A stretch of DNA of 64,000 nt, from NCBI RefSeq assembly GCF_040958095.1, contig NC_091177.1, forward strand, positions 329,001 to 393,000, read 5' to 3'. The stretch is from Procambarus clarkii. Taxonomy: Eukaryota; Arthropoda; Malacostraca; Decapoda; Cambaridae. Below the pieces are notes generated by a model that worked only from the letters and a program-made list of their open reading frames with translations, made no database searches and was not told where the DNA came from. Each line of letters opens with the position of its first letter. The first letter of the stretch is position 1. Positions 1 to 64,000 of the stretch are shown here, piece by piece. The translations under genes were made by a program, and so were the position numbers.

Positions 1-2185
1 CCACACTGACGGCTGCCCCCCCCACACTGACGGCTGCCCCCACACTGACGGCTACCCCCCACACTGACGGCTGCCCCCCCACACTGACGGCTGCCCCCCA
101 TACTGATGGCTACCCCCCCCCCCCCACACTGACGGCTGCCCCCCACACTGACGGCTGCCCCCCCACACTGACGGCTGCCCCCCCACACTGACGGCTGCCC
201 CACACTGACGGCTGCCCCCCACACTGACGGCTGCCCCCCCCACACTGACGGCTGCCCCCCACACTGACGGCTGCCCCCCCACACTGACGGCTGCCCCCCA
301 CACTGACGGCTGCCCCCCCACACTGACGGCTGCCCCCCCACACTGACGGCTGCCCCCACACTGACGGCTGCCCCCCACACTGACGGCTGCCCCCCCCACA
401 CTGACGGCTGCCCCCCACACTGACGGCTGCCCCCCCACACTGACGGCTGCCCCCCCCCACACTGACGGCTGCCCCCCACACTGACGGCTGCCCCCCCACA
501 CTGACGGCTGCCCCCCCACACTGACGGCTGCCCCCACACTGACGGCTGCCCCCCACACTGACGGCTGCCCCCCCCACACTGACGGCTGCCCCCCCCACAC
601 TGACGGCTGCCCCCCACACTGACGGCTGCCCCCCCCACACTGACGGCTGCCCCCCCACACTGACGGCTGCCCCCCCACACTGAGGGCTGCCCCCCACACT
701 GACGGCTACCCCCACACTGACGGCTGCCCCCCACACTGACAGCTGCCCCCCCACACTGACGGCTGCCCCCCACACTGACGGCTGCCCCCACACTGACGGC
801 TGCCCCCACACTGACGGCTGCCCCCCACACTGACGGCTGCCCCCCACACTGACGGCTGCCCCCCACACTGACGGCTACCCCCCACACTGACGGCTGCCCC
901 CCACACTGACGGCTACCCCCCACACAGACGGCTGCCCCCCACACTGACGGCTACCCCCCACACAGACGGCTGCCCCCCACACTGACGGCTGCCCCCCACA
1001 CTGACGGCTGCCCCCCACACTGACGGCTGCCCCCCACACTGACGGCTGCCCCCCACACTGACGGCTGCCCCCCACACTGACGGCTGCCCCCCACACTGAC
1101 GGCTGCCCCCCACACTGACGGCTGCCCCCCACACTGACGGCTGCCCCCCCCACACTGACGGCTGCCCCCCACACTGAGGGCTGCCCCCCCCCACACTGAC
1201 GGCTGCCCCCCCCCCACACTGACGGCTGCCCCCCACACTGACGGCTGCCCCCCACACTGAGGGCTGCCCCCCCCACACTGACGGCTGCCCCCCACACTGA
1301 CGGCTGCCCCCCACACTGACGGCTGCCCCCCACACTGACGGCTGCCCCCCCCACACTGACGGCTGCCCCCCACACTGAGGGCTGCCCCCCCCCCACACTG
1401 ACGGCTGCCCCCCACACTGACGGCTGCCCCCCACACTGACGGCTGCCCCCCACACTGACGGCTGCCCCCCACACTGACAGCTGCCCCCCCACACTGACGG
1501 CTGCCCCCCCCACACTGACGGCTGCCCCCCCCACACTGAGGGCTGCCCCCCCCACACTGACGGCTGCCCCCCCCACACTGACGGCTGCCCCCCCCACACT
1601 GACGGCTGCCCCCCCCACACTGACGGCTGCCCCCCACACTGAGGGCTGCCCCCCCCCACACTGACGGCTGCCCCCCACACTGACGGCTGCCCCCCACACT
1701 GACGGCTGCCCCCCACACTGACGGCTGCCCCCCCCCCACACTGACGGCTGCCCCCCACACTGAGGGCTGCCCCCCCCCACACTGACAGCTGCCCCCCCAC
1801 ACTGACGGCTGCCCCCCCCACACTGACGGCTGCCCCCCACACTGACGGCTGCCCCCACACTGACGGCTGCCCCCCACACTGACGGCTGCCCCCCACACTG
1901 ACGGCTGCCCCCACACTGACGGCTGCCCCCCACACTGACGGCTGCCCCCACACTGACGGCTGCCCCCCACACTGACGGCTGCCCCCCACACTGACGGCTG
2001 CCCCCCACACTGACGGCTGCCCCCACACTGACGGCTGCCCCCCACACTGACGGCTGCCCCCACACTGACGGCTGCCCCCCACACTGACGGCTGCCCCCAC
2101 ACTGACGGCTGCCCCCCACACTGACGGCTGCCCCCACACTGACGGCTGCCCCCCACACTGACGGCTGCCCCCCCACACTGACGGG
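1..2185. repeat. C-rich minisatellite, about 17-22 bp unit
   Basis: The array is head-to-tail copies of CACACTGACGGCTGCC followed by a run of 3 to 9 C, roughly 110 copies, and it continues off the left edge of the window. Variation is mostly in the C-run length, plus scattered GAGGG, GACAG and GCTAC variants. The minus strand is stop-free in all three frames and gives long artefactual frames with SVWGGQP/SRQCGG patterns. C-run length changes are not multiples of three, so they do not preserve any frame, which argues against coding. The array ends at about 2185, where unique sequence starts. Confidence 0.97.
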
Positions 2186-2333
2186 TAAAGACAAGCATCA
2201 GGAGACAACACTATGCCACTGTTGCTGTGCCACACACGAGAGGATGTGACGACAACATTGGTATGGGAGGACGGAGTGAAATAACGATGCCCAAACGATA
2301 ACGGTTGGGCATACTCTGTTGATGTCCAGACCT

Positions 2334-2590
2334 GGCCGGGATTCATCAAATATCTAGGCATCTAGTTGCGAAATCTGTATATCTTTCGTCAGTCATGGCG
2401 GCTTTGTTTATATTTGTTTAACATTTTATGAGTTCCAAGGCACCAAGAGGTTGTTTACAACAATAATAACCTCAGATTGTTAAGTTTCGAAGCTCGTTAA
2501 CTGTTTACAACATGTAAACAAAGTCGACATGATTGTTGAAAGATGTACAGGTTTCGCAACAGTTGTTTAAATACTAGATGAATCCCGGCC
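2334..2590. mobile_element. MITE-like palindromic element
   Basis: A perfect 14-bp terminal inverted repeat (GGCCGGGATTCATC at 2334-2347 and its complement at 2577-2590) bounds a 257-bp segment. The similarity of the arms continues inwards for roughly 100 bp: the GTTGCGAAA...TGTAxATCTTT and CTTTGTTTA blocks recur in inverted orientation with mismatches. There is no coding capacity. The structure fits a short non-autonomous DNA transposon. I see no clear target-site duplication, so the family cannot be assigned. Confidence 0.55.
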
Positions 2591-2975
2591 CTGATTTCTA
2601 TTCCATCTGTGTTCCTTTCCCGCCCGCAGCCTCTTCTCTAACCCATCGGCCTAGCCTACTCTCAACACATGCACCTCCCATGCGATACATTACCCCAGTC
2701 TTCCAAGCCAAGTATTCCCCCCATCCTTCCTCTGACGTGTCTCTTGCATATTTACATGCTTGAGTTACCATTCAATCATTGTGCATTTACGATTACCTCT
2801 TTGTCCTAACGGGCACCACAGCGCTCCCGGGACACGAGCAGTTACATGCCAGATTACCTTAGTAAAGGGCGGTCCTCTCTATATATATATTTCCTCTTCT
2901 TGAAAACTGGTGAAGAACAGGAAGCACTTTTAGGACTTTTTTTGTTTGTCATAAGACCTGAACGCATGCTGAACG

Positions 2976-2976
<1 letters not shown>
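2591..2976. other. Unassigned sequence between MITE and microsatellite
   Basis: No gene, known repeat or convincing reading frame is visible. The first part is pyrimidine-rich. A short open frame at 2578-2763 has no recognisable motif and overlaps the MITE end, so I treat it as chance. Confidence 0.5.

Positions 2977-3029
<53 letters not shown>
2977..3029. repeat. (AC)n microsatellite
   Basis: About 26 uninterrupted AC units. It directly abuts the 5'-truncated end of the CR1-like LINE starting at 3030. A second (AC)n lies at the 3' end of the same LINE (11620-11680), which suggests the LINE inserted into, or generated, AC repeats. Confidence 0.97.
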
Positions 3030-3031
<2 letters not shown>

Positions 3032-4922
3032 GCTTGATTTGATATTTACCCTAAATGAGTGGGATATAAGAGAAGTTAAGATGGAAGCGCCCTTGGGAAT
3101 GAGTGACTACAGTGTATTGAACTTTGAGTACCTGGTAGAGCTAGGACTTATCTCCCCCAAAAAAGAACTAGGAATCAAAAGGCTGGCATACCGAAAGGGA
3201 AATTATGAACAGATGAGAAGTTTCCTAAGTGAAATACCTTGGGACACAGACCTCAGAGATAAGTCTGTACAGGGTATGATGGACTATGTTACCCAAAAGT
3301 GTCAGGAGGCAGTAAACAGGTTCATCCCGACCCAAAGGGAAAAATCCGAGAAGCAACAGAAGAATCCATGGTATAATAGGGCATGTATGGAAGCGAAGAA
3401 ACTGAACAAAAGGGCGTGGAGGAACTTCCGGAATAACAGAACACCAGAAAGCAGAGAGAGATACCAGGAATGAGTACGTCAGGGTGAGAAGAGAAGCAGA
3501 GAAAAGTTTTGAAAATGATATAGCAAACAAAGCCAAGACCGAACCAAAGCTACTCCATAGTCACATCAGAAGGAAAACAACAGTGAAAGAACAGGTATTG
3601 AAACTTCGAACAGGCGAGGACAGGTATACAGAGAATGACAGAGAGGTGTGTGAAGAACTCAACAAGAGGTTCCAGGAGGTCTTCACAATAGAACAAGGTG
3701 ATGTCACTGTGCTAGGAGAAAGGGAGGTAAACCAGGCGGCCTTGGAAGAGTTCGAAATTACGAGAGAGGAGGTCAAGAGACACCTGCTGGATCTGGATGT
3801 TAGAAAGGCTGGTCCAGATGGGATCTCACCATGGATACTGAAAGAGTGTGCAAAGGCACTTTGCTTGCCACTCTCCATAGTGTATAGTAAGTCACTGGAG
3901 ACGGGAGACCTACCAGAAATATGGAAGACGGCGAATGTGGTCCCAATATACAAAAAGGGCGACAGACAAGAGGCACTGAACTACAGGCCAGTGTCCTTGA
4001 CTTGTATACCATGCAAGGTGATGGAGAAGATCGTGAGAAAAAACCTGGTAACACATCTGGAGAGAAGGGACTTCGTGACAAATCGCCAACATGGGTTCAG
4101 GGAGGGTAAATCTTGCCTTACAGGCTTGATAGAATTCTACGATCAGGTGACAAAGATTAAGCAAGAAAGAGAGGGCTGGGCGGACTGCATTTTCTTGGAC
4201 TGTCGGAAAGCCTTTGACACAGTACCGCATAAGAGGCTGGTACATAAGCTGTAGAGACAGGCACGTGTAGCTGGTAAGGTGTTCCAGTGGATAAGGGAGT
4301 ATCTAAGCAATAGGAAGCAAAGAGTTACGGTGAGGGGTGAGACCTCCGATTGGCGTGAAGTCACCAGTGGAGTCCCACAGGGCTCTGTACTCGGTCCTAT
4401 CTTGTTTCTGATATATGTAAATGATCTCCCAGAGGGTATCGATTCATTTCTCTCAATGTTTGCGGACGATGCTAAATTTATGAGAAGGATTAAAACAGAA
4501 GAGGACTGTTTCAGGCTTCAAGAAGACCTAGACAAGCTGAAGGAATGGTCGAACAAATGGTTGTTAGAGTTTAACCCAACCAAATGTAATGTAATGAAGA
4601 TAGGTGTAGGGAGCAGGAGGCCAGATACAAGGTATCATCTGGGAGAGGAAATTCTTTAGGAGTCAGAGAAGGAAAAAGACTTGGGGGTTGATATCACGCC
4701 AGACCTGTCTCCTGCAGCACATATCAAGCGGATAACATCAGCGGCATATGCCAGGCTGGCCAACATACGAACGGCATTCAGAAACTTGTGTAAAGAATCA
4801 TTCAGAACTTTGTATACCACATATGTCAGGCCAATCCTGGAGTATGCAGCCCCAGCATGGAGTCCATATCTAGTCAAGGATAAGACTAAACTGGAAAAGG
4901 TTCAAAGGTTTGCCACCAGACT
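3030..4922 (+). pseudogene. CR1-like LINE ORF2, 5' half (endonuclease tail and reverse transcriptase), interrupted
   Basis: The frame opens with the C-terminal part of an AP-type endonuclease (LDLIFT followed by the SDYSVL equivalent of the SDH motif), then a linker and a reverse transcriptase. RT landmarks are KAGPDGISPW, NVVPIYKKGD, NYRPVSLT, QHGFREGKSC, FLDCRKAFDTVPH, GVPQGSVLGPILF and the catalytic FADD near 4460-4470, ending at RPILEYAAPAWSP. It is a CR1/L2-type non-LTR ORF2. It is broken by a 1-nt frameshift near 3468-3474 and in-frame TAG codons at 4252-4254 and 4657-4659; the endonuclease N-terminus is missing at the (AC)n boundary. After 4922 an I-clade LINE has inserted, and the reading continues at 11189. 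The superfamily call is strong; CR1 versus L2 is less certain. Confidence 0.9.
4910..4922 (+). repeat. Target-site duplication, left copy
   Basis: TTGCCACCAGACT occurs here and again, identically, at 11176-11188, immediately flanking the inserted I-clade LINE. Both copies lie in the same codon context of the split CR1-like RT frame (FATRL), so removing 4923-11188 restores continuity. A 13-bp duplication fits target-primed reverse transcription by an AP-endonuclease LINE. Confidence 0.93.
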
Positions 4923-5458
4923 CCCCCTCCCCGCTCAGCTCGTTGTCGCCGTCTGGGGGCTTAGTGGGCGGCTGCCGGAGTGTGATGCTCCTTGGGACAG
5001 TCCTCTGTCCTTTTCTAGCCTTGTGCTCCTGCTGCCGTCCTCACCAATTCTGCTGGGCATCTTTTCCTTTTCCTTCTGTTTCGTTTTTCTCCCCCCTCTT
5101 CTCCTATCTGCTTGCCGTTTCCTGCCGACCTTTTGCTCGTTCTGGTTCTTCCCTTGGACTTCTTCTACTTTGACGCCCGGGTGCTTGAGGAGGCATACTC
5201 TTGCACCCGTAGAACTGCAGTACCCGACGTCGAGAGCGAGGGGAACCTTTTATTGTCAATCCCCACTTCGTCACTGAACCCGATCTCGACGGACTGTCGG
5301 TTTCTTAAGGTGGCGTTTGTGGGGCGTATACTCACGACGCACCCCTAGGAGGCCCCGACAAGATCGGCGATAGCTTCTTGTTGGGTGTCCTGCCTCTAAT
5401 TGTGGCTCCATGGTGGGTGTGGGGGCACATTCGTGAGTGAATTCGTAATTTCGTCAAG
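4923..5458 (+). promoter_or_regulatory. 5' UTR / presumed internal promoter of the I-clade LINE
   Basis: This 536-bp C/T-rich leader lies between the target-site duplication and the ORF1 ATG. LINEs of this class normally carry an internal promoter in the 5' UTR; that role is inferred, and I see no TATA box at the start. Short open frames overlap it but have no recognisable domains. Its presence implies that the insertion is not 5'-truncated, or only slightly. Confidence 0.6.
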
Positions 5459-7402
5459 ATGATAACCCCTGTTTCGGCTGCTTCTGGCTTACCTTTTCAG
5501 GCTCGTGGGGTGGGCGACCAAGCCCCCGAGTCGGTCCGTATTGGAAGACCGGGCTCTGTAGCCTCCGCTGCATTGGGCCCCGACCTTGCTCCTCCTTTGG
5601 CCTCTCTGACTCCTTCCCCTGGCTCCCCTCCCTCCTCTGTGGTTGGGTCGAGCCCCAAGCCCCCAGTGGTGACTACCTCGTCCCCTGGCGCGGCTCCTTC
5701 TCTAGTTGTTACTACTGCGCCTTTTAACCCCTCTCTCTCTGGGGGTTCTCACCGCCGTTCTCGTCACGGCCGCCCTCGCTCGATTCCTTCCAGTTCTGCT
5801 ACCTATCAAGCCTTGTTTGGTCCCGCTTCGTGGGCCAAATATTTTGATCTCCTCCCTCTTGATTCTGCGCCTCCTGACGATTTCTCCCTTCATCGACATC
5901 TCGTTGATTCTGTGGATGCCTCCATTACTTTTAACCCCACTCGTCTCGGTACGCGTGTCGTTGCTGCTCCTTCTCAGGATGCTGCTTCCCGCTTGGCTGC
6001 CTTATCCTGCCTTGGCGAGACCCCCGTTCGGGTCTCGAAGAACGTCCAGTTGAATGCCAGTGTTGGCACTATTTTGCTCCCGCCCCATGTTGCGACCGGT
6101 GTTCGGGACCTACGCGACTGCCACGACGATATTCGACATATCCTCGCTGCCCAGGGCCATTCTATTCTCCAGGTGGACACGTTTACTCGTCCCCCTCGTG
6201 GTAGTCGCCGTCAACCTCTCCGGGTTGTGAAGATTACCTTTGATGGTAGGACCCTTCCACCCTCTGTCATTCTTGCTGGTGCCAGGTGCTCTGTCCAGGA
6301 GTACATTCCTTCTCCTCGGCTCTGCAACAAGTGCTGGAGGTTTGGGCATGGTGCCCTCCGCTGCTCCGGGACTGTCTCTCTCTGTCCTTTGTGTGGTGGC
6401 GAAGGTCACTCTAAGTCGGAGTGCGCTTCTCCCCAGGCTCGTTGCCTCAACTGCGGTGAGGCCCATCCTACCTTCTCCCGTGCGTGTGTCCATTACAAGC
6501 TTGAGGCAGCCGTCCTCAACTTGAAGCACCGGGAGCGTTTATCTTTTCCTGAGGCGAGGCGCCAGGTTCGCCGGCTCCCGCCTTATGCTAATATCTCTTA
6601 TGCTCGCGTGTTGCGCTCTTCCTCTCCTCGTCCTTCCCGCCTTCCTCAGACTCACAACCGTTTCCAGGCCTTGGACCCTGATGCGCCCACTGCCCCCTCC
6701 TATGTCCCTTTGGGTTCTCTCCCGAAGGATCCTCCTCCTGGTCCTCTGTCTGGGGTTCCCCTTCCTTCTACCCGGTCTGTCGTGTCTTCTGTGTCTCCTT
6801 CCTCGTCCCCCTCCGATCCTCCTTCCCATCCTCTTCCTCCATCTATCGGCTCTCCCCGCCGCCTGTCGGTGCGGGCGGATGTCCATCGCTCTCCTAACGG
6901 CCGTCGTGTGTGCTCTCGTTCGGCTTCTCCTGTTGAGACACTGGAATCCGTTGCCCGGTACGTAGTTGCTGGGACACCGGTCTCTTTAAGTCAGAAGCGT
7001 AAGCCTGGCTCCTCTCCTTCCTCTTCCCCGGCGGGTAAGAAGGCTTCGCTTTCTTCCTCAGCTCCTCCTTCTGGCTCTGTTGCTCCTTCCACTCCCGTTT
7101 CAGTGCTTGCGCCCCCTGTTCCTGCTATGGAGGTTTCTTTGGCCCCTGCTTCCCTTTCGGTTGCTGCTCTTGCTGGGGTGCGCTCCTCTCTTTCTACTCC
7201 CCCTCTTCCTGCTGCTGTCCTTGACTGCTCCTCTCCGTTGTCTCCTCCTCCTCCTCCTCCTCCTCCTCCTCCTCCTCCTCCGGACCCTGCCCGCCCACCT
7301 CTGATCTGTTCTCCCGTTTCCTTCCCTCCGTCTTTGCTCAGTTTACCCATGCCCCCTAACCCTGACTTTGCTGACCCTGATCCCGACCCTGATATTCTTT
7401 AA
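5459..7402 (+). CDS. I-clade LINE ORF1 (Gag-like nucleic-acid-binding protein, 647 aa)
   Basis: An uninterrupted 647-residue frame with an ATG start. It has a Pro/Ser-rich N-terminus, a central region with an LNASVGTILLPPHV...VVKITFDGR core, then three consecutive zinc knuckles: CNKCWRFGHGALRC from about residue 289, CPLCGGEGHSKSEC from about 309 and CLNCGEAHPTFSRAC from about 329. A long Pro/Ser-rich C-terminal tail follows, including about 12 consecutive prolines encoded by a CTC/CCT run near 7240-7280. In I-type elements ORF1 binds the element RNA and forms the cytoplasmic RNP. No stop or frameshift is visible, so the copy could still be translatable. An ORF1 fragment of the same family lies at 32290-32640. 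Confidence 0.88.
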   Translation: MITPVSAASGLPFQARGVGDQAPESVRIGRPGSVASAALGPDLAPPLASLTPSPGSPPSSVVGSSPKPPVVTTSSPGAAPSLVVTTAPFNPSLSGGSHRRSRHGRPRSIPSSSATYQALFGPASWAKYFDLLPLDSAPPDDFSLHRHLVDSVDASITFNPTRLGTRVVAAPSQDAASRLAALSCLGETPVRVSKNVQLNASVGTILLPPHVATGVRDLRDCHDDIRHILAAQGHSILQVDTFTRPPRGSRRQPLRVVKITFDGRTLPPSVILAGARCSVQEYIPSPRLCNKCWRFGHGALRCSGTVSLCPLCGGEGHSKSECASPQARCLNCGEAHPTFSRACVHYKLEAAVLNLKHRERLSFPEARRQVRRLPPYANISYARVLRSSSPRPSRLPQTHNRFQALDPDAPTAPSYVPLGSLPKDPPPGPLSGVPLPSTRSVVSSVSPSSSPSDPPSHPLPPSIGSPRRLSVRADVHRSPNGRRVCSRSASPVETLESVARYVVAGTPVSLSQKRKPGSSPSSSPAGKKASLSSSAPPSGSVAPSTPVSVLAPPVPAMEVSLAPASLSVAALAGVRSSLSTPPLPAAVLDCSSPLSPPPPPPPPPPPPPDPARPPLICSPVSFPPSLLSLPMPPNPDFADPDPDPDIL

Positions 7403-10400
7403 CGTGCTCTGTTGGTCTTTCGCCTTTGTTTCTTCCTTGTTCTCTGTTTTTGTCCTTTCTCTTCTCGTCGTTGTCCATTCTTCAATGGAACGTTCGAGGT
7501 TATTACGCCAATTTCCTCGAACTCCAACTTCTGGTTTCGCGGTTTTCGCCCCTTTGTGTCTGTCTCCAGGAGCCGATGCTTGGTGCTCGTCCTGGTCGTT
7601 TTCGTGGCTATTCCTTTCTCTCCCCCCCCCCAGCCATTGCTGGGGCTTCTAATTCTTCTGCTCTCTTGATTCGGGCTGATGTTCCCTTTGTTCCTTTACT
7701 TTTTCCTTCGCCTCTCCATTGTTCTGCTGCTCGTGTCTTTGTGGGGAAATGGTACACAGTTTGTTCCATTTATCTCCCCCCGAGTGTCCCGCTCTCTCTT
7801 CCTGATTTGAAACACCTCCTAGACTCCTTGCCGGAGCCTGTGCTCCTGCTGGGTGACTTCAATTGTCGTCATTCTCTTTGGGGTGACGTTCTGACGAATA
7901 CCCGGGGTCGCCTCCTTGAGCCGTTTCTCCTCTCTTCTTCCCTGTCTCTTCTGAATTCTGGTGAGCCCACTCATTTGGACTCTCGAACTCGCACCCTTTC
8001 TTGTCTTGATCTTTCTCTCTGCTCTTCTTCTCTTTACTTAGATTTCACATGGCAGGTTCTTGATGACCTCCATGGAAGTGATCATTTCCCCATCCTTGTT
8101 TCCTTTTTCTCTTTTCGCCCTTCCCTCTCTTTCCCTAGGTGGCAGTTTGCTAAGGCGGACTGGACCCTGTTTTCCCTCAGTGCTACTCTCTCTGACCTCT
8201 CCCTTCTGCCCCTCTCTCGCGCTCTCCTCCTTTTTCATGACACTGTCTTCGACGCTGCCCTCCGCTCTATTCCTCGCTCTTCCTCTCGGGGTCCACGGAA
8301 GTGCGTTCCCTGGTGGAATGCGGACTGTGCTCGGGCTGTCCGCTGTAAGCGTGCAGCCTGGAAGAAGCACCGCCGTAGGCAGACGACTGATTCTTTTCTT
8401 TTCTTTCGGAAAGCGAGTGCGGTGGCCCGTAGGGCCATCCGTACGGCTAAACGTGAATGTTGGGCATCTTATGTCTCGACAATTACGTCCGAAACCCCTC
8501 TGGCCCATATCTGGAAGCGTATCCGCAAGATAGCGGGTAAGTTCGTTCCCGATGTTTCACCGGTCCTTCACCTCCATGATACTCTTGTGGCGGACCCGTT
8601 GCAGGTCGCTTCCGAACTGGGTTCCCACTTTTCTTCTGTTAGCTCTGGTCTTCATCTTCCCCAATCTTTCCTTCTTCGTAAACCTGTCCTTGAGTCTCGT
8701 CCTTTAGATTTCTGCACTCATCTTCAGCTTCCCTATAATGATCCCTTCTCTCTCTCTGAACTTCGTTCTGCCCTGGCCCTCTGCGGTTCTACGGCGGCGG
8801 GCTCCGATGGTATTCATTATGAGATGCTTCGCCATCTCCCTCCGAGCACGTCTCAGTATTTACTGAGTCTGTATAATCGGATCTGGGAGTCGTCGCCAGT
8901 CCCTGAGGACTGGCTCGATGCCGTTGTCCTCCCTGTTCGCAAACCAGGGTCTCTGGGTACTTCCCCTAAGGACTTTCGCCCTATTGCTCTCACAAGTTGT
9001 GTCTGCAAACTCTTTGAACGTATGGTTAACGTTCGTCTGATGTGGTTCCTGGAACACCATCACCTCCTCTCCCCTTCTCAATTTGGTTTCCGCAAGTGCC
9101 GCAGCACGACAGATGTCCTGGCGTCCTTTTTGACCTAGAAAAGGCTTACGACACCACTTGGCGTTATCATATCCTATCTCAACTTCATTCTTTTGGCCTT
9201 CGTGGTCATCTCCCTCTCTTTCTCCGCAGCTTCCTCTCTCGTCGTTCCTTTCGGGTGCGCCTTGGTACCGCTCTCTCTCCCCCTTTTCAGCAATACGAAG
9301 GTGTGCCCCAGGGTAGTGTTCTGAGCACTACTCTTTTTCTGGTTGCCCTCAATGGTCTTCTTTCCTCTCTTCCTTCTGGTGTCTTCTCCGCTCTCTATGT
9401 CGATGATCTTACCCTTTGTTGTCAGGGTGATGATTCGCCTCTCCTTCAACGCCGGCTTCAACTTGCGATTGATGCCGTGTCGTCTTGGGCCACAGGTCAT
9501 GGCTTCAAGTTCTCTACTTCTAAGACTTGTGCCATGACTTTTACGCGGAAACGGGTTGTTCTTCGTCCCTCTTTGTCACTTTATGGTCATCCCCTTGAAT
9601 ACAAAGATTCCGCGAAGCTTTTGGGGTTATTCCTTGACACTCGTTTGTCTTGGTCTCCCCATATCTCTTACCTCCGTGTTGAGTGCTCTAAGTCCCTTAC
9701 CCTCCTTCGGGTCTTGTCCCATACTTCTTGGGGGGCAGATAGGCGCACTCTCCTTGCTTTACATTCCTCTCTCGTCCTGTCTAAGCTCGATTATGGTTGC
9801 CCTGCTTACTCGTCTGCTTCTCCTTCTACTCTTCGCCGTCTTGATGCTTTGCACCATACTGGGTTGCGCCTCAGTTCTGGTGCCTTTCGTTCGACTCCCG
9901 TCCTTAGCTTGTATGTTGACACTGGCTTCCTGTCTCTCCAGGACCGCCGTGATCGCTACTGTCTTCGCTATCTTGCGCGGTCCTTGCAACATCCTTCCTC
10001 TCGTCTCTGTCGTGCTTTAACTTTTACCCCTCCTGCGGTTCCTGTTCCTCTTCACCACCTCCCTCTTTCTGTCCGGTTATCTCGCCTGCAGGATTCTCTT
10101 TCCGTTCGTATTTCTGATGTTTCTCCTCGTGTTGTTCCTTCTTTGCCCCCGTGGAGGGTCCCTCTTCCGCGGTTTTGTACATCCTTGACTCGTATCACTA
10201 AAGCTTTTACCCCTCCTACAGTTCTAAAACGCCTTTTCCTCGAGCACTTTTCTTCTCACTCCCGCTCCGTTTCTGTCTTCACCGATGGGTCTAAGTCAGC
10301 GGACGGTGTTGGCTACTCTGTTGTTTTTCCTGATCGCACTTATATGTGTCGCTTGCCTCCGGAGACTAGCATCTTTACAGCGGAACTTTATGCTATTCTC

Positions 10401-11096
10401 TATGCTCTTCGTCTCCTGCTTTCTCGTTGTCAGTCTTCCTTTGTGGTTGTTGTTGACTCTCGTAGTGCCCTCATGGCTCTCGGGTGCTTTAATCCAGTTC
10501 ATCCGGTAGTTGTCGAGATCCAGCATTGGCTGTTTCTCGTTCACAGTAAATTTAAGTCGGTTGAGTTTTGTTGGGTTCCCAGCCATATTGGCGTGTCTTT
10601 AAATGAGCGTGCGGATGCTGCCGCTAAGGAAGCTGTCCGCTCTTGTCCCATCTCTCGTAAAGGCATTCCGTATTCCGACTTTTACCCGGTTATCCATTCC
10701 TCAGTCCTTACCCGTTGGCAGGCTTCTTGGTTGTCTGTTACTGGTAACAAGCTACGTACTCTTAAATGTTGTGTTTCCTCGTGGCCGTCCTCCTTCCACC
10801 GTAACCGGCGGTGGGAAACAGCTCTAGCGAGGTTGCGTATTGGCCATACTCGCTTAACCCATGGTCACTTGATGGAGCGCCGCCCTGCTCCTTATTGTCC
10901 TAGTTGCATTGTCCCTCTTACGGTCGTGCATGTCCTTCTTGAATGTCCTGACTTCCAGGACGAGCGTGTGTCTTGCTTTCCGACCGCCCCTCGCGGTCAC
11001 CTGTCCCTCGATAGAATTCTTGGTGACTCGGATACTTTTGATATCGTTCGCCTTATGCGTTTTTGTTCTCGTATTGGCATCCTTGGTGATATTTAG
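7393..11096 (+). pseudogene. I-clade LINE ORF2 (endonuclease, RT, RNase H) with one internal lesion
   Basis: Domains in order: AP-like endonuclease (ILQWNVRGYY, CLQEP, LLLGDFNCRHSLWGD, SDHFPI), then reverse transcriptase (AGSDGIHYEML, DFRPIALTSCVCKLFERM, SQFGFRKCRSTTDVL, FDLEKAYDTTW, GVPQGSVLS, catalytic YVDD at about 9396-9407). RNase H follows (FTDGSKSADGVGYS, AELYAILYAL, VDSRSALMAL, WVPSHIGVSLNERAD; all acidic residues present), then a C-terminal CxxC...HVLLEC finger. The frame shifts near 9118-9126, between the GFRKCRSTTDVL and FDLEKAYDTT motifs. About 20 residues normally between these motifs are absent, so an out-of-frame deletion of roughly 60 nt is likely. The ORF2 frame is open from 7393, overlaps the ORF1 stop (7400-7402), and has no ATG before the endonuclease (a TTG lies at 7426). 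Confidence 0.88.
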
Positions 11097-11175
11097 CGCC
11101 CTCTGATTATTTTGCGTATTTGATGGTGCTACATAGCCTTCCCGGTTTGGTGCCTTCTTTTGATAATTAATTAAA

Positions 11176-11188
11176 TTGCCACCAGACT
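11176..11188 (+). repeat. Target-site duplication, right copy
   Basis: Identical 13-mer to 4910-4922. It marks the 3' junction of the I-clade LINE and the point where the CR1-like frame resumes. Confidence 0.93.
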
Positions 11189-11617
11189 AGTACCCGAGCT
11201 GAGAGGTATGAGCTACGAGGAGAGACTACGGGAATTAAACCTCACTTCGCTGGAAGACAGAAGAGTTAGGGGGGACATAATCACCACATTCGATTCTGAA
11301 GGGAATTGATAGGGTAGATAAAGACAGTCTATTTAACACAAGGGGAACACGCACAAGGGGACACAGGTAGAAACTGAGTGCCCAAATGAGCCACAGAGAT
11401 ATTAGAAAGAACTTTTTTAGTGTCAGAGTGGTTGACAAATGGAATGCATTAGAAAGTGATGTGGTGGAGGCTGACTCCATACACAGTTTCAAGTGTAGAT
11501 ATGATAGAGCCCAATAGGCTCAGGAATCTGTACACCTGTTGATTGACGGTTGAGAGGCGGGACCAAAGAGCCAGAGCTCAACCCCCGCAAACACAACTAG
11601 GTGAGTACAACTAGGTG

Positions 11618-11620
<3 letters not shown>
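11189..11620 (+). pseudogene. CR1-like LINE ORF2 C-terminus and 3' UTR (continuation of 3030-4922)
   Basis: After the target-site duplication the frame reads VPELRGMSYEERLRELNL and SLEDRRVRGDIITTF, then decays with frameshifts. FFSVRVVDKWNALESD and DSIHSFKCRYDRAQ mark the typical C-terminal end of CR1/L2 ORF2. The 3' UTR carries GGCGGGACCAAAGAGCCAG and a duplicated AACTAGGTGAGTAC, which runs directly into (AC)n. The same 3' end occurs in inverted orientation at 49698-49866 and diverged at about 12845-12930. The pairing with 3030-4922 is supported by the shared target-site duplication and continuous homology. Confidence 0.85.

Positions 11621-11680
<60 letters not shown>
11620..11680. repeat. 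(AC)n microsatellite at LINE/LINE junction
   Basis: About 30 AC units sit between the 3' end of one CR1-like LINE and the 5'-truncated start of the next. Confidence 0.96.
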
Positions 11681-11682
<2 letters not shown>

Positions 11683-12930
11683 TCTTCCAGTTGCTGGAAG
11701 AAGGCGAATGTCGTACTAATTTTCAAGAAAGGGGATAGGGAGGAGGCACTTAACTACACAACCGTATCACTGACAACCATCCCCTGCAAAATACTTGAAA
11801 GAATATTTAGGCTGAGACTTGTTACACACCTGGAGAACATTAGGTTTGTAAACAAACATCAACATGGGTTCTGGAAATGGAAATCATGCCAAACAGACCT
11901 TTTGGGAATGCTATGATAAAATAACGAGGACATGGCAGGACAGAGAAGATGGACAGACTGCATATTTCTGGACTGCCAAAAAGCCTTTGATACAGTACCA
12001 CACATGAGACTGCTATTCAAACTTGAGAGGCAGGCGGGAGTAAGTGGAAATGCCCTAGCATGGGTAAGGAACTACCTAACAGGAAGGAACCAGAGAGTAA
12101 CGGTAAGGGGCGAGAAGTCGGACTGTCGAACAGTAACGAGTGGGGTACCTTAAGGATGTACCCAAAATTAAAAAGACGAGTTGTGACATGAGGATTGTAG
12201 GATCCTCCAAGAGGACTTGAACAGGTTGCAGAGATGGTTATAGAAATGGCTACTGGAGTTCAACAGGAGCAAATGTAAAGTTATAGAGATGGGATTAGAT
12301 GATAGGAGACCAGAGGGACAGTGCACAATGAAGGGGAACTGCATACCTGTAACGATTCGAGAAAGAGACCTGGGCGTGGACGTAACATCTACTCTAACTC
12401 CTGAGGCACATATAAATAAGATATCGACAGGAGCGTACTCTACACTGGTAAAAGTTAAAACATCATTCAGAAACCTAAGTGACGAGGCATTTAGGGCGCT
12501 TTACACTGCCTACGTGAGGATGTGAAGAGCGCATGAAAGAACTGAACATTATGACACTAGAAAAAAAGAAGGAAGAGGAGGATATGATAGGAACATATAA
12601 AATACTCAGGGGAATTGACAGAGTGGAAATAGACAAAATGTTCACACGGAATACTAACAGAACAAGGAGACATGGGTGGAAGCTGAAAACTCAGACGAGT
12701 CACAGAGATGTTAGGAAGTTTTCTTTTAGCGTGAGAGTAGTGGAAAAATGGAATGCACTTAAGGACCAGGCTGTGGAAGCAAACAATCCTCATAGTTTTA
12801 AAACTAGGTATGATCGAGAAATAGAACATGAGTCATTACAATAAACAAACGATGGCTAGAAAGGCGGGATCCAAGAGTCAATACTCGATCCTGCAGGCAC
12901 TAATAGGCGAGTACAAATAGGTAAGTACAC
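11681..12930 (+). pseudogene. Second CR1-like LINE copy, 5'-truncated and heavily decayed
   Basis: Recognisable RT segments are KANVVLIFKKGDREEALNY, SLTTIPCKILERI, HQHGFWKWKSCQTD, CIFLDCQKAFDTVPH and NYLTGRNQRVTVRGEKSD, then a TAA instead of the Q in the GVPQG motif (about 12148-12153). After that come EDLNRLQRW, ERDLGVDVTSTLTPEAHI and FRNLSDEAFRALYTAYVR. The YADD segment is deleted (near 12160-12190), and another deletion precedes the C-terminal segment (FSFSVRVVEKWNAL, SFKTRYDREIEHE) ending at 12841-12843. The 3' UTR retains AGGCGGGATCCAAGAGTCA and GGCGAGTACAAATAGGTAAGTAC. It is a dead relative of the element at 3030-4922. Confidence 0.85.
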
Positions 12931-13232
12931 ACGCGCGGGCCTTTGTGTGTGGTATACCAGGCCTAACCCCCGGGGCGGCTGACCGCTTCACCCTTCCCTC
13001 ATACTCACGACTTTTGTGTTATATTTTATATTTGCATTTGACGCTTTTTTTCTGGATAATATTTTCTGTTTAAGCAATTATTAATATTGATTATAATTCT
13101 GGTTGTAATAATGTCATAAAATTCAAATAATAATAACAGTAACCCAAATATTATTCAGGTTAATGCTATAAACAACTTATAATTCATTATTAATATTATT
13201 ATTATATTGAGTATTATTCAGCCATAATTCTA
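12931..13232. other. AT-rich spacer, nothing recognised
   Basis: After a short GC-rich start the sequence is AT-rich with many AATAAT and ATTATT words that lead into the AAT microsatellite. No gene or mobile-element signature is visible. Confidence 0.5.
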
Positions 13233-13233
13233 C

Positions 13234-13281
<48 letters not shown>

Positions 13282-13292
13282 TAATAATAATA
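13233..13292. repeat. (AAT)n microsatellite
   Basis: About 19 AAT/ATA units with one AAAT interruption. Confidence 0.93.
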
Positions 13293-13371
13293 GTATTGCA
13301 AACAGTGTTCATGTTAGTACAAAAATTAAATAGCAAACATGTCTCTCAGAAATCGTGCTAAATCTAAGCAG

Positions 13372-13736
13372 ATTCCTGGAGACCTAAGGTGAGTCCTGTT
13401 GACCTAAGGTGACTCCTGGAGACCTAAGGTGACTCCTGGTGACCTAAGGTGAGTCCTGTTGACCTAAGGTGACTCCTGGAGACCTAAGGTGACTCCTGGT
13501 GACCTAAGGTGACTCCTGGTGACCTAAGGTGACTCCTGGAGACCTAAGGTGACTCCTGGAGACCTAAGGTGACTCCTGGAGACCTAAGGTGACTCCTGGA
13601 GACCTAAGGTGACTCCTGGAGACCTAAGGTGACTCCTGGAGACCTAAGGTGACTCCTGGAGACCTAAGGTGACTCCTGGAGACCTAAGGGGACTCCTGGA
13701 GACCTAAGGTGACTCCTGGTGACCTAAGGTGACTCA
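13372..13736. repeat. 20-bp minisatellite (GACCTAAGGTGACTCCTGGA)
   Basis: About 18 head-to-tail copies, mostly identical, with GGTGA versus GGAGA and GAGTCCTGTT variants at the left end. The left-end variants are themselves repeated as a block (13381-13440 and 13441-13500), which suggests amplification of a multi-unit segment. Confidence 0.96.
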
Positions 13737-13790
13737 GGGTAACATCCCCACTTTCATTAAATCTCCACAATCCTACACCCTACGGTTTAA

Positions 13791-14206
13791 GAGTGACCTC
13801 CAACGGTCCAAGAGTGACCTCCAACGGTCCCACAGTGACCTCCAACGGTCCCACAGTGACCTCCAACGGTCCCACAGTGACCTCCAACGGTCCCACAGTG
13901 ACCTCCAACGGCCCAAGAGTGACCTCCAACGGTCCCACAGTGACCTCCAACGGTCCCACAGTGACCTCCAACGGTCCCACAGTGACCTCCAACGGTCCCA
14001 CAGTGACCTCCAACGGTCCCACAGTGACCTCCAACGGTCCCACAGTGACCTCCAACGGTCCCATAGTGACCTCCAACGGTCCCACAGTGACCTCCAACGG
14101 TACCAGAGTGACCTCCAACGGTCCCACAGTGACCTCCAACGGTACCAGAGTGACCTCGAACGGTACCAGAAAGACCTCCAACGGTCCAAAAATGACCTCC
14201 AAAGGT
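13791..14206. repeat. 21-bp minisatellite (AGTGACCTCCAACGGTCCCAC)
   Basis: About 20 copies of a 21-bp unit. Because 21 is divisible by three and the unit lacks stops, open frames of about 140-170 codons appear on both strands with 7-residue periodicity (for example RSHSDLQ, VTSNGPT). The right-hand copies diverge (TACCAGAG, GAACGGTACC). Strict 21-bp spacing keeps frame, but nothing upstream or downstream looks like a gene. Confidence 0.96.
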
Positions 14207-14380
14207 CCTGAGCAAATTTTTCAGTGTATTTCTATTCATATTCTTCGATTTTGGGAGAAAGTTTCTGGATTAACTCCGCCGCTAAGCGCTTGTTAGCGGT
14301 TGGAGGCTTGAGAATATATCGATCAAGTAATGGTGTTCCGGGCACAAAAATCTTGCATGAAGGCCGATAAGCTATTCCGG

Positions 14381-14799
14381 GCAGGTCATGGGAGGCGAGG
14401 CAGGTCATGGGAGGCGAGGCAGGTCATAGGAGGCAAGGCAGGTCATGGGAGGCTAGGCAGGTCATGGGAGGCGAGGCAGGTCATGGGAGGCGAGGCAGGT
14501 CATCGGAGGCGAGGCAGGTCATGGGAGGCGAGGCAGGTCAATGCGAGGCGAGGCAGGTAAATGCGAGGCGAGGCAGGTAAATGCGAGGCGAGCCAGGTAA
14601 ATGCGAGGCGAGGCAGGTAAATGCGAGGCGAGGCAGGTAAATGCGAGGCGAGGCAAGTAAATGCAAGGCGAGGCAGGTAAATGCGAGGCGAGGCAGGTAA
14701 ATGCGAGGCGAGGCAGGTAAATGCGAGGCGAGGCAGGTAAATGCGAGGCGAGGCAGGTAAATGCGAGGCGAGGCAGGTAAATGCGAGGCGAGGCAGGGA
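14381..14799. repeat. 19/20-bp minisatellite (GGGAGGCGAGGCAGGTCAT / GCGAGGCGAGGCAGGTAAAT)
   Basis: There are two adjoining subarrays. About 8 copies of a 19-bp unit ending in GGTCAT are followed by about 13 copies of a 20-bp unit ending in GGTAAAT. The switch near 14535-14545 changes both sequence and length, as expected when a variant unit is amplified. Confidence 0.95.
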
Positions 14800-15205
14800 A
14801 AAGTGAACTGAGACAAGGAATGAAAATATCCGAGGCCAGATAACATACAGGGACGGAAGTTATCACTAGTACCCTTTGTCTCATTGTAAATAACAAACAT
14901 TAATAACAATAATACACAAAAATCACATTATCGTGATATATTAATGAGAAAATCACAGCTCCTGTGGATTTCCTCAATAACAATAACAACATTCACAGGT
15001 ATTCATACCTGTCGGCCAATTCACAAAAATCCTGGCACCTCAAAACCCCCCAAAAAAGAAGTGGAATTCTAAAAATCAGACGTAGTTTAAGGAATAAAAA
15101 ATTTCTCGTGTCGCATTTTGAGTTGTGGAGCAGCCAAGACCCACATGAAACGCCACAATTCTGTTCGTCTCTCGATAATAGCACCGTGAAGGTGTACCGG
15201 GAGCG
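14800..15205. other. AT-rich spacer, nothing recognised
   Basis: No coding or repeat signature beyond short A-rich runs. It separates the GAGGCGAGGC minisatellite from the TCTTCT-rich array. Confidence 0.45.
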
Positions 15206-15230
15206 TTGGCAGCCTCGCCTCCTGCCTCCT

Positions 15231-16283
15231 CTCCCTCTTGTGGCGTGTCTTCTTGTTCTTCTTGTGCTGCTGCGTCTTCTTGTTCTTCTTGTGCTGCTGC
15301 GTCTTCTTCTTGTTCTTCTTGTGCTGCTGCGTCTTCTTGTGCTGTGTCTTCTTCTTGTTCTTCTTGTGCTGCTGCGTCTTCTTCTTGTTCTTCTTGTGCT
15401 GCTGCGTCTTCTTGTGCTGTGTCTTCTTCTTGTTCTTCTTGTGCTGCGTCTTCTTCTTCTTCTTGTGCTGCTGTGTCTTCTTCTTGTTCTTCTTGTGCTG
15501 CGTCTTCTTCTTCTTGTGCTATGTCTTCTTGTTCTTCTTGTGCTATGTCTTCTTCTTGTTCTTCTTGTGCTATGTCTTCTTGTTCTTCTTGTGCTATGTC
15601 TTCTTGTTCTTCTTGTGCTATGTCTTCTTGTTCTTCTTGTGCTATGTCTTCTTGTTCTTCTTGTGCTGTGTCTTCTTGTTCTTCTTGTGCTGCGTCTTCT
15701 TCTTGTTCTTCTTGTGCTGTGTCTTCTTGTTCTTCTTGTGCTGTGTCTTCTTGTTCTTCTTGTGCTGCGTCTTCTTCTTGTTCTTCTTGTGCTGTGTCTT
15801 CTTGTTCTTCTTGTGCTATGTCTTCTTGTTCTTCTTGTGCTGTGTCTTCTTGTTCTTCTTGTGCTGCGTCTTCTTGTTCTTCTTGGGCTATGTCTTCTTG
15901 TTCTCCTTGTGCTGTGTCTTCTTGTTCTTCTTGTGCTATGTCTTCTTGTTCTTCTTGTGCTGCGTCTTCTTCTTGTTCTTCTTGTGCTGTGTCTTCTTGT
16001 TCTTCTTGTGCTATGTCTTCTTGTTCTTCTTGTGCTGCGTCTTCTTCTTGTTCTTCTTGTGCTGCGTCTTCTTCTTGTTCTTCTTGTGCTGCGTCTTCTT
16101 GTTCTTCTTGTGTTGCGTCTTCTTGTTCTTCTTGTGCTATGTCTTCTTGTTCTTCTTGTGCTATGTCTTCTTGTTCTTCTTGTGCGTCTTCTTCTTGTTC
16201 TTCTTGTGCGTCTTCTTCTTGTTCTTCTTGTGCTGTGTCTTCTTGTTCTTCTTGTGCTGCGTCTTCTTGTTCTTCTTGTGCTG
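15231..16283. repeat. TCTTCT-rich coding-like minisatellite (24/27-bp units)
   Basis: Units of the type TCTTCTTGTGCTGTGTCTTCTTGT recur about 40 times. Length variants differ by TTC or GCTG-type 3-nt steps (21, 24, 27 bp), so one minus-strand frame stays open from 16497 to 15076 (473 residues) with an AQEEQED period; two plus-strand frames also stay open. The first residues of the minus frame (FAQHAIFLIKNWNALPRK...) resemble the C-terminal end of a LINE ORF2, so the frame probably begins in LINE debris. Frame-preserving variation is notable, but trinucleotide slippage explains it equally well. I do not call a gene. Confidence 0.9.
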
Positions 16284-16383
16284 CTTCTTTTTTTTTTACT
16301 GCTTTTAACTCTTTGTTGTATTCTTCCACGCATTCCTTTCTCGGAAGGGCATTCCAATTTTTAATGAGAAATATTGCATGCTG

Positions 16384-17488
16384 AGCAAATCTTATCAAGC
16401 ATCTAGGGATGGGGGAATGGTAGGGAGGCACTCGAGGGGAAAGGGATGGGAACGGTAGGGAGTGTGGGAGGGAATCTGGGGTGGGAAGGGGAAGCATTGT
16501 TGTGATTTCTTCTTAATACAAATTTTTCACTGAGGAATTTGTATATTCATTTATTGAATGCGATGTGAAGCGAGGACGCGTGAGAACTTCATATAGTCAA
16601 GCTCGCTCTCAGAATTTTCTTGTGTAAGTGCTGGCTGAGTCCTGGTGAAACATTTTCCAGCAGATCTTCCCCGAAATAAAAATTGTGATTCCTTTCTCGG
16701 CGGCACCAAAAAGGTGGAAATTCCGAAATCCTTCTTCCTCGCTCTGATGTAAAATAACAAAATGCCATTTCCACGTGGCCAAGGAAGCAGGTGGTGGATG
16801 GCGGGAAAAATAATAACCGTCAGCGTTCGTTTCCACCAATCAGCATCTCGCGCGCAAAATTTGAAATGAAAATAGGTGGGGAATCTCTTATGAGTTGCGT
16901 TTTTTCGCAGCTGGGGTCCGTCTGGCGCGAACAGTTTCCATATTGGGGCCCACCAGCCCTCTCCTCGGGCCCTCCCCAACCCTCACCTTGGTCTCTCCCC
17001 AACCTTTCGGGCCCCTATCCCACCCCACCAACCCGTCGGGGGGTCTACGAGGTTGTTACAAGATTGTACTTGCCTACATGATTTCCAAATTGAGTCGTCT
17101 GCTCCAGAGTCTGAAAATCGAGTGTTTCAGTGTGTGTGTTATGGTTGCCCAGTGATACGCCCCCATTTCCACCCATCCACAGTTGTCACTTACAAACACG
17201 TGTGTACGTGTTTAACAAAGGCAGTATATGCATTTGTTTACACATGATAATGTATGAACAAATACAAACAGACGTCTGTTTACGTACCCGTCCTCACCTT
17301 TCATATATTAGTCTCATGCTCAATATTAGTCACAGTAACAGATATATTGATGTTCAGTGCTGTATATACACTTGTTGTACAACATCTCCCCTGCCTGGAT
17401 ATTATACATTCAATTGATGAACACAGTTGCTCAAAAGCAAGGTTAGGTTGGTTGGTTTAGTCAGGTTTGACCACGTTATATATATAAA

Positions 17489-17492
<4 letters not shown>
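16384..17492. other. Unassigned 1.1-kb region
   Basis: Mixed composition, with a C-rich part around 16940-17040. Small open frames on both strands show no motif, signal peptide or family resemblance. No repeat unit is evident. Confidence 0.45.

Positions 17493-17566
<74 letters not shown>
17493..17566. repeat. (TA)n microsatellite
   Basis: About 37 uninterrupted TA units, extended by AT-rich flanks on both sides. Confidence 0.96.
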
Positions 17567-17570
<4 letters not shown>

Positions 17571-17629
17571 TAATATGTATAAATATATTTTATATACTAT
17601 AAAATAGTGTGTGTTTATCTGTCTAAAGA

Positions 17630-17715
17630 TGTAAGCCAGACTCTTGGGGGCTAGCCTCACTCAAATTTACAGGGGGACTGGTCAGAGGTGTGGGACGGAC
17701 ACAGGCTGGCCGGAA
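17630..17715 (+). repeat. Dispersed repeat fragment, copy 1
   Basis: The block from GCCAGACTCTTGGGGGCTAG to GACACAGGCTGGCCGG matches, with mismatches and small gaps, 25080-25165 (GCCAGACGCTTAGGGCTAG to ACATTGGCTGG). No coding content. Probably part of a dispersed retroposon; family unknown. Confidence 0.5.
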
Positions 17716-18249
17716 TAGGACTTAGTTAAATGCTTTAAGAAATATTATCATTTATAGACGCCATCATAAAGGCGATTTTCATGGAGTAAAGTGTGAAACT
17801 ATATAGTGTGGTTCCTTTAGAGTTGTTAGTGACTAATATGCTTACCGAGAGACCCACACAGTTGTTTCAGTGCTTCTTATTAATACGTGTCCTGAGAGGA
17901 CGAGAGAGGGAAGCGAGGGGAGAAGGTTTAGGGGAGGACGATGTGAGGGGTTGAAGGGGGAATGGGTATGAGGGAGGGTCGAGGAGGAGATGGGCTGAAG
18001 AGTGAGGAAGAGGGGGATGGTTAGAAAGAGGCTGGAAGAGAACCAGTTGCAACCGGGCACCACTTCTATATATGTATATATAAATGGAAATGTATGTCTG
18101 TTAGATTAGGGACACCGGGGAAAATGGTGGGGATGAGAGAGAAGGGTGGGGAAGGGGGCAGAAAGGGGGGGGTGTGAGGGGGAGGGAGATGGGAAGAAGA
18201 GGGAGTGGAATGGGGTTGTGGGAGAGACAGAGACAGGCTATCTCGAGCA
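17716..18249. other. Unassigned, purine-rich on the plus strand
   Basis: No gene is recognised. G/A-rich runs at 17890-18010 and 18125-18210 give spurious Pro/Ser-rich frames on the opposite strand. Confidence 0.45.
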
Positions 18250-18308
18250 CCGCTTCAGTGTGTGTGTATGTATGTATATATATATATACGCTTCAGTGTG
18301 TGTGTATG

Positions 18309-18371
<63 letters not shown>
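18250..18371. repeat. GT/TA compound microsatellite with a 39-bp direct duplication
   Basis: CGCTTCAGTGTGTGTGTATG is followed by GTAT and TA runs and occurs twice (about 18250-18288 and 18289-18325). The second copy expands into about 29 TA units (18313-18371), followed by AT-rich sequence to about 18415. Confidence 0.93.
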
Positions 18372-18379
<8 letters not shown>

Positions 18380-18620
18380 TATAATATATATATTATAATA
18401 TAATATAGACACATATAAATATGTGTGTACCTGAAATCATTTGCAGCCAGATTTTCTTGCAGGGTGTTTCCATATCAGTGAACATCAAAAAACAAGAAAC
18501 CTCAGAAATGCACGTCAGGTAAAGGGCGAGTGTGTGGAGGTGTGGGAGTGTGGCAGAGCTGGTGATAATCACAGACGCCAGCCCTCATCCCACCCCCACT
18601 GCCCCCACCCCACCCCCACA

Positions 18621-18622
<2 letters not shown>

Positions 18623-18697
<75 letters not shown>
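18623..18697. repeat. (AC)n microsatellite
   Basis: About 37 AC units after a C-rich lead-in. Confidence 0.96.
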
Positions 18698-18699
<2 letters not shown>

Positions 18700-19757
18700 G
18701 AGTAACTGCGTTTAGCACCTGCGATATAAAACGAGAGCCGTGAGTTGATGACAGAGAACACACGCTGAAGAAGCGTCAAGAGGCGCCTCCTGGAGGGGGT
18801 GTGGCGTGTGGGGAGGGTGGAGAGGGCGGCTGTTGACTCTGCCAGCTCCCGGGAATAACATCACCGACCTCTCTGTTGACTCTCTGATTTACACCTGCCC
18901 TGATTCCAGCATTCAATTACACCTGAATACACCGAAGGGTTATTTTTTCAAACTTTCTTAAATGCAGAATTTCTGTTCCTTCTCTGCTTCTCTCGTCGGA
19001 CACGTCTAGGATCAATGTTCTCGAGTAGTGCGTGAACATTTTTACCTCTTCTTATTATTATTATTCATCTCTTTCATCGGAATGGTGTTGATACAGCAAA
19101 GCAGTGAAAGCGCAGCGCGAATTAATGATCTCGGAGAAAGAAAAAAAAAGAGGAGTCAGGATCATTTTTCGTCTGGTGTTAAATGTCCTGCAAGAGTTGT
19201 GGGACGGGCGCCATACACGGAGAATTGATGGTGCTGACGATAGTGAAGAATATCCCCAAACTCAGGACAGCACGGCCGCGTCGGGGTCCCTGGCCTAATA
19301 TATCATTCATATCGTGTTTCCATTACATTTCCTCTAGGCCCAAATAAATCCTCTTCCCCCGAGGGCTCTAGCGCCCAGAAGCCCATCATTTCTCTTATTG
19401 AACATTTTCCTTTTTCAAGCCGACTGCGCCACCACATCGCCCTGCTCTGTCCATCTAATCTGACTTGGGAGGGGGTCTGCGCTCCCCATCTGAGTTCCCC
19501 CTTTCTAATATCCTTCCTCTGATTGCTACAGCAGCGCTCCAGAATTTCCACTTTCAGAATTCAAATGTCAGAACGGAGAGCGACCTGGCGATTTAAAAAT
19601 AGTCCTTATCTTCCAGCAGTGTAAGGGAGAGAGTCCCGTGCGTTGACGCGGGGTTTACGTCACCTTTGACTCCTAATCTGCAAATTTTCTATCAGAAGCC
19701 ACTCGTCCTCCCCGTCTTATTGACATTTCCAATATTTGTCTATTTCCTGTCGACACG
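18698..19757. other. Unassigned 1.06-kb region
   Basis: Single-copy-looking sequence with balanced composition and no convincing reading frame longer than about 80 codons. It could be intronic or 5' flanking DNA of a gene outside the window or beyond the promoter-like block at 19758; nothing in it proves this. Confidence 0.4.
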
Positions 19758-19873
19758 GTTTCCATGGCAACCCCGCTGGAAGCCTGGCGGAGCTGGACGA
19801 GGATTGGTCAGTTGGTGATGCAGGCCGTCGAGGATTGGTCAGTCGCCACCCTGACCGCCGCCCACTTGCCAAT
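19758..19873 (+). promoter_or_regulatory. Candidate promoter: X-box plus CCAAT cluster
   Basis: GTTTCCATGGCAAC (19758-19771) closely matches the palindromic RFX-family X-box. Two identical GATTGGTCAG elements (19802-19811 and 19833-19842; inverted CCAAT) are 31 bp apart, about three helical turns, and a direct CCAAT lies at 19869-19873. The surrounding 19730-20310 is GC-richer than its flanks. X-box plus NF-Y sites is a common promoter combination in animals. No TATA box or downstream coding exon is identifiable, so this is a motif-based inference. Confidence 0.35.
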
Positions 19874-21396
19874 GGGGAGGGGCCAGTGCCGAGGGGGAAA
19901 AGGAATCAATACACGCCCTGGTCACCCCAAAGCCACGCTTCAAACACCTGCTCACGCTTACGCCCACAGAGAAGTTGCGTGTCTGTTGCCAGACTTCATG
20001 CTTCTTGAAGCGCCATTATGTTTGCCTGCAAATATATTGTGTGTTCGATAACAGAACACAATCGCCCTCAATAAAGATATTACACAGGAGGTTGGCGGTG
20101 TGAGGTTCCGTACTACTTGCATCACGTTGCACAGGAGGATGTGGAGTCGGGCCCAGACTCCGCCTGAATTATTATTGTCATTATTGATGAATGTTGCAGG
20201 GACGACGTTGTGGTGTTACCGTAACGGGGTACATGCGGCCGCCGTACCGAGGGGAGGGCGAGTTGCTGGCCGTACGCCGGCCCTCCCCGCCGCTCGTATC
20301 CCTTACCTGAGCCTTTGATCAATAATTCGGTTCAATTAAAAAAAATGTGTATGGGAGTGGGTAAAAAATTCACGAAGGACATGAATGAAGATATCAAGTC
20401 ACTAATTAACACAGGTGCATGTCGGCCTGCCCCCCTCTACTCCCAGACCCCCGATCCCTCGCCTTACGCACCGTCACGACACAAAAAAGTTCTTACATAA
20501 AACTATAAAATCAACATCATCCGCAAGCTTCCAAAGAAAAAAAATCCCCGCTGAGTACCCAAGTGGCAAAATTTCCCCTCCACCCCCAGCTCTGTGGGGG
20601 AATTTCCTAAACCTTTGCCTTCCTTTGGCCAGCCGCGTCTGCTAATCTGGCTTGCCTGTGAATATTTTAAACAGATTTTTCTCTCTTTGTTCCACTCATA
20701 AATCTCATAATTACACTCATCAACACACTCGTTGCCGGGAGAAGGGGTGGCGGAGGAGCAGCTTACGCCATCTATTGAGTGCGGGAGGAACTGGTGGCGG
20801 GCCCGGCCAACAGGTTGCCAAGCGGACGCGTGGCTGCCTCTCTCTCCTTAACGGCCGCTGCTCGCGTCTTTATCGCAAACTATTGATGCTTTTAATTACT
20901 TAAAATTTAACCGTTTAAACTTGTATAAATATGATACAAGTAAATTATGCGTGAATGTATAAATAGTTATATAAATCAAGGGTGTTTCTGATAGTTAAGA
21001 CTATCTATGGACCAAAAGTCTTGTTCTTAGCACACTTCATGTTGTTAATTTCTAGACTGCTGTTATCCACGTAATATTAAAATTAGAGAATACTGATACA
21101 GAGATAAAACCTGACAGTGTTTTGACAAGGGAAACCTTGAGGTTAGCACCATAACATGGTTGATCAGCTGGTCGTCACTCTGCGACTCAAAGTTCTTAAC
21201 GGTTGATGTTGGGCCATTCAACCTCTGAGGGTTATTAAGGCCACGCAAGTGTTTACTGACCAACTGGCTAGTGTACCGTTGTCCAGAGCTACAGTACTGT
21301 GTCGGGGGATACACAGGTATGTATCACGGGGGGATACACGGGGTATTCTTATAATTCTTAATTCTTATAATTCAAATAATAATTCAATTCTTATAC
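19874..21396. other. Unassigned 1.5-kb region
   Basis: GC-rich up to about 20310, then AT-richer. No gene, RNA or repeat is recognised. Frames of 60-95 codons lack motifs. Confidence 0.4.
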
Positions 21397-21552
21397 CATG
21401 TCGTAGCTCAGTCGATTAAGGCAGCGTCTGGGATGCTCTCGGACGTAGGTTCGAATCCTCGCCACGGCCCTTGTGGATTTGTTCATTTGATAGATCACGC
21501 TATTGTGATTTCTGTGTGTAGTGTGATACACGAGGTACTTCTCTCCGTCAAG
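21397..21552 (+). mobile_element. tRNA-derived SINE
   Basis: A tRNA-like head with an A box (TAGCTCAGTCGATTAAGGC, 21403-21421) and a B box (GGTTCGAATCC, 21448-21458) is followed by an unrelated body (CCTTGTGGATTTGTTCATTTG...ATCACGCTATTGTGATTT). I recall this head-body combination as repetitive in decapods. The cloverleaf is imperfect, the anticodon cannot be assigned safely and the body continues past the acceptor, so it is a SINE rather than a functional tRNA. The exact 3' end is uncertain. Confidence 0.75.
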
Positions 21553-22261
21553 TTCTTGTGGCGCTGCCTTGAAATAAACCAATTTTTATGGTCATAATAA
21601 AATACACAATAGCAATTGTTTGTCGCCAAGATGAAACTTAGATGCAAATCTAATTTTGTATAACAAGTTGCTATGAATTAATATATTTGGTAAATTATTA
21701 CCAAGATAATAAACTTTTTTAACTTTAACTTTTTCTCTTTTTTTTTTAATGAATAGTTAATTCGTTCTAACAATTATATATCATTTTTATATGAAATAAT
21801 GTATATGTTGAACAAGATCTTATAGCTACAGCCTGTTAATAAGAGCAAAACAAGCTTCTCAGTGACATAATTGGCTACTAAGTTAATACATGTTGAAAAT
21901 TCAGTAGATTAATTTTATGTTCATTTATATATGATTTAAAACATTTATATATGTTAGATGCATAATAATATTGTAAAATATTTATAGAAATTAATTCTTA
22001 TAATATATTTCGCAGAGTAAATGATAGATACCATTCTTATCAATGGTAAGAATGTTAAAAATATAATGAACCTGGTCATAATAATATACAGATTTCCTGC
22101 ATATTATTAAAACCAGAATTTCTGTATAACATTCGCTGCTTTGACAACCTCTTCATTATTAGGAGTGAATGGCCTTTTTAACTGGCATAATATTACAAAA
22201 TATTTATTTTTAGTTTATCTTTCCCCATTAAATATACATTTATTTAATATAACATCATTAC
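21553..22261. other. AT-rich 0.7-kb region, nothing recognised
   Basis: Strongly AT-rich; no coding or repeat structure beyond short poly-T and AATAT words. Confidence 0.45.
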
Positions 22262-23165
22262 AACCTTGTGATGGCCCCTGGAATCAGTGTCTCTGCGGCC
22301 CGGTCTCTGACCAGGACTCCTGGTTGGCGAACTGGTCAATGGGTTTGTTAGCCGCCGCTGCCCGCAGTCTCACAGCCCGGTTGATCAGGTGGACTTAAAG
22401 GTGCTTATCGACTTATCTTTTGAATTCCGTGGGAGGTTGGCTAAGTATTCTCCTTATATTTAAAGATTGTTGAAATGTTTTGGGCCCTTATTGTTGACAG
22501 AATCGTCTTCAAGCGTGCCCTTTGCGTGCCTTAGCGTCTCCTAGCGTGTCTTTTGCGTGCCCTAGTGTTTCCTGGCGTGCCCTAGCGTGCCCTAGTGTCT
22601 CCTGGCGTGCCCTAGCGTACCCTAGTGTCTCCTGGCGTGCCCTAGCGTGCCCTAGTGTCTCCTGGCGTGCCCTAGCGTGCGCTTTGCGTGCCCTAACGTC
22701 TCCTAGCGTGCCCTAGCGTCTCCTAGCGTGCCCTAACGTCTCCTAGTGTGCCCTAGCGTCTCCCAGCATGCCCTAGCGTCTCCCAGCGTGCCCTAGCGTC
22801 TCCTAGCGTCTCCCAGCGTGCCCTAGCGTGCCCAAGCGTTTCCTAGCGTGCCTTTTGCGTGCCCTACCTTCTCCTAGTGTGCTCTTTGTACCTCATTGTC
22901 AACGGGGCCAGCTTTCACTTCTTGCCGTGCCTCCTGGTCTCACGAGGCTTCACAGATTTGAAATCCAGTCCCTCTAAAACTTTCCAAGTATATATTATGT
23001 ATTTCTCTTGTCTGTGGTCTAGAAAATACAGTTAGAGAATTTTTAGCATTCACAATAACCTAAATGGTTTATTGGATGGATTCGAAAATCATTTCTACAG
23101 CTTGGAATGAGGCTGTTAATGCGCGACAACATTCCACCCTGGAGAGCAGAAGTGTCTTATAATCA
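22262..23165 (-). pseudogene. Old CR1/L2-like LINE fragment split by an internal minisatellite
   Basis: On the minus strand this is a diverged homologue of 45536-46142. The tail near 22270-22385 (CTGCGGCCCGGTCTCTGACC, then CCCGGTTGATCAGG) matches the LINE 3' end. The part at 22400-22510 matches the KPLTVFKRELDKHLQ region. Sequence at 22895-23165 (TGCCGTGCCTCCTGGTCTCA, TATATTATGTATTTCTCTTG, CATTCCACCCTGGAGAGCAG) matches the upstream part. No frame is intact. The homology is interrupted precisely by the 10-bp-based repeat at 22504-22875. Confidence 0.72.
22504..22875. repeat. 10/20-bp minisatellite (GTGCCCTAGCGTCTCCTAGC) inside a LINE fragment
   Basis: About 36 decamers of the types CGTGCCCTAG and CGTCTCCTAG alternate irregularly. 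It occupies the place of a short GTACCTGTTGCACCTC-like stretch in the homologous LINE (about 45805-45822), so it probably grew from LINE sequence. Confidence 0.9.
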
Positions 23166-23394
23166 CTGGTCAGGCACCTTGTGTGTGAAAGGTTTTTGTT
23201 ATCCAACCTTTCATTTTTCTGTCAGCTGTGTGACAGCTAATTTATTGTTTATTTTTTAAGTAAGGTTTTCGGACATGGTCACTCCCAATTTTTTTATATT
23301 GCTTTTTCGTTCAATTGTGTGATCTCACTGCGGTATATGTGCTTTCCGTTTTTATATTTTCCTTTTTGCCATGGTGCAGGAGCTGGAACTTGTC
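23166..23394. other. Spacer, nothing recognised
   Basis: Short AT-rich segment between a LINE remnant and a SINE. Confidence 0.4.
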
Positions 23395-23655
23395 TTCCTT
23401 CAACATCGTAGCCTGGTGGATAGCGCGCAGGACTCGTAATTCTGTGGCGCGGGTTCGATTCCCGCACGAGGCAGAAACAAATGGGAAAAGTTTCTTTCAC
23501 CCTGAATGCCCCTGTTACCTAGCAGTAAATAGGTACCTGGGAGTTAGTCAGCTGTCACGGGCTGCTTCCTGGGGGTGGAGGCCTGGTCGAGGACCGGGCC
23601 GCGGGGACACTAAACAGCCCCGAAATCATCTCAAGATAACCTCAAGATATAACAT
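23395..23655 (+). mobile_element. tRNA-derived SINE with a LINE-matching 3' tail
   Basis: The head is tRNA-like: A box TAGCCTGGTGGATAGCGCGC (23409-23428), an anticodon stem-loop with loop CTCGTAA (anticodon CGT, Thr-like) and B box GGGTTCGATTCCCGC (23451-23465). The body contains GAATGCCCCTGTTACCTAGC and GGTACCTGGGAGTTAGTCAG. The last 60-70 bp, from GGAGGCCTGGTCGAGGACCG to CTCAAGATAACC, closely match the 3' end of the CR1/L2-like LINE at 24846-25066 and the inverted copy at 45536-46142. A body fragment of the same SINE lies inverted at 57583-57650. Confidence 0.85.
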
Positions 23656-23859
23656 GTCTTCTGTTTCCCAATGGAAGACCGAGTTAACATCAGTTTGAAG
23701 GTTTGCTGTGTTCTCTGTATTGTCTACTTCAATATCTTAATGTAATTTGCAAAGGATGATACGGTACTATCGTTTGTGTTCTTGTCTGTTTCTGACGTAA
23801 GGAGGAAACAAATACTGGAGCAAGAGTACTGTCAGTGGAGGACTGAAATTTTCAGGGAG
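23656..23859. other. Spacer, nothing recognised
   Basis: No repeat or gene signature. Confidence 0.4.
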
Positions 23860-24280
23860 GATGACAGCTGTTGACTGTTATACTAGACAGTGATGACAGC
23901 TGTTGACTGTTATACTAGACAGTGATGACAGCTGTTGACTGTTATACTAGACGGTGGTGACAGCTGTTGACTGTTATACTAGACGGTGGTGACAGCTGTT
24001 GACTGTCATACTAGACAGTGATGACAGCTGTTGACTGTCATACTAGACAGTGGTGACAGCTGTTGACTGTCATATTAGACAGTGGTGACAGCTGTTGACT
24101 GTCATACTAGACAGTGGTGACAGCTGTTGACTGTCATACTAGACAGTGATGACAGCTGTTGACTGTCATACTAGACAGTGATGACAGCTGTTGACTGTCA
24201 TACTAGACAGTGATGACAGCTGTTGACTGTTATACTAGAAAGAGATGACAGCTGTTCCCTATCATACTAGACAGTGATGA
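23860..24280. repeat. 32-bp minisatellite
   Basis: About 13 copies of GATGACAGCTGTTGACTGTT/C followed by ATACTAGACAGT (32 bp), with GATGAC versus GGTGAC and TTATAC versus TCATAC variants. The final copies decay (24237-24310). Confidence 0.95.
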
Positions 24281-24845
24281 CTTGCCTTTCACTGTTAAAC
24301 TAGACAGCAAGGAAACTGTTCACCGTTGCACGAGACAGAGGTTCGTTCACTGCATTGCAGGAATGATTCCAGCACTGTCCAGGCAAACTTAGCATATTGC
24401 ACAAGCGGTCAGAGGTGACAATACAAAAAATTTTGTGCAATTATTGTAGATCTTAATGGAATTTGACCTGACCGGACCACTTGTCAACTGGTGGTCATTA
24501 ACGCTCTAGAGGTGTGATTTTTTTTTAATTACTACAGGGCGACAGTCTGGCGCCTCTCATTCTGACTGACTCATGTACTATGTGAAATATTAACTAAACA
24601 CCTTTATGGTGTTACAAGTGTACTGGATATTCTTCCTGGGTTTTAAGGACGGCAGAATGCACTCTAGTAATAGTTATTACTGGTCGTTTCAGTGTGTGTG
24701 TTTAATATGTAGTGCTTCGCCCATGTCTAATCGTCGTTGTATCTGTCGATTATTTTGGTCTTGTTGGTCAATATAATTCTGGTGATCTAGTTGGGGACAT
24801 AGATGCCCTCTCTTATATTATATATTATATGTCTGTCCACTGAAC
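24281..24845. other. Unassigned 0.56-kb region
   Basis: No gene or repeat recognised. Confidence 0.4.
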
Positions 24846-25066
24846 GCTTATGCTACACATAAGGGGCATAACTGGCCGACCCCTCACAGTGTTCAAGAGA
24901 GAACTGGATAAGCACCTCCAAAGGATAGCTGATCAACCAGGCTGTGACTCATACGTCAGGCTGCGAGCAGCCGCGTCTAACAGCCTGGTTGATCAGTCCA
25001 GCAACCAGGAGGCCTGGTCGACGACCGGGCCGCGGGGACACTAAGCCCCGGAAGCACCTCAAGGTA
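24846..25066 (+). pseudogene. CR1/L2-like LINE ORF2 C-terminal fragment and 3' end
   Basis: The frame reads LHIRGITGRPLTVFKRELD, HLQRIADQPGCDSYVRLRA and NSLVDQSSNQEAWSTTGPR, then a stop. It is nearly identical in protein to the C-terminus of the minus-strand fragment at 45558-46142. The 3' end GGGACACTAAGCCCCGGAAG then CACCTCAAGGTA is shared with the SINE at 23395-23655. Strongly 5'-truncated; only the last 65 codons survive. Confidence 0.85.
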
Positions 25067-25079
25067 GGTCCAAAGATGG

Positions 25080-25165
25080 AGGCCAGACGCTTAGGGCTAG
25101 CCTCACGTAAATAGAGGGGGGGGGGGCGAACGGTGTGGAGTACGGAAACGGACATTGGCTGGTTG
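25080..25165 (+). repeat. Dispersed repeat fragment, copy 2
   Basis: Homologous to 17630-17715. It follows a LINE 3' end directly. Confidence 0.5.
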
Positions 25166-25275
25166 ATTGATGAAGATTAAGCCACCCAAAAGGTGGCACG
25201 GGCATGAATAGCCCGTAAGTGGTGACCCTTTTGAGCCATTACCAGTATCAAGACCTGATACTGGTAATGGCTCAA
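25166..25275 (+). repeat. Dispersed repeat ending in a perfect 20-bp hairpin
   Basis: The segment GATTAAGCCACCCAAAAGGT, GGCACGGGCATGAATAGCCC ends in a perfect inverted repeat: TTGAGCCATTACCAGTATCA (25231-25250), a 5-nt AGACC loop, and its exact complement (25256-25275). The 20-bp minisatellite starts within a few bases of the hairpin. Confidence 0.75.
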
Positions 25276-25277
25276 AC

Positions 25278-25921
25278 GATTCATCGTCGATAATGGTGAT
25301 TCATCGTCGATAACGGTGATTTATCGTCGATAACGGTGATTCATCATCGATAACGTTGATTCATCGTCGATAACGTTGATTCATCGTCGATAACGTTGAT
25401 TCATCGTCGATAACGTTGATTCATCGTCGATAACGTTGATTCATCGTCGATAACGTTGATTCATCGTCGATAACGTTGATTCATCGTCGATAACGTTGAT
25501 TCATCGTCGATAACGTTGATTCATCGTCGATAACGGTGATTCATCGTCGATAACGTTGATTCATCGTCGATAACGTTGATTCATCGTCGATAACGTTGAT
25601 TCATCGTCGATAACGTTGATTCATCGTCGATAACGGTGATTCATCGTCGATAACGTTGATTCATCGTCGATAACGTTGATTCATCGTCGATAACGTTGAT
25701 TCATCGTCGATAACGTTGATTCATCGTCGATAACGTTGATTCATCGTCGATAACGTTGATTCATCGTCGATAACGTTGATTCATCGTCGATAACGTTGAT
25801 TCATCGTCGATAACGTTGATTCATCGTCGATAACGTTGATTCATCGTCGATAACGTTGATTCATCGTCGATAACGTTGATTCATCGTCGATAACGTTGAT
25901 TCATCGTCGATAACGGTGATT
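25278..25921. repeat. Highly homogeneous 20-bp minisatellite (GATTCATCGTCGATAACGTT)
   Basis: About 32 exact-length 20-bp units. The unit TTCATCGTCGATAACGTTGA is nearly invariant, with AACGGTGA variants near both ends and twice inside. There are no indels in 644 bp, which suggests recent amplification or ongoing homogenisation. Confidence 0.97.
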
Positions 25922-25970
25922 GAATGTTACTCGACCATATTTTGCTGGGAGAGAGGACGGGAAGGACAGA

Positions 25971-26083
25971 GGAAGATAGGGAGAGGTAGAGAACAGGAGG
26001 AAGATAGGGAGAGGTAGAGAACAGGAGGAAGATAGGGAGAGGTAGAGAACAGGAGGAAGATAGGGAGAGGTAGAGAACAGGAG
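25971..26083. repeat. 28-bp minisatellite, four copies
   Basis: Four near-identical copies of GGAAGATAGGGAGAGGTAGA plus GAACAGGA. Confidence 0.93.
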
Positions 26084-26289
26084 GAAGGCAAAAACGGAAG
26101 AGAAACAGTCAACTGGGAATAGGAGGGAGAGAGCGAAAGAACAAGAGAAATGGAGGAATGAAAAGGCAGGAAGGGGGAAGAAAGAAGAGTGAAAGAGGAA
26201 ACAAAGAGAGAGTGTGTGGAAGGAAGAGAGATGGAGAAGGGTGTATGGAGCACGAAAGGGGGGGAGGGAGAGGGCGGGGTGTTCAGACC

Positions 26290-26530
26290 AGGGGGGGAGG
26301 GGGGCTGTTGTGGAGGGAGGGAGGGAATTGTCAGGGAAAAGTGCCAAGCTATTACAACTATATAGCACTTGGAAGGGGTCAGGATAAGGATTTGGGATGG
26401 GACGGGGGAAAGGAATGGTGCCTATAACCACTTTGAAGGTCGGGGATTGAACGCCGACCTGCATGAAGCGTCCCGGGCACCGCCGCGTACCGGATCTAAT
26501 ACTGCACACGACAGTTCACCCGACCACTGT
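26290..26530 (-). mobile_element. Decapod-type tRNA-derived SINE, minus strand
   Basis: On the minus strand there is a B-box-like GGCGTTCAATCCCCGACC (near 26438-26455), followed by ATTCCTTTCCCCCGTCCCAT, AAATCCTTATCCTGACCCCT, AGTGCTATATAGTTGTAATA, and an end rich in CCCTCC. I recall this body as a very abundant repeat in decapod crustacean sequence. The head upstream (26456-26530) is tRNA-like but degraded. The family identification comes from memory and is unverified. Confidence 0.6.
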
Positions 26531-26599
26531 ACATGCGGGGCCTGGGGGGAGCTGGGTTATCCAAGATGCTATATACTGTAAAGTAATATAAATTATTAT

Positions 26600-26717
26600 A
26601 TTGTCATATATATAATAGTAATATAGTCATAGTAATATAAATTGTCATAGTAATATAAATTGTCATAGTAATATAAATTGTCATAGTAATATAAATTGTC
26701 ATAGTAATATAAATTAT
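26600..26717. repeat. 18-bp AT-rich minisatellite
   Basis: About six copies of AAATTGTCATAGTAATAT with diverged units on the left. Confidence 0.9.
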
Positions 26718-27535
26718 TATATTACCTCTTTCTCCAGTCTGACACCTCCAAGCACGGTGTAATGATAACAGTATGTATGTATCTAATGTATGTATGTATG
26801 TATTCTAATGACCCGAGGTGCTAGACAACATTTTAACGACCGAGTGGGTTTTAATGGAAAAGCCAGCAAGTGACAATGGTTGCTTTGTGCTTCTCAGTTG
26901 CCCGAGTGTGTGAGGGTATTAACACTCTCTCACTCACCCACTACATTGTACCTTCTCATCTACACTTCTCCTCATGAACATTGGTCAAATGTTCGTTAAT
27001 CTAGCCGCAAAACCTCACTAGTTTGTGGATGAAAACACTTTGCATCCTCAGGCTATGCCGTCCATGCCACGGCCGACAACACATACGAATTCAGTCGTTT
27101 TAACGTACAGTGTATTCCACCCATCCTCCTGAAGTGATAGATCGTTGTTTAGAGCAACTATTTGGTTGAACGTGCCACTATTTACTGTTGAGCCCCTTTC
27201 CAAAAAAACAGTTCACGTTTTGCGCTATTAGTAAAATAGGCTGAAGAAACAAAAATGAAAGCCTTGAATATGTAGTATATATTAGGCCTGGGATTGCTTG
27301 GACAGATTAGGTTCATTAGTTACGTTTCCAATTTTTAGGATGCCATTTGGACTAGTTCAGTATATGTTGGTCTGTAGAGCTAAACAGATAACGTAAATTA
27401 GGAAGACAGACTGGTTTATCCTAAATCTGTTTTTTTAAATATAAATAAATATTATATTATAATTTGGTGCATAGTTAGGCCTAGATTAGATCAGGTTAGG
27501 TGTTGAGGTCCTGTTGGCCATAATTTGCGTTTTTA
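26718..27535. other. Unassigned 0.8-kb region
   Basis: No gene. The end (27410-27535) is a diverged direct copy of the inner part of the following inverted-repeat element (27630-27735): TTAGGT, TGATGGC and ATTTGxxTTTxTAG blocks recur in the same order. Confidence 0.45.
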
Positions 27536-28382
27536 GCAACCCGTCCTCGTCTCAAGTCCATTACATCCAGCGGTCGACCCCACAGACGCATCCATAAATT
27601 TTAACATGCTGTTCATTCAAAATAGGAATGTTCTCAAATATAACTAAATATTATAATATATTAGCATATTGTCCATATTTAGGCATTGGTTAGGTTAGGT
27701 ATTTACGTTCTGATGGCGATTATTTGTATTTGTAGTACGTGGGTGAAGCATTTACAGCGTTGTGGTTCGAACAAAATTCGTCAGTGAATCACTGGCGAAA
27801 TCATTTGTGAGTCGTGTGTAAATCGTTTTTCATTCATAAACAGGGGGTTTGGCGGGTGCATGGAATCACTTTTGGGTCTTTGTTTGGAGAACTGGAACAA
27901 GCAGCCTAAAGTGTTCGGCCCGTCCTCCAAAGACCCAAAAGTGATTCCACTCACCCGCCAAACCCACTGTTTATGAATGAAAAATGGTTTACACACGCAG
28001 CCCGTCCTCCAAACAAAGATCCAAAAGTGATTCCATGCACCCGCCAAACCCCCTGTTTATGAATGAAATGCGGTTTACACACGACTCACAACTGCTGACA
28101 TTTGAACATATCCGGAACAAGTGCTTCACTGACGAATTTTGTTCGAATCACAACGCTATAAATGCTTCACCCACGTACTACAAATACAAATAATCGCCAA
28201 CAGAACCTAAACACCTAACCTAACCTATCCTATGCCTATATATACACAATATGCTAATATATTATAATATTAATTTATACTTGAGAACATTCCTGTTTTG
28301 AATGAACATTATGTTAAAATTTATGAATGCGTCTGTGGGGTCGACCGCTGGATGTAATGGACTTGAGTCGAGGACGGGTTGC
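27536..28382. mobile_element. 847-bp long-inverted-repeat (foldback/MITE-like) element
   Basis: GCAACCCGTCCTCG begins at 27536 and its complement ends at 28382. The arms stay similar over about 360-400 bp each, including GACCCCACAGACGCAT, GTAGTACGTGGGTGAAGC and CGAACAAAATTCGTCAGTGA with their inverted counterparts. The centre (27840-28075) holds three copies of a CAAAAGTGATTCCA / CATAAACAG-type block in mixed orientation. No transposase frame. No target-site duplication could be set with certainty. It would form a long hairpin if transcribed. Confidence 0.75.
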
Positions 28383-30418
28383 AGCACAGCATCAGCCATT
28401 CCTCTTCAATGGACTAGACTGATATGATGCCTGGGGTCACAAGTAAGTTGATAGATTGTTTTATTTGTTTTATAGTTGGATCTTAGCTGGGAGTCGGTAC
28501 CCGACACTTGTACCGTCGTGGCCCTCTGCCAACGCACAGGCAGAAAATGCAACACAATCTTAATTGTGTTGTCAAACACTTAATAAACTCCAGAATTCAA
28601 GAGTTTAAATAAATACCACAAATAAATAAGACGTCGAACGAAAATTGCTGCATATTATATGAATTAAAACAAAATTCTGAAGGTGTTGGGGCTAGACGTT
28701 ACAATTCGGAGCATGGCTAGAGGAGCCTGGCTAGGGGAGTCTGGCTAGGGAAACCTGGCTATGAAAGCCTGGCTAGGGGAACCTGGGTAGAGGAGCCTGA
28801 CCAGATGCAGGCGACCCTGGTTCGAGGTAGGTGAACTTCACACCGCCCTCCGCCCCCGTCACATTATGCTTTGTTTACAGCGGGGGGCTCTTGCCCTAAG
28901 TGCTTCAAGGACCGTTGATTGTTCAGTCGATATGGAGTATCTATAGTCGAAATTAGGAATGTAAAGTGGGGGGGAGGGGAAGGATTTGGGGTGTAGGTAG
29001 GAAAGGGAGGGCAGGCCATGGAAGGCAAGGTGGGCGTGACGACTCGCCAGGATGACCTGCCCACCTGTGACCCATAGCCAAGTGTGTTCTGGGCACTAAG
29101 TTACACGCTCGCTTGCCCCCGCCAGGGCCTCGCTACGGTGTTAAGACATCGGCCGTCTGTTAGTGCTTCTCTTACAGATGGGCCGTTTCGGCTGATGCGT
29201 CTGCTGCTGTTGGTCTTGTTAATGTCTAGGCTGGTGCTTTCTGTTGCAGCTACTGCTGCTGCTTCGTTAGGGACCATTTTCAGATTCTCAATTGATTAAT
29301 TATACGGATTTATTGGTACTGTAACAATCGGGATGTTAAATTAGTATATATGTTTCTCTACTAATATACTTGTGGCTGATAGTCTTAGTTCTTTCTCACG
29401 AATTAACTAATTATATATATAAGTATACAGATGGACATTTCCATTTATATATAAAGTAAATCATGAAAATGCGTTGGTAATACATATTTGTATTATTAAT
29501 AACACATTTAGGTACACCTGCATTTGTGCAGCTGCCCTGGACTATATGAAGGGGGAGCACAGTGTCAAAACACTACCTACGCTGCGCTAAAAGTCCCCAT
29601 CACACAGGATGATTAGTAATACAGGGACATGTGATCAGTAGTCTGCACTGGCAAACTCTGGGTACATTACGAGGATATCATCAAGAACACGAGAATTGAT
29701 AAAATAATTGCAGAGCTCTAGGTACCATTCAGCAAAGCTCACCCGAGGTAGTTTTAGGCTTGCTGGTTAAGATTGACAGATCAAAAAGATGAAATTTCTA
29801 AAAGGGTATTTTTTTCTGCAGACTCGCGACGTGGTTGAGGAGTTGACCCCCGACCCACACGTCTGAGTGACGACGTCTCCGTCCGTCAACTCGTGTAATG
29901 GGAAGAGTGTCGTAGCGACATACAGTTTAAGGTAAGAATGAAAAGAAAAGCAAAAATTAAGAGAATCCAGGAAAATAATAAAGGTTAAGAGCAAGGGAAA
30001 GTAAAAGCAAGAATAGGAATAAGTAAAAGTTAGAAAAATAATAATAATAAAAGGAAAAAAACATACACAACTGCAGAAAGCAAATTTGCAAAGCTAAGCC
30101 AGATCACGTTTAAGTTTTATTCTAACCTCTGTTATTCTTGCCTTTGACCTTGGTACAGTGTCTTTGTAGCATCTTCTAACATTACGATTTTTCAAGCCTA
30201 ATTTAGATTTTTTTCGTTCAAAATTTCAACTACTGTATTTCAAAATTTCGCCAGAGATAGTGTGACGTGCTGATTATGGCTGCAAGTCAAAAGAGGAAAT
30301 ATTGCATAAAATAGTTTTGCATACATTGGTTATTCAAGCAACCGCTCTTGATTCATAGTCATGGGCGTTCTGCAGTAGCTTCTAAAACCCCCCATATTGT
30401 TATGTTATTTCTGGCGGG
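28383..30418. other. Unassigned 2-kb region with one small tandem repeat
   Basis: At 28712-28806 about six copies of a 14-16-bp GCTAGGGGAGCCTG unit occur. The rest shows no gene, RNA or recognisable element. Short frames (60-75 codons) lack motifs. Confidence 0.45.
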
Positions 30419-31507
30419 AAGCCTCTTGTGGCTCCGTGAAGCCTCTTGTGGCTCCGTGAAGCCTCTTGTGGCTCCGTGGAGCCTCTTGTGGCTCCGTGGA
30501 GCCTCTTGTGGCTCCGTGGAGCCCCTTGTGGCTCCGTGAAGCCTTTTGTGGCTCCGTGAAGCCTCTTGTGGCTCCGTGAAGCCTCTTGTTGCTCCGTGAA
30601 GCCTCTTGTGGCTCCGTGAAGCCTCTTGTGGCTCCGTGAAGCCTCTTGTGGCTCCGTGAAGCCTCTTGTGGCTCCGTGAAGTCTCTTGTGGCTCCGTGGA
30701 GCCCCTTGTGCCTCCGTGGAGCCCCTTGTGGCTCCGTGGAGCCCCTTGTGGCTCCGTGGAGCCCCTTGTGGCTCAGTGGAGCCCCTTGTGGCTCCGTGGA
30801 GCCCCTTGTGGCTCCGTGGAGCCCCTTGTGGCTCCGTGGAGCCCCTTGTGGCTCCGTGGAGCCCCTTGTGGCTGCGTGGAGCCCCTTGTGGCTCCGTGGA
30901 GCCCCTTGTGGCTCCGTGAAGCCCCTTGTGGCTCCGTGAAGCCTCTTGTGGCTCCGTGAAGCCCCTTGTGGCTCCGTGAAGCCCCCTTGTGGCTTCGTGG
31001 AGGCCCTTGTGGCTCCGTGAAGCCCCTTGTGGCTCCGTGAAGCCCCTTGTGGCTCCGTGAAGCCCCTTGTGGCTCCGTGAAGCTCCGTGTAGCCCCCTGT
31101 GGCTCCGTGAAGCCCCCTGTGGCTCCGTGAAGCCCCCTGTGGCTCCGTGAAGCCCCCTGTGGCTCCGTGAAGCCCCCTGTGGCTCAGTGAAGCCCCCTGT
31201 GGCTCAGTGAAGCCCCCTGTGGCTCCGTGAAGCCCCCTGTGGCTCCGTGAAGCCCCCTGTGGCTCCGTGAAGCCCCCTGTGGCTCCGTGAAGCTCCCTGT
31301 GGCTCCGTGAAGCCCCTTGTGGCTCCGTGAAGCCCCTTGTGGCTCCGTGAAGCTCCTTGTGGCTCCGTGAAGCTCCTTGTGGCTCCGTGAAGCCCCTTGT
31401 GGCTCCGTGAAGCCCCTTGTGGCTCCGTGAAGCCCCTTGTGGCTCCGTGAAGCTCCTTGTGGCTCCGTGAAGCTCCTTGTGGCTCCGTGACGTTCCTTGT
31501 GGCTCCG
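30419..31507. repeat. 20-bp minisatellite (GCCCCTTGTGGCTCCGTGAA)
   Basis: About 54 copies. Unit subtypes cluster in order along the array: GCCTCTTGTGG...GTGAA on the left, GCCCCTTGTGG...GTGGA in the middle, GCCCCCTGTGG...GTGAA near 31090-31290, and GCTCCTTGTGG on the right. A 13-nt irregular join lies at 31081-31093. A 20-bp unit cycles through all frames every 60 bp. The minus strand lacks stops (373-codon frame), an artefact of composition. Confidence 0.96.
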
Positions 31508-31589
31508 CACTTGTCCTATTTTCCATAGAGAGACAACTTATTCAAATGCCTACCACGTCACTCATTCCTCGGAGACTGCTGGAAGAGTC

Positions 31590-31745
31590 GTTGGTCTGGT
31601 AAAAACAGACAGCACATTCTGAAAAGTAGCGTGTCTCATTTACCTTCCTCCTACTACCGTAATGGGCCGTGGGAAACGGCTCTGGCTAGGTTACGTATTG
31701 GCCATACATGTTTAACTCACGGGCACTTGATGAAATGATCTCCAT
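31590..31745 (+). pseudogene. Fragment of the I-clade LINE (between RNase H and C-terminal finger)
   Basis: CCTACTACCGTAATGGGCCG, GTGGGAAACGGCTCTGGCTA and ACTCACGGGCACTTGATG align with 10790-10880 of the full-length element (RNRRWETALARLRIGHTRLT). The boundaries are fuzzy and no frame is intact. It sits directly right of the 20-bp minisatellite. Confidence 0.75.
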
Positions 31746-32289
31746 CTCCTGCTAGATGTTATACGCTTGATCATTACTCGGTAACTCTTCATACTGAATA
31801 GAGTAGCAGCACATTGTAGTGCACCTCGGCTTGTAAATACAAAAATATACTAATTCTAGTAGACTCGGATGGTTTTATTTGTTGGGGTTTCATTATTATT
31901 CAGTAGATATTTTCGCAAGTTTAGAATCCTAACTTTCACATTATAATGTATCCAGTTGTTTAACGAGTTTTAAATATAATATGATCCAATTTTAAAATAC
32001 AAAAAAACAATTTGCAGCAGTTTGGATGAGGTGACGTCGTGGCAAGTAAAGTGTCACTGGTTCCCACGAGTCAACCCGTGCCGTGCTCGGAGAGCCCGAG
32101 GACAAGACGGGCGAGGAAGTCATGCTGTCGGGATTTATTAAGAATTCAATGGGAATTAAGGTATGTATCTTTTTTTCAGCAATGTTAACCCATAATTGTT
32201 ATATCTGTGATGATGTCCCATGGCTCGAATAACGCGCACAAAGTAAGACAATTAATATCCCCACTAAGAACTGACACACGCATCATGTG
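31746..32289. other. Spacer between two I-clade fragments
   Basis: No feature recognised. It is flanked by an ORF2 fragment on the left and an ORF1 fragment on the right in the same orientation but inverted order relative to the element. Confidence 0.4.
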
Positions 32290-32640
32290 ACTCCTTTTAA
32301 GGAGGCAGAAGCCTGTCTAGGTGCTTCGTCCTGCATTGGCGAGGCTCCGGTTGGGTCTCCAAATGTCCACATAAATGGCAGCCTTGGCAATGTTTCCTGC
32401 ACCTTGATGTTGCTGGGGACACTGAGCTCAGACTGTCATGAGGTTATTATATATATCCTCGACATCCAGGATTATTCTATCCTCCAGATTGATGCGTTGA
32501 CTCGACCCATTCGTGTTGGTCTTTGTCAACCCTTTAGAGTAGTTAAGATCACATTTGATGGCTGAACCGTTCTGTCTTCATTATTTCTTGCTGATGCTAA
32601 CTGCTCCATTCGGTAATATATCCCTATTAAATAGTCTTTG
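32290..32640 (+). pseudogene. I-clade LINE ORF1 fragment
   Basis: Homologous to about 5985-6340 of the full-length element. TGCATTGGCGAGGCTCCGGT, ATATATCCTCGACATCCAGG and GAGTAGTTAAGATCACATTTG correspond to the CLGETPVRVSKNVQLN to RVVKITFDGR segment just upstream of the zinc knuckles. It contains a TGA at the end of the TFDG motif and many substitutions. The 31-bp satellite begins right after it, so the satellite may have seeded in or near this LINE fragment. Confidence 0.8.
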
Positions 32641-32654
32641 TATGGAGTATGGGC

Positions 32655-35600
32655 TCATACCCATCCTGTGGGGTTGTAGCGGACCCCACAGACGTCCTGT
32701 GGGGTGGTAGTGGACCCCACACCCGTCCTGTGGGGTGGTAGTGGACCCCACACCCGTCCTGTTGGGTGGTAGTGGACTCCACACACATCCTGTGGGGTGG
32801 TAGTGGACCCCACACCCATCCTGTAGGTCGGTACCGAACCGCACACCCATCCTGTGGGGCGGTAGCGGACCCCACACCCATCCTCCTGTGGGACGGTAGC
32901 GGACCCCACACCCATCAAGTGAGGTGGTAGCGGACCCCACACCCATACTGTGGGGTGGTAGCGGACCCCACACCCATCCTGTGGGGTGGTAGCGGACCCC
33001 ACACCCATCCTTGGGGTGGTAGCAGACCCCACACCCATCCTGTGGGGCTGTAGCGGACCCTACACCCATCATGTGGGGCGGTAGCGGACCCCACACCCAT
33101 CCTGCGGGGTGGTAGAGGACCCCACACTCATCCTGCGGGGTGATAGCGGAACCCACACCCGTCCTGCAGGGTGGTAGCGGACTCCACACCCATCCTGCGG
33201 GTTGGTAGCAGACCCCACACACATCCTGCGGGTTGGTAGCGGACCCCACACCCATCCTGCGGGGTGGTAGCGGACCCCACACCCATCCTGCGGGGCGGTA
33301 GCGGACGCACAACCACCTTTTAGGGTGGTAGCGGACCCCACACCCATCCTGCGGGTTGGTAGCAGACCCCACACCCATCCTGCGGCGTGGTAGCGGACCC
33401 CACACCCATCCTGCGGGGTGGTAGCGGACCCCACACCCATCCTGCGGGGCGCTAGTGGACCCCACACCCATCCTGCGGGGCGCTAGTGGACCCCACACCC
33501 ATCCTCTGGGGGTGGTAGCGAACCCCACACTCATCCTCTGGGGTGGTAGCGGACCCCACACCCATCCTGCGGGGTAGTAGCGGATCCCACACCCATCCTG
33601 CGGGGCGCTAGTGGACCCCACACCCATCCTCTGGGGTGGTACCGGACCCCACACCCATCCTGTGAGGCAGTAGCGGACCCCACACCCATCCTCTGGGGTG
33701 GTAGCGAACCCCACACCCATCCTCTGGGGTGGTAGCGGACCCCACACCCATCCTCTGGGGCGGTAGCAGACCCCACACCCATCCTCTGGGGCGGAAGCGG
33801 ACCCCACACCCATCCTCTGGGGTGGTAGCGGACCCCACACCCATCCTGCGGGGTGGTAGCGGACCCCACACCCATCCTGCAGGATGGTAGCAAACCCCAC
33901 ACTCATCCTGCGGGGTGGTAGCGGACCCCACACCCATCCTGCGGGGTGGTAGCGGACCCCACATCTATCCTGCGGGCTGGTAGCAGAATCCACACCCGTC
34001 CAGCGGGGTGGTAGCGGAGCCCACACCCATCCTGAGGGCTGGTAGCAGAACCCACACCCATCCTGCGGGGTGGTAGCGGACCCCACACCCATCCTGCGGG
34101 ATGGTAGCAAACCCCACATCTATCCTGCGGGAAGGTAGCGGAACCCACAGCCATCCTGCATGGTGGTAGCAGACCCCACACCCATCCTGTGGGTTGGTAG
34201 CGGAACCCACACCCATCCTGCGGGGTGGTAGCGGACCCCACACCCATCCTGCGGGGTGGTAGCAGACCCCACACCCATCCTGGAGAGTTTTACCAGACCC
34301 CACACCCATCCTGCGAGGTGGTAGCGGACCCCACACCCATCCTGCGGGGTGGTAGCGGACCCCACGTCTATCCTCCGGGAAGGTAGCGGAACCCACAGCC
34401 ATCCTGCATGGTGGTAGCAGACCCCACACCCATCCTGCGGGGTGGTAGCGGAACCCACACCCATCCTGTGGGGTCTTAGCGGACCCCACACCCATCCTGC
34501 GGGGCGGTAGCAGACCCCACACCCATCCTGTGGGGCGGTAGCGGACCCCACACCCATCCTGTGAGGCGGTAGCGGACCCCACACCCATCCTGTGAGGCGG
34601 TAGCGGACCCCACACCCATCCTCTGGGGTGGTAGAGAACCCCACACCCATCCTGCGGGTTGGTAGCGGCCCCCACACCCATCCTGCGAGTTGGTAGCGGA
34701 CCCCACACCCATCCTGCGGGGCGGTAGCCGACCCCACACCCATCCTGCGGGGCGGTAGCGGACCCCACACCCATCCTGCGGAGTGGAAGCGGACCCCACA
34801 CCCATCCTGCGGGACGGTAGTGGACCCCACACCCATCCAGCTGGGAGGTAGCGGACCCCACACCCATCCTCTGGGGTGGTAGCGGACCCCACACCCATCC
34901 TCTGGGGCGGTAGCTGAACCCACACTCGTCCCCTGGGCTGGTAGCGGACGCCACACCCATCCTCTGGGGCGGTAGCGGACCCCACACCCATCCTCTGGGG
35001 CGGTAGCGGACCCCACACCCATCCTCTGGGGTGGTAGCGGACCCCACACCTATCCTCTGGGGTGGTAGTGGACCCCACACCCATCATGTGGGGCAATAGC
35101 GGACCCTACACCCATCCTGTGGAGCGGTAGCGGACCCCACACCAATCCTGTAGGGGCGGTAGCGGACCCCACACCCATCCTGCGGGGTGGGAGCGGACCC
35201 CACACCCATCCTGCGGGATGGTAGCAAACCGAACATCTATCCTGTGGGCTGGTAGCAGAACCCACACCCGTCCTGCGGGAAGGTAGCGGAACCCACACCC
35301 ATCCTGCGGGGTGGTAGCAGACCCTACACCAATCCTGTGGGTTGGTAGCGGACCCCACACCCATCCTGCAGGGTGGTAGCGGACCCCACACCCATCCTGC
35401 GGGGTGGTGGCAGACCCCACACCCGTCCTGCGGGGTGGTAGCGAACCCCACACCCATCCTGGGGAGTTTTACCGGACCCCACACCCATCCTGCGGGGTGG
35501 TAGCAGACCCCACACCCATCCTGCGGGGTGATAGCGGACCCCACACCCATCCTGTGGGGTGGTAGCGGACCCCACACCCATCCTGCGGGGTGATAGCGGA

Positions 35601-38600
35601 CCCCACACCCATCCTGCGGTGTGGTAGCGGACCCCACACCCATCCTGCAGGGCGGTAGTGGACCCCACACCTATCCTGCGGGGCGGTAGCGGACCCCACA
35701 CCCATCCTGCAGGGCGGTAGCAGATCCCACACCCGTCCAGTGGGGTGATAGCAGAACCCTCACCCGTAATGCGGGGTGGTAGCGGACCCCACACCCATCC
35801 TGTGGGGTGGTAGCGGACCCCACACCTATTCTGCGGGGTTGTACCGGACCCCACAACCATCCTGCGGGTTGGTAGCGGACCCCACACCCATCCTGGGGAG
35901 TTTTAGCGGACCCCACACCCTTCCTGCGAAGTGGTAGCGGACCCCACACCCATCCTGTGAGGCGGTAGTTGACCTCACACCCATCCTCTGGGGTGGTAGC
36001 GGACCCCACATCCATCCTCTGGGGCGGTAGCGGACCCCACACCAATCCTGTGGGGCGGCAGCGGACCCCACATCCTTCCTGTGGGGTGGTAGCGGACCCC
36101 AAACCCATCCTGCGGGGTTGCACCGGACCCCACACCCATCCTGCGGGGTTGTACCGGACCCCACACCCATCCTGCGGGTTGGTAGCGGACCCCACACCCA
36201 TCCTCTGGGGTGGTAGCGGACCCCACACCCATCCTCTGGTTCGGTAGCGGACCCCACACCCACCCTCTGGGGTGGTAGCGGACCCCACACCCATCCTCTG
36301 GTGCGGTAGCGGACCCCACACTCATCCTCTGGGGGGGTAGCGGACCTCACACCCATCCTCTGGGGTGGTAGCGGACCCCACATCCATCCTGTGGGGCGGT
36401 AACGGACCCTGCACCCATCCTGTGGGGCGGTAGCGGACCCCACACCCATCCTGTGGGGGCGGTAGCGGACCCCACACCCATTCTGTGGGGGCGGTAGTGG
36501 ACCCCACACCCATCCTGCGGGGTGGTAGCGGACCCCACACCCATCCTGCGGGATGGTAGCGGAACCCACACCCATCCTGCGAAGTGGTAGCGGACCCCAC
36601 ACCCATCCTGCGAGGCGGTAGCGGACCCCACACCCATCCTGTGAGGCGGTAGTTGACCCCACACCCATCCTCTGGGGTGGTAGCGGACCCCACATCCATC
36701 CTGTGGGGCGGTAGCGGACCCCACATCCTTCCTGTGGGGCAGTAGCGGACCCCACACCAATCCTGTGGGGCGGCAGCGGACCCCACACCCTTCCTCTGGG
36801 GCGGTAGCGGACCCCACACCAATCCTGTGGGGCGGCAGCGGACCCCACATCCTTCCTGTGGGGTGGTAGCGGACCCCAAACCCATCCTGCGGGGTTGCAC
36901 CGGACCCCACACTCATCGTGCGGGGTTGTACCGGACCCCACACCTATCCTGCGGGTTGGTAGCGGACCCCACACCCATCCTCTGGAGTGGTAGCGGACCC
37001 CACACCCATCCTCTGGTTCGGTAGCGGACCCCACACCCACCCTCTGGGGTGGTAGCAGACCCCACAACCATCCTCTGGGGCGGTAGCGGACCCCACACTC
37101 ATCCTCTGGGGGGGTAGCGGACCTCACACCCATCCTCTTGGGTGGTAGCGGACCCCACATCCATCCTGTGGGGCGGTAACGGACTCTGCACCCATCCTGT
37201 GGGGCGGTAGCGGACCCCACACCCATCCTGTGGGGGCGGTAGCGGACCCCACACCCATTCTGTGGGGGCGGTAGCGGACCCCACACCCATCCTGCGGGGT
37301 GGTAGCGGACCCCACACCCATCCTGCGGGATGGTAGCGGAACCCACACCCATCCTGCGAAGTGGTAGCGGACCCCACACCCATCCTGCGAGGCGGTAGCG
37401 GACCCCACACCCATCCTGTGAGGCGGTAGTTGACCCCACACCCATCCTCTGGGGTGGTAGCGGGCCCCACACCCATCCTGTGGGGCGGTAGCGGACCCCA
37501 CATCCTTCCTGTGGGGCAGTAGCGGACCCCACACCAATCCTGTGGGGCGGCAGCGGACCCCACACCCTTCCTGTGGGGTGGTAGCGGACCCCAAACCCAT
37601 CCTGCGGGGTGGTCGCGGACCCCACACCCATCCTCTGGGGTGGTAGCGGACCCCAAACCCATCCTGCGGGGCTCACATCCGTCCTGTGGGGTGGTAGCTG
37701 ACCCCACACCTGTCCTGTGGGGCGGTAGCGGACCCCACACCCGTCCTTTGTGGCGGTAGCAGACTCCACACCTATCCTGTGGGGTGGTAGCGGACCCCAC
37801 ACCCGTCCTGTGGGGTGGTAGCGGACCCCACACCCGTCCTGTGGGGTGGTAGCGGACCACACACCCATCCTCTGGGGCGGTAGCGGACCCCACACTCGTC
37901 CTCTGGGGCTGTAGCGGACCCCACACCCATCCTCTGGGGTGGTAGCGGACCTGACACCCATCCTCTGGGGCGGTAGCGGACACCACACCCATCCTCTGGG
38001 GTGGTAGCGGACCCCACACCTATCCTCTGGGGCGGTAGCGGACCCCACACCCACCCTTTGGGGCGGTAGCGGTCCCCACACCCATCCTCTGGGGTGGTAG
38101 CGGACCCTACACCCATCCTCTGGGGCGGTAGCGGCCCCCACACCCATCCTCTGGGGTGGTAGCGGACCCCACACCCACCCTTTGGGGCGGTAGCGATCCC
38201 CACACCCATCCTCTGGGGCGGTCGCGGACCCCACACCCACCCTTTGGGGCGGTAGCGGACCCCACACCCATCCTCAGGGGCGGTAGCAGACCCCCCACTC
38301 ATCCTCTGGGGTGGTAGCGGACCCCACACCCATCCTCTGGGGTCGTAGAGGACCCCACACCCATCCTGTGGGGCGGTAGCGGACCCTACATCCATCTTGT
38401 GGGGCGCTAGCGGACCCCACACCCATCCTGCGGGTTGGTAGCCGACCCCACACCCATCCTGCGGGGTGGTAGCGGACACCACACCCATCGTGCGGAGTGG
38501 TAGCGGACCACACACCCATCCTCCGGGATGGTAGTGGACCCCACACCCATCCTGTGGGTTGTTAGCGGACCCCACACCCATCCTGCTGGGTGGAAGAAGA

Positions 38601-41600
38601 CCCCACACCCATCCTGCGGGGTGGTAGCAGACCCCACACCCATCCTGCGGGGTGGTAGCAGACCCCACACCCGTCCTGCAGGGTGGTAGCGGACCCCACA
38701 CCCATCCTGTGGAGTTTTACCGGACCCCACACCCATCCTGCGGGGTGGTAGCAGACCCCACACCCTTCCTGCAGGGTGGTAGCGGACCCCACACCCATCC
38801 TGTGGGGTGGTAGCGGACCCCACACCCATCCTGCGGGGTGATAGCGGACCCCACACCCATCCTGTAGCGTGGTAGCGGACCCCACACACATCCTGCGGGG
38901 TGGTAGCGGACCCCACACCCATCCTGTGGGTTGGTAGCGGACCCCACACCCATCCTGCGGGGTGGTAGCGGACCCCACACCCATCCTGCAGAGCGGTAGC
39001 GGACTCCACACCTATCCTGCGGGGCGGTAGCGGACCCCACACCCATCCTGCGGGGCGGTAGCGGAACCCACACCCGTCCAGTGGGGTGGTAGCAGAACCC
39101 ACACCCGTAATGCGGGGTGGTAGCGGACCCCACACCCATCCTGTGGGGTGGTAGCGGACCCCGCACCTATTCTGCGGGGTTGTACCGGACCCCACACCTA
39201 TCCTGCGGGTTGGTAGCGGACCCCACACCCATCCTAGGGAGTTTTAGCGGACCCCACACCCATCCTGCGAAGTGGTAGCGGACCCCACACCCATCCTGCG
39301 GGGCGGTAGCGGACCCCACACCCATCCTGTGAGGCGGTAGTTGACCCCACACCCATCCTCTGGGGTGGTAGCGGACCCCACATCCATCCTGTGGGGCGGT
39401 AGCGGACCCCACATCCATCCTGTGGGGCGGTAGCGGACCCCACACCAATCCTGTGGGGCGGCAGCGGACCCCACACCCTTCCTGTGGGGTTGTACCGGAC
39501 CCCACACCCATCCTGCGGGTTGGTAGCGGACCCCACTCCCATCCTGGTGAGTTTTCGCGGACCCCACACCCATCCTGGTGAGTTTTAGCGGACCCCACAC
39601 CCATCCTGGTGAGTTTTAGCGGACCCCACACCCATCCTGCGAAGTGGTAGCGGACCCCACACTCATCCTGCGGGGCGGTAGCGGACCCCACACCCATCCT
39701 GTGAGGCGGTAGTTGACCCCACACCCATCCTCTGGGGTGGTAGCGGACCCCACATCCATCCTGTGGGGTGGTACCGGACCCCACATTCATCCTGTGGGGC
39801 GGTAGCGGACCCCACACCAATCCTGTGTGGCGGCAGCGGACCCCACACCCTTCCTGTGGGGTGGTAGCGGACCCCAAACCCATCCTGCGGGGTGGTAGCG
39901 GACCCCACACCCATCCTGTGGGGTGGTAGCGAACCTCACACCCGTCCTGCGGGGAGGTAGCGGACCCCACACCCATCCTGCGGGATGGTAGCGGACCCCA
40001 TATCCGTCCTACAGCGTGGTAGCGGACCCCACACCCGTCCTGCGGGGTGGTAGCGGACCGCTCACTCGTCCTGTGGGGTGGTAACGGACCCCAAACCCAT
40101 CCTGCGGGGCCCACATCCGTCCTTTGGGGTGGTAGCTGACCCCACACCTGTCCTGTGGGGCGGTAGCGGACCCCACACCCGTCCTTTGTGGCGGTAGCAG
40201 ACTCCACATCCATCCTGTGGGGTGGTAGCGGACCCCACACCCGTCCTGTGGGGTGATAGCGGACCCCACACTCGTCCTCTGGGGCTGTAGCGGACCCCAC
40301 ATCCATCCTCTGGGGCGGTAGCGGACCCCACACTCGTCCTCTGGGGCGGTAGCGGACCCCACACCCATCCTGCGGGGCAGTAGCGGACCCCACACCCATC
40401 CTCTGGGGTGGTAGCGGACCCCACTTCCATCCTCTGGGGCGGTAGCGGACCCCACACTCGTCCTCTGGGGCTGTAGCGGACCCCACACCCATCCTCTGGG
40501 GCGGTAGCGTACCCCACACCCATCCTCTGGGGTGGTAGCGGACCCCACACCTATCCTCTGGGGCGGTAGCGGACCCCACACCCATCCTCTGGGGCGGTAG
40601 CGGACCCCCCACTCATCCTCTGGGGAGGTAGCGGACCCCACACCCATCCTCTGGGGTCGTAGAGGACCCCACACCCATCCTGTGGGTTGGTAGCGGACCC
40701 CACACCCATCCTGCGGGGTGGTAGCGGACCCCACACCTATCCTGCGAGGCGGTAGCGGACCCCACACCCATCCTGCGGGGTGGTAGCAGACCCCTCACCC
40801 GTCCTGCGGGGTGGTAGCGGACCCAACACCCATCCTGCGGGGTGGTAGCTGGCCCCACACCCATCCGGCGGGGCGGTAGCGGACCCCACACCCATCCTGC
40901 AGGGCGGTAGCGGACCCCACACCTATCCTGCGAGGCGGTAGCGGACCCCACACCCATCCTGCGGGGCGGATGCGGACCCCACACCCGTCCTGTGGGGTGG
41001 TAGCGGACCCCACACCCATCCTGTGGGGTGGTAGCAGAACCCACACACGTCCTGCGGGGTGGTAGCGGACCCCACACCCATCCTGTGGGGTGGTAGCGGA
41101 CCCCACACCCATCCTGTGGGGTGGTAGCGGACCCCACACCCATCCTGCGGGGTGGTAGCGGACCCCACACCCATCCTGCGGGGTGGTAGCGGACCCCACA
41201 CCCATCCTGTGGGGTGGTAGCGGACCCCACACCTATCCTGTGGGGCGGCAGCGGACCCCATACCCTTCCTCTGGGGTGGTAGCGGACCCCAAACCCATCC
41301 TGTGGGGTGTTCGCGGACCCCACACCCATCCTGTGGGGTGGTAGCGGACACCACACTCGTCCTGCGGGGAGGTAGTGGACGCAACACCCGTCCTGCGGGA
41401 TGGTAGCGGACCCCATATCCGTCCTACAGCGTGGTAGCGGACCCCACACCCGTCCTGCGGGGTGGTAGCGGACCGCTCACTCGTCCTGTGGGGTGGTAGC
41501 GGACCCCAAACCCATCCTGCGGGACCCACATCCGTCCTGTGAAGTGGTAGCAGACCCCACACCCGTCCTGTGGGGTGGTAGGGGACCCCACACCCATCCT

Positions 41601-44537
41601 CTGGGGCGGTAGCTGACCCCACACCCATCCTGCGGGGCGGTAGCGGACCCCACACCCATCCTCTGGGGTGGTAGCGGACCCCACACCCATCCTCTGGGGC
41701 GGTAGCGGACCCCTCACTCGTCCTCTGGGGCTGTAGCGGACCCCACATCCATCCTCTGGGGCGGTAGCGGACCCCACACCCACCCTTTGGGGCGGAAGCG
41801 GACCCCACACCCATCCTGCAGGGCGGTAGCGGACCCCACACCTATCCTGCGAGGCGGTGTCGGACCCCACACCCATCCTGCGGGGCGGTAGCGGACCCCA
41901 TACCCGTCCTGTGGGGTGGTAGCGGACCCCACACCCATCCTGTGGGGTGGTAGCAGAACCCACACACGTCCTGCGGGGTGGTAGCGGACCTCACACCCAT
42001 CCTGTGGGGTGGTAGCGGACCCCACACCCAACCTGTGAGGTGGTAGCAGAACCCACACCCGTCCTGCGGGGTGGTAACGGACCCCACACCTATCCTGCGG
42101 GGTTGTAGCCGACCCCACACCCATCCTGGGGAGTTTTAGCGGACCCCACACCCATCCTGCGGGGTGGTAGCGGACCGCTCACTCGTCCTGTGGGGTGGTA
42201 GCGGACCCCACACCCATCCTGCGGGGCGGTAGCGGACCCTACACCCATCCTGTGAGGCGGTAGTGGACCCCACACCCATCCTCTGGGGTGGTAGCGGACC
42301 CCACACCCATCCTCTGGAGCGGTAGCGGACCCCACATCCATCCTGTTGGGCGGCAGCAGACCACACACCCTTCCTGTGGGGTGGTAGCGGACCCCAAACC
42401 CATCCTGTGGGGTGGTAGCAGAACCCACACACGTCCTGCGGGGTGGTAGCGGACCCCACACCCTTCCTGTGGGGTGGTAGCGGACCCCACACCCATCCTG
42501 CGGGGTGGTAGCGGACCCCACACCCATCCTGCGGGGTGGTAGCGGATCCCACACCCGTCCTGCGGGGTGGTACCTGACCCCACACCCAACCTGTGAGGTG
42601 GTAGCGGACCCCACACCCATCCTCTGGAGTGGTAGCGGACCCCACATCCATCCTGTGGGGCGGTAGCGGACCCCACACCAATCCTGTTGGGCGGCAGCGG
42701 GCCCCACACCCTTCCTGTGGGGTGGTAGCGGACCCCAAACCCATCCTGCAGGGTGGTAGCGAACCCCACACCCGTCCTGCGGGGTGGTAGCGGACCCCAC
42801 ACCCGTCCTGCGGGGAGGTAGCGGACCCCACACCCGTCCTGCGGTATGGTAGCGGACCCCACATCCATCCTGCAGGGTGGTAGCGGACCCCACACCCGTC
42901 CTGCGGTTTGGTAGCGGACCGCTCACTCGTCCTGTGGGGTGGTAGCGGACCCCACACCCATCCTGAGGGGCCCACATCCGTCCTGTATGGTGGTAGTTGA
43001 TCCCACACCTGTCCTGTGGGGCGATAGTGGACCCCACACCCGTCCTTTGTGGCGGTAGCAGACTCCACACCCATCCTATGGGGTGGTAGCGGACCCCACA
43101 CCCATCCTCTGGGGCGGTAGCGGACCCCACACTCGTCCTCTGGGACGGTAGCGGACCCTACACCCATCCTGCGGGGCGGTAGCGGACCCTACACCCATCC
43201 TCAGGGGTGGTAGCGGACCCCACACCCATCCTCTGGTGCGGTAGCGGACCCCACACTCATCCTCTGGGGTGGTAGCAGACCTCACACCCATCCTCTGGGG
43301 TGGTAGCGGACCCCACATCCATCCTGTGGGGCGGTAGCGGACCCCACACCCATCCTGTGGGGCGGTAGCGGACCCCACACCCATCCTGTGGGGGCGGTAG
43401 CGGACCCCACACCCATTCTGTGGGGGCGGTAGCGGACCCCACACCCATCCTGCGGGGTGGTAGCGGACCCGACACCCATCCTGCGGGATGGTAGCGGAAC
43501 CCACACCCATCCTGCGAAGTGGTAGCGGACCCCACATCCATCCTGTGGGGCGGTAGCGGACCCCACATCCATCCTGTTGGGCGGAAACGGACCCCACACC
43601 AATCCTGTGGGGCGGCAGCGGACCCCACACCCATCCTCTGGGGTCGTAGAGGACCCCACACACATCCTGTGGGGCGGTAGCGGACCCTGCACCCATCCTA
43701 TGGGGCGCTAGCGGACCCCACACCCATCCTGCGGGTTGGTAGCGGACCCCACACCCGTCCTGCGGGGTGGTCGCGGACCCCACACCCATCCTGTGGGGTG
43801 GTAGCGGACCCCACACCCGTCCTGCGGGGAGGTAGCGGACCCCACACCCGTCCTGCGGGATGGTAGCGGACCCCATATCCGTCCTACAGCGTGGTAGCGG
43901 ACCCCACACCCGTCCTGCGGGGTGGTAGCGGACCCCACACCCGTCCTGCGGGGAGGTAGCGGACCCCACACCCGTCCTGCGGGATGGTAGCAGACCCCAT
44001 ATCCGTCCTACAGCGTGGTAGCGGACACAACACCCGTCCTGCGGGGTGGTAGCGGACCGCTCACTCGTCCTGTGAGGTGGTAGCGGACCCCAAACCCATC
44101 CTGCGGGGCCCACATCCGTCCTGTGGGGTGGTAGCTGACCCCACACCTGTCCTGTGGGGCGGTAGCGGACCCCACACCCGTCGTTTGTTGCGGTAGCAGT
44201 CTCCACACCCATCCTGTGGGGTGGTAGCGGACCCCACACCCGTCCTGTGGGGTGGTAGCGGACCCCACACCCGTCCTGTGGGGTGGTAGCGGACCCCACA
44301 CCCATCCTCTGGGGCGGTAGCGGACCCCACACTCGTCCTCTGGGGCGGTAGCGGAACCCACACCCTTCCTGTGGGGCGGTAGCGGACCCCACACCCATCC
44401 TCTGGGGTGGTAGCGGACCCCACACCCATCCTCTGGGGCGGTAGCGGACCCCACACTCGTCCTCTGGGGCTGTAGCGGACCCCACACCCATCCTCTGGGG
44501 TGGTAGCGGACCCCACACCTATCCTCTGGGGCGGTAG
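32655..44537. repeat. 11.9-kb satellite of a 31-bp unit with higher-order structure
   Basis: About 380 copies of a 31-bp unit: GGTGGTAGCGGACCCCACAC followed by CCATCCTGYGG, with subtypes CATCCTCTGGGG, CGGTAG, ATCCGTCC and AAACCCATCC. Marker variants recur at fixed distances: two independent markers at 777 bp (36071/36848 and 36401/37178, about 25 units) and two at 3341 bp (35761/39102 and 35828/39169). A rare CCTACAGCG variant lies at 40006, 41421, 43881 and 44005. Because 31 is not a multiple of three, a frame cycles through all unit phases. The minus strand has no stop in any phase, so frames up to 813 codons arise. Confidence 0.97.
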
Positions 44538-44909
44538 TTCATTGCTGTCTTCTTTTATGTGCTAGCCATATGCTGTATTGCGACTACCAATTTTTGTCAA
44601 CTACCATTCAAGCTGCCATTGCAATCAATCTTAGCTACCTATGTGCTTTAATATACTGTACCTACAATTTTCTCTCATCTTCTTTTTTTCATTTCATGTA
44701 ACTGTTATCATTTTTTTTTCTATAAATTTTGCAAGTATTTACCTCCTTAAAATTTTCTTAGATTAAGGACCTGCCCGAAACGCTGCGCGTGCTAGTGGCT
44801 TTACAAGACTGTAATTACCATATTGGTATCCTCACATTCCTTTTGTACATTCTTGTATATTCCTTATGTACATTCTTGTATATGCATACATAATTAAATA
44901 AATAAACCC
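44538..44909 (+). mobile_element. 3' end of an unidentified non-LTR retroposon with (TAAA)n tail
   Basis: Contains CCTGCCCGAAACGCTGCGCG, then GTGGCTTTACAAG, tandem TTGTACATTCTTGTATAT blocks and a terminal AATTAAATAAATAAA tail. This is a typical LINE 3' UTR with a short-repeat tail; I recall this motif as common in decapods. No coding frame is left. Confidence 0.65.
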
Positions 44910-45535
44910 CCTCTCCCCCATCCAATGGGCAGCGGTGGATAGGTTACAATCAAGTCGTTTTTTGCGTTTTATTCAGAGATTAGATCTTATTGGGTGAGGA
45001 AAGATATTCATATTTTAAAGAAGGCTTCTTGGCTGATGCTCTCCATTGATGGAAAATATACAACCTTTTGAAAATCAATGTTAGTTTGATCTAGATATTG
45101 TAATTAACGAAAGTATTTATGTCATTAGAAAGGTAGAAATATAGGCTACATTTAAAATCCTTTGTCATAAATATAACTGAAGTGAAAACGATGATCCAGA
45201 TCATCGAAAACGATCCAGATGTTGGAGGGTGGATTTGACTCTCCCACCCTCCCACCCTCCCTCCCCCCCCCCCCCCCCCACATTGACCGCAGAATGTCTA
45301 GAGTTACTTTCCACTCTCGCTTACCAAGGGTATAACCCCCCCCCCCCCAACACACACACATGCATCAGATTCTTAACTTACAATATTTATGATTTACCAA
45401 TTTATGTTACTACACTGACTCTCAATTTCACAATATTGTATAAACTTTGATGAATCGCTCGTCTATGGGTCATCCAATAATGTTAGCAGACTTCTAGATG
45501 TTAATTACCACTGCTAGGTTTAGGCTCCTTGAGGC
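44910..45535. other. Unassigned, with poly-C runs
   Basis: No gene recognised. C homopolymer runs lie at about 45266-45279 and 45338-45348. Confidence 0.45.
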
Positions 45536-46142
45536 TACCTTGAGGTGCTTCCGGGGCTTAGTGTCCCCGCGGCCCGGTCGTCGACCAGGCCTCCTGGTTG
45601 CTGGACTGATCAACCAGGCTGTTAGACGCGGCTGCTCGCAGCCTGACGTATGAGTCACAGCCTGGTTGATCAGCTATCCTTTGGAGGTGCTTATCCAGTT
45701 CTCTCTTGAACACTGTGAGGGGTTTGCCAGTTATGCCTCTTATGTGTAGTGGAAGCGTATTGAACAGTCTCGGGCCTCTGATGTTGATAGAGTTCTCTCT
45801 CAGAGTACCTGTTGCACCTCTGCTTTTCAACGGGGGTATTCTGCACATCCTGCCATGTCTTCTGGTCTCATGTGGTGTTATTTCTGTGTGCAGGTTTGGG
45901 ACCAGCCCCTCAATTATTTTCCACGTGTAAATTATTATGTATCTCTCCCGCCTGCGCTCAAGGGAGTACAGATTTAGGCTCTTTAGTCGGTCCCAGTAAT
46001 TTAGATGTTTTACTGAGTGGATTCTAGCAGTAAAGGATCTCTGCACGCTCTCTAGGTCAGCAATTTCTCCAGCTTTGAAAGGGGCTGTCATTGTGCAGCA
46101 GTACTCCACTCTAGAGAGCACAAGCGTTTTGAAAAGTATCAA
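45536..46142 (-). pseudogene. CR1/L2-like LINE ORF2 C-terminus, 5'-truncated
   Basis: An intact minus-strand frame of about 194 codons reads LSRVEYCCTM, LESVQRSFTARIHSVKHLNY, LERRRERYIIIYTWKIIEGL, RGATGTLRENSINIRGPRLF and HIRGITGKPLTVFKRELDK, ending in SSNQEAWSTTGPRGH. This is the segment of a CR1/L2-type ORF2 downstream of the RT catalytic core (VEY...VQR...R..L.L..L..RR). It ends with the tail that the SINE at 23395-23655 shares. It is truncated at 46142, so it is a dead copy despite the open frame. Nearly identical in its last 65 codons to 24846-25066. Confidence 0.9.
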
Positions 46143-46400
46143 GGCTCTCTTTTGAAAAAGTATAAAGGCTCAGCTACAAGTACCTCTGGGAATTTATAAC
46201 ATCTGATGATGTAGATTTGACTAAATGTAAACTCTGTCAGCAGAACTATTCTACAAATCAAGGGACTCTACAAATCAAGGGACCCAGATTGTGGAATGAC
46301 CTTCTCAACCATGTTAAAGACTGTACCTCTCTCAACCAGTTTAAGATAAAAACGAAGCTATACCTAATAAATTCCCTGTAACCTACCTTAACCCTCTAAT
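46143..46400 (+). pseudogene. LINE ORF2 C-terminal scrap (L2-like)
   Basis: GPRLWNDLLNHVKDCTSLNQ then FKIKTKLYLINSL and a stop (46276-46380) is the usual terminal motif of CR1/L2/Jockey-type ORF2. TCTACAAATCAAGGGA is directly duplicated just upstream. The family is distinct from the minus-strand LINE to the left. Confidence 0.6.
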
Positions 46401-46404
46401 GTTA

Positions 46405-48089
46405 TTTCAAAGGATATTTCAAAGGTTCAAACAGTGTTGGACAATTTCGGAAACCTGTGTCACCATATGGGATTGGTGGTTAATGAAAACAAAACTAAGT
46501 TTGAATGTAGAAGTCGGAGCCCCATTGTTTTGAAAATAAACGATAAAAATATAGAGAGAGTTAATATATATAAATATTTAGGCATATATGTTGGATATAC
46601 CCATGAGAGTTTGGAAGCTGAGATGAACAGACTGTTGGGTCAATGTCGGAAGAGATTACAACCTCTGAAGGCTTTGGCATTCTGTGGAAAGGGAGTGGGA
46701 GTCCCTGTGCTACGAATGTTATACTTGAGTACTGTAAGATCTCTTATTGATTATGCTGCACCTGTCATTTCTTGTTTTGGTAAGGGTAGGATGGGCAAGT
46801 TGGAGAAGGTACAAAATGAAGCAATGAGAATTATCTTAGGATGCCCAAGAAATGCTATGATTGAGATAATGAGGATGGAGTTGAATCTGCAGAGTATTGG
46901 GGATAGAATTTCAGAGATAAATGTAGCCTCTGCCATTAGATTAATGAGAGGTGGGGGAGCTAATGAATTAATCCTCTCGGTTCAAAAGGTGGGAAGTAGT
47001 GAACAGTGTATGATGAAGAAGAGAGTATATATGAATAAATTATGTTATAATGTTATAAAGTATGATGTTATTACAGAGTGTGTTGCTGTGCCCAAGAGAA
47101 AATTTACACCACCATGGGAGGATTGTAATGTAGATGTAGTAATTACTCCCTTGCATAAGAAAAAAAGTATGTATGAAATAGGAGAGCTGAGGGCAACATA
47201 TGATTGTATAATTAGAAAACTGCCTACGGAAAACACTCTACATGTATATTGTGATGGGTCAGTAGCTAGGGATGGGAAGGCAGGATGTGGAGTCTTGATC
47301 AGGGAGTACACTGACATCGGCACTGTAGATACTGTTATTGGACGCCTCTTAACTGACAATGTCTCTTCAACGCAGGCTGAACTCCAAGGAGTATTAGCAG
47401 GATTAAAGGAAGTAGTCAAATGTGGTAAAAATGCTTGCTTCTTTATTGACAGCAGAGGAGCGTTAGAGTCTTTAAATAACAGACGCACAGTATATCAGAA
47501 TATTGTGATAGAGTGTAGAGAGAATGTTAAGAGACTAGAAAAAACTGGGTATAAAGTAAGATTCATGTGGATCCCTTCACATGTGGGAATACTGTTGAAT
47601 GAGGTTGTTGATGACATAGCGAAGAGAGCCACTGAAAAAACTCTTGTTGATGTTGTATGTCAGTTAACCTTGAAACAAATAAAAACAAGACTCAAGGTGA
47701 TCCAAGAGGGTGAAGAAATGATAAAGAGAATGGCAATGGTGGACAGTAGTAACACACTTAAGAATTATTCAATAATAAATACAAATTCGTCCTTCACTTA
47801 TGGTAAAGGAAAATCTACTTGGAAGGATTCAATTTACATGAGATTACGATTAGGATATAAATATATCTGGCAATACGGTGTTGATGTCAGTGAAAAAGAT
47901 AAGGAGTGTAAATTATGTAGTATGCCGCACGCCCACACCTTAGAACATTATGTATTAGAGTGTCACCTTATTGAAAAATATAGAAATAAGGAAATAAATA
48001 GTGTACCACATCAAATTGTTTGGATGTGTGATAATGGTATAATAGACAGTATACTTAGGAGCTACAAGAATTTTGCCCCAAGAATGTAA
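46405..48089 (+). CDS. LINE ORF2 C-terminal protein: RT end, RNase H, zinc finger (5'-truncated)
   Basis: The open frame runs without a stop from about 46405; a GTG lies at 46434 and there is no natural ATG start. It begins just after where the YADD motif should be: VVNENKTKFECRS, INIYKYLGIYVG-type, VRSLIDYAAPVISC, LEKVQNEAMRIILG. An RNase H domain follows (VYCDGSVARDGKAGCG, TQAELQGVLAGL, FIDSRGALESL, FMWIPSHVGILLNEVVDDIA), with all four acidic residues present. A CKLCSMPHAHTLEHYVLEC finger closes it. The architecture is I-superfamily but clearly different in sequence and base composition (A/T-rich) from the C/T-rich element at 4923. About 550 codons are undamaged, implying a young 5'-truncated insertion. 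Confidence 0.88.
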
Positions 48090-48290
48090 CAATTATATGC
48101 TGTACTTGCTGTATGCAATGTTAAATGGGATTCTTGTACTGTTATATGTCTATTTGTACTCACTGAATTTGTGCGCCCCTTGAGGGACTTGAAGTAGAGG
48201 GGGGGTAGAAATAGCCTAAGCTACTCTATCCCTTTGAGATGTATTTATTGCTTATCTCAATAAACATACTTGAACTTGAACTTGAACTTG
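48090..48290 (+). mobile_element. 3' UTR and (TTGAAC)n tail of the LINE at 46405
   Basis: The 3' UTR ends with TCTCAATAAACATACTTGAA and about three and a half TTGAAC hexamers (48269-48290). A hexameric tail of this type is a LINE 3'-end hallmark and sets the right boundary. Confidence 0.8.
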
Positions 48291-48533
48291 CCAGCCAGGT
48301 GGAGATCACAGGCTGTACAATATACTGATAAATTATGTAATTCACAGAGATACGTTGATAAATATTAATGTTTTATATTTTATTAAAAATACAGATATAT
48401 ACTTTGTTTCATACGTTAAATGTAACAATATTTCAGTATATATTATATAAGCATAGTATATATAATTCAGTATATACAATATATAATAAGAGTGTCAGAC
48501 CACGGAGGAAGAATTGAAACAGGAATTTCCTTT

Positions 48534-48606
48534 AGTACTTTCTTATATTAATACATCTTCAGAACGAACCATTCCTTCTGAAGATGTATTAATATACGAA
48601 AGTACT
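48534..48606. repeat. 31-bp inverted repeat (hairpin)
   Basis: Arms 48534-48564 and 48576-48606 are reverse complements with a single mismatch, separated by 11 nt. The arm core is ATTAATACATCTTCAGAA. It may be a foldback end of a DNA element or a folded transcript segment. No function is assigned. Confidence 0.85.
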
Positions 48607-48711
48607 TAGAGCATTCTATTGTGGTTTTAATATTGAACAATTATACATATACGAAACAGACAAATCTGGTGTCCGAAATAGTAAAAATATTAGTGTGCGA
48701 GGTGATCAATG

Positions 48712-48848
48712 TAAGGGGGATATTGGGTGTGCCTCGTATCCCCTACAACAACAAGAAGTTCGAGAGCGATGAGGCCGCCACCTACTAGCTTCAGGATGTC
48801 GTCGAATCTAAATCAACAATATACTACCGCCGCTACTTTCTCGGAAAC
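48712..48848 (+). pseudogene. Possible conserved host exon with an in-frame stop and a splice donor
   Basis: One frame reads GVPRIPYNNKKFESDEAATY, then TAG (48786-48788), then LQDVVESKSTIYYRRYFLGN, directly followed by AACGTAAGT, a near-consensus 5' splice site at 48849. The YYRRYFLGN end recalls the start of Rap-GAP-type GTPase-activating domains, but I cannot verify this. The alternative frame is also open. No clear polypyrimidine/AG acceptor precedes it. It could be a pseudo-exon, a sequencing error in a real exon, or chance. Confidence 0.3.
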
Positions 48849-48879
48849 GTAAGTACCTGCCGCTTTACTTTTCTCACCC

Positions 48880-49095
48880 TGCCTAGCCTGGCCTGGCCTG
48901 ACCTGGCCTAGCCAGACCTGACCAGACCTGACCTGACCAGACCTGACCTGACCTGACCAGACCTGACCTGACCAGACCTGACCTGACCAGACCTGACCTG
49001 ACCTGACCTGACCTGACCTGACCAGACCTGACCTGGCCTAGCCTTACCTAGCCTAGTCTGGCCTGGCCTAGTCTGACCTGACCAGGCCTAGCCTT
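48880..49095. repeat. 5-bp-based minisatellite (CCTGA / CCTGG / CCAGA)
   Basis: About 43 pentamers in higher units such as GACCTGACCAGACCTGACCT; the flanks are richer in GCCTA and GCCTG. Confidence 0.93.
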
Positions 49096-49697
49096 ACCCA
49101 ACACTAATCACCACACGTGACAGCCCAAACGAATCGCAAATAAGTACACGTAACAAGTCATATGCCCGGACACTTTCACCTTGGGGACTGAGTGGTAACT
49201 ATTGTATAGAAGAGCCGGCTCCCTGAGAGTGGTAAGAGGGCGTGATAAGAGGCTAACGTGTGGTCTTGAAGGAAGTCGATAAAGCAGACAATTTTCAAAA
49301 GGAAGGGCAGCATAACGAGCAGACAGGAATGGACAGACAGTCGGTTATCCCATAATGTGTAATACGCCCCGCACAGCATGGGTGGAGTGGGGGGGGGGGG
49401 TTGTAGCAGGGCACAGTATGGTGATGGTGCGGGTGAAGTACACACCCACTGAATTCCTGCCATCAATAATTGTTTTCATAACCATTAGAACAATGGCATC
49501 CCTCCAGCCACCATCCTTCCACTGACCCCCTCCTCTGGTCCTCCACCTCAGACAATAACCCCCTACATCCCCTCTCCCTTCCAGACATCAGCATGTCAAA
49601 ATCAGTACCATAATGTGTTTAAACTATTTAAACTAAGTCATTGTGTATCTCAAGGTATCTTAATTCATTTGAAAGTGTACATGTGCATTCGTTCATA
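49096..49697. other. Unassigned 0.6-kb region
   Basis: No gene or repeat recognised apart from a short G run near 49390-49400. Confidence 0.4.
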
Positions 49698-49866
49698 TAC
49701 TCGCCTAATTGTGCTTGCTGGGGTTGAGCTCTGGCTCTTTAGTTCCACCTCTCAACCGTCAATCAACAGGTGTACAGGTTTCTGAGCCTATTGGGCTCTA
49801 TCATATCTACACTTGAACCTGTGTATGGAGTCAGCCTCCACCACATCACTTACTAATGCATTCCAT
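49698..49866 (-). mobile_element. 3' end of a CR1-like LINE (same family as 11189-11620), minus strand
   Basis: Reverse-complement match to 11455-11620: GCATTAGTAAGTGATGTGGT, AGGCTGACTCCATACACAGG, AGCCCAATAGGCTCAGAAAC, TTGATTGACGGTTGAGAGGT, CCAGAGCTCAACCCCAGCAA, and AATTAGGCGAGTATATG. Only the ORF2 end and 3' UTR are present. Confidence 0.85.
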
Positions 49867-50558
49867 TAGATATAATCATATATGATTACACATAATCATA
49901 ATCATTCCATACACATAATCATATATGTGTACGTCAACGTATACATACATGCGTATATATACCTCATATTAAAATACTGATAAACGAATGACCATGAACA
50001 AATTAATTTATAATTGTAGCATTATATATAATTTTAATAGACTAATTACGTGTTTATACATTTGAATGGTCCAGACAGGTGGCCAGCCTTGGACATATAC
50101 ACTTCTGGTAGGCACAATGACCTCATGTTAGACCCTTGATAGATTATGTGAGAGAGAGAGAGAGAGCTGGGGCAGGGAGGTGCGTGCCCCAGGGAGATAA
50201 TCCATGCCCATGCCCCGCCTCGAGGTCAGTTCTCGAGTCACACCAAGAATAACAATCGAGCAAGTTGTCCTGACCAGGATGTGGCATATTAGGGAGGGTT
50301 GAGGAATAGGAAGCCTGTCTGATAGGGCTCTTGGCAAGCAGCTCTCTCTCAGTCTACCTATCTATATGGAAGATATGTATCTAGGCCCTCCTCCCCCCTG
50401 CCTATTCTCTCTCCCCCACCTTTCTTCCTTCATTTCCTCCCTCCTTCCCTCCCCCTCACTGGTGAGAGAGTAGGAGTGTGAGAGTGGTTAGAGAACTCGT
50501 AGTTCTCACGCTCGTGAAATTGTCTGCGACCCTGGAGGAGTAGAGCGGAGGGTAGGGG
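49867..50558. other. Unassigned AT-rich then CT-rich sequence
   Basis: Contains a short GA microsatellite at 50150-50165. No gene recognised. Confidence 0.4.
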
Positions 50559-50815
50559 GGTGAAAGTAGGTGACGATGGAGGAGTAGAGGGGAGCATTAT
50601 ATGCAGTGAACGTAGGTGTCTATGGAAGAGTACATCATAGAGGAGGGTGAAAGGAAGGTGACGATGGAGGAGGAGAAGGGAGGGGTGTGAAGGTAGGTGA
50701 TGATGGAGGAGTAGAGGGGAGGAGGGGGGCAAAGGTAGGTGTCTATGGAAGAGTACATCATAGAGGGGGGTGAAGGTAGGTGGCGATGGAGTAGAGCAAA
50801 AGGGTTGGGGGTTGA
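50559..50815. repeat. Irregular tandem repeat, about 55-125-bp period
   Basis: GTGTCTATGGAAGAGTACAT with CATAGAG occurs at 50608 and 50730; GAAGGTAGGTGACGATGGAG / GGAGTAGAGGGGAG-type segments recur four to five times. Purine-rich; no coding sense. Confidence 0.75.
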
Positions 50816-51127
50816 AAGTAATCCTGAGTTTAATTTTTTAGTTATATATAGTGACACCTCGGCTTACGAATGAATATTTATGAACTTTTCGGGTTACGAG
50901 CCTAATTTCTTCGAAAAATTTGAATCGGGTTACAAACTTTGCCTCGGGAAAGGAGTTTGTTGATATACGTATGGGCTGACCTAGCGCGTGGTGGCATGGT
51001 GATCGCGCCTCAGTTTACCAGTGTCTCCTGCCTAGTAAGTATCGCGCCTGAATTCTTTGTAAAGCATTACATTTGTTTTGGGATTTTTGGCTATTTGAAC
51101 ATAAAATTTGTTATGATATATCTTGCC

Positions 51128-51535
51128 ATGAGTCCCAAGAAAGCCAGTGGTAAGGTTCAAGCCAAGAAAACACATGTGAGAATGACCATAGAGGAAAAAC
51201 AAGAGAGCATTCATAAACATCAAAATGGTGCACAGGTTGTTGAACTAGCTAGGCAGTACAACAAATCTATGTCAACAATATGCACTGTACTTGCTAAGAA
51301 AAAGGACATTATGAGCATTAAAGTGGCAAAAGGCATATCAACAATCCCGAAACAAAAAACACAAACACTTGAGGATGTTAAAAAGTTTTTATTAATTTGG
51401 ATACACAACAAGGAGTTAGCAGGTGATAGCATTTCAGAGGCCATCATTTGTGACAAACCAAGGCATTTGCATGAAGACCTTTTAAAGAAAACCCCTGGAA
51501 CGAGGGGGGGGGGGGAAAAGATGACTCAAGTTTGA
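51128..51535 (+). pseudogene. Tigger-like transposase N-terminal fragment (copy A)
   Basis: An ATG-initiated frame reads MSPKKASGKVQAKKTHVRMT, the CENP-B-type N-terminal helix-turn-helix (IEEKQESIHKHQNGAQVVEL, QYNKSMSTICTVL) and the start of the second HTH (TLEDVKKFLLIWIHNKELAG, HLHEDLLKKTPGTRG). It then loses homology after a G run. It corresponds to residues 1-124 of the intact transposase encoded at 51924-53735; the second half of the second HTH and the DDE domain are missing. Confidence 0.88.
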
Positions 51536-51655
51536 AAATGTGAAAAGTTTGTGTGACAATAGAGCCTCGTGGAAAACTTTTGCTGTGGTCATTACCTGGT
51601 GGAATGCACCCAGGATGGAGTATTAGGGCTATACATCTTTTAAATCATAAAAGTA

Positions 51656-54048
51656 CAGGCATACCTCAGAATGCGAGTTTAATCCGTTCCTGGAGACGCC
51701 TCGCCTTCCGAAAACTCTCATTCCGAAGTTAATTTCCCCATAAGAAATAAAGGGAAATGAATTAATCCGTTCCTGACTACCCCAAAAACCCCACATCAAA
51801 CTAAATTTTTATACCTAATTCATCTAAATAAACCTACAAAAGTATGTTCCAGTTATTACTTACCTTACTGTCGAGTGCTGTAGGCGTATGGAAGATGGTG
51901 AGGAGGGGGGAGGAGGAGAGGAGTTAGTGTTTGGAAGGGGAGTCCCCTTCCATAATCACATCAGGCAGTGAGGACCTTTCTGGTGTGCTCTCCCTGGGAC
52001 GTTTAACCTGAGTGCCACTAGGTCCTGGTTGAGGTTCACTGCTCGATTTCTTCACCAAATATTTGTCCATGAAAGCTTGCTTTTCCCTTCTTCGCAAGCT
52101 CTCTCTGTAGTAAGGCATCACACTGTCATTGAAAAGATTAAGACAACGGCCTACTACAGTTTTGTCTGGGTGAGTGTGTTCAATAGTTGTTTGAATCTCT
52201 TCCCACATCTGACACACCTTCTTCATTACTGCAGAAGGGACATTCGCTGGTGCTGTTGCCACCACCTCCTCCTCCACTGCAGAATCATTCGCTGCTGTGT
52301 TGGCTTCCTGTTCCTGTTGAAGGGCTAGGAGTTCTTCGGTGGTCAGTTCTTCGTTGTGTTCTTCCACCAACTCCTCCACATCATCACCATCCAATTCCAA
52401 GCCCATTTTCTGGCCTAGACTAACAATTTCCTCAACAATAGGCGCATCATTTATAGGCTCAAACCCCTCAAAGTCTAGTTCTCTCACACCTTCAGGCCAC
52501 AATTTTCTCCAGCCAGAGATCAGGGTTCTTTGAGTCACTTCTTGCCAGGCTTTGTCAACGAGTTTTAAAGCACTAAAAATGTTAAAATGCTCTCTCCAGA
52601 ACTCTTTGAGGGTGAGGTTTGTGGCTTCAGTCACTTCAAAACATTTCCGGAAAAGTGCCCTTTCATACAGTTTCTTAAAATTCGCTATGATTTTCTGGTC
52701 CATAGGCTGAATTAGAGGAGTGGTGTTAGGAGGAAGGAATTTAACTGTGAGGAATTTATTGCATTGAGGCATCAAATCATCTTCCAAGCCTGGAGGATGA
52801 GCAGGAGCATTGTCAAGGAGAAGCACGGCTCTGAGTGGCAATTGTTTCTCCTGCAGATATTTTTCTATGGCAGGGCACAGCACTTCATTCACCCACTCCG
52901 AAAAAATAAACCTAGTCACCCATGCTTTTTTATTAGACTTCCACATCACAGACAAACGGGTTTTCTGCACATTATACTGTTTGAAAACCCTTGGATTTTC
53001 AGAATGATACACTAGCAAGGGTTTAATTTTTAAATCGCCACTCGCATTTGAACACAGCACAAGCGTAAACCTATCTTTCATAGGCTTGTGTCCAGGCAAG
53101 GATTTTTCCTCCTTGGTAATGTATGTCCTCTTAGGCATTCTTTTCCAAAACAGTCCTGTTTCGTCACAATTAAACACTTGTTGCGGTAGGTATCCCTCAG
53201 CCTCTGCAAACTCTTTAAATTCGTCAATAAATCGTCCAGCGGCTGGTTTGTCTGAGCTGGCTGCCTCCCCATGCCTTGTAACACTATGGATACCACTTCT
53301 CTTTCTAAATTTTTCAAACCAGCCCCTGCTTGCCTTAAACTCTTTCTTTTCTGCATCACTCGTTGCAGGGGTCTTCTTTAGAAGGTCTTCGTGCAACACC
53401 CTGGCTTTCTCAGAAATAATGGCCTCCGAAACACTATCACCCCTCAACTCCTTGTCGTGTATCCAAATTAATAACAACTTTTCCACTTCTTCAAGTATTT
53501 GTGGTCTTTGTGTCGTTAATGTTCTTACTCCTTTTGCCACATTAGCACTCATAATCTTATTTTTCTTCTTAAGTATAGTGCATATTGTTGATGTCGCTTT
53601 GTTGTACTGCCTACAAAGATCAACAACACGTGTACCGTTCTCATGCTTTCGAATGATCTCTTGTTTCTCCTCTATTGTCATCCTCACATGAGCTTTCTGG
53701 CCTTTATCCTTACCACTGGCTTTCTTGGGACTCATGGTGAGATATATAATAACAAATTGTATAGACAAATCACCAAAAATCCAACAAAACACTGAAAATT
53801 CACGACAAGAATTGATGTGGGGGTAGTCACTGCGCGCGAGACAATGGTGAACTGAGGGGCAGCGGGGCAGAGGGGCGACGATCGCCGAACGACCACGCGC
53901 TAGGTCGGCTGTACGCGTATCAACAAACTCGCGTTCAAACTCGACTCCCGAAGTAACCATCGCCTTCCGAGACAAATTTTTGGAGTAAATACACCTCGCC
54001 TTCCGAAAATCTCGCATACAGGGACAATCGCATTCCGAGGTACCACTG
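51656..54048 (-). mobile_element. Complete pogo/Tigger DNA transposon (2.39 kb)
   Basis: It has a TA target duplication (51654-51655 and 54049-54050). The terminal inverted repeats are CAGGCATACCTCAGAATGCG on the left and CAGTGGTACCTCGGAATGCG on the complement of the right end; both resemble Tigger-family ends. A subterminal CGCCTTCCGAAAA block also occurs near both ends. It encodes one intact transposase on the minus strand. The paralogous uninterrupted site at about 55695-55712 shows the pre-insertion state, so the insertion post-dates the local tandem duplication or affected only copy A. Confidence 0.93.
51924..53735 (-). CDS. Tigger/pogo-family transposase (603 aa)
   Basis: Cut-and-paste transposase of the Tc1/mariner superfamily, pogo/Tigger group. 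The start is chosen at MSPKKASGK (ATG complement at 53733-53735) because it matches the truncated copies; the frame is open a further 127 codons upstream, beyond the TIR, and that extension is not expected to be used. Domains: CENP-B-type HTH about 15-65, second HTH about 75-145 (WIHDKELRGD, SRGWFEKFRKRSGI), DDE domain about 185-400. Catalytic acidic residues are all present: D191 (FNCDETGLFWK), D308 (LLLDNAPAHP), D346 (LIQPMDQK). The C-terminus is acidic (EEVVAT region, DDVEELVEEHNEE). No stops or frameshifts, so the protein may still be functional. A domesticated gene is unlikely because the TIRs and TA duplication remain. Confidence 0.93.
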   Translation of the reverse strand: MSPKKASGKDKGQKAHVRMTIEEKQEIIRKHENGTRVVDLCRQYNKATSTICTILKKKNKIMSANVAKGVRTLTTQRPQILEEVEKLLLIWIHDKELRGDSVSEAIISEKARVLHEDLLKKTPATSDAEKKEFKASRGWFEKFRKRSGIHSVTRHGEAASSDKPAAGRFIDEFKEFAEAEGYLPQQVFNCDETGLFWKRMPKRTYITKEEKSLPGHKPMKDRFTLVLCSNASGDLKIKPLLVYHSENPRVFKQYNVQKTRLSVMWKSNKKAWVTRFIFSEWVNEVLCPAIEKYLQEKQLPLRAVLLLDNAPAHPPGLEDDLMPQCNKFLTVKFLPPNTTPLIQPMDQKIIANFKKLYERALFRKCFEVTEATNLTLKEFWREHFNIFSALKLVDKAWQEVTQRTLISGWRKLWPEGVRELDFEGFEPINDAPIVEEIVSLGQKMGLELDGDDVEELVEEHNEELTTEELLALQQEQEANTAANDSAVEEEVVATAPANVPSAVMKKVCQMWEEIQTTIEHTHPDKTVVGRCLNLFNDSVMPYYRESLRRREKQAFMDKYLVKKSSSEPQPGPSGTQVKRPRESTPERSSLPDVIMEGDSPSKH

Positions 54049-54489
54049 TAATAAACATTTCCCATCAACCTTACAAACAATATTAACCTATTTTCATGTA
54101 TTTCCCCCATGTGCATTTTAACAAAGTTGCTAAATTGCCTTTATCATTCTGTAAAATTTCAATTACAGTACTGTATGTATAATTTTGTTAGTATTAATGG
54201 ACTGAATATTCTGAAATTGCTATTTACAATTTCAGATTCATAGGTGGTCTGGACACCCAATTTGGTCAGACAGGTGAAGAGAGCATTTAGGATAGTTCGA
54301 AGAGATGAAGATGGTCGCAATTGTGTTCGAAGAGGCAAACGCCCCCCTTTGCTCCTGACATTATGTTCAACCATTGACCTCTGCACACCTAACACAAGGT
54401 AGGTTGAAAACTCCTCCTTCATGTCATTGGTACATTAGCCAGAAACTCAGGGCTCATGTAGGAATGTCCCTAAAAAAAAAAAAAGTGGC

Positions 54490-54870
54490 CCCAACAATGC
54501 ATCCTCCAAGTCTGGAGGATGAGCAGGAGCATTGTCGAGAAGCAGGACCTTGAGTGTCAAACTTTTCTCTTGCAGATATTTTTTGATGGCAGGGCAAACC
54601 ACTCCACATCACAGTTTTTCTGCACGTTATATATTTTTTAAAACTCTTGGATTTTCGGAATGATACACGAGCAAGGGTTTAATTTTCAAATCGCCACACA
54701 GCACAAGAGTTAGCCTATCCTGACACAAGTTAGCCCAAGTTAGCTTGTGTCCGGGCAGTGACGTCTCCTCTTGGGTAATGTATGTCCTCTTCGGCAATTT
54801 TTTCCAGAATAGCTATGTCTCCTCACAATTAAACACTTGTTGTGGAATGTATCCATCAATACAGCACAGT
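54490..54870 (-). pseudogene. Inverted middle fragment of a Tigger-like transposase (copy A)
   Basis: The minus strand reads degraded versions of the first DDE motif region and following segments (CEETxLFWKKLPKRTYITQE, LPGHKLTW, LKIKPLLVYHSENPRVLK, then DNAPAHPPDLEDA-like at 54500-54530). Several deletions. Orientation is opposite to the N-terminal fragment in the same copy. Confidence 0.78.
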
Positions 54871-54882
54871 GTATCTACAAAA

Positions 54883-56515
54883 TTTTAATTTTTTACTTAT
54901 ATATAGTGTCACCTCGGCTTACGAATAAATATTTATGAACTTTTCGGGTTACGAGCCTAATTTCTTCGAAAAATTTGATTCGGGTTACAAACTTTGCCTC
55001 GGGAAATGAGTTTGTTGATATGCGTATGGGCTGACCTAGCGCGTGGTGGCATGGTGATCGCACCTCAGTTTACCAGTGTCTCCTGCCTAGTAACTATCGC
55101 GCCTGAATTCTTTATAAAGCATTACATTTGTTTTGGGATTTTTGGCTATTTGAACATAAAATTTGTTATTATATATCTTGCCATGAGTCCCAAGAAAGTC
55201 AGTGGTAAGGTTCAAGCCAAGAAAACACATGTGAGAATGACCATAGAGGAAAAACAAAGAGAGCATTCATAAACGTCAAAACGGTGCACAGGTTGTTGAA
55301 CTAGCTAGGCAGTACAACAAATCTATGTCAACAATATGCACTATACTTGCTAAGAAAAAGGACATTATGAGCGTTAAAGTGGCAAAAGGCATATCAACAA
55401 TCCCGAAACAAAGAACACAAACACTTGAGGATGTTGAAAAGTTTTTATTAATTTGGATACACAACAAAGAGTTAGCAGGTGATAGCATTTCAGAGGCCAT
55501 CATTTGTGAGAAACCAAGGCATTTGCATGAAGACCTTTTAAAGAAAACCCCTGGAACGAGGGGGAAAAAGATGAATCAAGTTTGAAAATGTGAAAAGTTT
55601 GTGTGACAATAGAGCCTCGTGGAAAACTTTTGCTGTGGTCATTACTTGGTGGAATGCACCCAGGATGGAGTATCAGGGCTATACATCTTTTAAATCATAA
55701 AAGTAATAAACATTTCCCATCAACCTTACAAACCATATTAACTTATTTTCATGTATTTCCCCCATGTGCATTTTAACAAAGTTACTAAATTGCCTTTATC
55801 ATTCTGTAAAATTTCAATTACAGTATACTGTATATAATTTTGTTAGTATAAATGGACTGAATATTCTGAAATCACTATTAATTTTACAATTTCAGATTCA
55901 AAGGTGGTCTGGACACCCAATTTGGTCAGACAGGTGAAGAGAGCATTTAGGATAGTTCGAAGAGATGAAGATGGTCACAATTGTGTTTGAAGAGGCAAAC
56001 GCCCCCCTTTTTCCTGACATTATGTTCAGCCTATTGACCCCTGCACACCTAACACAAGGTAGGTTGAAAACTCCTCCTTCATGTCATTGGTTCATTAGCC
56101 AGAAACTTAGGGCCCATGCAGGAATATCCCTAAAAAAAAAAAAGTGGCCCCAACAATGCATCCTCCAAGTCTGGAGGATGAGTAGGCGCATTGTCGAGAA
56201 GCAGGCCCTTTAGTGTCAAACTTTTCTCTTGCAGATATTATTTGATGGCAGGGCAAACCACTCTACATCACAGTTTTTCTGCACGTTATATATTTTTTAA
56301 AACTCTTGGATTTTCGGAATGATACACGAGCAAGGGTTTAATTTTCAAATCGCCACACAGCACAAGAGTTAGCCTATCCTGACACAAGTTAGCCCAAGTT
56401 AGCTTGTGTCCGGGCAGTGACGTCTCCTCTTGGGTAATGTATGTCCTCTTCGGCAATTTTTTCCAGAATAGCCATGTCTCCTCACAATTAAACACTTGTT
56501 GTGGAATATATCCAT
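54883..56515 (+). mobile_element. Rearranged Tigger-like element, tandem copy B (empty site)
   Basis: A direct repeat of copy A, from TTTTAATTTTTTACTTATAT through the N-terminal transposase fragment, intervening sequence and inverted transposase middle. At 55687-55712 it runs TCATAAAAGTAATAAACATT with no insertion, exactly where copy A carries the 2.39-kb Tigger. Single-base differences are scattered throughout. Confidence 0.87.
55183..55586 (+). pseudogene. Tigger-like transposase N-terminal fragment (copy B)
   Basis: Same content as 51128-51535 but with a 1-nt insertion near 55257 (AAACAAAGAGAG versus AAACAAGAGAG) that shifts the frame. The second half continues in another frame from about 55325 (MSTICTILAKKKDIMSVKVA to LLKKTPGTRG). 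Confidence 0.87.
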
Positions 56516-56745
56516 CAATACAGTATCTACAAAATCTTTAAAATCACGAACAAATCTTTCAGCCCCTACTTTGTCTGAGCTGGCACCCTCACCATGCCTC
56601 ACAACACTATGAATACCACGTCTTTTTTCAAAATTTCTCAAACCATCCCCTACTCACCTTAAACTCTTTTGTATCTGCAAAACTTGTTCTAGGGGTTTTC
56701 TTTATAAGATCTTGCATGAAGATTTCATTGTTGACCAAACCACAC
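56140..56745 (-). pseudogene. Inverted middle fragment of a Tigger-like transposase (copy B, longer)
   Basis: On the minus strand: MQDLIKKTPRTSFADTKEF, VSRGWFEKF (frameshift), RNFEKRRGIHSVVRHGEGAS, RFVRDFKDFVDTV, FNCEETWLFWKKLPKRTYIT, LPGHKLTW, LKIKPLLVYHSENPRVLK. The first catalytic D is replaced by E (CEET). It extends past the end of the tandem duplication (56515), so copy B retains the original outer part that copy A lost. Confidence 0.8.
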
Positions 56746-57582
56746 ACTGGAAATTGAATAGACGACATTTCGATCAGTCCTGGACCATTATAAAGTCGAT
56801 TGTGATGAGATGAGGGAAGCAAGAGCATTAAGTAGGCAAGAATGAGAGGTGAGGAGATTGCAAGTATGTACGTATGTACATGAATAAAACATGTACATAC
56901 TTATACATAACGTGTGTAAATAGTGTAATAAACACAATAACAGTATTTTGGGAGGAGGAATGTTGGCGAGTAATGTGTTGGAGGAGGGAGGGAGGACTGG
57001 CAGGGTGTGGCAGCTCACTCATGTTTTTTGGGCTCACCATACCAACATAGTGGATCGTTATGGTGAATACATACGTAGATGGGTATATACAATGTGTGTA
57101 TATAGTGTAATAACAGCAAAAACACTGTTTGATTGTAGAATATGTCGCATATATGAGGCCCATAATTTTGAGCATAGCGATGTTCTATACTTTGAATTAT
57201 ATAAATTCCACAAATTACACACTTTTAAATAATATTACAGCAAAAAAAAAGAAGAAATGAATGAGAAACTTCAAAATAATTGCGCAACATTTTATTCGCA
57301 GCAACTGGCGTCGCACGGGGTGGCGGGGCCGACAGACCCCCATCGCTCCAACGCTCAGCGCCCATAATTTGCTCAACTTCCCAGCTCCATCGCAGCTAAA
57401 GTAAGTCACATACAATATTTTTTGTTTAGTTTCCCCATGATCAGACTCTGCATTTTAACAATATAAGAAGAGAAAAAAACAATTTGGAAAGAATTTATTT
57501 TTTGTGCACCAGGGTGTTATTTGGAGACAGAGCAGTTCAGTGGTTAACTACTAAATTTTTTTTCTCCCACACACGCACCCCC
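56746..57582. other. Unassigned 0.84-kb region
   Basis: No gene. A diverged direct repeat is visible (56905-56950 versus 57085-57130: GTGTGTAxATAGTGTAATAA, ACA, AACA). Confidence 0.4.
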
Positions 57583-57650
57583 CTAGGAAGCAGCCTGAAA
57601 CAGCTAACTCCCAGATACTTATTTACTGTTAGGTAACAGGGGTCATCCCC
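57583..57650 (-). mobile_element. SINE body fragment, minus strand
   Basis: The reverse complement reads CCTGTTACCTAACAGTAAAT, AAGTATCTGGGAGTTAGCTG and GCTGCTTCCTAGGGGG, matching 23508-23573 of the SINE at 23395. The tRNA-like head is missing at the right, where the I-clade LINE begins. Confidence 0.75.
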
Positions 57651-57655
57651 TTTTG

Positions 57656-59160
57656 TACAAAGAATCTGCTAAAGCTTTTAGGGCTAATCTTTGACACTCG
57701 TTTGTCTTTGTCGCCCCATATTTTTTACGTCCGAGTTGAATGCTCTAAGGCCCTTAACTAACTTTAGGTCATGTCCCATACTTCTTGGGGAGCTAATCGA
57801 CACTGCTCCTCTCTTTACATTCCTCTCTCGTTCTGTCTAAACTCGATTATGGCCCTGTTTACTCGTCTGCTTCTCCTTCTACCCTTCACCATCTGGACAC
57901 ACTGCATCATACTGGGTTACGGCTCAGCTCTGGTACCTTTCCTTCGACACCTACCCTAAGCCTGTATGTTGAAACTGGCGTCCTGTTTCTACAGGATCGC
58001 CATGATCGTTACTGTCTTCTCCACCTTGTACGGTCCTTACAGCACCCTCACTCTTGCTTATGTCATGCCTTGACCTTTACCCATCCTGTGGTTCCTGTTC
58101 CCCTTCACCACCTATCTCTTTCTGTACGGTTGTCTCTCTTACAAAATGCTCTTTCAGTTTGTGTTACCAATATTTCCCCTCGTGTCATTCCGTCTTTGCC
58201 CCTATGGAGGGGTCCCCGTTCCTAAATTCTGTAAGCCTTGACCCACATGACTAAAACTTTTACCGCTCCTACAGTTCTAAATCACCTTTTCCTTGAACAC
58301 TTTTCTTCACACTTCCACTCTATTTCCGTCTTCACCAATGGGTCTTAAGTCTGCAGACGGTGTAGGCTACTCTGTTGTTTTTCCTGACTGCACCTTTGTG
58401 TCTCCTGCCTCCGGAGACTAGCATCTTCATGGCAGAACTTTATGCTATTCTCTATGCTTATCATCAACTCTTTTCTCGCTGTCAATCCTCCTCTGTGTTT
58501 GTAGTTGACACTTGCAGTGCCCTCATGGCTCTAGAATCCTTTAATCCAGTCCATCCTTTGGTAGTTGAAATTCAACATTGGCTGTTTCTTATCTCCAGTA
58601 GATTTAAGACAGTGGAATTTCGCTGGATTCCCACCCATATTGGTGCGTTCTTAAATGAGCGTGCGGACACTGCCGCTAAGGAAGCTATCCGCACCTGTCC
58701 CATCTCCCGTAAAGGTATTCCTTATTATGACTTTTACCCAGTTATTCATTTCCCCATTCTTGCCCGTTGTCAGGGTTGTTGGTCTTCTGTTACTGGTAAC
58801 AAATTGCGTGCTCTTAAGAGTAGTGTGTTCCCGTGGCCTTCCTCCTACCACCGTAACCGGTGGTGGGAAACGGCTCTGGCGAAGTTGTATATTGGTCATA
58901 CACGTTTAACTCACGGGCACTTAATGGAGCGCTGCCCTGCTTCTTATTGTCCAAACCGTTGTCTCTACATGTCCTGACTTCCAGGACTTACGTGTCTTGC
59001 TTCCCGACCATCCCTCACTGTCAATTGTCCCTCGATAAAATTCTTGGTAAATTCAATACCTTTGATATTGTTCGCCGTATGCGTTTTTGTTCTTGTATTG
59101 GCGACGTTAGTGATATTTAGCGCACTATGATTATCCCACACATTTGATGGTTTGATAATT
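57656..59160 (+). pseudogene. 5'-truncated I-clade LINE copy (RT end, RNase H, C-terminal finger)
   Basis: Homologous to 9600-11170 of the full-length element, from KDSAKLLGLFLDTRLSWSPH to the 3' tail TTTGATAATTA. Visible segments are SHTSWGANR, PPETSIFMAELYAILYAY, VVDTCSALMALESFNPVHPL, FRWIPTHIGAFLNERADTAA and CSCIGDVSDI. Multiple frameshifts and a TAA in the RNase H entry (FTNGS followed by a stop near 58346). The 3' end is shared with the intact copy, so this is a typical 5'-truncated insertion, older than the one at 4923. Confidence 0.9.
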
Positions 59161-59208
59161 ACTGTACTGTACAGTACTTTGGTTTGGAATGTATCAAATA
59201 AAGTTGTT

Positions 59209-59357
59209 TCATGTATTCAAATGTGTGAGAAAATCCACTGGGGCTGTGAGATGAAGCGAACCTGTAACAAAGGCATTGCCAGTTGCATACTCTACCACCA
59301 CTGATGGTAAAAGTCTTACAACTGGATATCTTGTGTGACGGGTTATGGTATCACAGC
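59209..59357 (-). pseudogene. Inverted-repeat arm with coding-like sequence, left
   Basis: The minus strand reads RYPVVRLLPSVVVEYATGNA, FVTGSLHLTAPVDFLTHL. The reverse complement recurs at 60361-60490 with the plus-strand reading PVVRLLQS (stop) VVEYAAASALGKGLRRL, TAPVDFLLG. Similarity at protein level suggests both arms derive from one coding sequence. The family is unknown to me. Confidence 0.45.
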
Positions 59358-60360
59358 TATACTGAACCAAGATGGTATGGCTCTCCCTCGCATAAATGAA
59401 AGAAATGCTGCTATTGGCCTTGCAGTGTATAAGTTGCAGGTGGAAACAAATGAAAATTATCAAATAAATAATTAAACAATTTACTGAAATAGTAATGAAC
59501 AAAAATAACACATGACAATACTTGACTATCATGTAATGCAAAGGTGAACAAGTTAGTATGACCTTAAATGCAAAAAATAAACTATAAGCAATGAATAAAA
59601 GTATGAAGATATACTGGTGTTCTGAAGACAGCTACCATACCACCATGGCATCAGTCACACGACGTTGGCTGGAAGCGGACGACGGGTTAGAGACACGAAG
59701 GTGATCCTAGAGCACTAAGGGAGAGATTGCCTCTCCAGGGAGGCAGCGCTCTTTATATAGTCCGGCGGTGATGACTCATCCAGTGTCAACACGAGGTGGA
59801 CATCTGGTCAACTAGCAAACTGCTTGTTGTGGCTGGCGGTGCCTTTGTGTTGAGCTGTACCACTGTCAGTTGAAAGCGGCTAACTGCTTGTTTGTGGGGA
59901 CAAACTGCCAGTTAGCAGTGGCGCCCGGCTTGCCTCTGAGTCGTACCAGGCCGTGCCAGGCCCTGGGGGGTATGGAGAGGTGGCAGGACTGATGACTCTT
60001 CTGGGCTGGTGTAGATGTATACTTCCAGTGCAGAGGCATTGAAGGTGAAGGGAAAAGGCAGTTCCACTGCTATGCAGGGGATTCACGTGACACTTGTGAA
60101 GCCACAGAAAGTCTGGAGGCCCTACTGAAGCCAGTTCAAGTATTAAATAAAACCCCTGAAGTACGCCGGTGAAGGGTAAAGTGAAGGGTGAAGCAAGACC
60201 GTATGCCCCAACTTCAGGCACACACAGAAAATCACGTTTTGGTCCCGCCTCTCAACTGTGTATTTGAAGTTGGGGCGTATGATGTTGAACTGCTTCAGCC
60301 TTCACCTGAGTGCTTGTAGGGCTTACGTAAGACGTTGACTCAAGGAGTGGCCTCAAAACT
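59358..60360. other. Inter-arm region with LTR-like signals
   Basis: No long open frame. Contains CTTTATATAG (59751-59760) and, 158 bp further, GTGGCGCCCGGCTTGCCTC (59918-59936), which resembles a retroelement primer-binding site after a TTAGCA terminus. A TGTGACGG word at 59334 could be the left LTR end. This is weak: no second LTR or pol sequence is seen. Confidence 0.25.
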
Positions 60361-60490
60361 TGCTGTGATTTATGGGGAAATCCGGTTGTAAGACTTTTAC
60401 AAAGTCAGTAATATACTGTGGTAGAGTATGCAGCTGCCAGTGCCTTGGGCAAGGGTTTACGTCGCCTCACAGCTCCAGTGGATTTTCTGC
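60361..60490 (+). pseudogene. Inverted-repeat arm with coding-like sequence, right
   Basis: Partner of 59209-59357 in opposite orientation (VVEYAAASALGKGLRRLTAP on the plus strand), with an in-frame stop. About 1 kb separates the arms. Confidence 0.45.
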
Positions 60491-62326
60491 TTGGTGTATA
60501 TCAGGTTGTGATTTTGTGTGTGTACCGTATTGTTATGATCGCCGTTTGATAAGTCCTTTCTGGCCTCAAGAGTCATTGTTACCCACCTAGAAAGATTGCA
60601 GATGGCCAAAGCAGTTATTTAAGTTAAGAAGGGACAAGTCTTAAACAGAATTTTGCATAATATTTGACTGTAAAGGGGTAAATTGAGGTAGATTGAAAAA
60701 CAAAATGGTGAACCGGGCAGGCGGTACTCACAATTAGGCGAGTACACTCGGGAACTTTTAAAGTGCAACCAAACATGCTTTAGGCTCTCAAAACAAGAGG
60801 TGAGTGGTGGTGGCTCAGGTGCTCAGCCAATCAGAGCACCTAAGGAGGGAGGGCAGGAGTGAGAAGGGGGTGGTATGTGGAAGTTTGGTGACAGTTGTGT
60901 GTAGTTTGTTCATCTTCATTGTAAGTTTCATGGCTTGGTGTGCATTTCCCTAGTAAATTTAATTAGGGAAAAATTCAGGTGTTTGATTTTTTAAATCAAC
61001 TTTTTAAATGTTGAGTTGTTAAAGCCTCAAAGTGCATGGAGTTGGTTTGGGAGTATGGCATCCTCATGCTGTTGCGTGCTCGCGTGAGGTAGCAAAGGTG
61101 ATGTAAAGTTGTGGGGTGTACATGCTTGGGACGTCCTCTCTCGGGATGGCTGGTGTTAGACCTGTGTGTTTGTCGGTTGTTGAAAAGCCGTCATCCTTTG
61201 CTGTTGTGGTATTGATTTTACATTGTTCATCTTGTAATTAATACTGTAGTGCGATATCTAGGGCTACCAATTGTAGGTTTAAAATGTCTAATACAAACAG
61301 TTGTCCAATGAGTTTTAATAGGAAATATCATCCACCAAGCACCATTGTACAATTATATTAATTGATAGTATATGGATTGTGCAGAACTGCTTAGAATGAT
61401 CTTTAACACTTGGCTATATTGGTCATGTCAAATACCTGCACTGTGAATGCTCAAAGACCCTTTCTTTATTCAGTGTTGTCACATACCTCATGGGGGTATG
61501 GATAGGCAAACACTCATTCTGTTAAACTTGCCTTGTAGTACTTTCAGAGCTCAGTAATTTGGAATCTGGTTAGCACTTTCCAAATAAATTGACCTTTAAA
61601 GTGAATTCCTATTTAGGTTTAAAACATTATACCGAATGAGAAACTCGGATTATATAGCCGAACACCAGAAATGTTGTTATTCAATTTGGTTGCCTAAAGT
61701 ACATTCAAGGACTACACATTACATGGCATTCCAGGATTCCTCTATACCTTGCCTTATGCTGTAAACATTGCCACAACCCTGTGCTTTATTGATTTAAATG
61801 GCCACAGGGAGGCATACAACACTGCAGATTATGATGTCATTAGTTATCCACTGTGCTGACAAGTGGGCTGACTGATGTTCGTTGACACCTGTATCGTGCT
61901 TCAATTTAATCGCCAGGAGATCACCCTCTCACTAGACTCGTCTGTAGGAAGTACAGTATAGTATCTCAAATTACCTTGGATCATAAATAGCATAAGACTT
62001 GGGGGTAGGAGAGGGTTGCAGTGTTTGTCATGGCTCTCAGTTGTTCCTGGTATTAGACAATTTAGTTCTGGAATCATTTTTGTTGGCCAATGTTAAACTT
62101 TTTTGAAAATAGATGTTTTTCTGAAAGGGAAGGGGGGGGGGAACCTCTATGCTTGGATACAGTTATCTAAGTGAATACTTAGACTTATATAGTAGAATAA
62201 CTACCTTCTTTTCCTTAGTCAAAAAGGTTGCTTGTTTATTTCTAGGGACTTGTATTTTCTTTTATTTTTAACTGCAGCAACTTTCAGTGAATGATAGATT
62301 CTTACTGAAAGGACCTTTACTTCATT
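60491..62326. other. Unassigned 1.8-kb region
   Basis: No gene is recognised. A remnant of the CR1-like 3' UTR (CTCACAATTAGGCGAGTACA, 60728-60747) occurs. At 60818-60840 a 7-bp inverted repeat (GGTGCTC/GAGCACC) encloses AGCCAATCA, a CCAAT-type element, followed 75 bp downstream by an unannotated TTCATTGTAAGT, a possible splice donor. A promoter/first exon is possible but unproven. Confidence 0.35.
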
Positions 62327-63228
62327 GTTGTTGCTTTATGGTCATCTCATTGTGTACAGGGATTCCGCGAAGCTTTTGGGGTTAGTCTTTGACACTCGTT
62401 TGTCTTGGTCAGCCCATATCTCTTGCCTCCGAGTTGAATGCTCTAAGGCCCTTAACCTCCTTAAGGTTTTGTCCCATACTTCTTGGGGAGCGGATGGCGC
62501 ACGCTCCTCTATTTGCACTCCTCTCTCGTCCTGTCTAAACTCGATTATGGTTGCCCTGCATACTCTTCTGCTTCTCCTTCTACTCTTCGCCGTCTTGATG
62601 CTTTGCACCATACTGGGTTGCGTCTCGGCTCTGGTGCCTTTCGTTCGACTCCCGCCCTTAGTTTGTATGTTGACACTGGCTTTCTCTCTCTTCAGGACTG
62701 CCGTGATCGCTGCTGTCTTCACTATCTTGCGCGGTCCTTCCAACATCCTTCCTCTTGCCTCTGTCGTGCATTGACTTTTCCTCCTCCTGTGGTTCCTGTT
62801 CCTCTTCATTGTCTCCCACTTTCTGTCCAGTTATCTCGCTTACAGGATTCTCTTTCTGTTCATATTTCTAATGTTTCTCCTCGTATTGTTCCTTCATTAC
62901 CTCCGTGGAGAGTCCCCCTTCCCAAGTTTTGTACGTCCTTGACTTGTATTACTAAAGCCTTTACCCCTCCTACAATTCTGAAAAGCCTCTTCCTTGAGCA
63001 CTTTTCTTCGCACTCCCACTCTATTTCCATCTTCCCTGATGGGTCTAATTCTGCGGATGGTGTGGGCTACTCTGTTGTTTTTCCTGACCGTACTTACATG
63101 TGTCGCCTCCCTTCGGAGGCTAGCGTCTTTACGGCAGAACTTTATGCTATTCTCTATGCTCTTTGTCTCTTGTTTTCTCATTCTCATTCCTCCTTTGTGG
63201 TTGTAGTTGATTCTCGTAGTGCCAAGCA
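62327..63228 (+). pseudogene. I-clade LINE fragment (RT end to RNase H)
   Basis: Close to 9575-10475 of the full-length element (LLSLYGHLI...DSAKLLGLVFDTRLSWSAHI, DYGCPAYSSASPSTLRRLDA, SIFPDGSNSADGVGYSVVFP, FTAELYAILYALCLLFS, VVVVDSRSA). One frameshift near 62490-62500 separates the two open parts. The catalytic FTDGS motif is FPDGS here. Truncated at both ends; the 3' break at GTAGTGCC coincides with the start of the G-rich minisatellite. Nucleotide similarity to the intact element is visibly higher than that of the copy at 57656. Confidence 0.9.
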
Positions 63229-64000
63229 GTGAGGGGGTAGGAGGGAGGGAAGGAGTGAGGGGGTAGGAGAGAGGGTAGGAGTGAGGGGTAGGAGGGAGGG
63301 AAGCAGTGAGGGGGTAGGAGGGAGGGTAGGAGTGAAGGGGTAGGAGGGAGGGTAGGAGTGAGAGGGTAGGAGGGAGGGTAGGAGTGAGGGGGTAGGAGGG
63401 AGGGGTAGGAGTGAGGGGGTAGAAGTGAGGGGTAGGAGGGAGGGCAGAAGTGAGGGGGTAGGAGGGAGGGAAGCAGTGAGGGGGTAGGAGGGAGGGTAGG
63501 AGTGAGGGGGTAGGAAGGAGGGTAGGAGTGAGGGGGTAGGAGGGAGGGCAGGAGTGAGGGTGTAGAAGTGAGGGAAGGAGTGAGGGGGTAGTAGGGGGGT
63601 AGGAGTGAGGGGGTAGGAGTGAGGGGGTAGGAGGGAGGGAAGCAGTGAGGGGGTAGGAGGGAGGGAAGGAGTGAGGGGGTAGGAGAGAGGGTAGGAGTGA
63701 GGAGGTAGTAGGGAGGGTAGGAGTGAGGGGGGTAGGAGGGAGGGTAGGAGTGAAGGGGTAGGAGTGAGAGGGTAGGAGGGAGGGTAGGAGTGAGGGGGTA
63801 GGAGGGAGGGGTAGGAGTGAGGGGGTAGGAGAGAGGGTAGGAGTGAGGAGGTAGTAGGGAGGGTAGGAGTGAGGGGGTAGAAGTGAGGGAAGGAGGGAGG
63901 GTAGAAGTGAGGGGGTAGGAGGGAGGGTAGAGGAGTGAGGAGGGTAGAGGAGTGAGGAGGGTAGAGGAGTGAGGAGGGTAGAGGAGGGTAGAGGAGTGAG
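63229..64000. repeat. G-rich minisatellite, about 26-bp unit
   Basis: Irregular copies of GGGGGTAGGAGGGAGGGTAG GAGTGA with GAAGG, GCAGT and AGAAG variants. It runs to the window end; the last 70 bp shift to an 18-bp GGGTAGAGGAGTGAGGA unit. G-tracts of 3-5 in regular spacing give G-quadruplex potential on the plus strand. Confidence 0.95.

Follow-up and report, generated by a model that had tools for sequence, protein, structure and literature searches.

Nested retrotransposition of an apparently young I-type LINE into a CR1-like LINE, with a 13-nt target-site duplication

Layout of the locus

The window analysed here is a 64-kb stretch of DNA (contig C28:329001-393000) in which two LINE fragments of the same orientation, LINE A and LINE B, follow each other with an (AC)n tract between them, and in which LINE A is split by a third LINE of another type (Table 1).

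Table 1. Coordinates of the three LINEs, their coding parts and the adjoining repeats within the window.
Feature	Position	Strand	Basis
(AC)n tract adjoining the 5' truncation point of LINE A	2977..3029	+	repeat scan; missing here in 12/12 sampled copies
5' part of host LINE A, from the last stretch of the endonuclease to RT; 5' truncation and frame breaks	3030..4922	+	RVT_1 6.3e-13
Left copy of the target-site duplication, TTGCCACCAGACT	4910..4922	+	exact match to 11176-11188
I-type LINE insert, 6253 nt, full length at its 5' end	4923..11175	+	shared 5' end in 24/24 copies; domains
Putative 5' untranslated region of the insert	4923..5458	+	between shared 5' end and first ORF1 ATG
ORF1, open	5459..7402	+	first ATG 5459, stop at 7402
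(CTC)n run in ORF1 of the insert	7242..7281	+	length varies between copies
First part of ORF2, with the APE endonuclease and the beginning of RT	7393..9138	+	Pfam
ORF2, second part, in another frame: RT and RNase H	9030..11096	+	Pfam, motifs
Point of the private 55-nt deletion, frame shift inside RT	9121..9122 (within a base or two)	+	copy comparison
3' terminus of the insert, TTGATAATTA-ATTAAA, whose tail departs from the usual (CTTA)n	11160..11175	+	comparison with 23 copies and 20 further tails
Right copy of the target-site duplication, TTGCCACCAGACT	11176..11188	+	exact match to left copy
3' part of host LINE A, its tail made of about two ACAACTAGGTGAGT units	11189..11623	+	frame resumes; tail repeat 11593-11623
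(AC)n tract after the LINE A tail, before LINE B	11621..11681	+	repeat scan
LINE B, second CR1-like fragment, same orientation, related tail ending GTACACACGCG	11682..12935	+	BLAST, tail motif

The host, LINE A, looks like a CR1-like LINE, a label taken from domain order and general resemblance. The endonuclease of a host paralog scored only 18 bits, under the Pfam cut-offs, and RNase H gave no match in the three host frames scanned, all of which lie before 11188. The family ends in a tandem repeat: of 20 host 3' ends sampled, 19 carry one or two AACTAGGTGAGTAC-like units, in part altered or accompanied by a partial unit. LINE B is 67% identical to LINE A at the DNA level over 458 columns, with BLAST similarity beginning at 11695, 14 nt past the AC tract. 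Elsewhere in the window, a 565-codon open frame lies at 46392-48089, and its segment 46713-46829 resembles the end of the host LINE RT (46% over 39 codons).

ORF1 of the insert carries three zinc-knuckle-like Cys-His motifs of the form C-X2-C-X3/4-H-X4/6-C (at 6323, 6383 and 6443 in a motif scan), and has no Pfam match at E<=0.001. The first part of ORF2 matches Exo_endo_phos_2 (PF14529; 8.4e-19), Exo_endo_phos (PF03372; 2.6e-13) and, under the curated cut-off of that family, RVT_1 (6.3e-6); the second part matches RVT_1 (6.5e-20) and RNase_H (PF00075; 2.7e-10), with a YVDD motif at 9396 in the RT and an FTDGS motif at 10278 in the RNase H. The domain order recovered by Pfam (APE, RT, RNase H) is of I type, in support of the earlier note's reading of the insert. 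With APE before RT, RNase H after RT, Cys-His knuckles in ORF1, a short tandem tail and target-site duplications, the element is a two-ORF LINE with the features of the I group; 'I clade' is a provisional name given from domain order and general resemblance. A PDB search with ORF2 returned two weak matches, one to an R2 retrotransposon protein and one to an RT-like protein, and one scan of viral contigs found no ORF2 relatives.

A 55-nt stretch of the RT that is present in 23/23 other copies compared is missing from the window copy. Because this deletion shifts the RT frame, the window copy is dead for its own movement; the deletion would have arisen during or after insertion. The (CTC)n run of ORF1 (7242-7281), which encodes prolines, sits at the same place in 23 copies and varies in length although the copies are otherwise about 0.2% apart. 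The window further holds a 12-kb array of a 31/62-bp unit at 32659-44537 that has long open frames on the - strand, and many minisatellite arrays, mostly of 19-26-bp units, at 1-2184, 13374-13735, 13792-14208, 14380-14801, 15236-16289, 25278-25921, 30418-31507 and 63228-64000.

Target site, ends and kin of the inserted LINE

The sequence TTGCCACCAGACT occurs at 4910 and at 11176 of the + strand and, by string search, at these two places only in the 64-kb window; a whole-window search did not find it on the - strand. Two given places would agree over 13 bases by chance with a probability of about 1.5e-8 (0.25 to the power of 13, calculated by hand). The duplication is exactly 13 nt long, the preceding base being T at the left copy and A at the right one. 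The inserted unit is made up of the 6253 nt at 4923-11175 together with one duplication copy, at 11176-11188. When 4923-11188 is removed in silico the host reading RFATRLVPELRGMSYEERL is given back, and the join reads RFATRLVPELRGMSYEERLRELNLTSLEDRRVRGD in one frame; a scripted join of 4922 to 11189 gives AGG TTT GCC ACC AGA CTA GTA CCC GAG, that is RFATRLVPE..., again in one frame. Both the perfect 13-bp duplication and the restored host frame, claimed beforehand from the letters of the window, are therefore borne out.

The 13-mer is not part of the element's own consensus: other copies are flanked by other sequences, and the 5' flank of the insertion at locus L026 is another copy of the host LINE, in which the 13-mer stands once, uninterrupted, reading GTTCAAAGGTTTGCCACCAGACTAGTACCCGAGCTGAGAGG. 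It follows that the 13-mer is host sequence and was present once before the insertion. The duplication, the restored frame and the 5' end shared by the other copies support the nested retrotransposition and the order of the two insertions, as first proposed.

The genome from which the window comes (4.03 Gb in 2308 contigs) was searched for copies of the insert, and the 24 compared (the window copy and 23 fetched places) were the best scored of 5293 first-look candidates. Such a sample favours complete copies; truncated or older ones are under-represented in it, and the share of truncated copies is not deducible from it. Since L028 and L031 are one insertion in a duplicated segment, the 24 copies represent 23 distinct sites. 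The 5' end, CCCCCTCC..., falls on the same base in 24/24 copies, with L019 deviating at base 10; one extra base precedes it in three copies (3/22 sites with an exact duplication). At the other end TTGATAATTA is common to all 24 copies and is followed by CTTA repeats in 23 of them and by ATTAAA in the window copy. Thus, of the exact family ends that the earlier note had read from the window, the 5' end holds to the base, while the 3' end does not, the family tail being a variable (CTTA)n and the last bases of the window copy, ATTAAA, being atypical.

In some copies ATTA precedes (CTTA)n, and a pattern search found ATTA after TTGATAATTA at 166 places genome-wide. The first 20 of these along the contigs, with 13 flanks that differ by eye, continue as CTT in 17 cases, as TTT in 3 and as AAA in none. 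A separate subfamily marked by the ATTAAA tail is rejected on the absence of AAA among the 20 of 166 tails read, and the window tail is a one-off among these. At L061-L063 (contig C4), an identical downstream flank is found with unequal tails (ATTACTT versus ATTACTTACTT), which indicates that the number of tail repeats shifts after locus duplication.

Exact duplications of 12-15 nt, tail overlap included, flank the element at 22 of the 23 distinct sites, each with a different sequence; L020 is the sole exception. Target and tail share 1-5 nt at the nick at 21/22 of these sites. The exception is the window site, with a score of 0, its tail length having been set by hand to ATTAAA: the overlap is 0 if the tail ends in AAA and 2 (TT) if the TT is counted as tail. 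The window duplication begins with TT, as do several others. Across the 22 sites the mean overlap is 2.86 nt, compared with 0.39 nt at random flank places (0/5000 draws as high) and 1.40 nt when the flanks are shuffled among copies (0/20000 as high). This excess fits a nicked strand that would pair with the tail of the element RNA.

The 24 copies differ from each other by 0.215% substitutions on average (range 0.016-0.398%), and for the window copy, which has 5 private substitutions, the closest relative is 0.08% away. In 15/24 copies ORF1 is open and ORF2 runs unbroken for 1249 codons or more, so that the family looks recently active. Full-length copies that are this similar, most with both frames open, point to very recent activity, and individual insertions may still be polymorphic. 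Older, truncated fragments of the same lineage lie in the window at 57641-59151 (79.5% identical) and 62328-63223 (87.6%), so the lineage has long been present here; the latter runs into the minisatellite beginning at 63228. The host LINE is older than the insert: its own ORF has frame breaks, and it is 97-98% identical to 39 other scored copies.

With the site and its duplication, the empty site in another host copy, the shared 5' end, the domain order, the near-identical kin and the broken RT frame all observed, we put at roughly 0.97 the probability that a pre-existing CR1-like LINE received, by target-primed reverse transcription, the full-length transcript of a young I-type LINE. The endonuclease of the element would have nicked the bottom strand immediately 5' of TTGCC, and the freed end ...GGCAA-3' would have annealed to the element RNA at its U-containing 3' end, which is usually a CUUA repeat but in this case presumably something atypical like AUUAAAUU. 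From there, reverse transcription would have proceeded to the 5' end of the RNA, and a second nick 13 nt downstream would have made the duplication.

The window alone would also be compatible with an insertion into a master copy of the host LINE that was then copied as a composite, making the order of events at this locus only apparent, and one other host copy was read across the site. In that copy, at L026, the site is empty; moreover, the insert is 0.08% from its nearest kin while the host is only 98% identical to its best-scoring kin, and a host transcript that held a second LINE of 6.25 kb, complete with the 3' end of that second LINE, would presumably be a poor substrate, all of which leaves this reading very improbable. 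Even less credible is a join of two LINEs, through assembly chimerism or template switching, around a chance 13-mer repeat. Both LINEs do occur in high copy number in this 4-Gb assembly, but such a join would have to give an exact 13-nt duplication and a restored frame and cut the element at the same 5' base as in 24/24 copies, in a family with site-specific duplications at 22/23 distinct sites.

The nested insertion is real but ordinary in kind, and no function for the host genome is apparent; the insert is a new, very young I-type LINE with the expected marks. As an example of target-primed insertion the nested pair is clean and can be checked, the uninterrupted site being kept in another host copy.

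Nesting as such is nothing special. Three of the 23 distinct sites (the window, L009 and L026) lie in recognisable CR1-like LINEs and one (L028/L031) in an older copy of the element's own lineage; with three probes, and 300 nt of flank for L027, L029 and L030, no convincing LINE was found at the insertion point of the other 19. A preference of the insert for CR1-like LINEs is rejected, with 3/23 distinct sites so placed by the three probes. The flanks of L025 and L029 have weak matches to the 3' region of the host, and at L017 some 45-50 nt of the 3' end of the element lie inverted about 100 nt away. The insertion seen at L028 and L031 (contig C41) occurs twice, about 43.5 kb apart, and the pair may be either a segmental duplication or an assembly duplicate.

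AC tracts beside the host family

The host query gave 40 scored places out of 5569 candidates, of which the 39 others are those 97-98% identical to LINE A of the window. The 5' and 3' edges were fetched for 20 of the 39, comprising every match from base 1 (12 copies), 6 out of 25 with a start at 339-344, and the two with a still later start. In 12/12 sampled base-1 matches the LINE continues upstream of 3030 without an AC run, and therefore the AC tract at 2977-3029 is flank rather than element. The host copy at L026 likewise continues beyond the truncation point of LINE A. Truncation was seen in 4 of the 20 5' windows (L087, L091, L092, L093), each time at or within about 6 nt of an AC tract, and in the remaining 16 LINE sequence continues upstream. 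A relative of LINE A at L002 (L002/L053), for which the upstream stretch was fetched as a test, is truncated at an 84-nt AC tract.

At the 3' side one window (L099) lacks the tail, and L094 and L106 have one common flank. Behind the 19 tails pure AC ranges from 0 to 94 nt: it reaches at least 12 nt in 7 windows, to which L111 adds a long interrupted tract, and measures 6-8 nt in 4 and 0-4 nt in 7. Five of the 19 3' ends (L095, L097, L101, L111, L113) run directly, or no more than about 10 nt past AC, into a same-orientation LINE of the host kind; for L101 the follow-on LINE is a 30-nt match to the LINE's 3' end only.

We tallied 14 truncated 5' junctions, a count that omits L016, L019 and L025 (divergent CR1-like copies with unresolved 5' ends) and the L026 host copy for the same reason. 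Nine lie at AC of at least 10 nt (LINE A and LINE B of the window, the L002 relative, L087, L091, L092, L093 and the LINEs after L097 and L111), and four follow short AC from a preceding tail (the LINEs following L095, L101 and L113, and the second LINE in L002). The remaining one, a copy on the - strand at 49693-49873 of the window (159/170 bases identical), is without AC. Nine of the 13 AC junctions stand behind the tail of another LINE, two do not, and at two an AC-rich tract fills the stretch read. About a dozen G lie between the two LINEs in L002. No AC run of 10 units was found at the L016, L019 and L025 loci.

Among the 284,457 bases sampled, AC/GT runs of at least 10 units account for 270, a share of about 0.2% once the inserted element is set aside (which leaves roughly 133 kb). 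Three of the four such runs stand at the 5' end of a host-kind LINE, one of these three stretches having been chosen because a LINE lies there. The 14-base host tail motif occurs at 95,329 places in the genome (up to two or more per copy) versus 4 for a reversed control. On contig C59, at about 3514345-3527689, five host-LINE copies lie on one strand at 2.9-3.0-kb spacing, as if in a tandem array of LINE sequence.

We give even odds to the reading that the CR1-like host family homes to AC microsatellites, preferentially and not strictly, with head-to-tail rows of one orientation as the result. The end of the host RNA, ...GUGAGUAC(AC), could pair with a nicked GT strand, and a new copy ending in AC would set a fresh target behind itself into which later copies could insert. 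Since the tail of each copy itself ends in AC, such a preference would account for the head-to-tail rows, in which 5'-truncated LINEs of one orientation would accumulate one behind the other with AC in between, as in LINE A - AC - LINE B of the window. Further candidate rows are at L002, at L087 and L093, at L095, L097, L101, L111 and L113, and perhaps among the five copies on C59. Strict AC specificity is excluded by the AC-less copy at 49693-49873 (-) and by the 7/19 3' ends with 0-4 nt of AC (L111 not counted).

That the AC tracts are mere expansions of the LINE tail (GTACAC...), and not preferred targets, seems to us somewhat unlikely. The tail does end in GTAC plus AC, the length of pure AC behind the 19 tails varies as expansion would allow, and 9/13 AC junctions stand behind another LINE's tail; however, no LINE tail lies upstream in 2/13 (LINE A of the window and the L002/L053 relative) in the flanks read (at L091 and L092 an AC-rich tract fills the stretch read), and truncation points within coding sequence at AC are unexplained by tail expansion alone. 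Tail expansion accounts for many of the 3' tracts, but not for AC at 5' truncations that have no LINE tail upstream.

If preferential homing to AC is true, the host family could be one of the chief sources of AC-linked repeat DNA in a genome of 4 Gb, and the spread of a LINE would be tied to the growth of microsatellites, with a simple route to head-to-tail LINE rows. A search of the open-licence literature found no report of AC or microsatellite homing by a CR1-like family; of the host tail strings, TAGGTGAGTACA appeared there only in unrelated work and GGTGAGTACACACACAC was not found.

Relation to known elements

Target-site duplications of I-group LINEs are about 10-15 nt long. Work by Chambeyron in 2002 is said to have found that I-factor RNA needs its tandem UAA repeats for precise initiation of reverse transcription; the tail unit is TAA in the I factor and CTTA in our insert. 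In other respects the insert is like the I factor of Drosophila and I-group LINEs, with three Cys-His motifs in ORF1, the order APE-RT-RNase H in ORF2, a target-site duplication and a short tandem tail. PMC2881922 gives the layout of the I factor as an ORF1 with Cys-His motifs and an ORF2 with APE, RT and RNase H. Among decapods, I-clade LINEs like the insert, compared here by description only, are NLRS/ASDE of the whiteleg shrimp, an I-clade element in which, according to PMC3849965, the RT of NLRS is followed by RNase H, and the families of Penaeus monodon, where PMC3124438 attributes to the I clade 73% of the non-LTR share by length.

The host, for its part, resembles LINEs with a link to AC/TG microsatellites, a link that it too appears to have: Mino, an R1-clade element described in PMC3124438 as inserting into AC repeats, and Togen, described in PMC4640811 as a (TG)n-specific LINE. 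The host differs from both in being CR1-like, in that its tie to AC is not strict, and in that some of its copies lie head to tail with AC between them.
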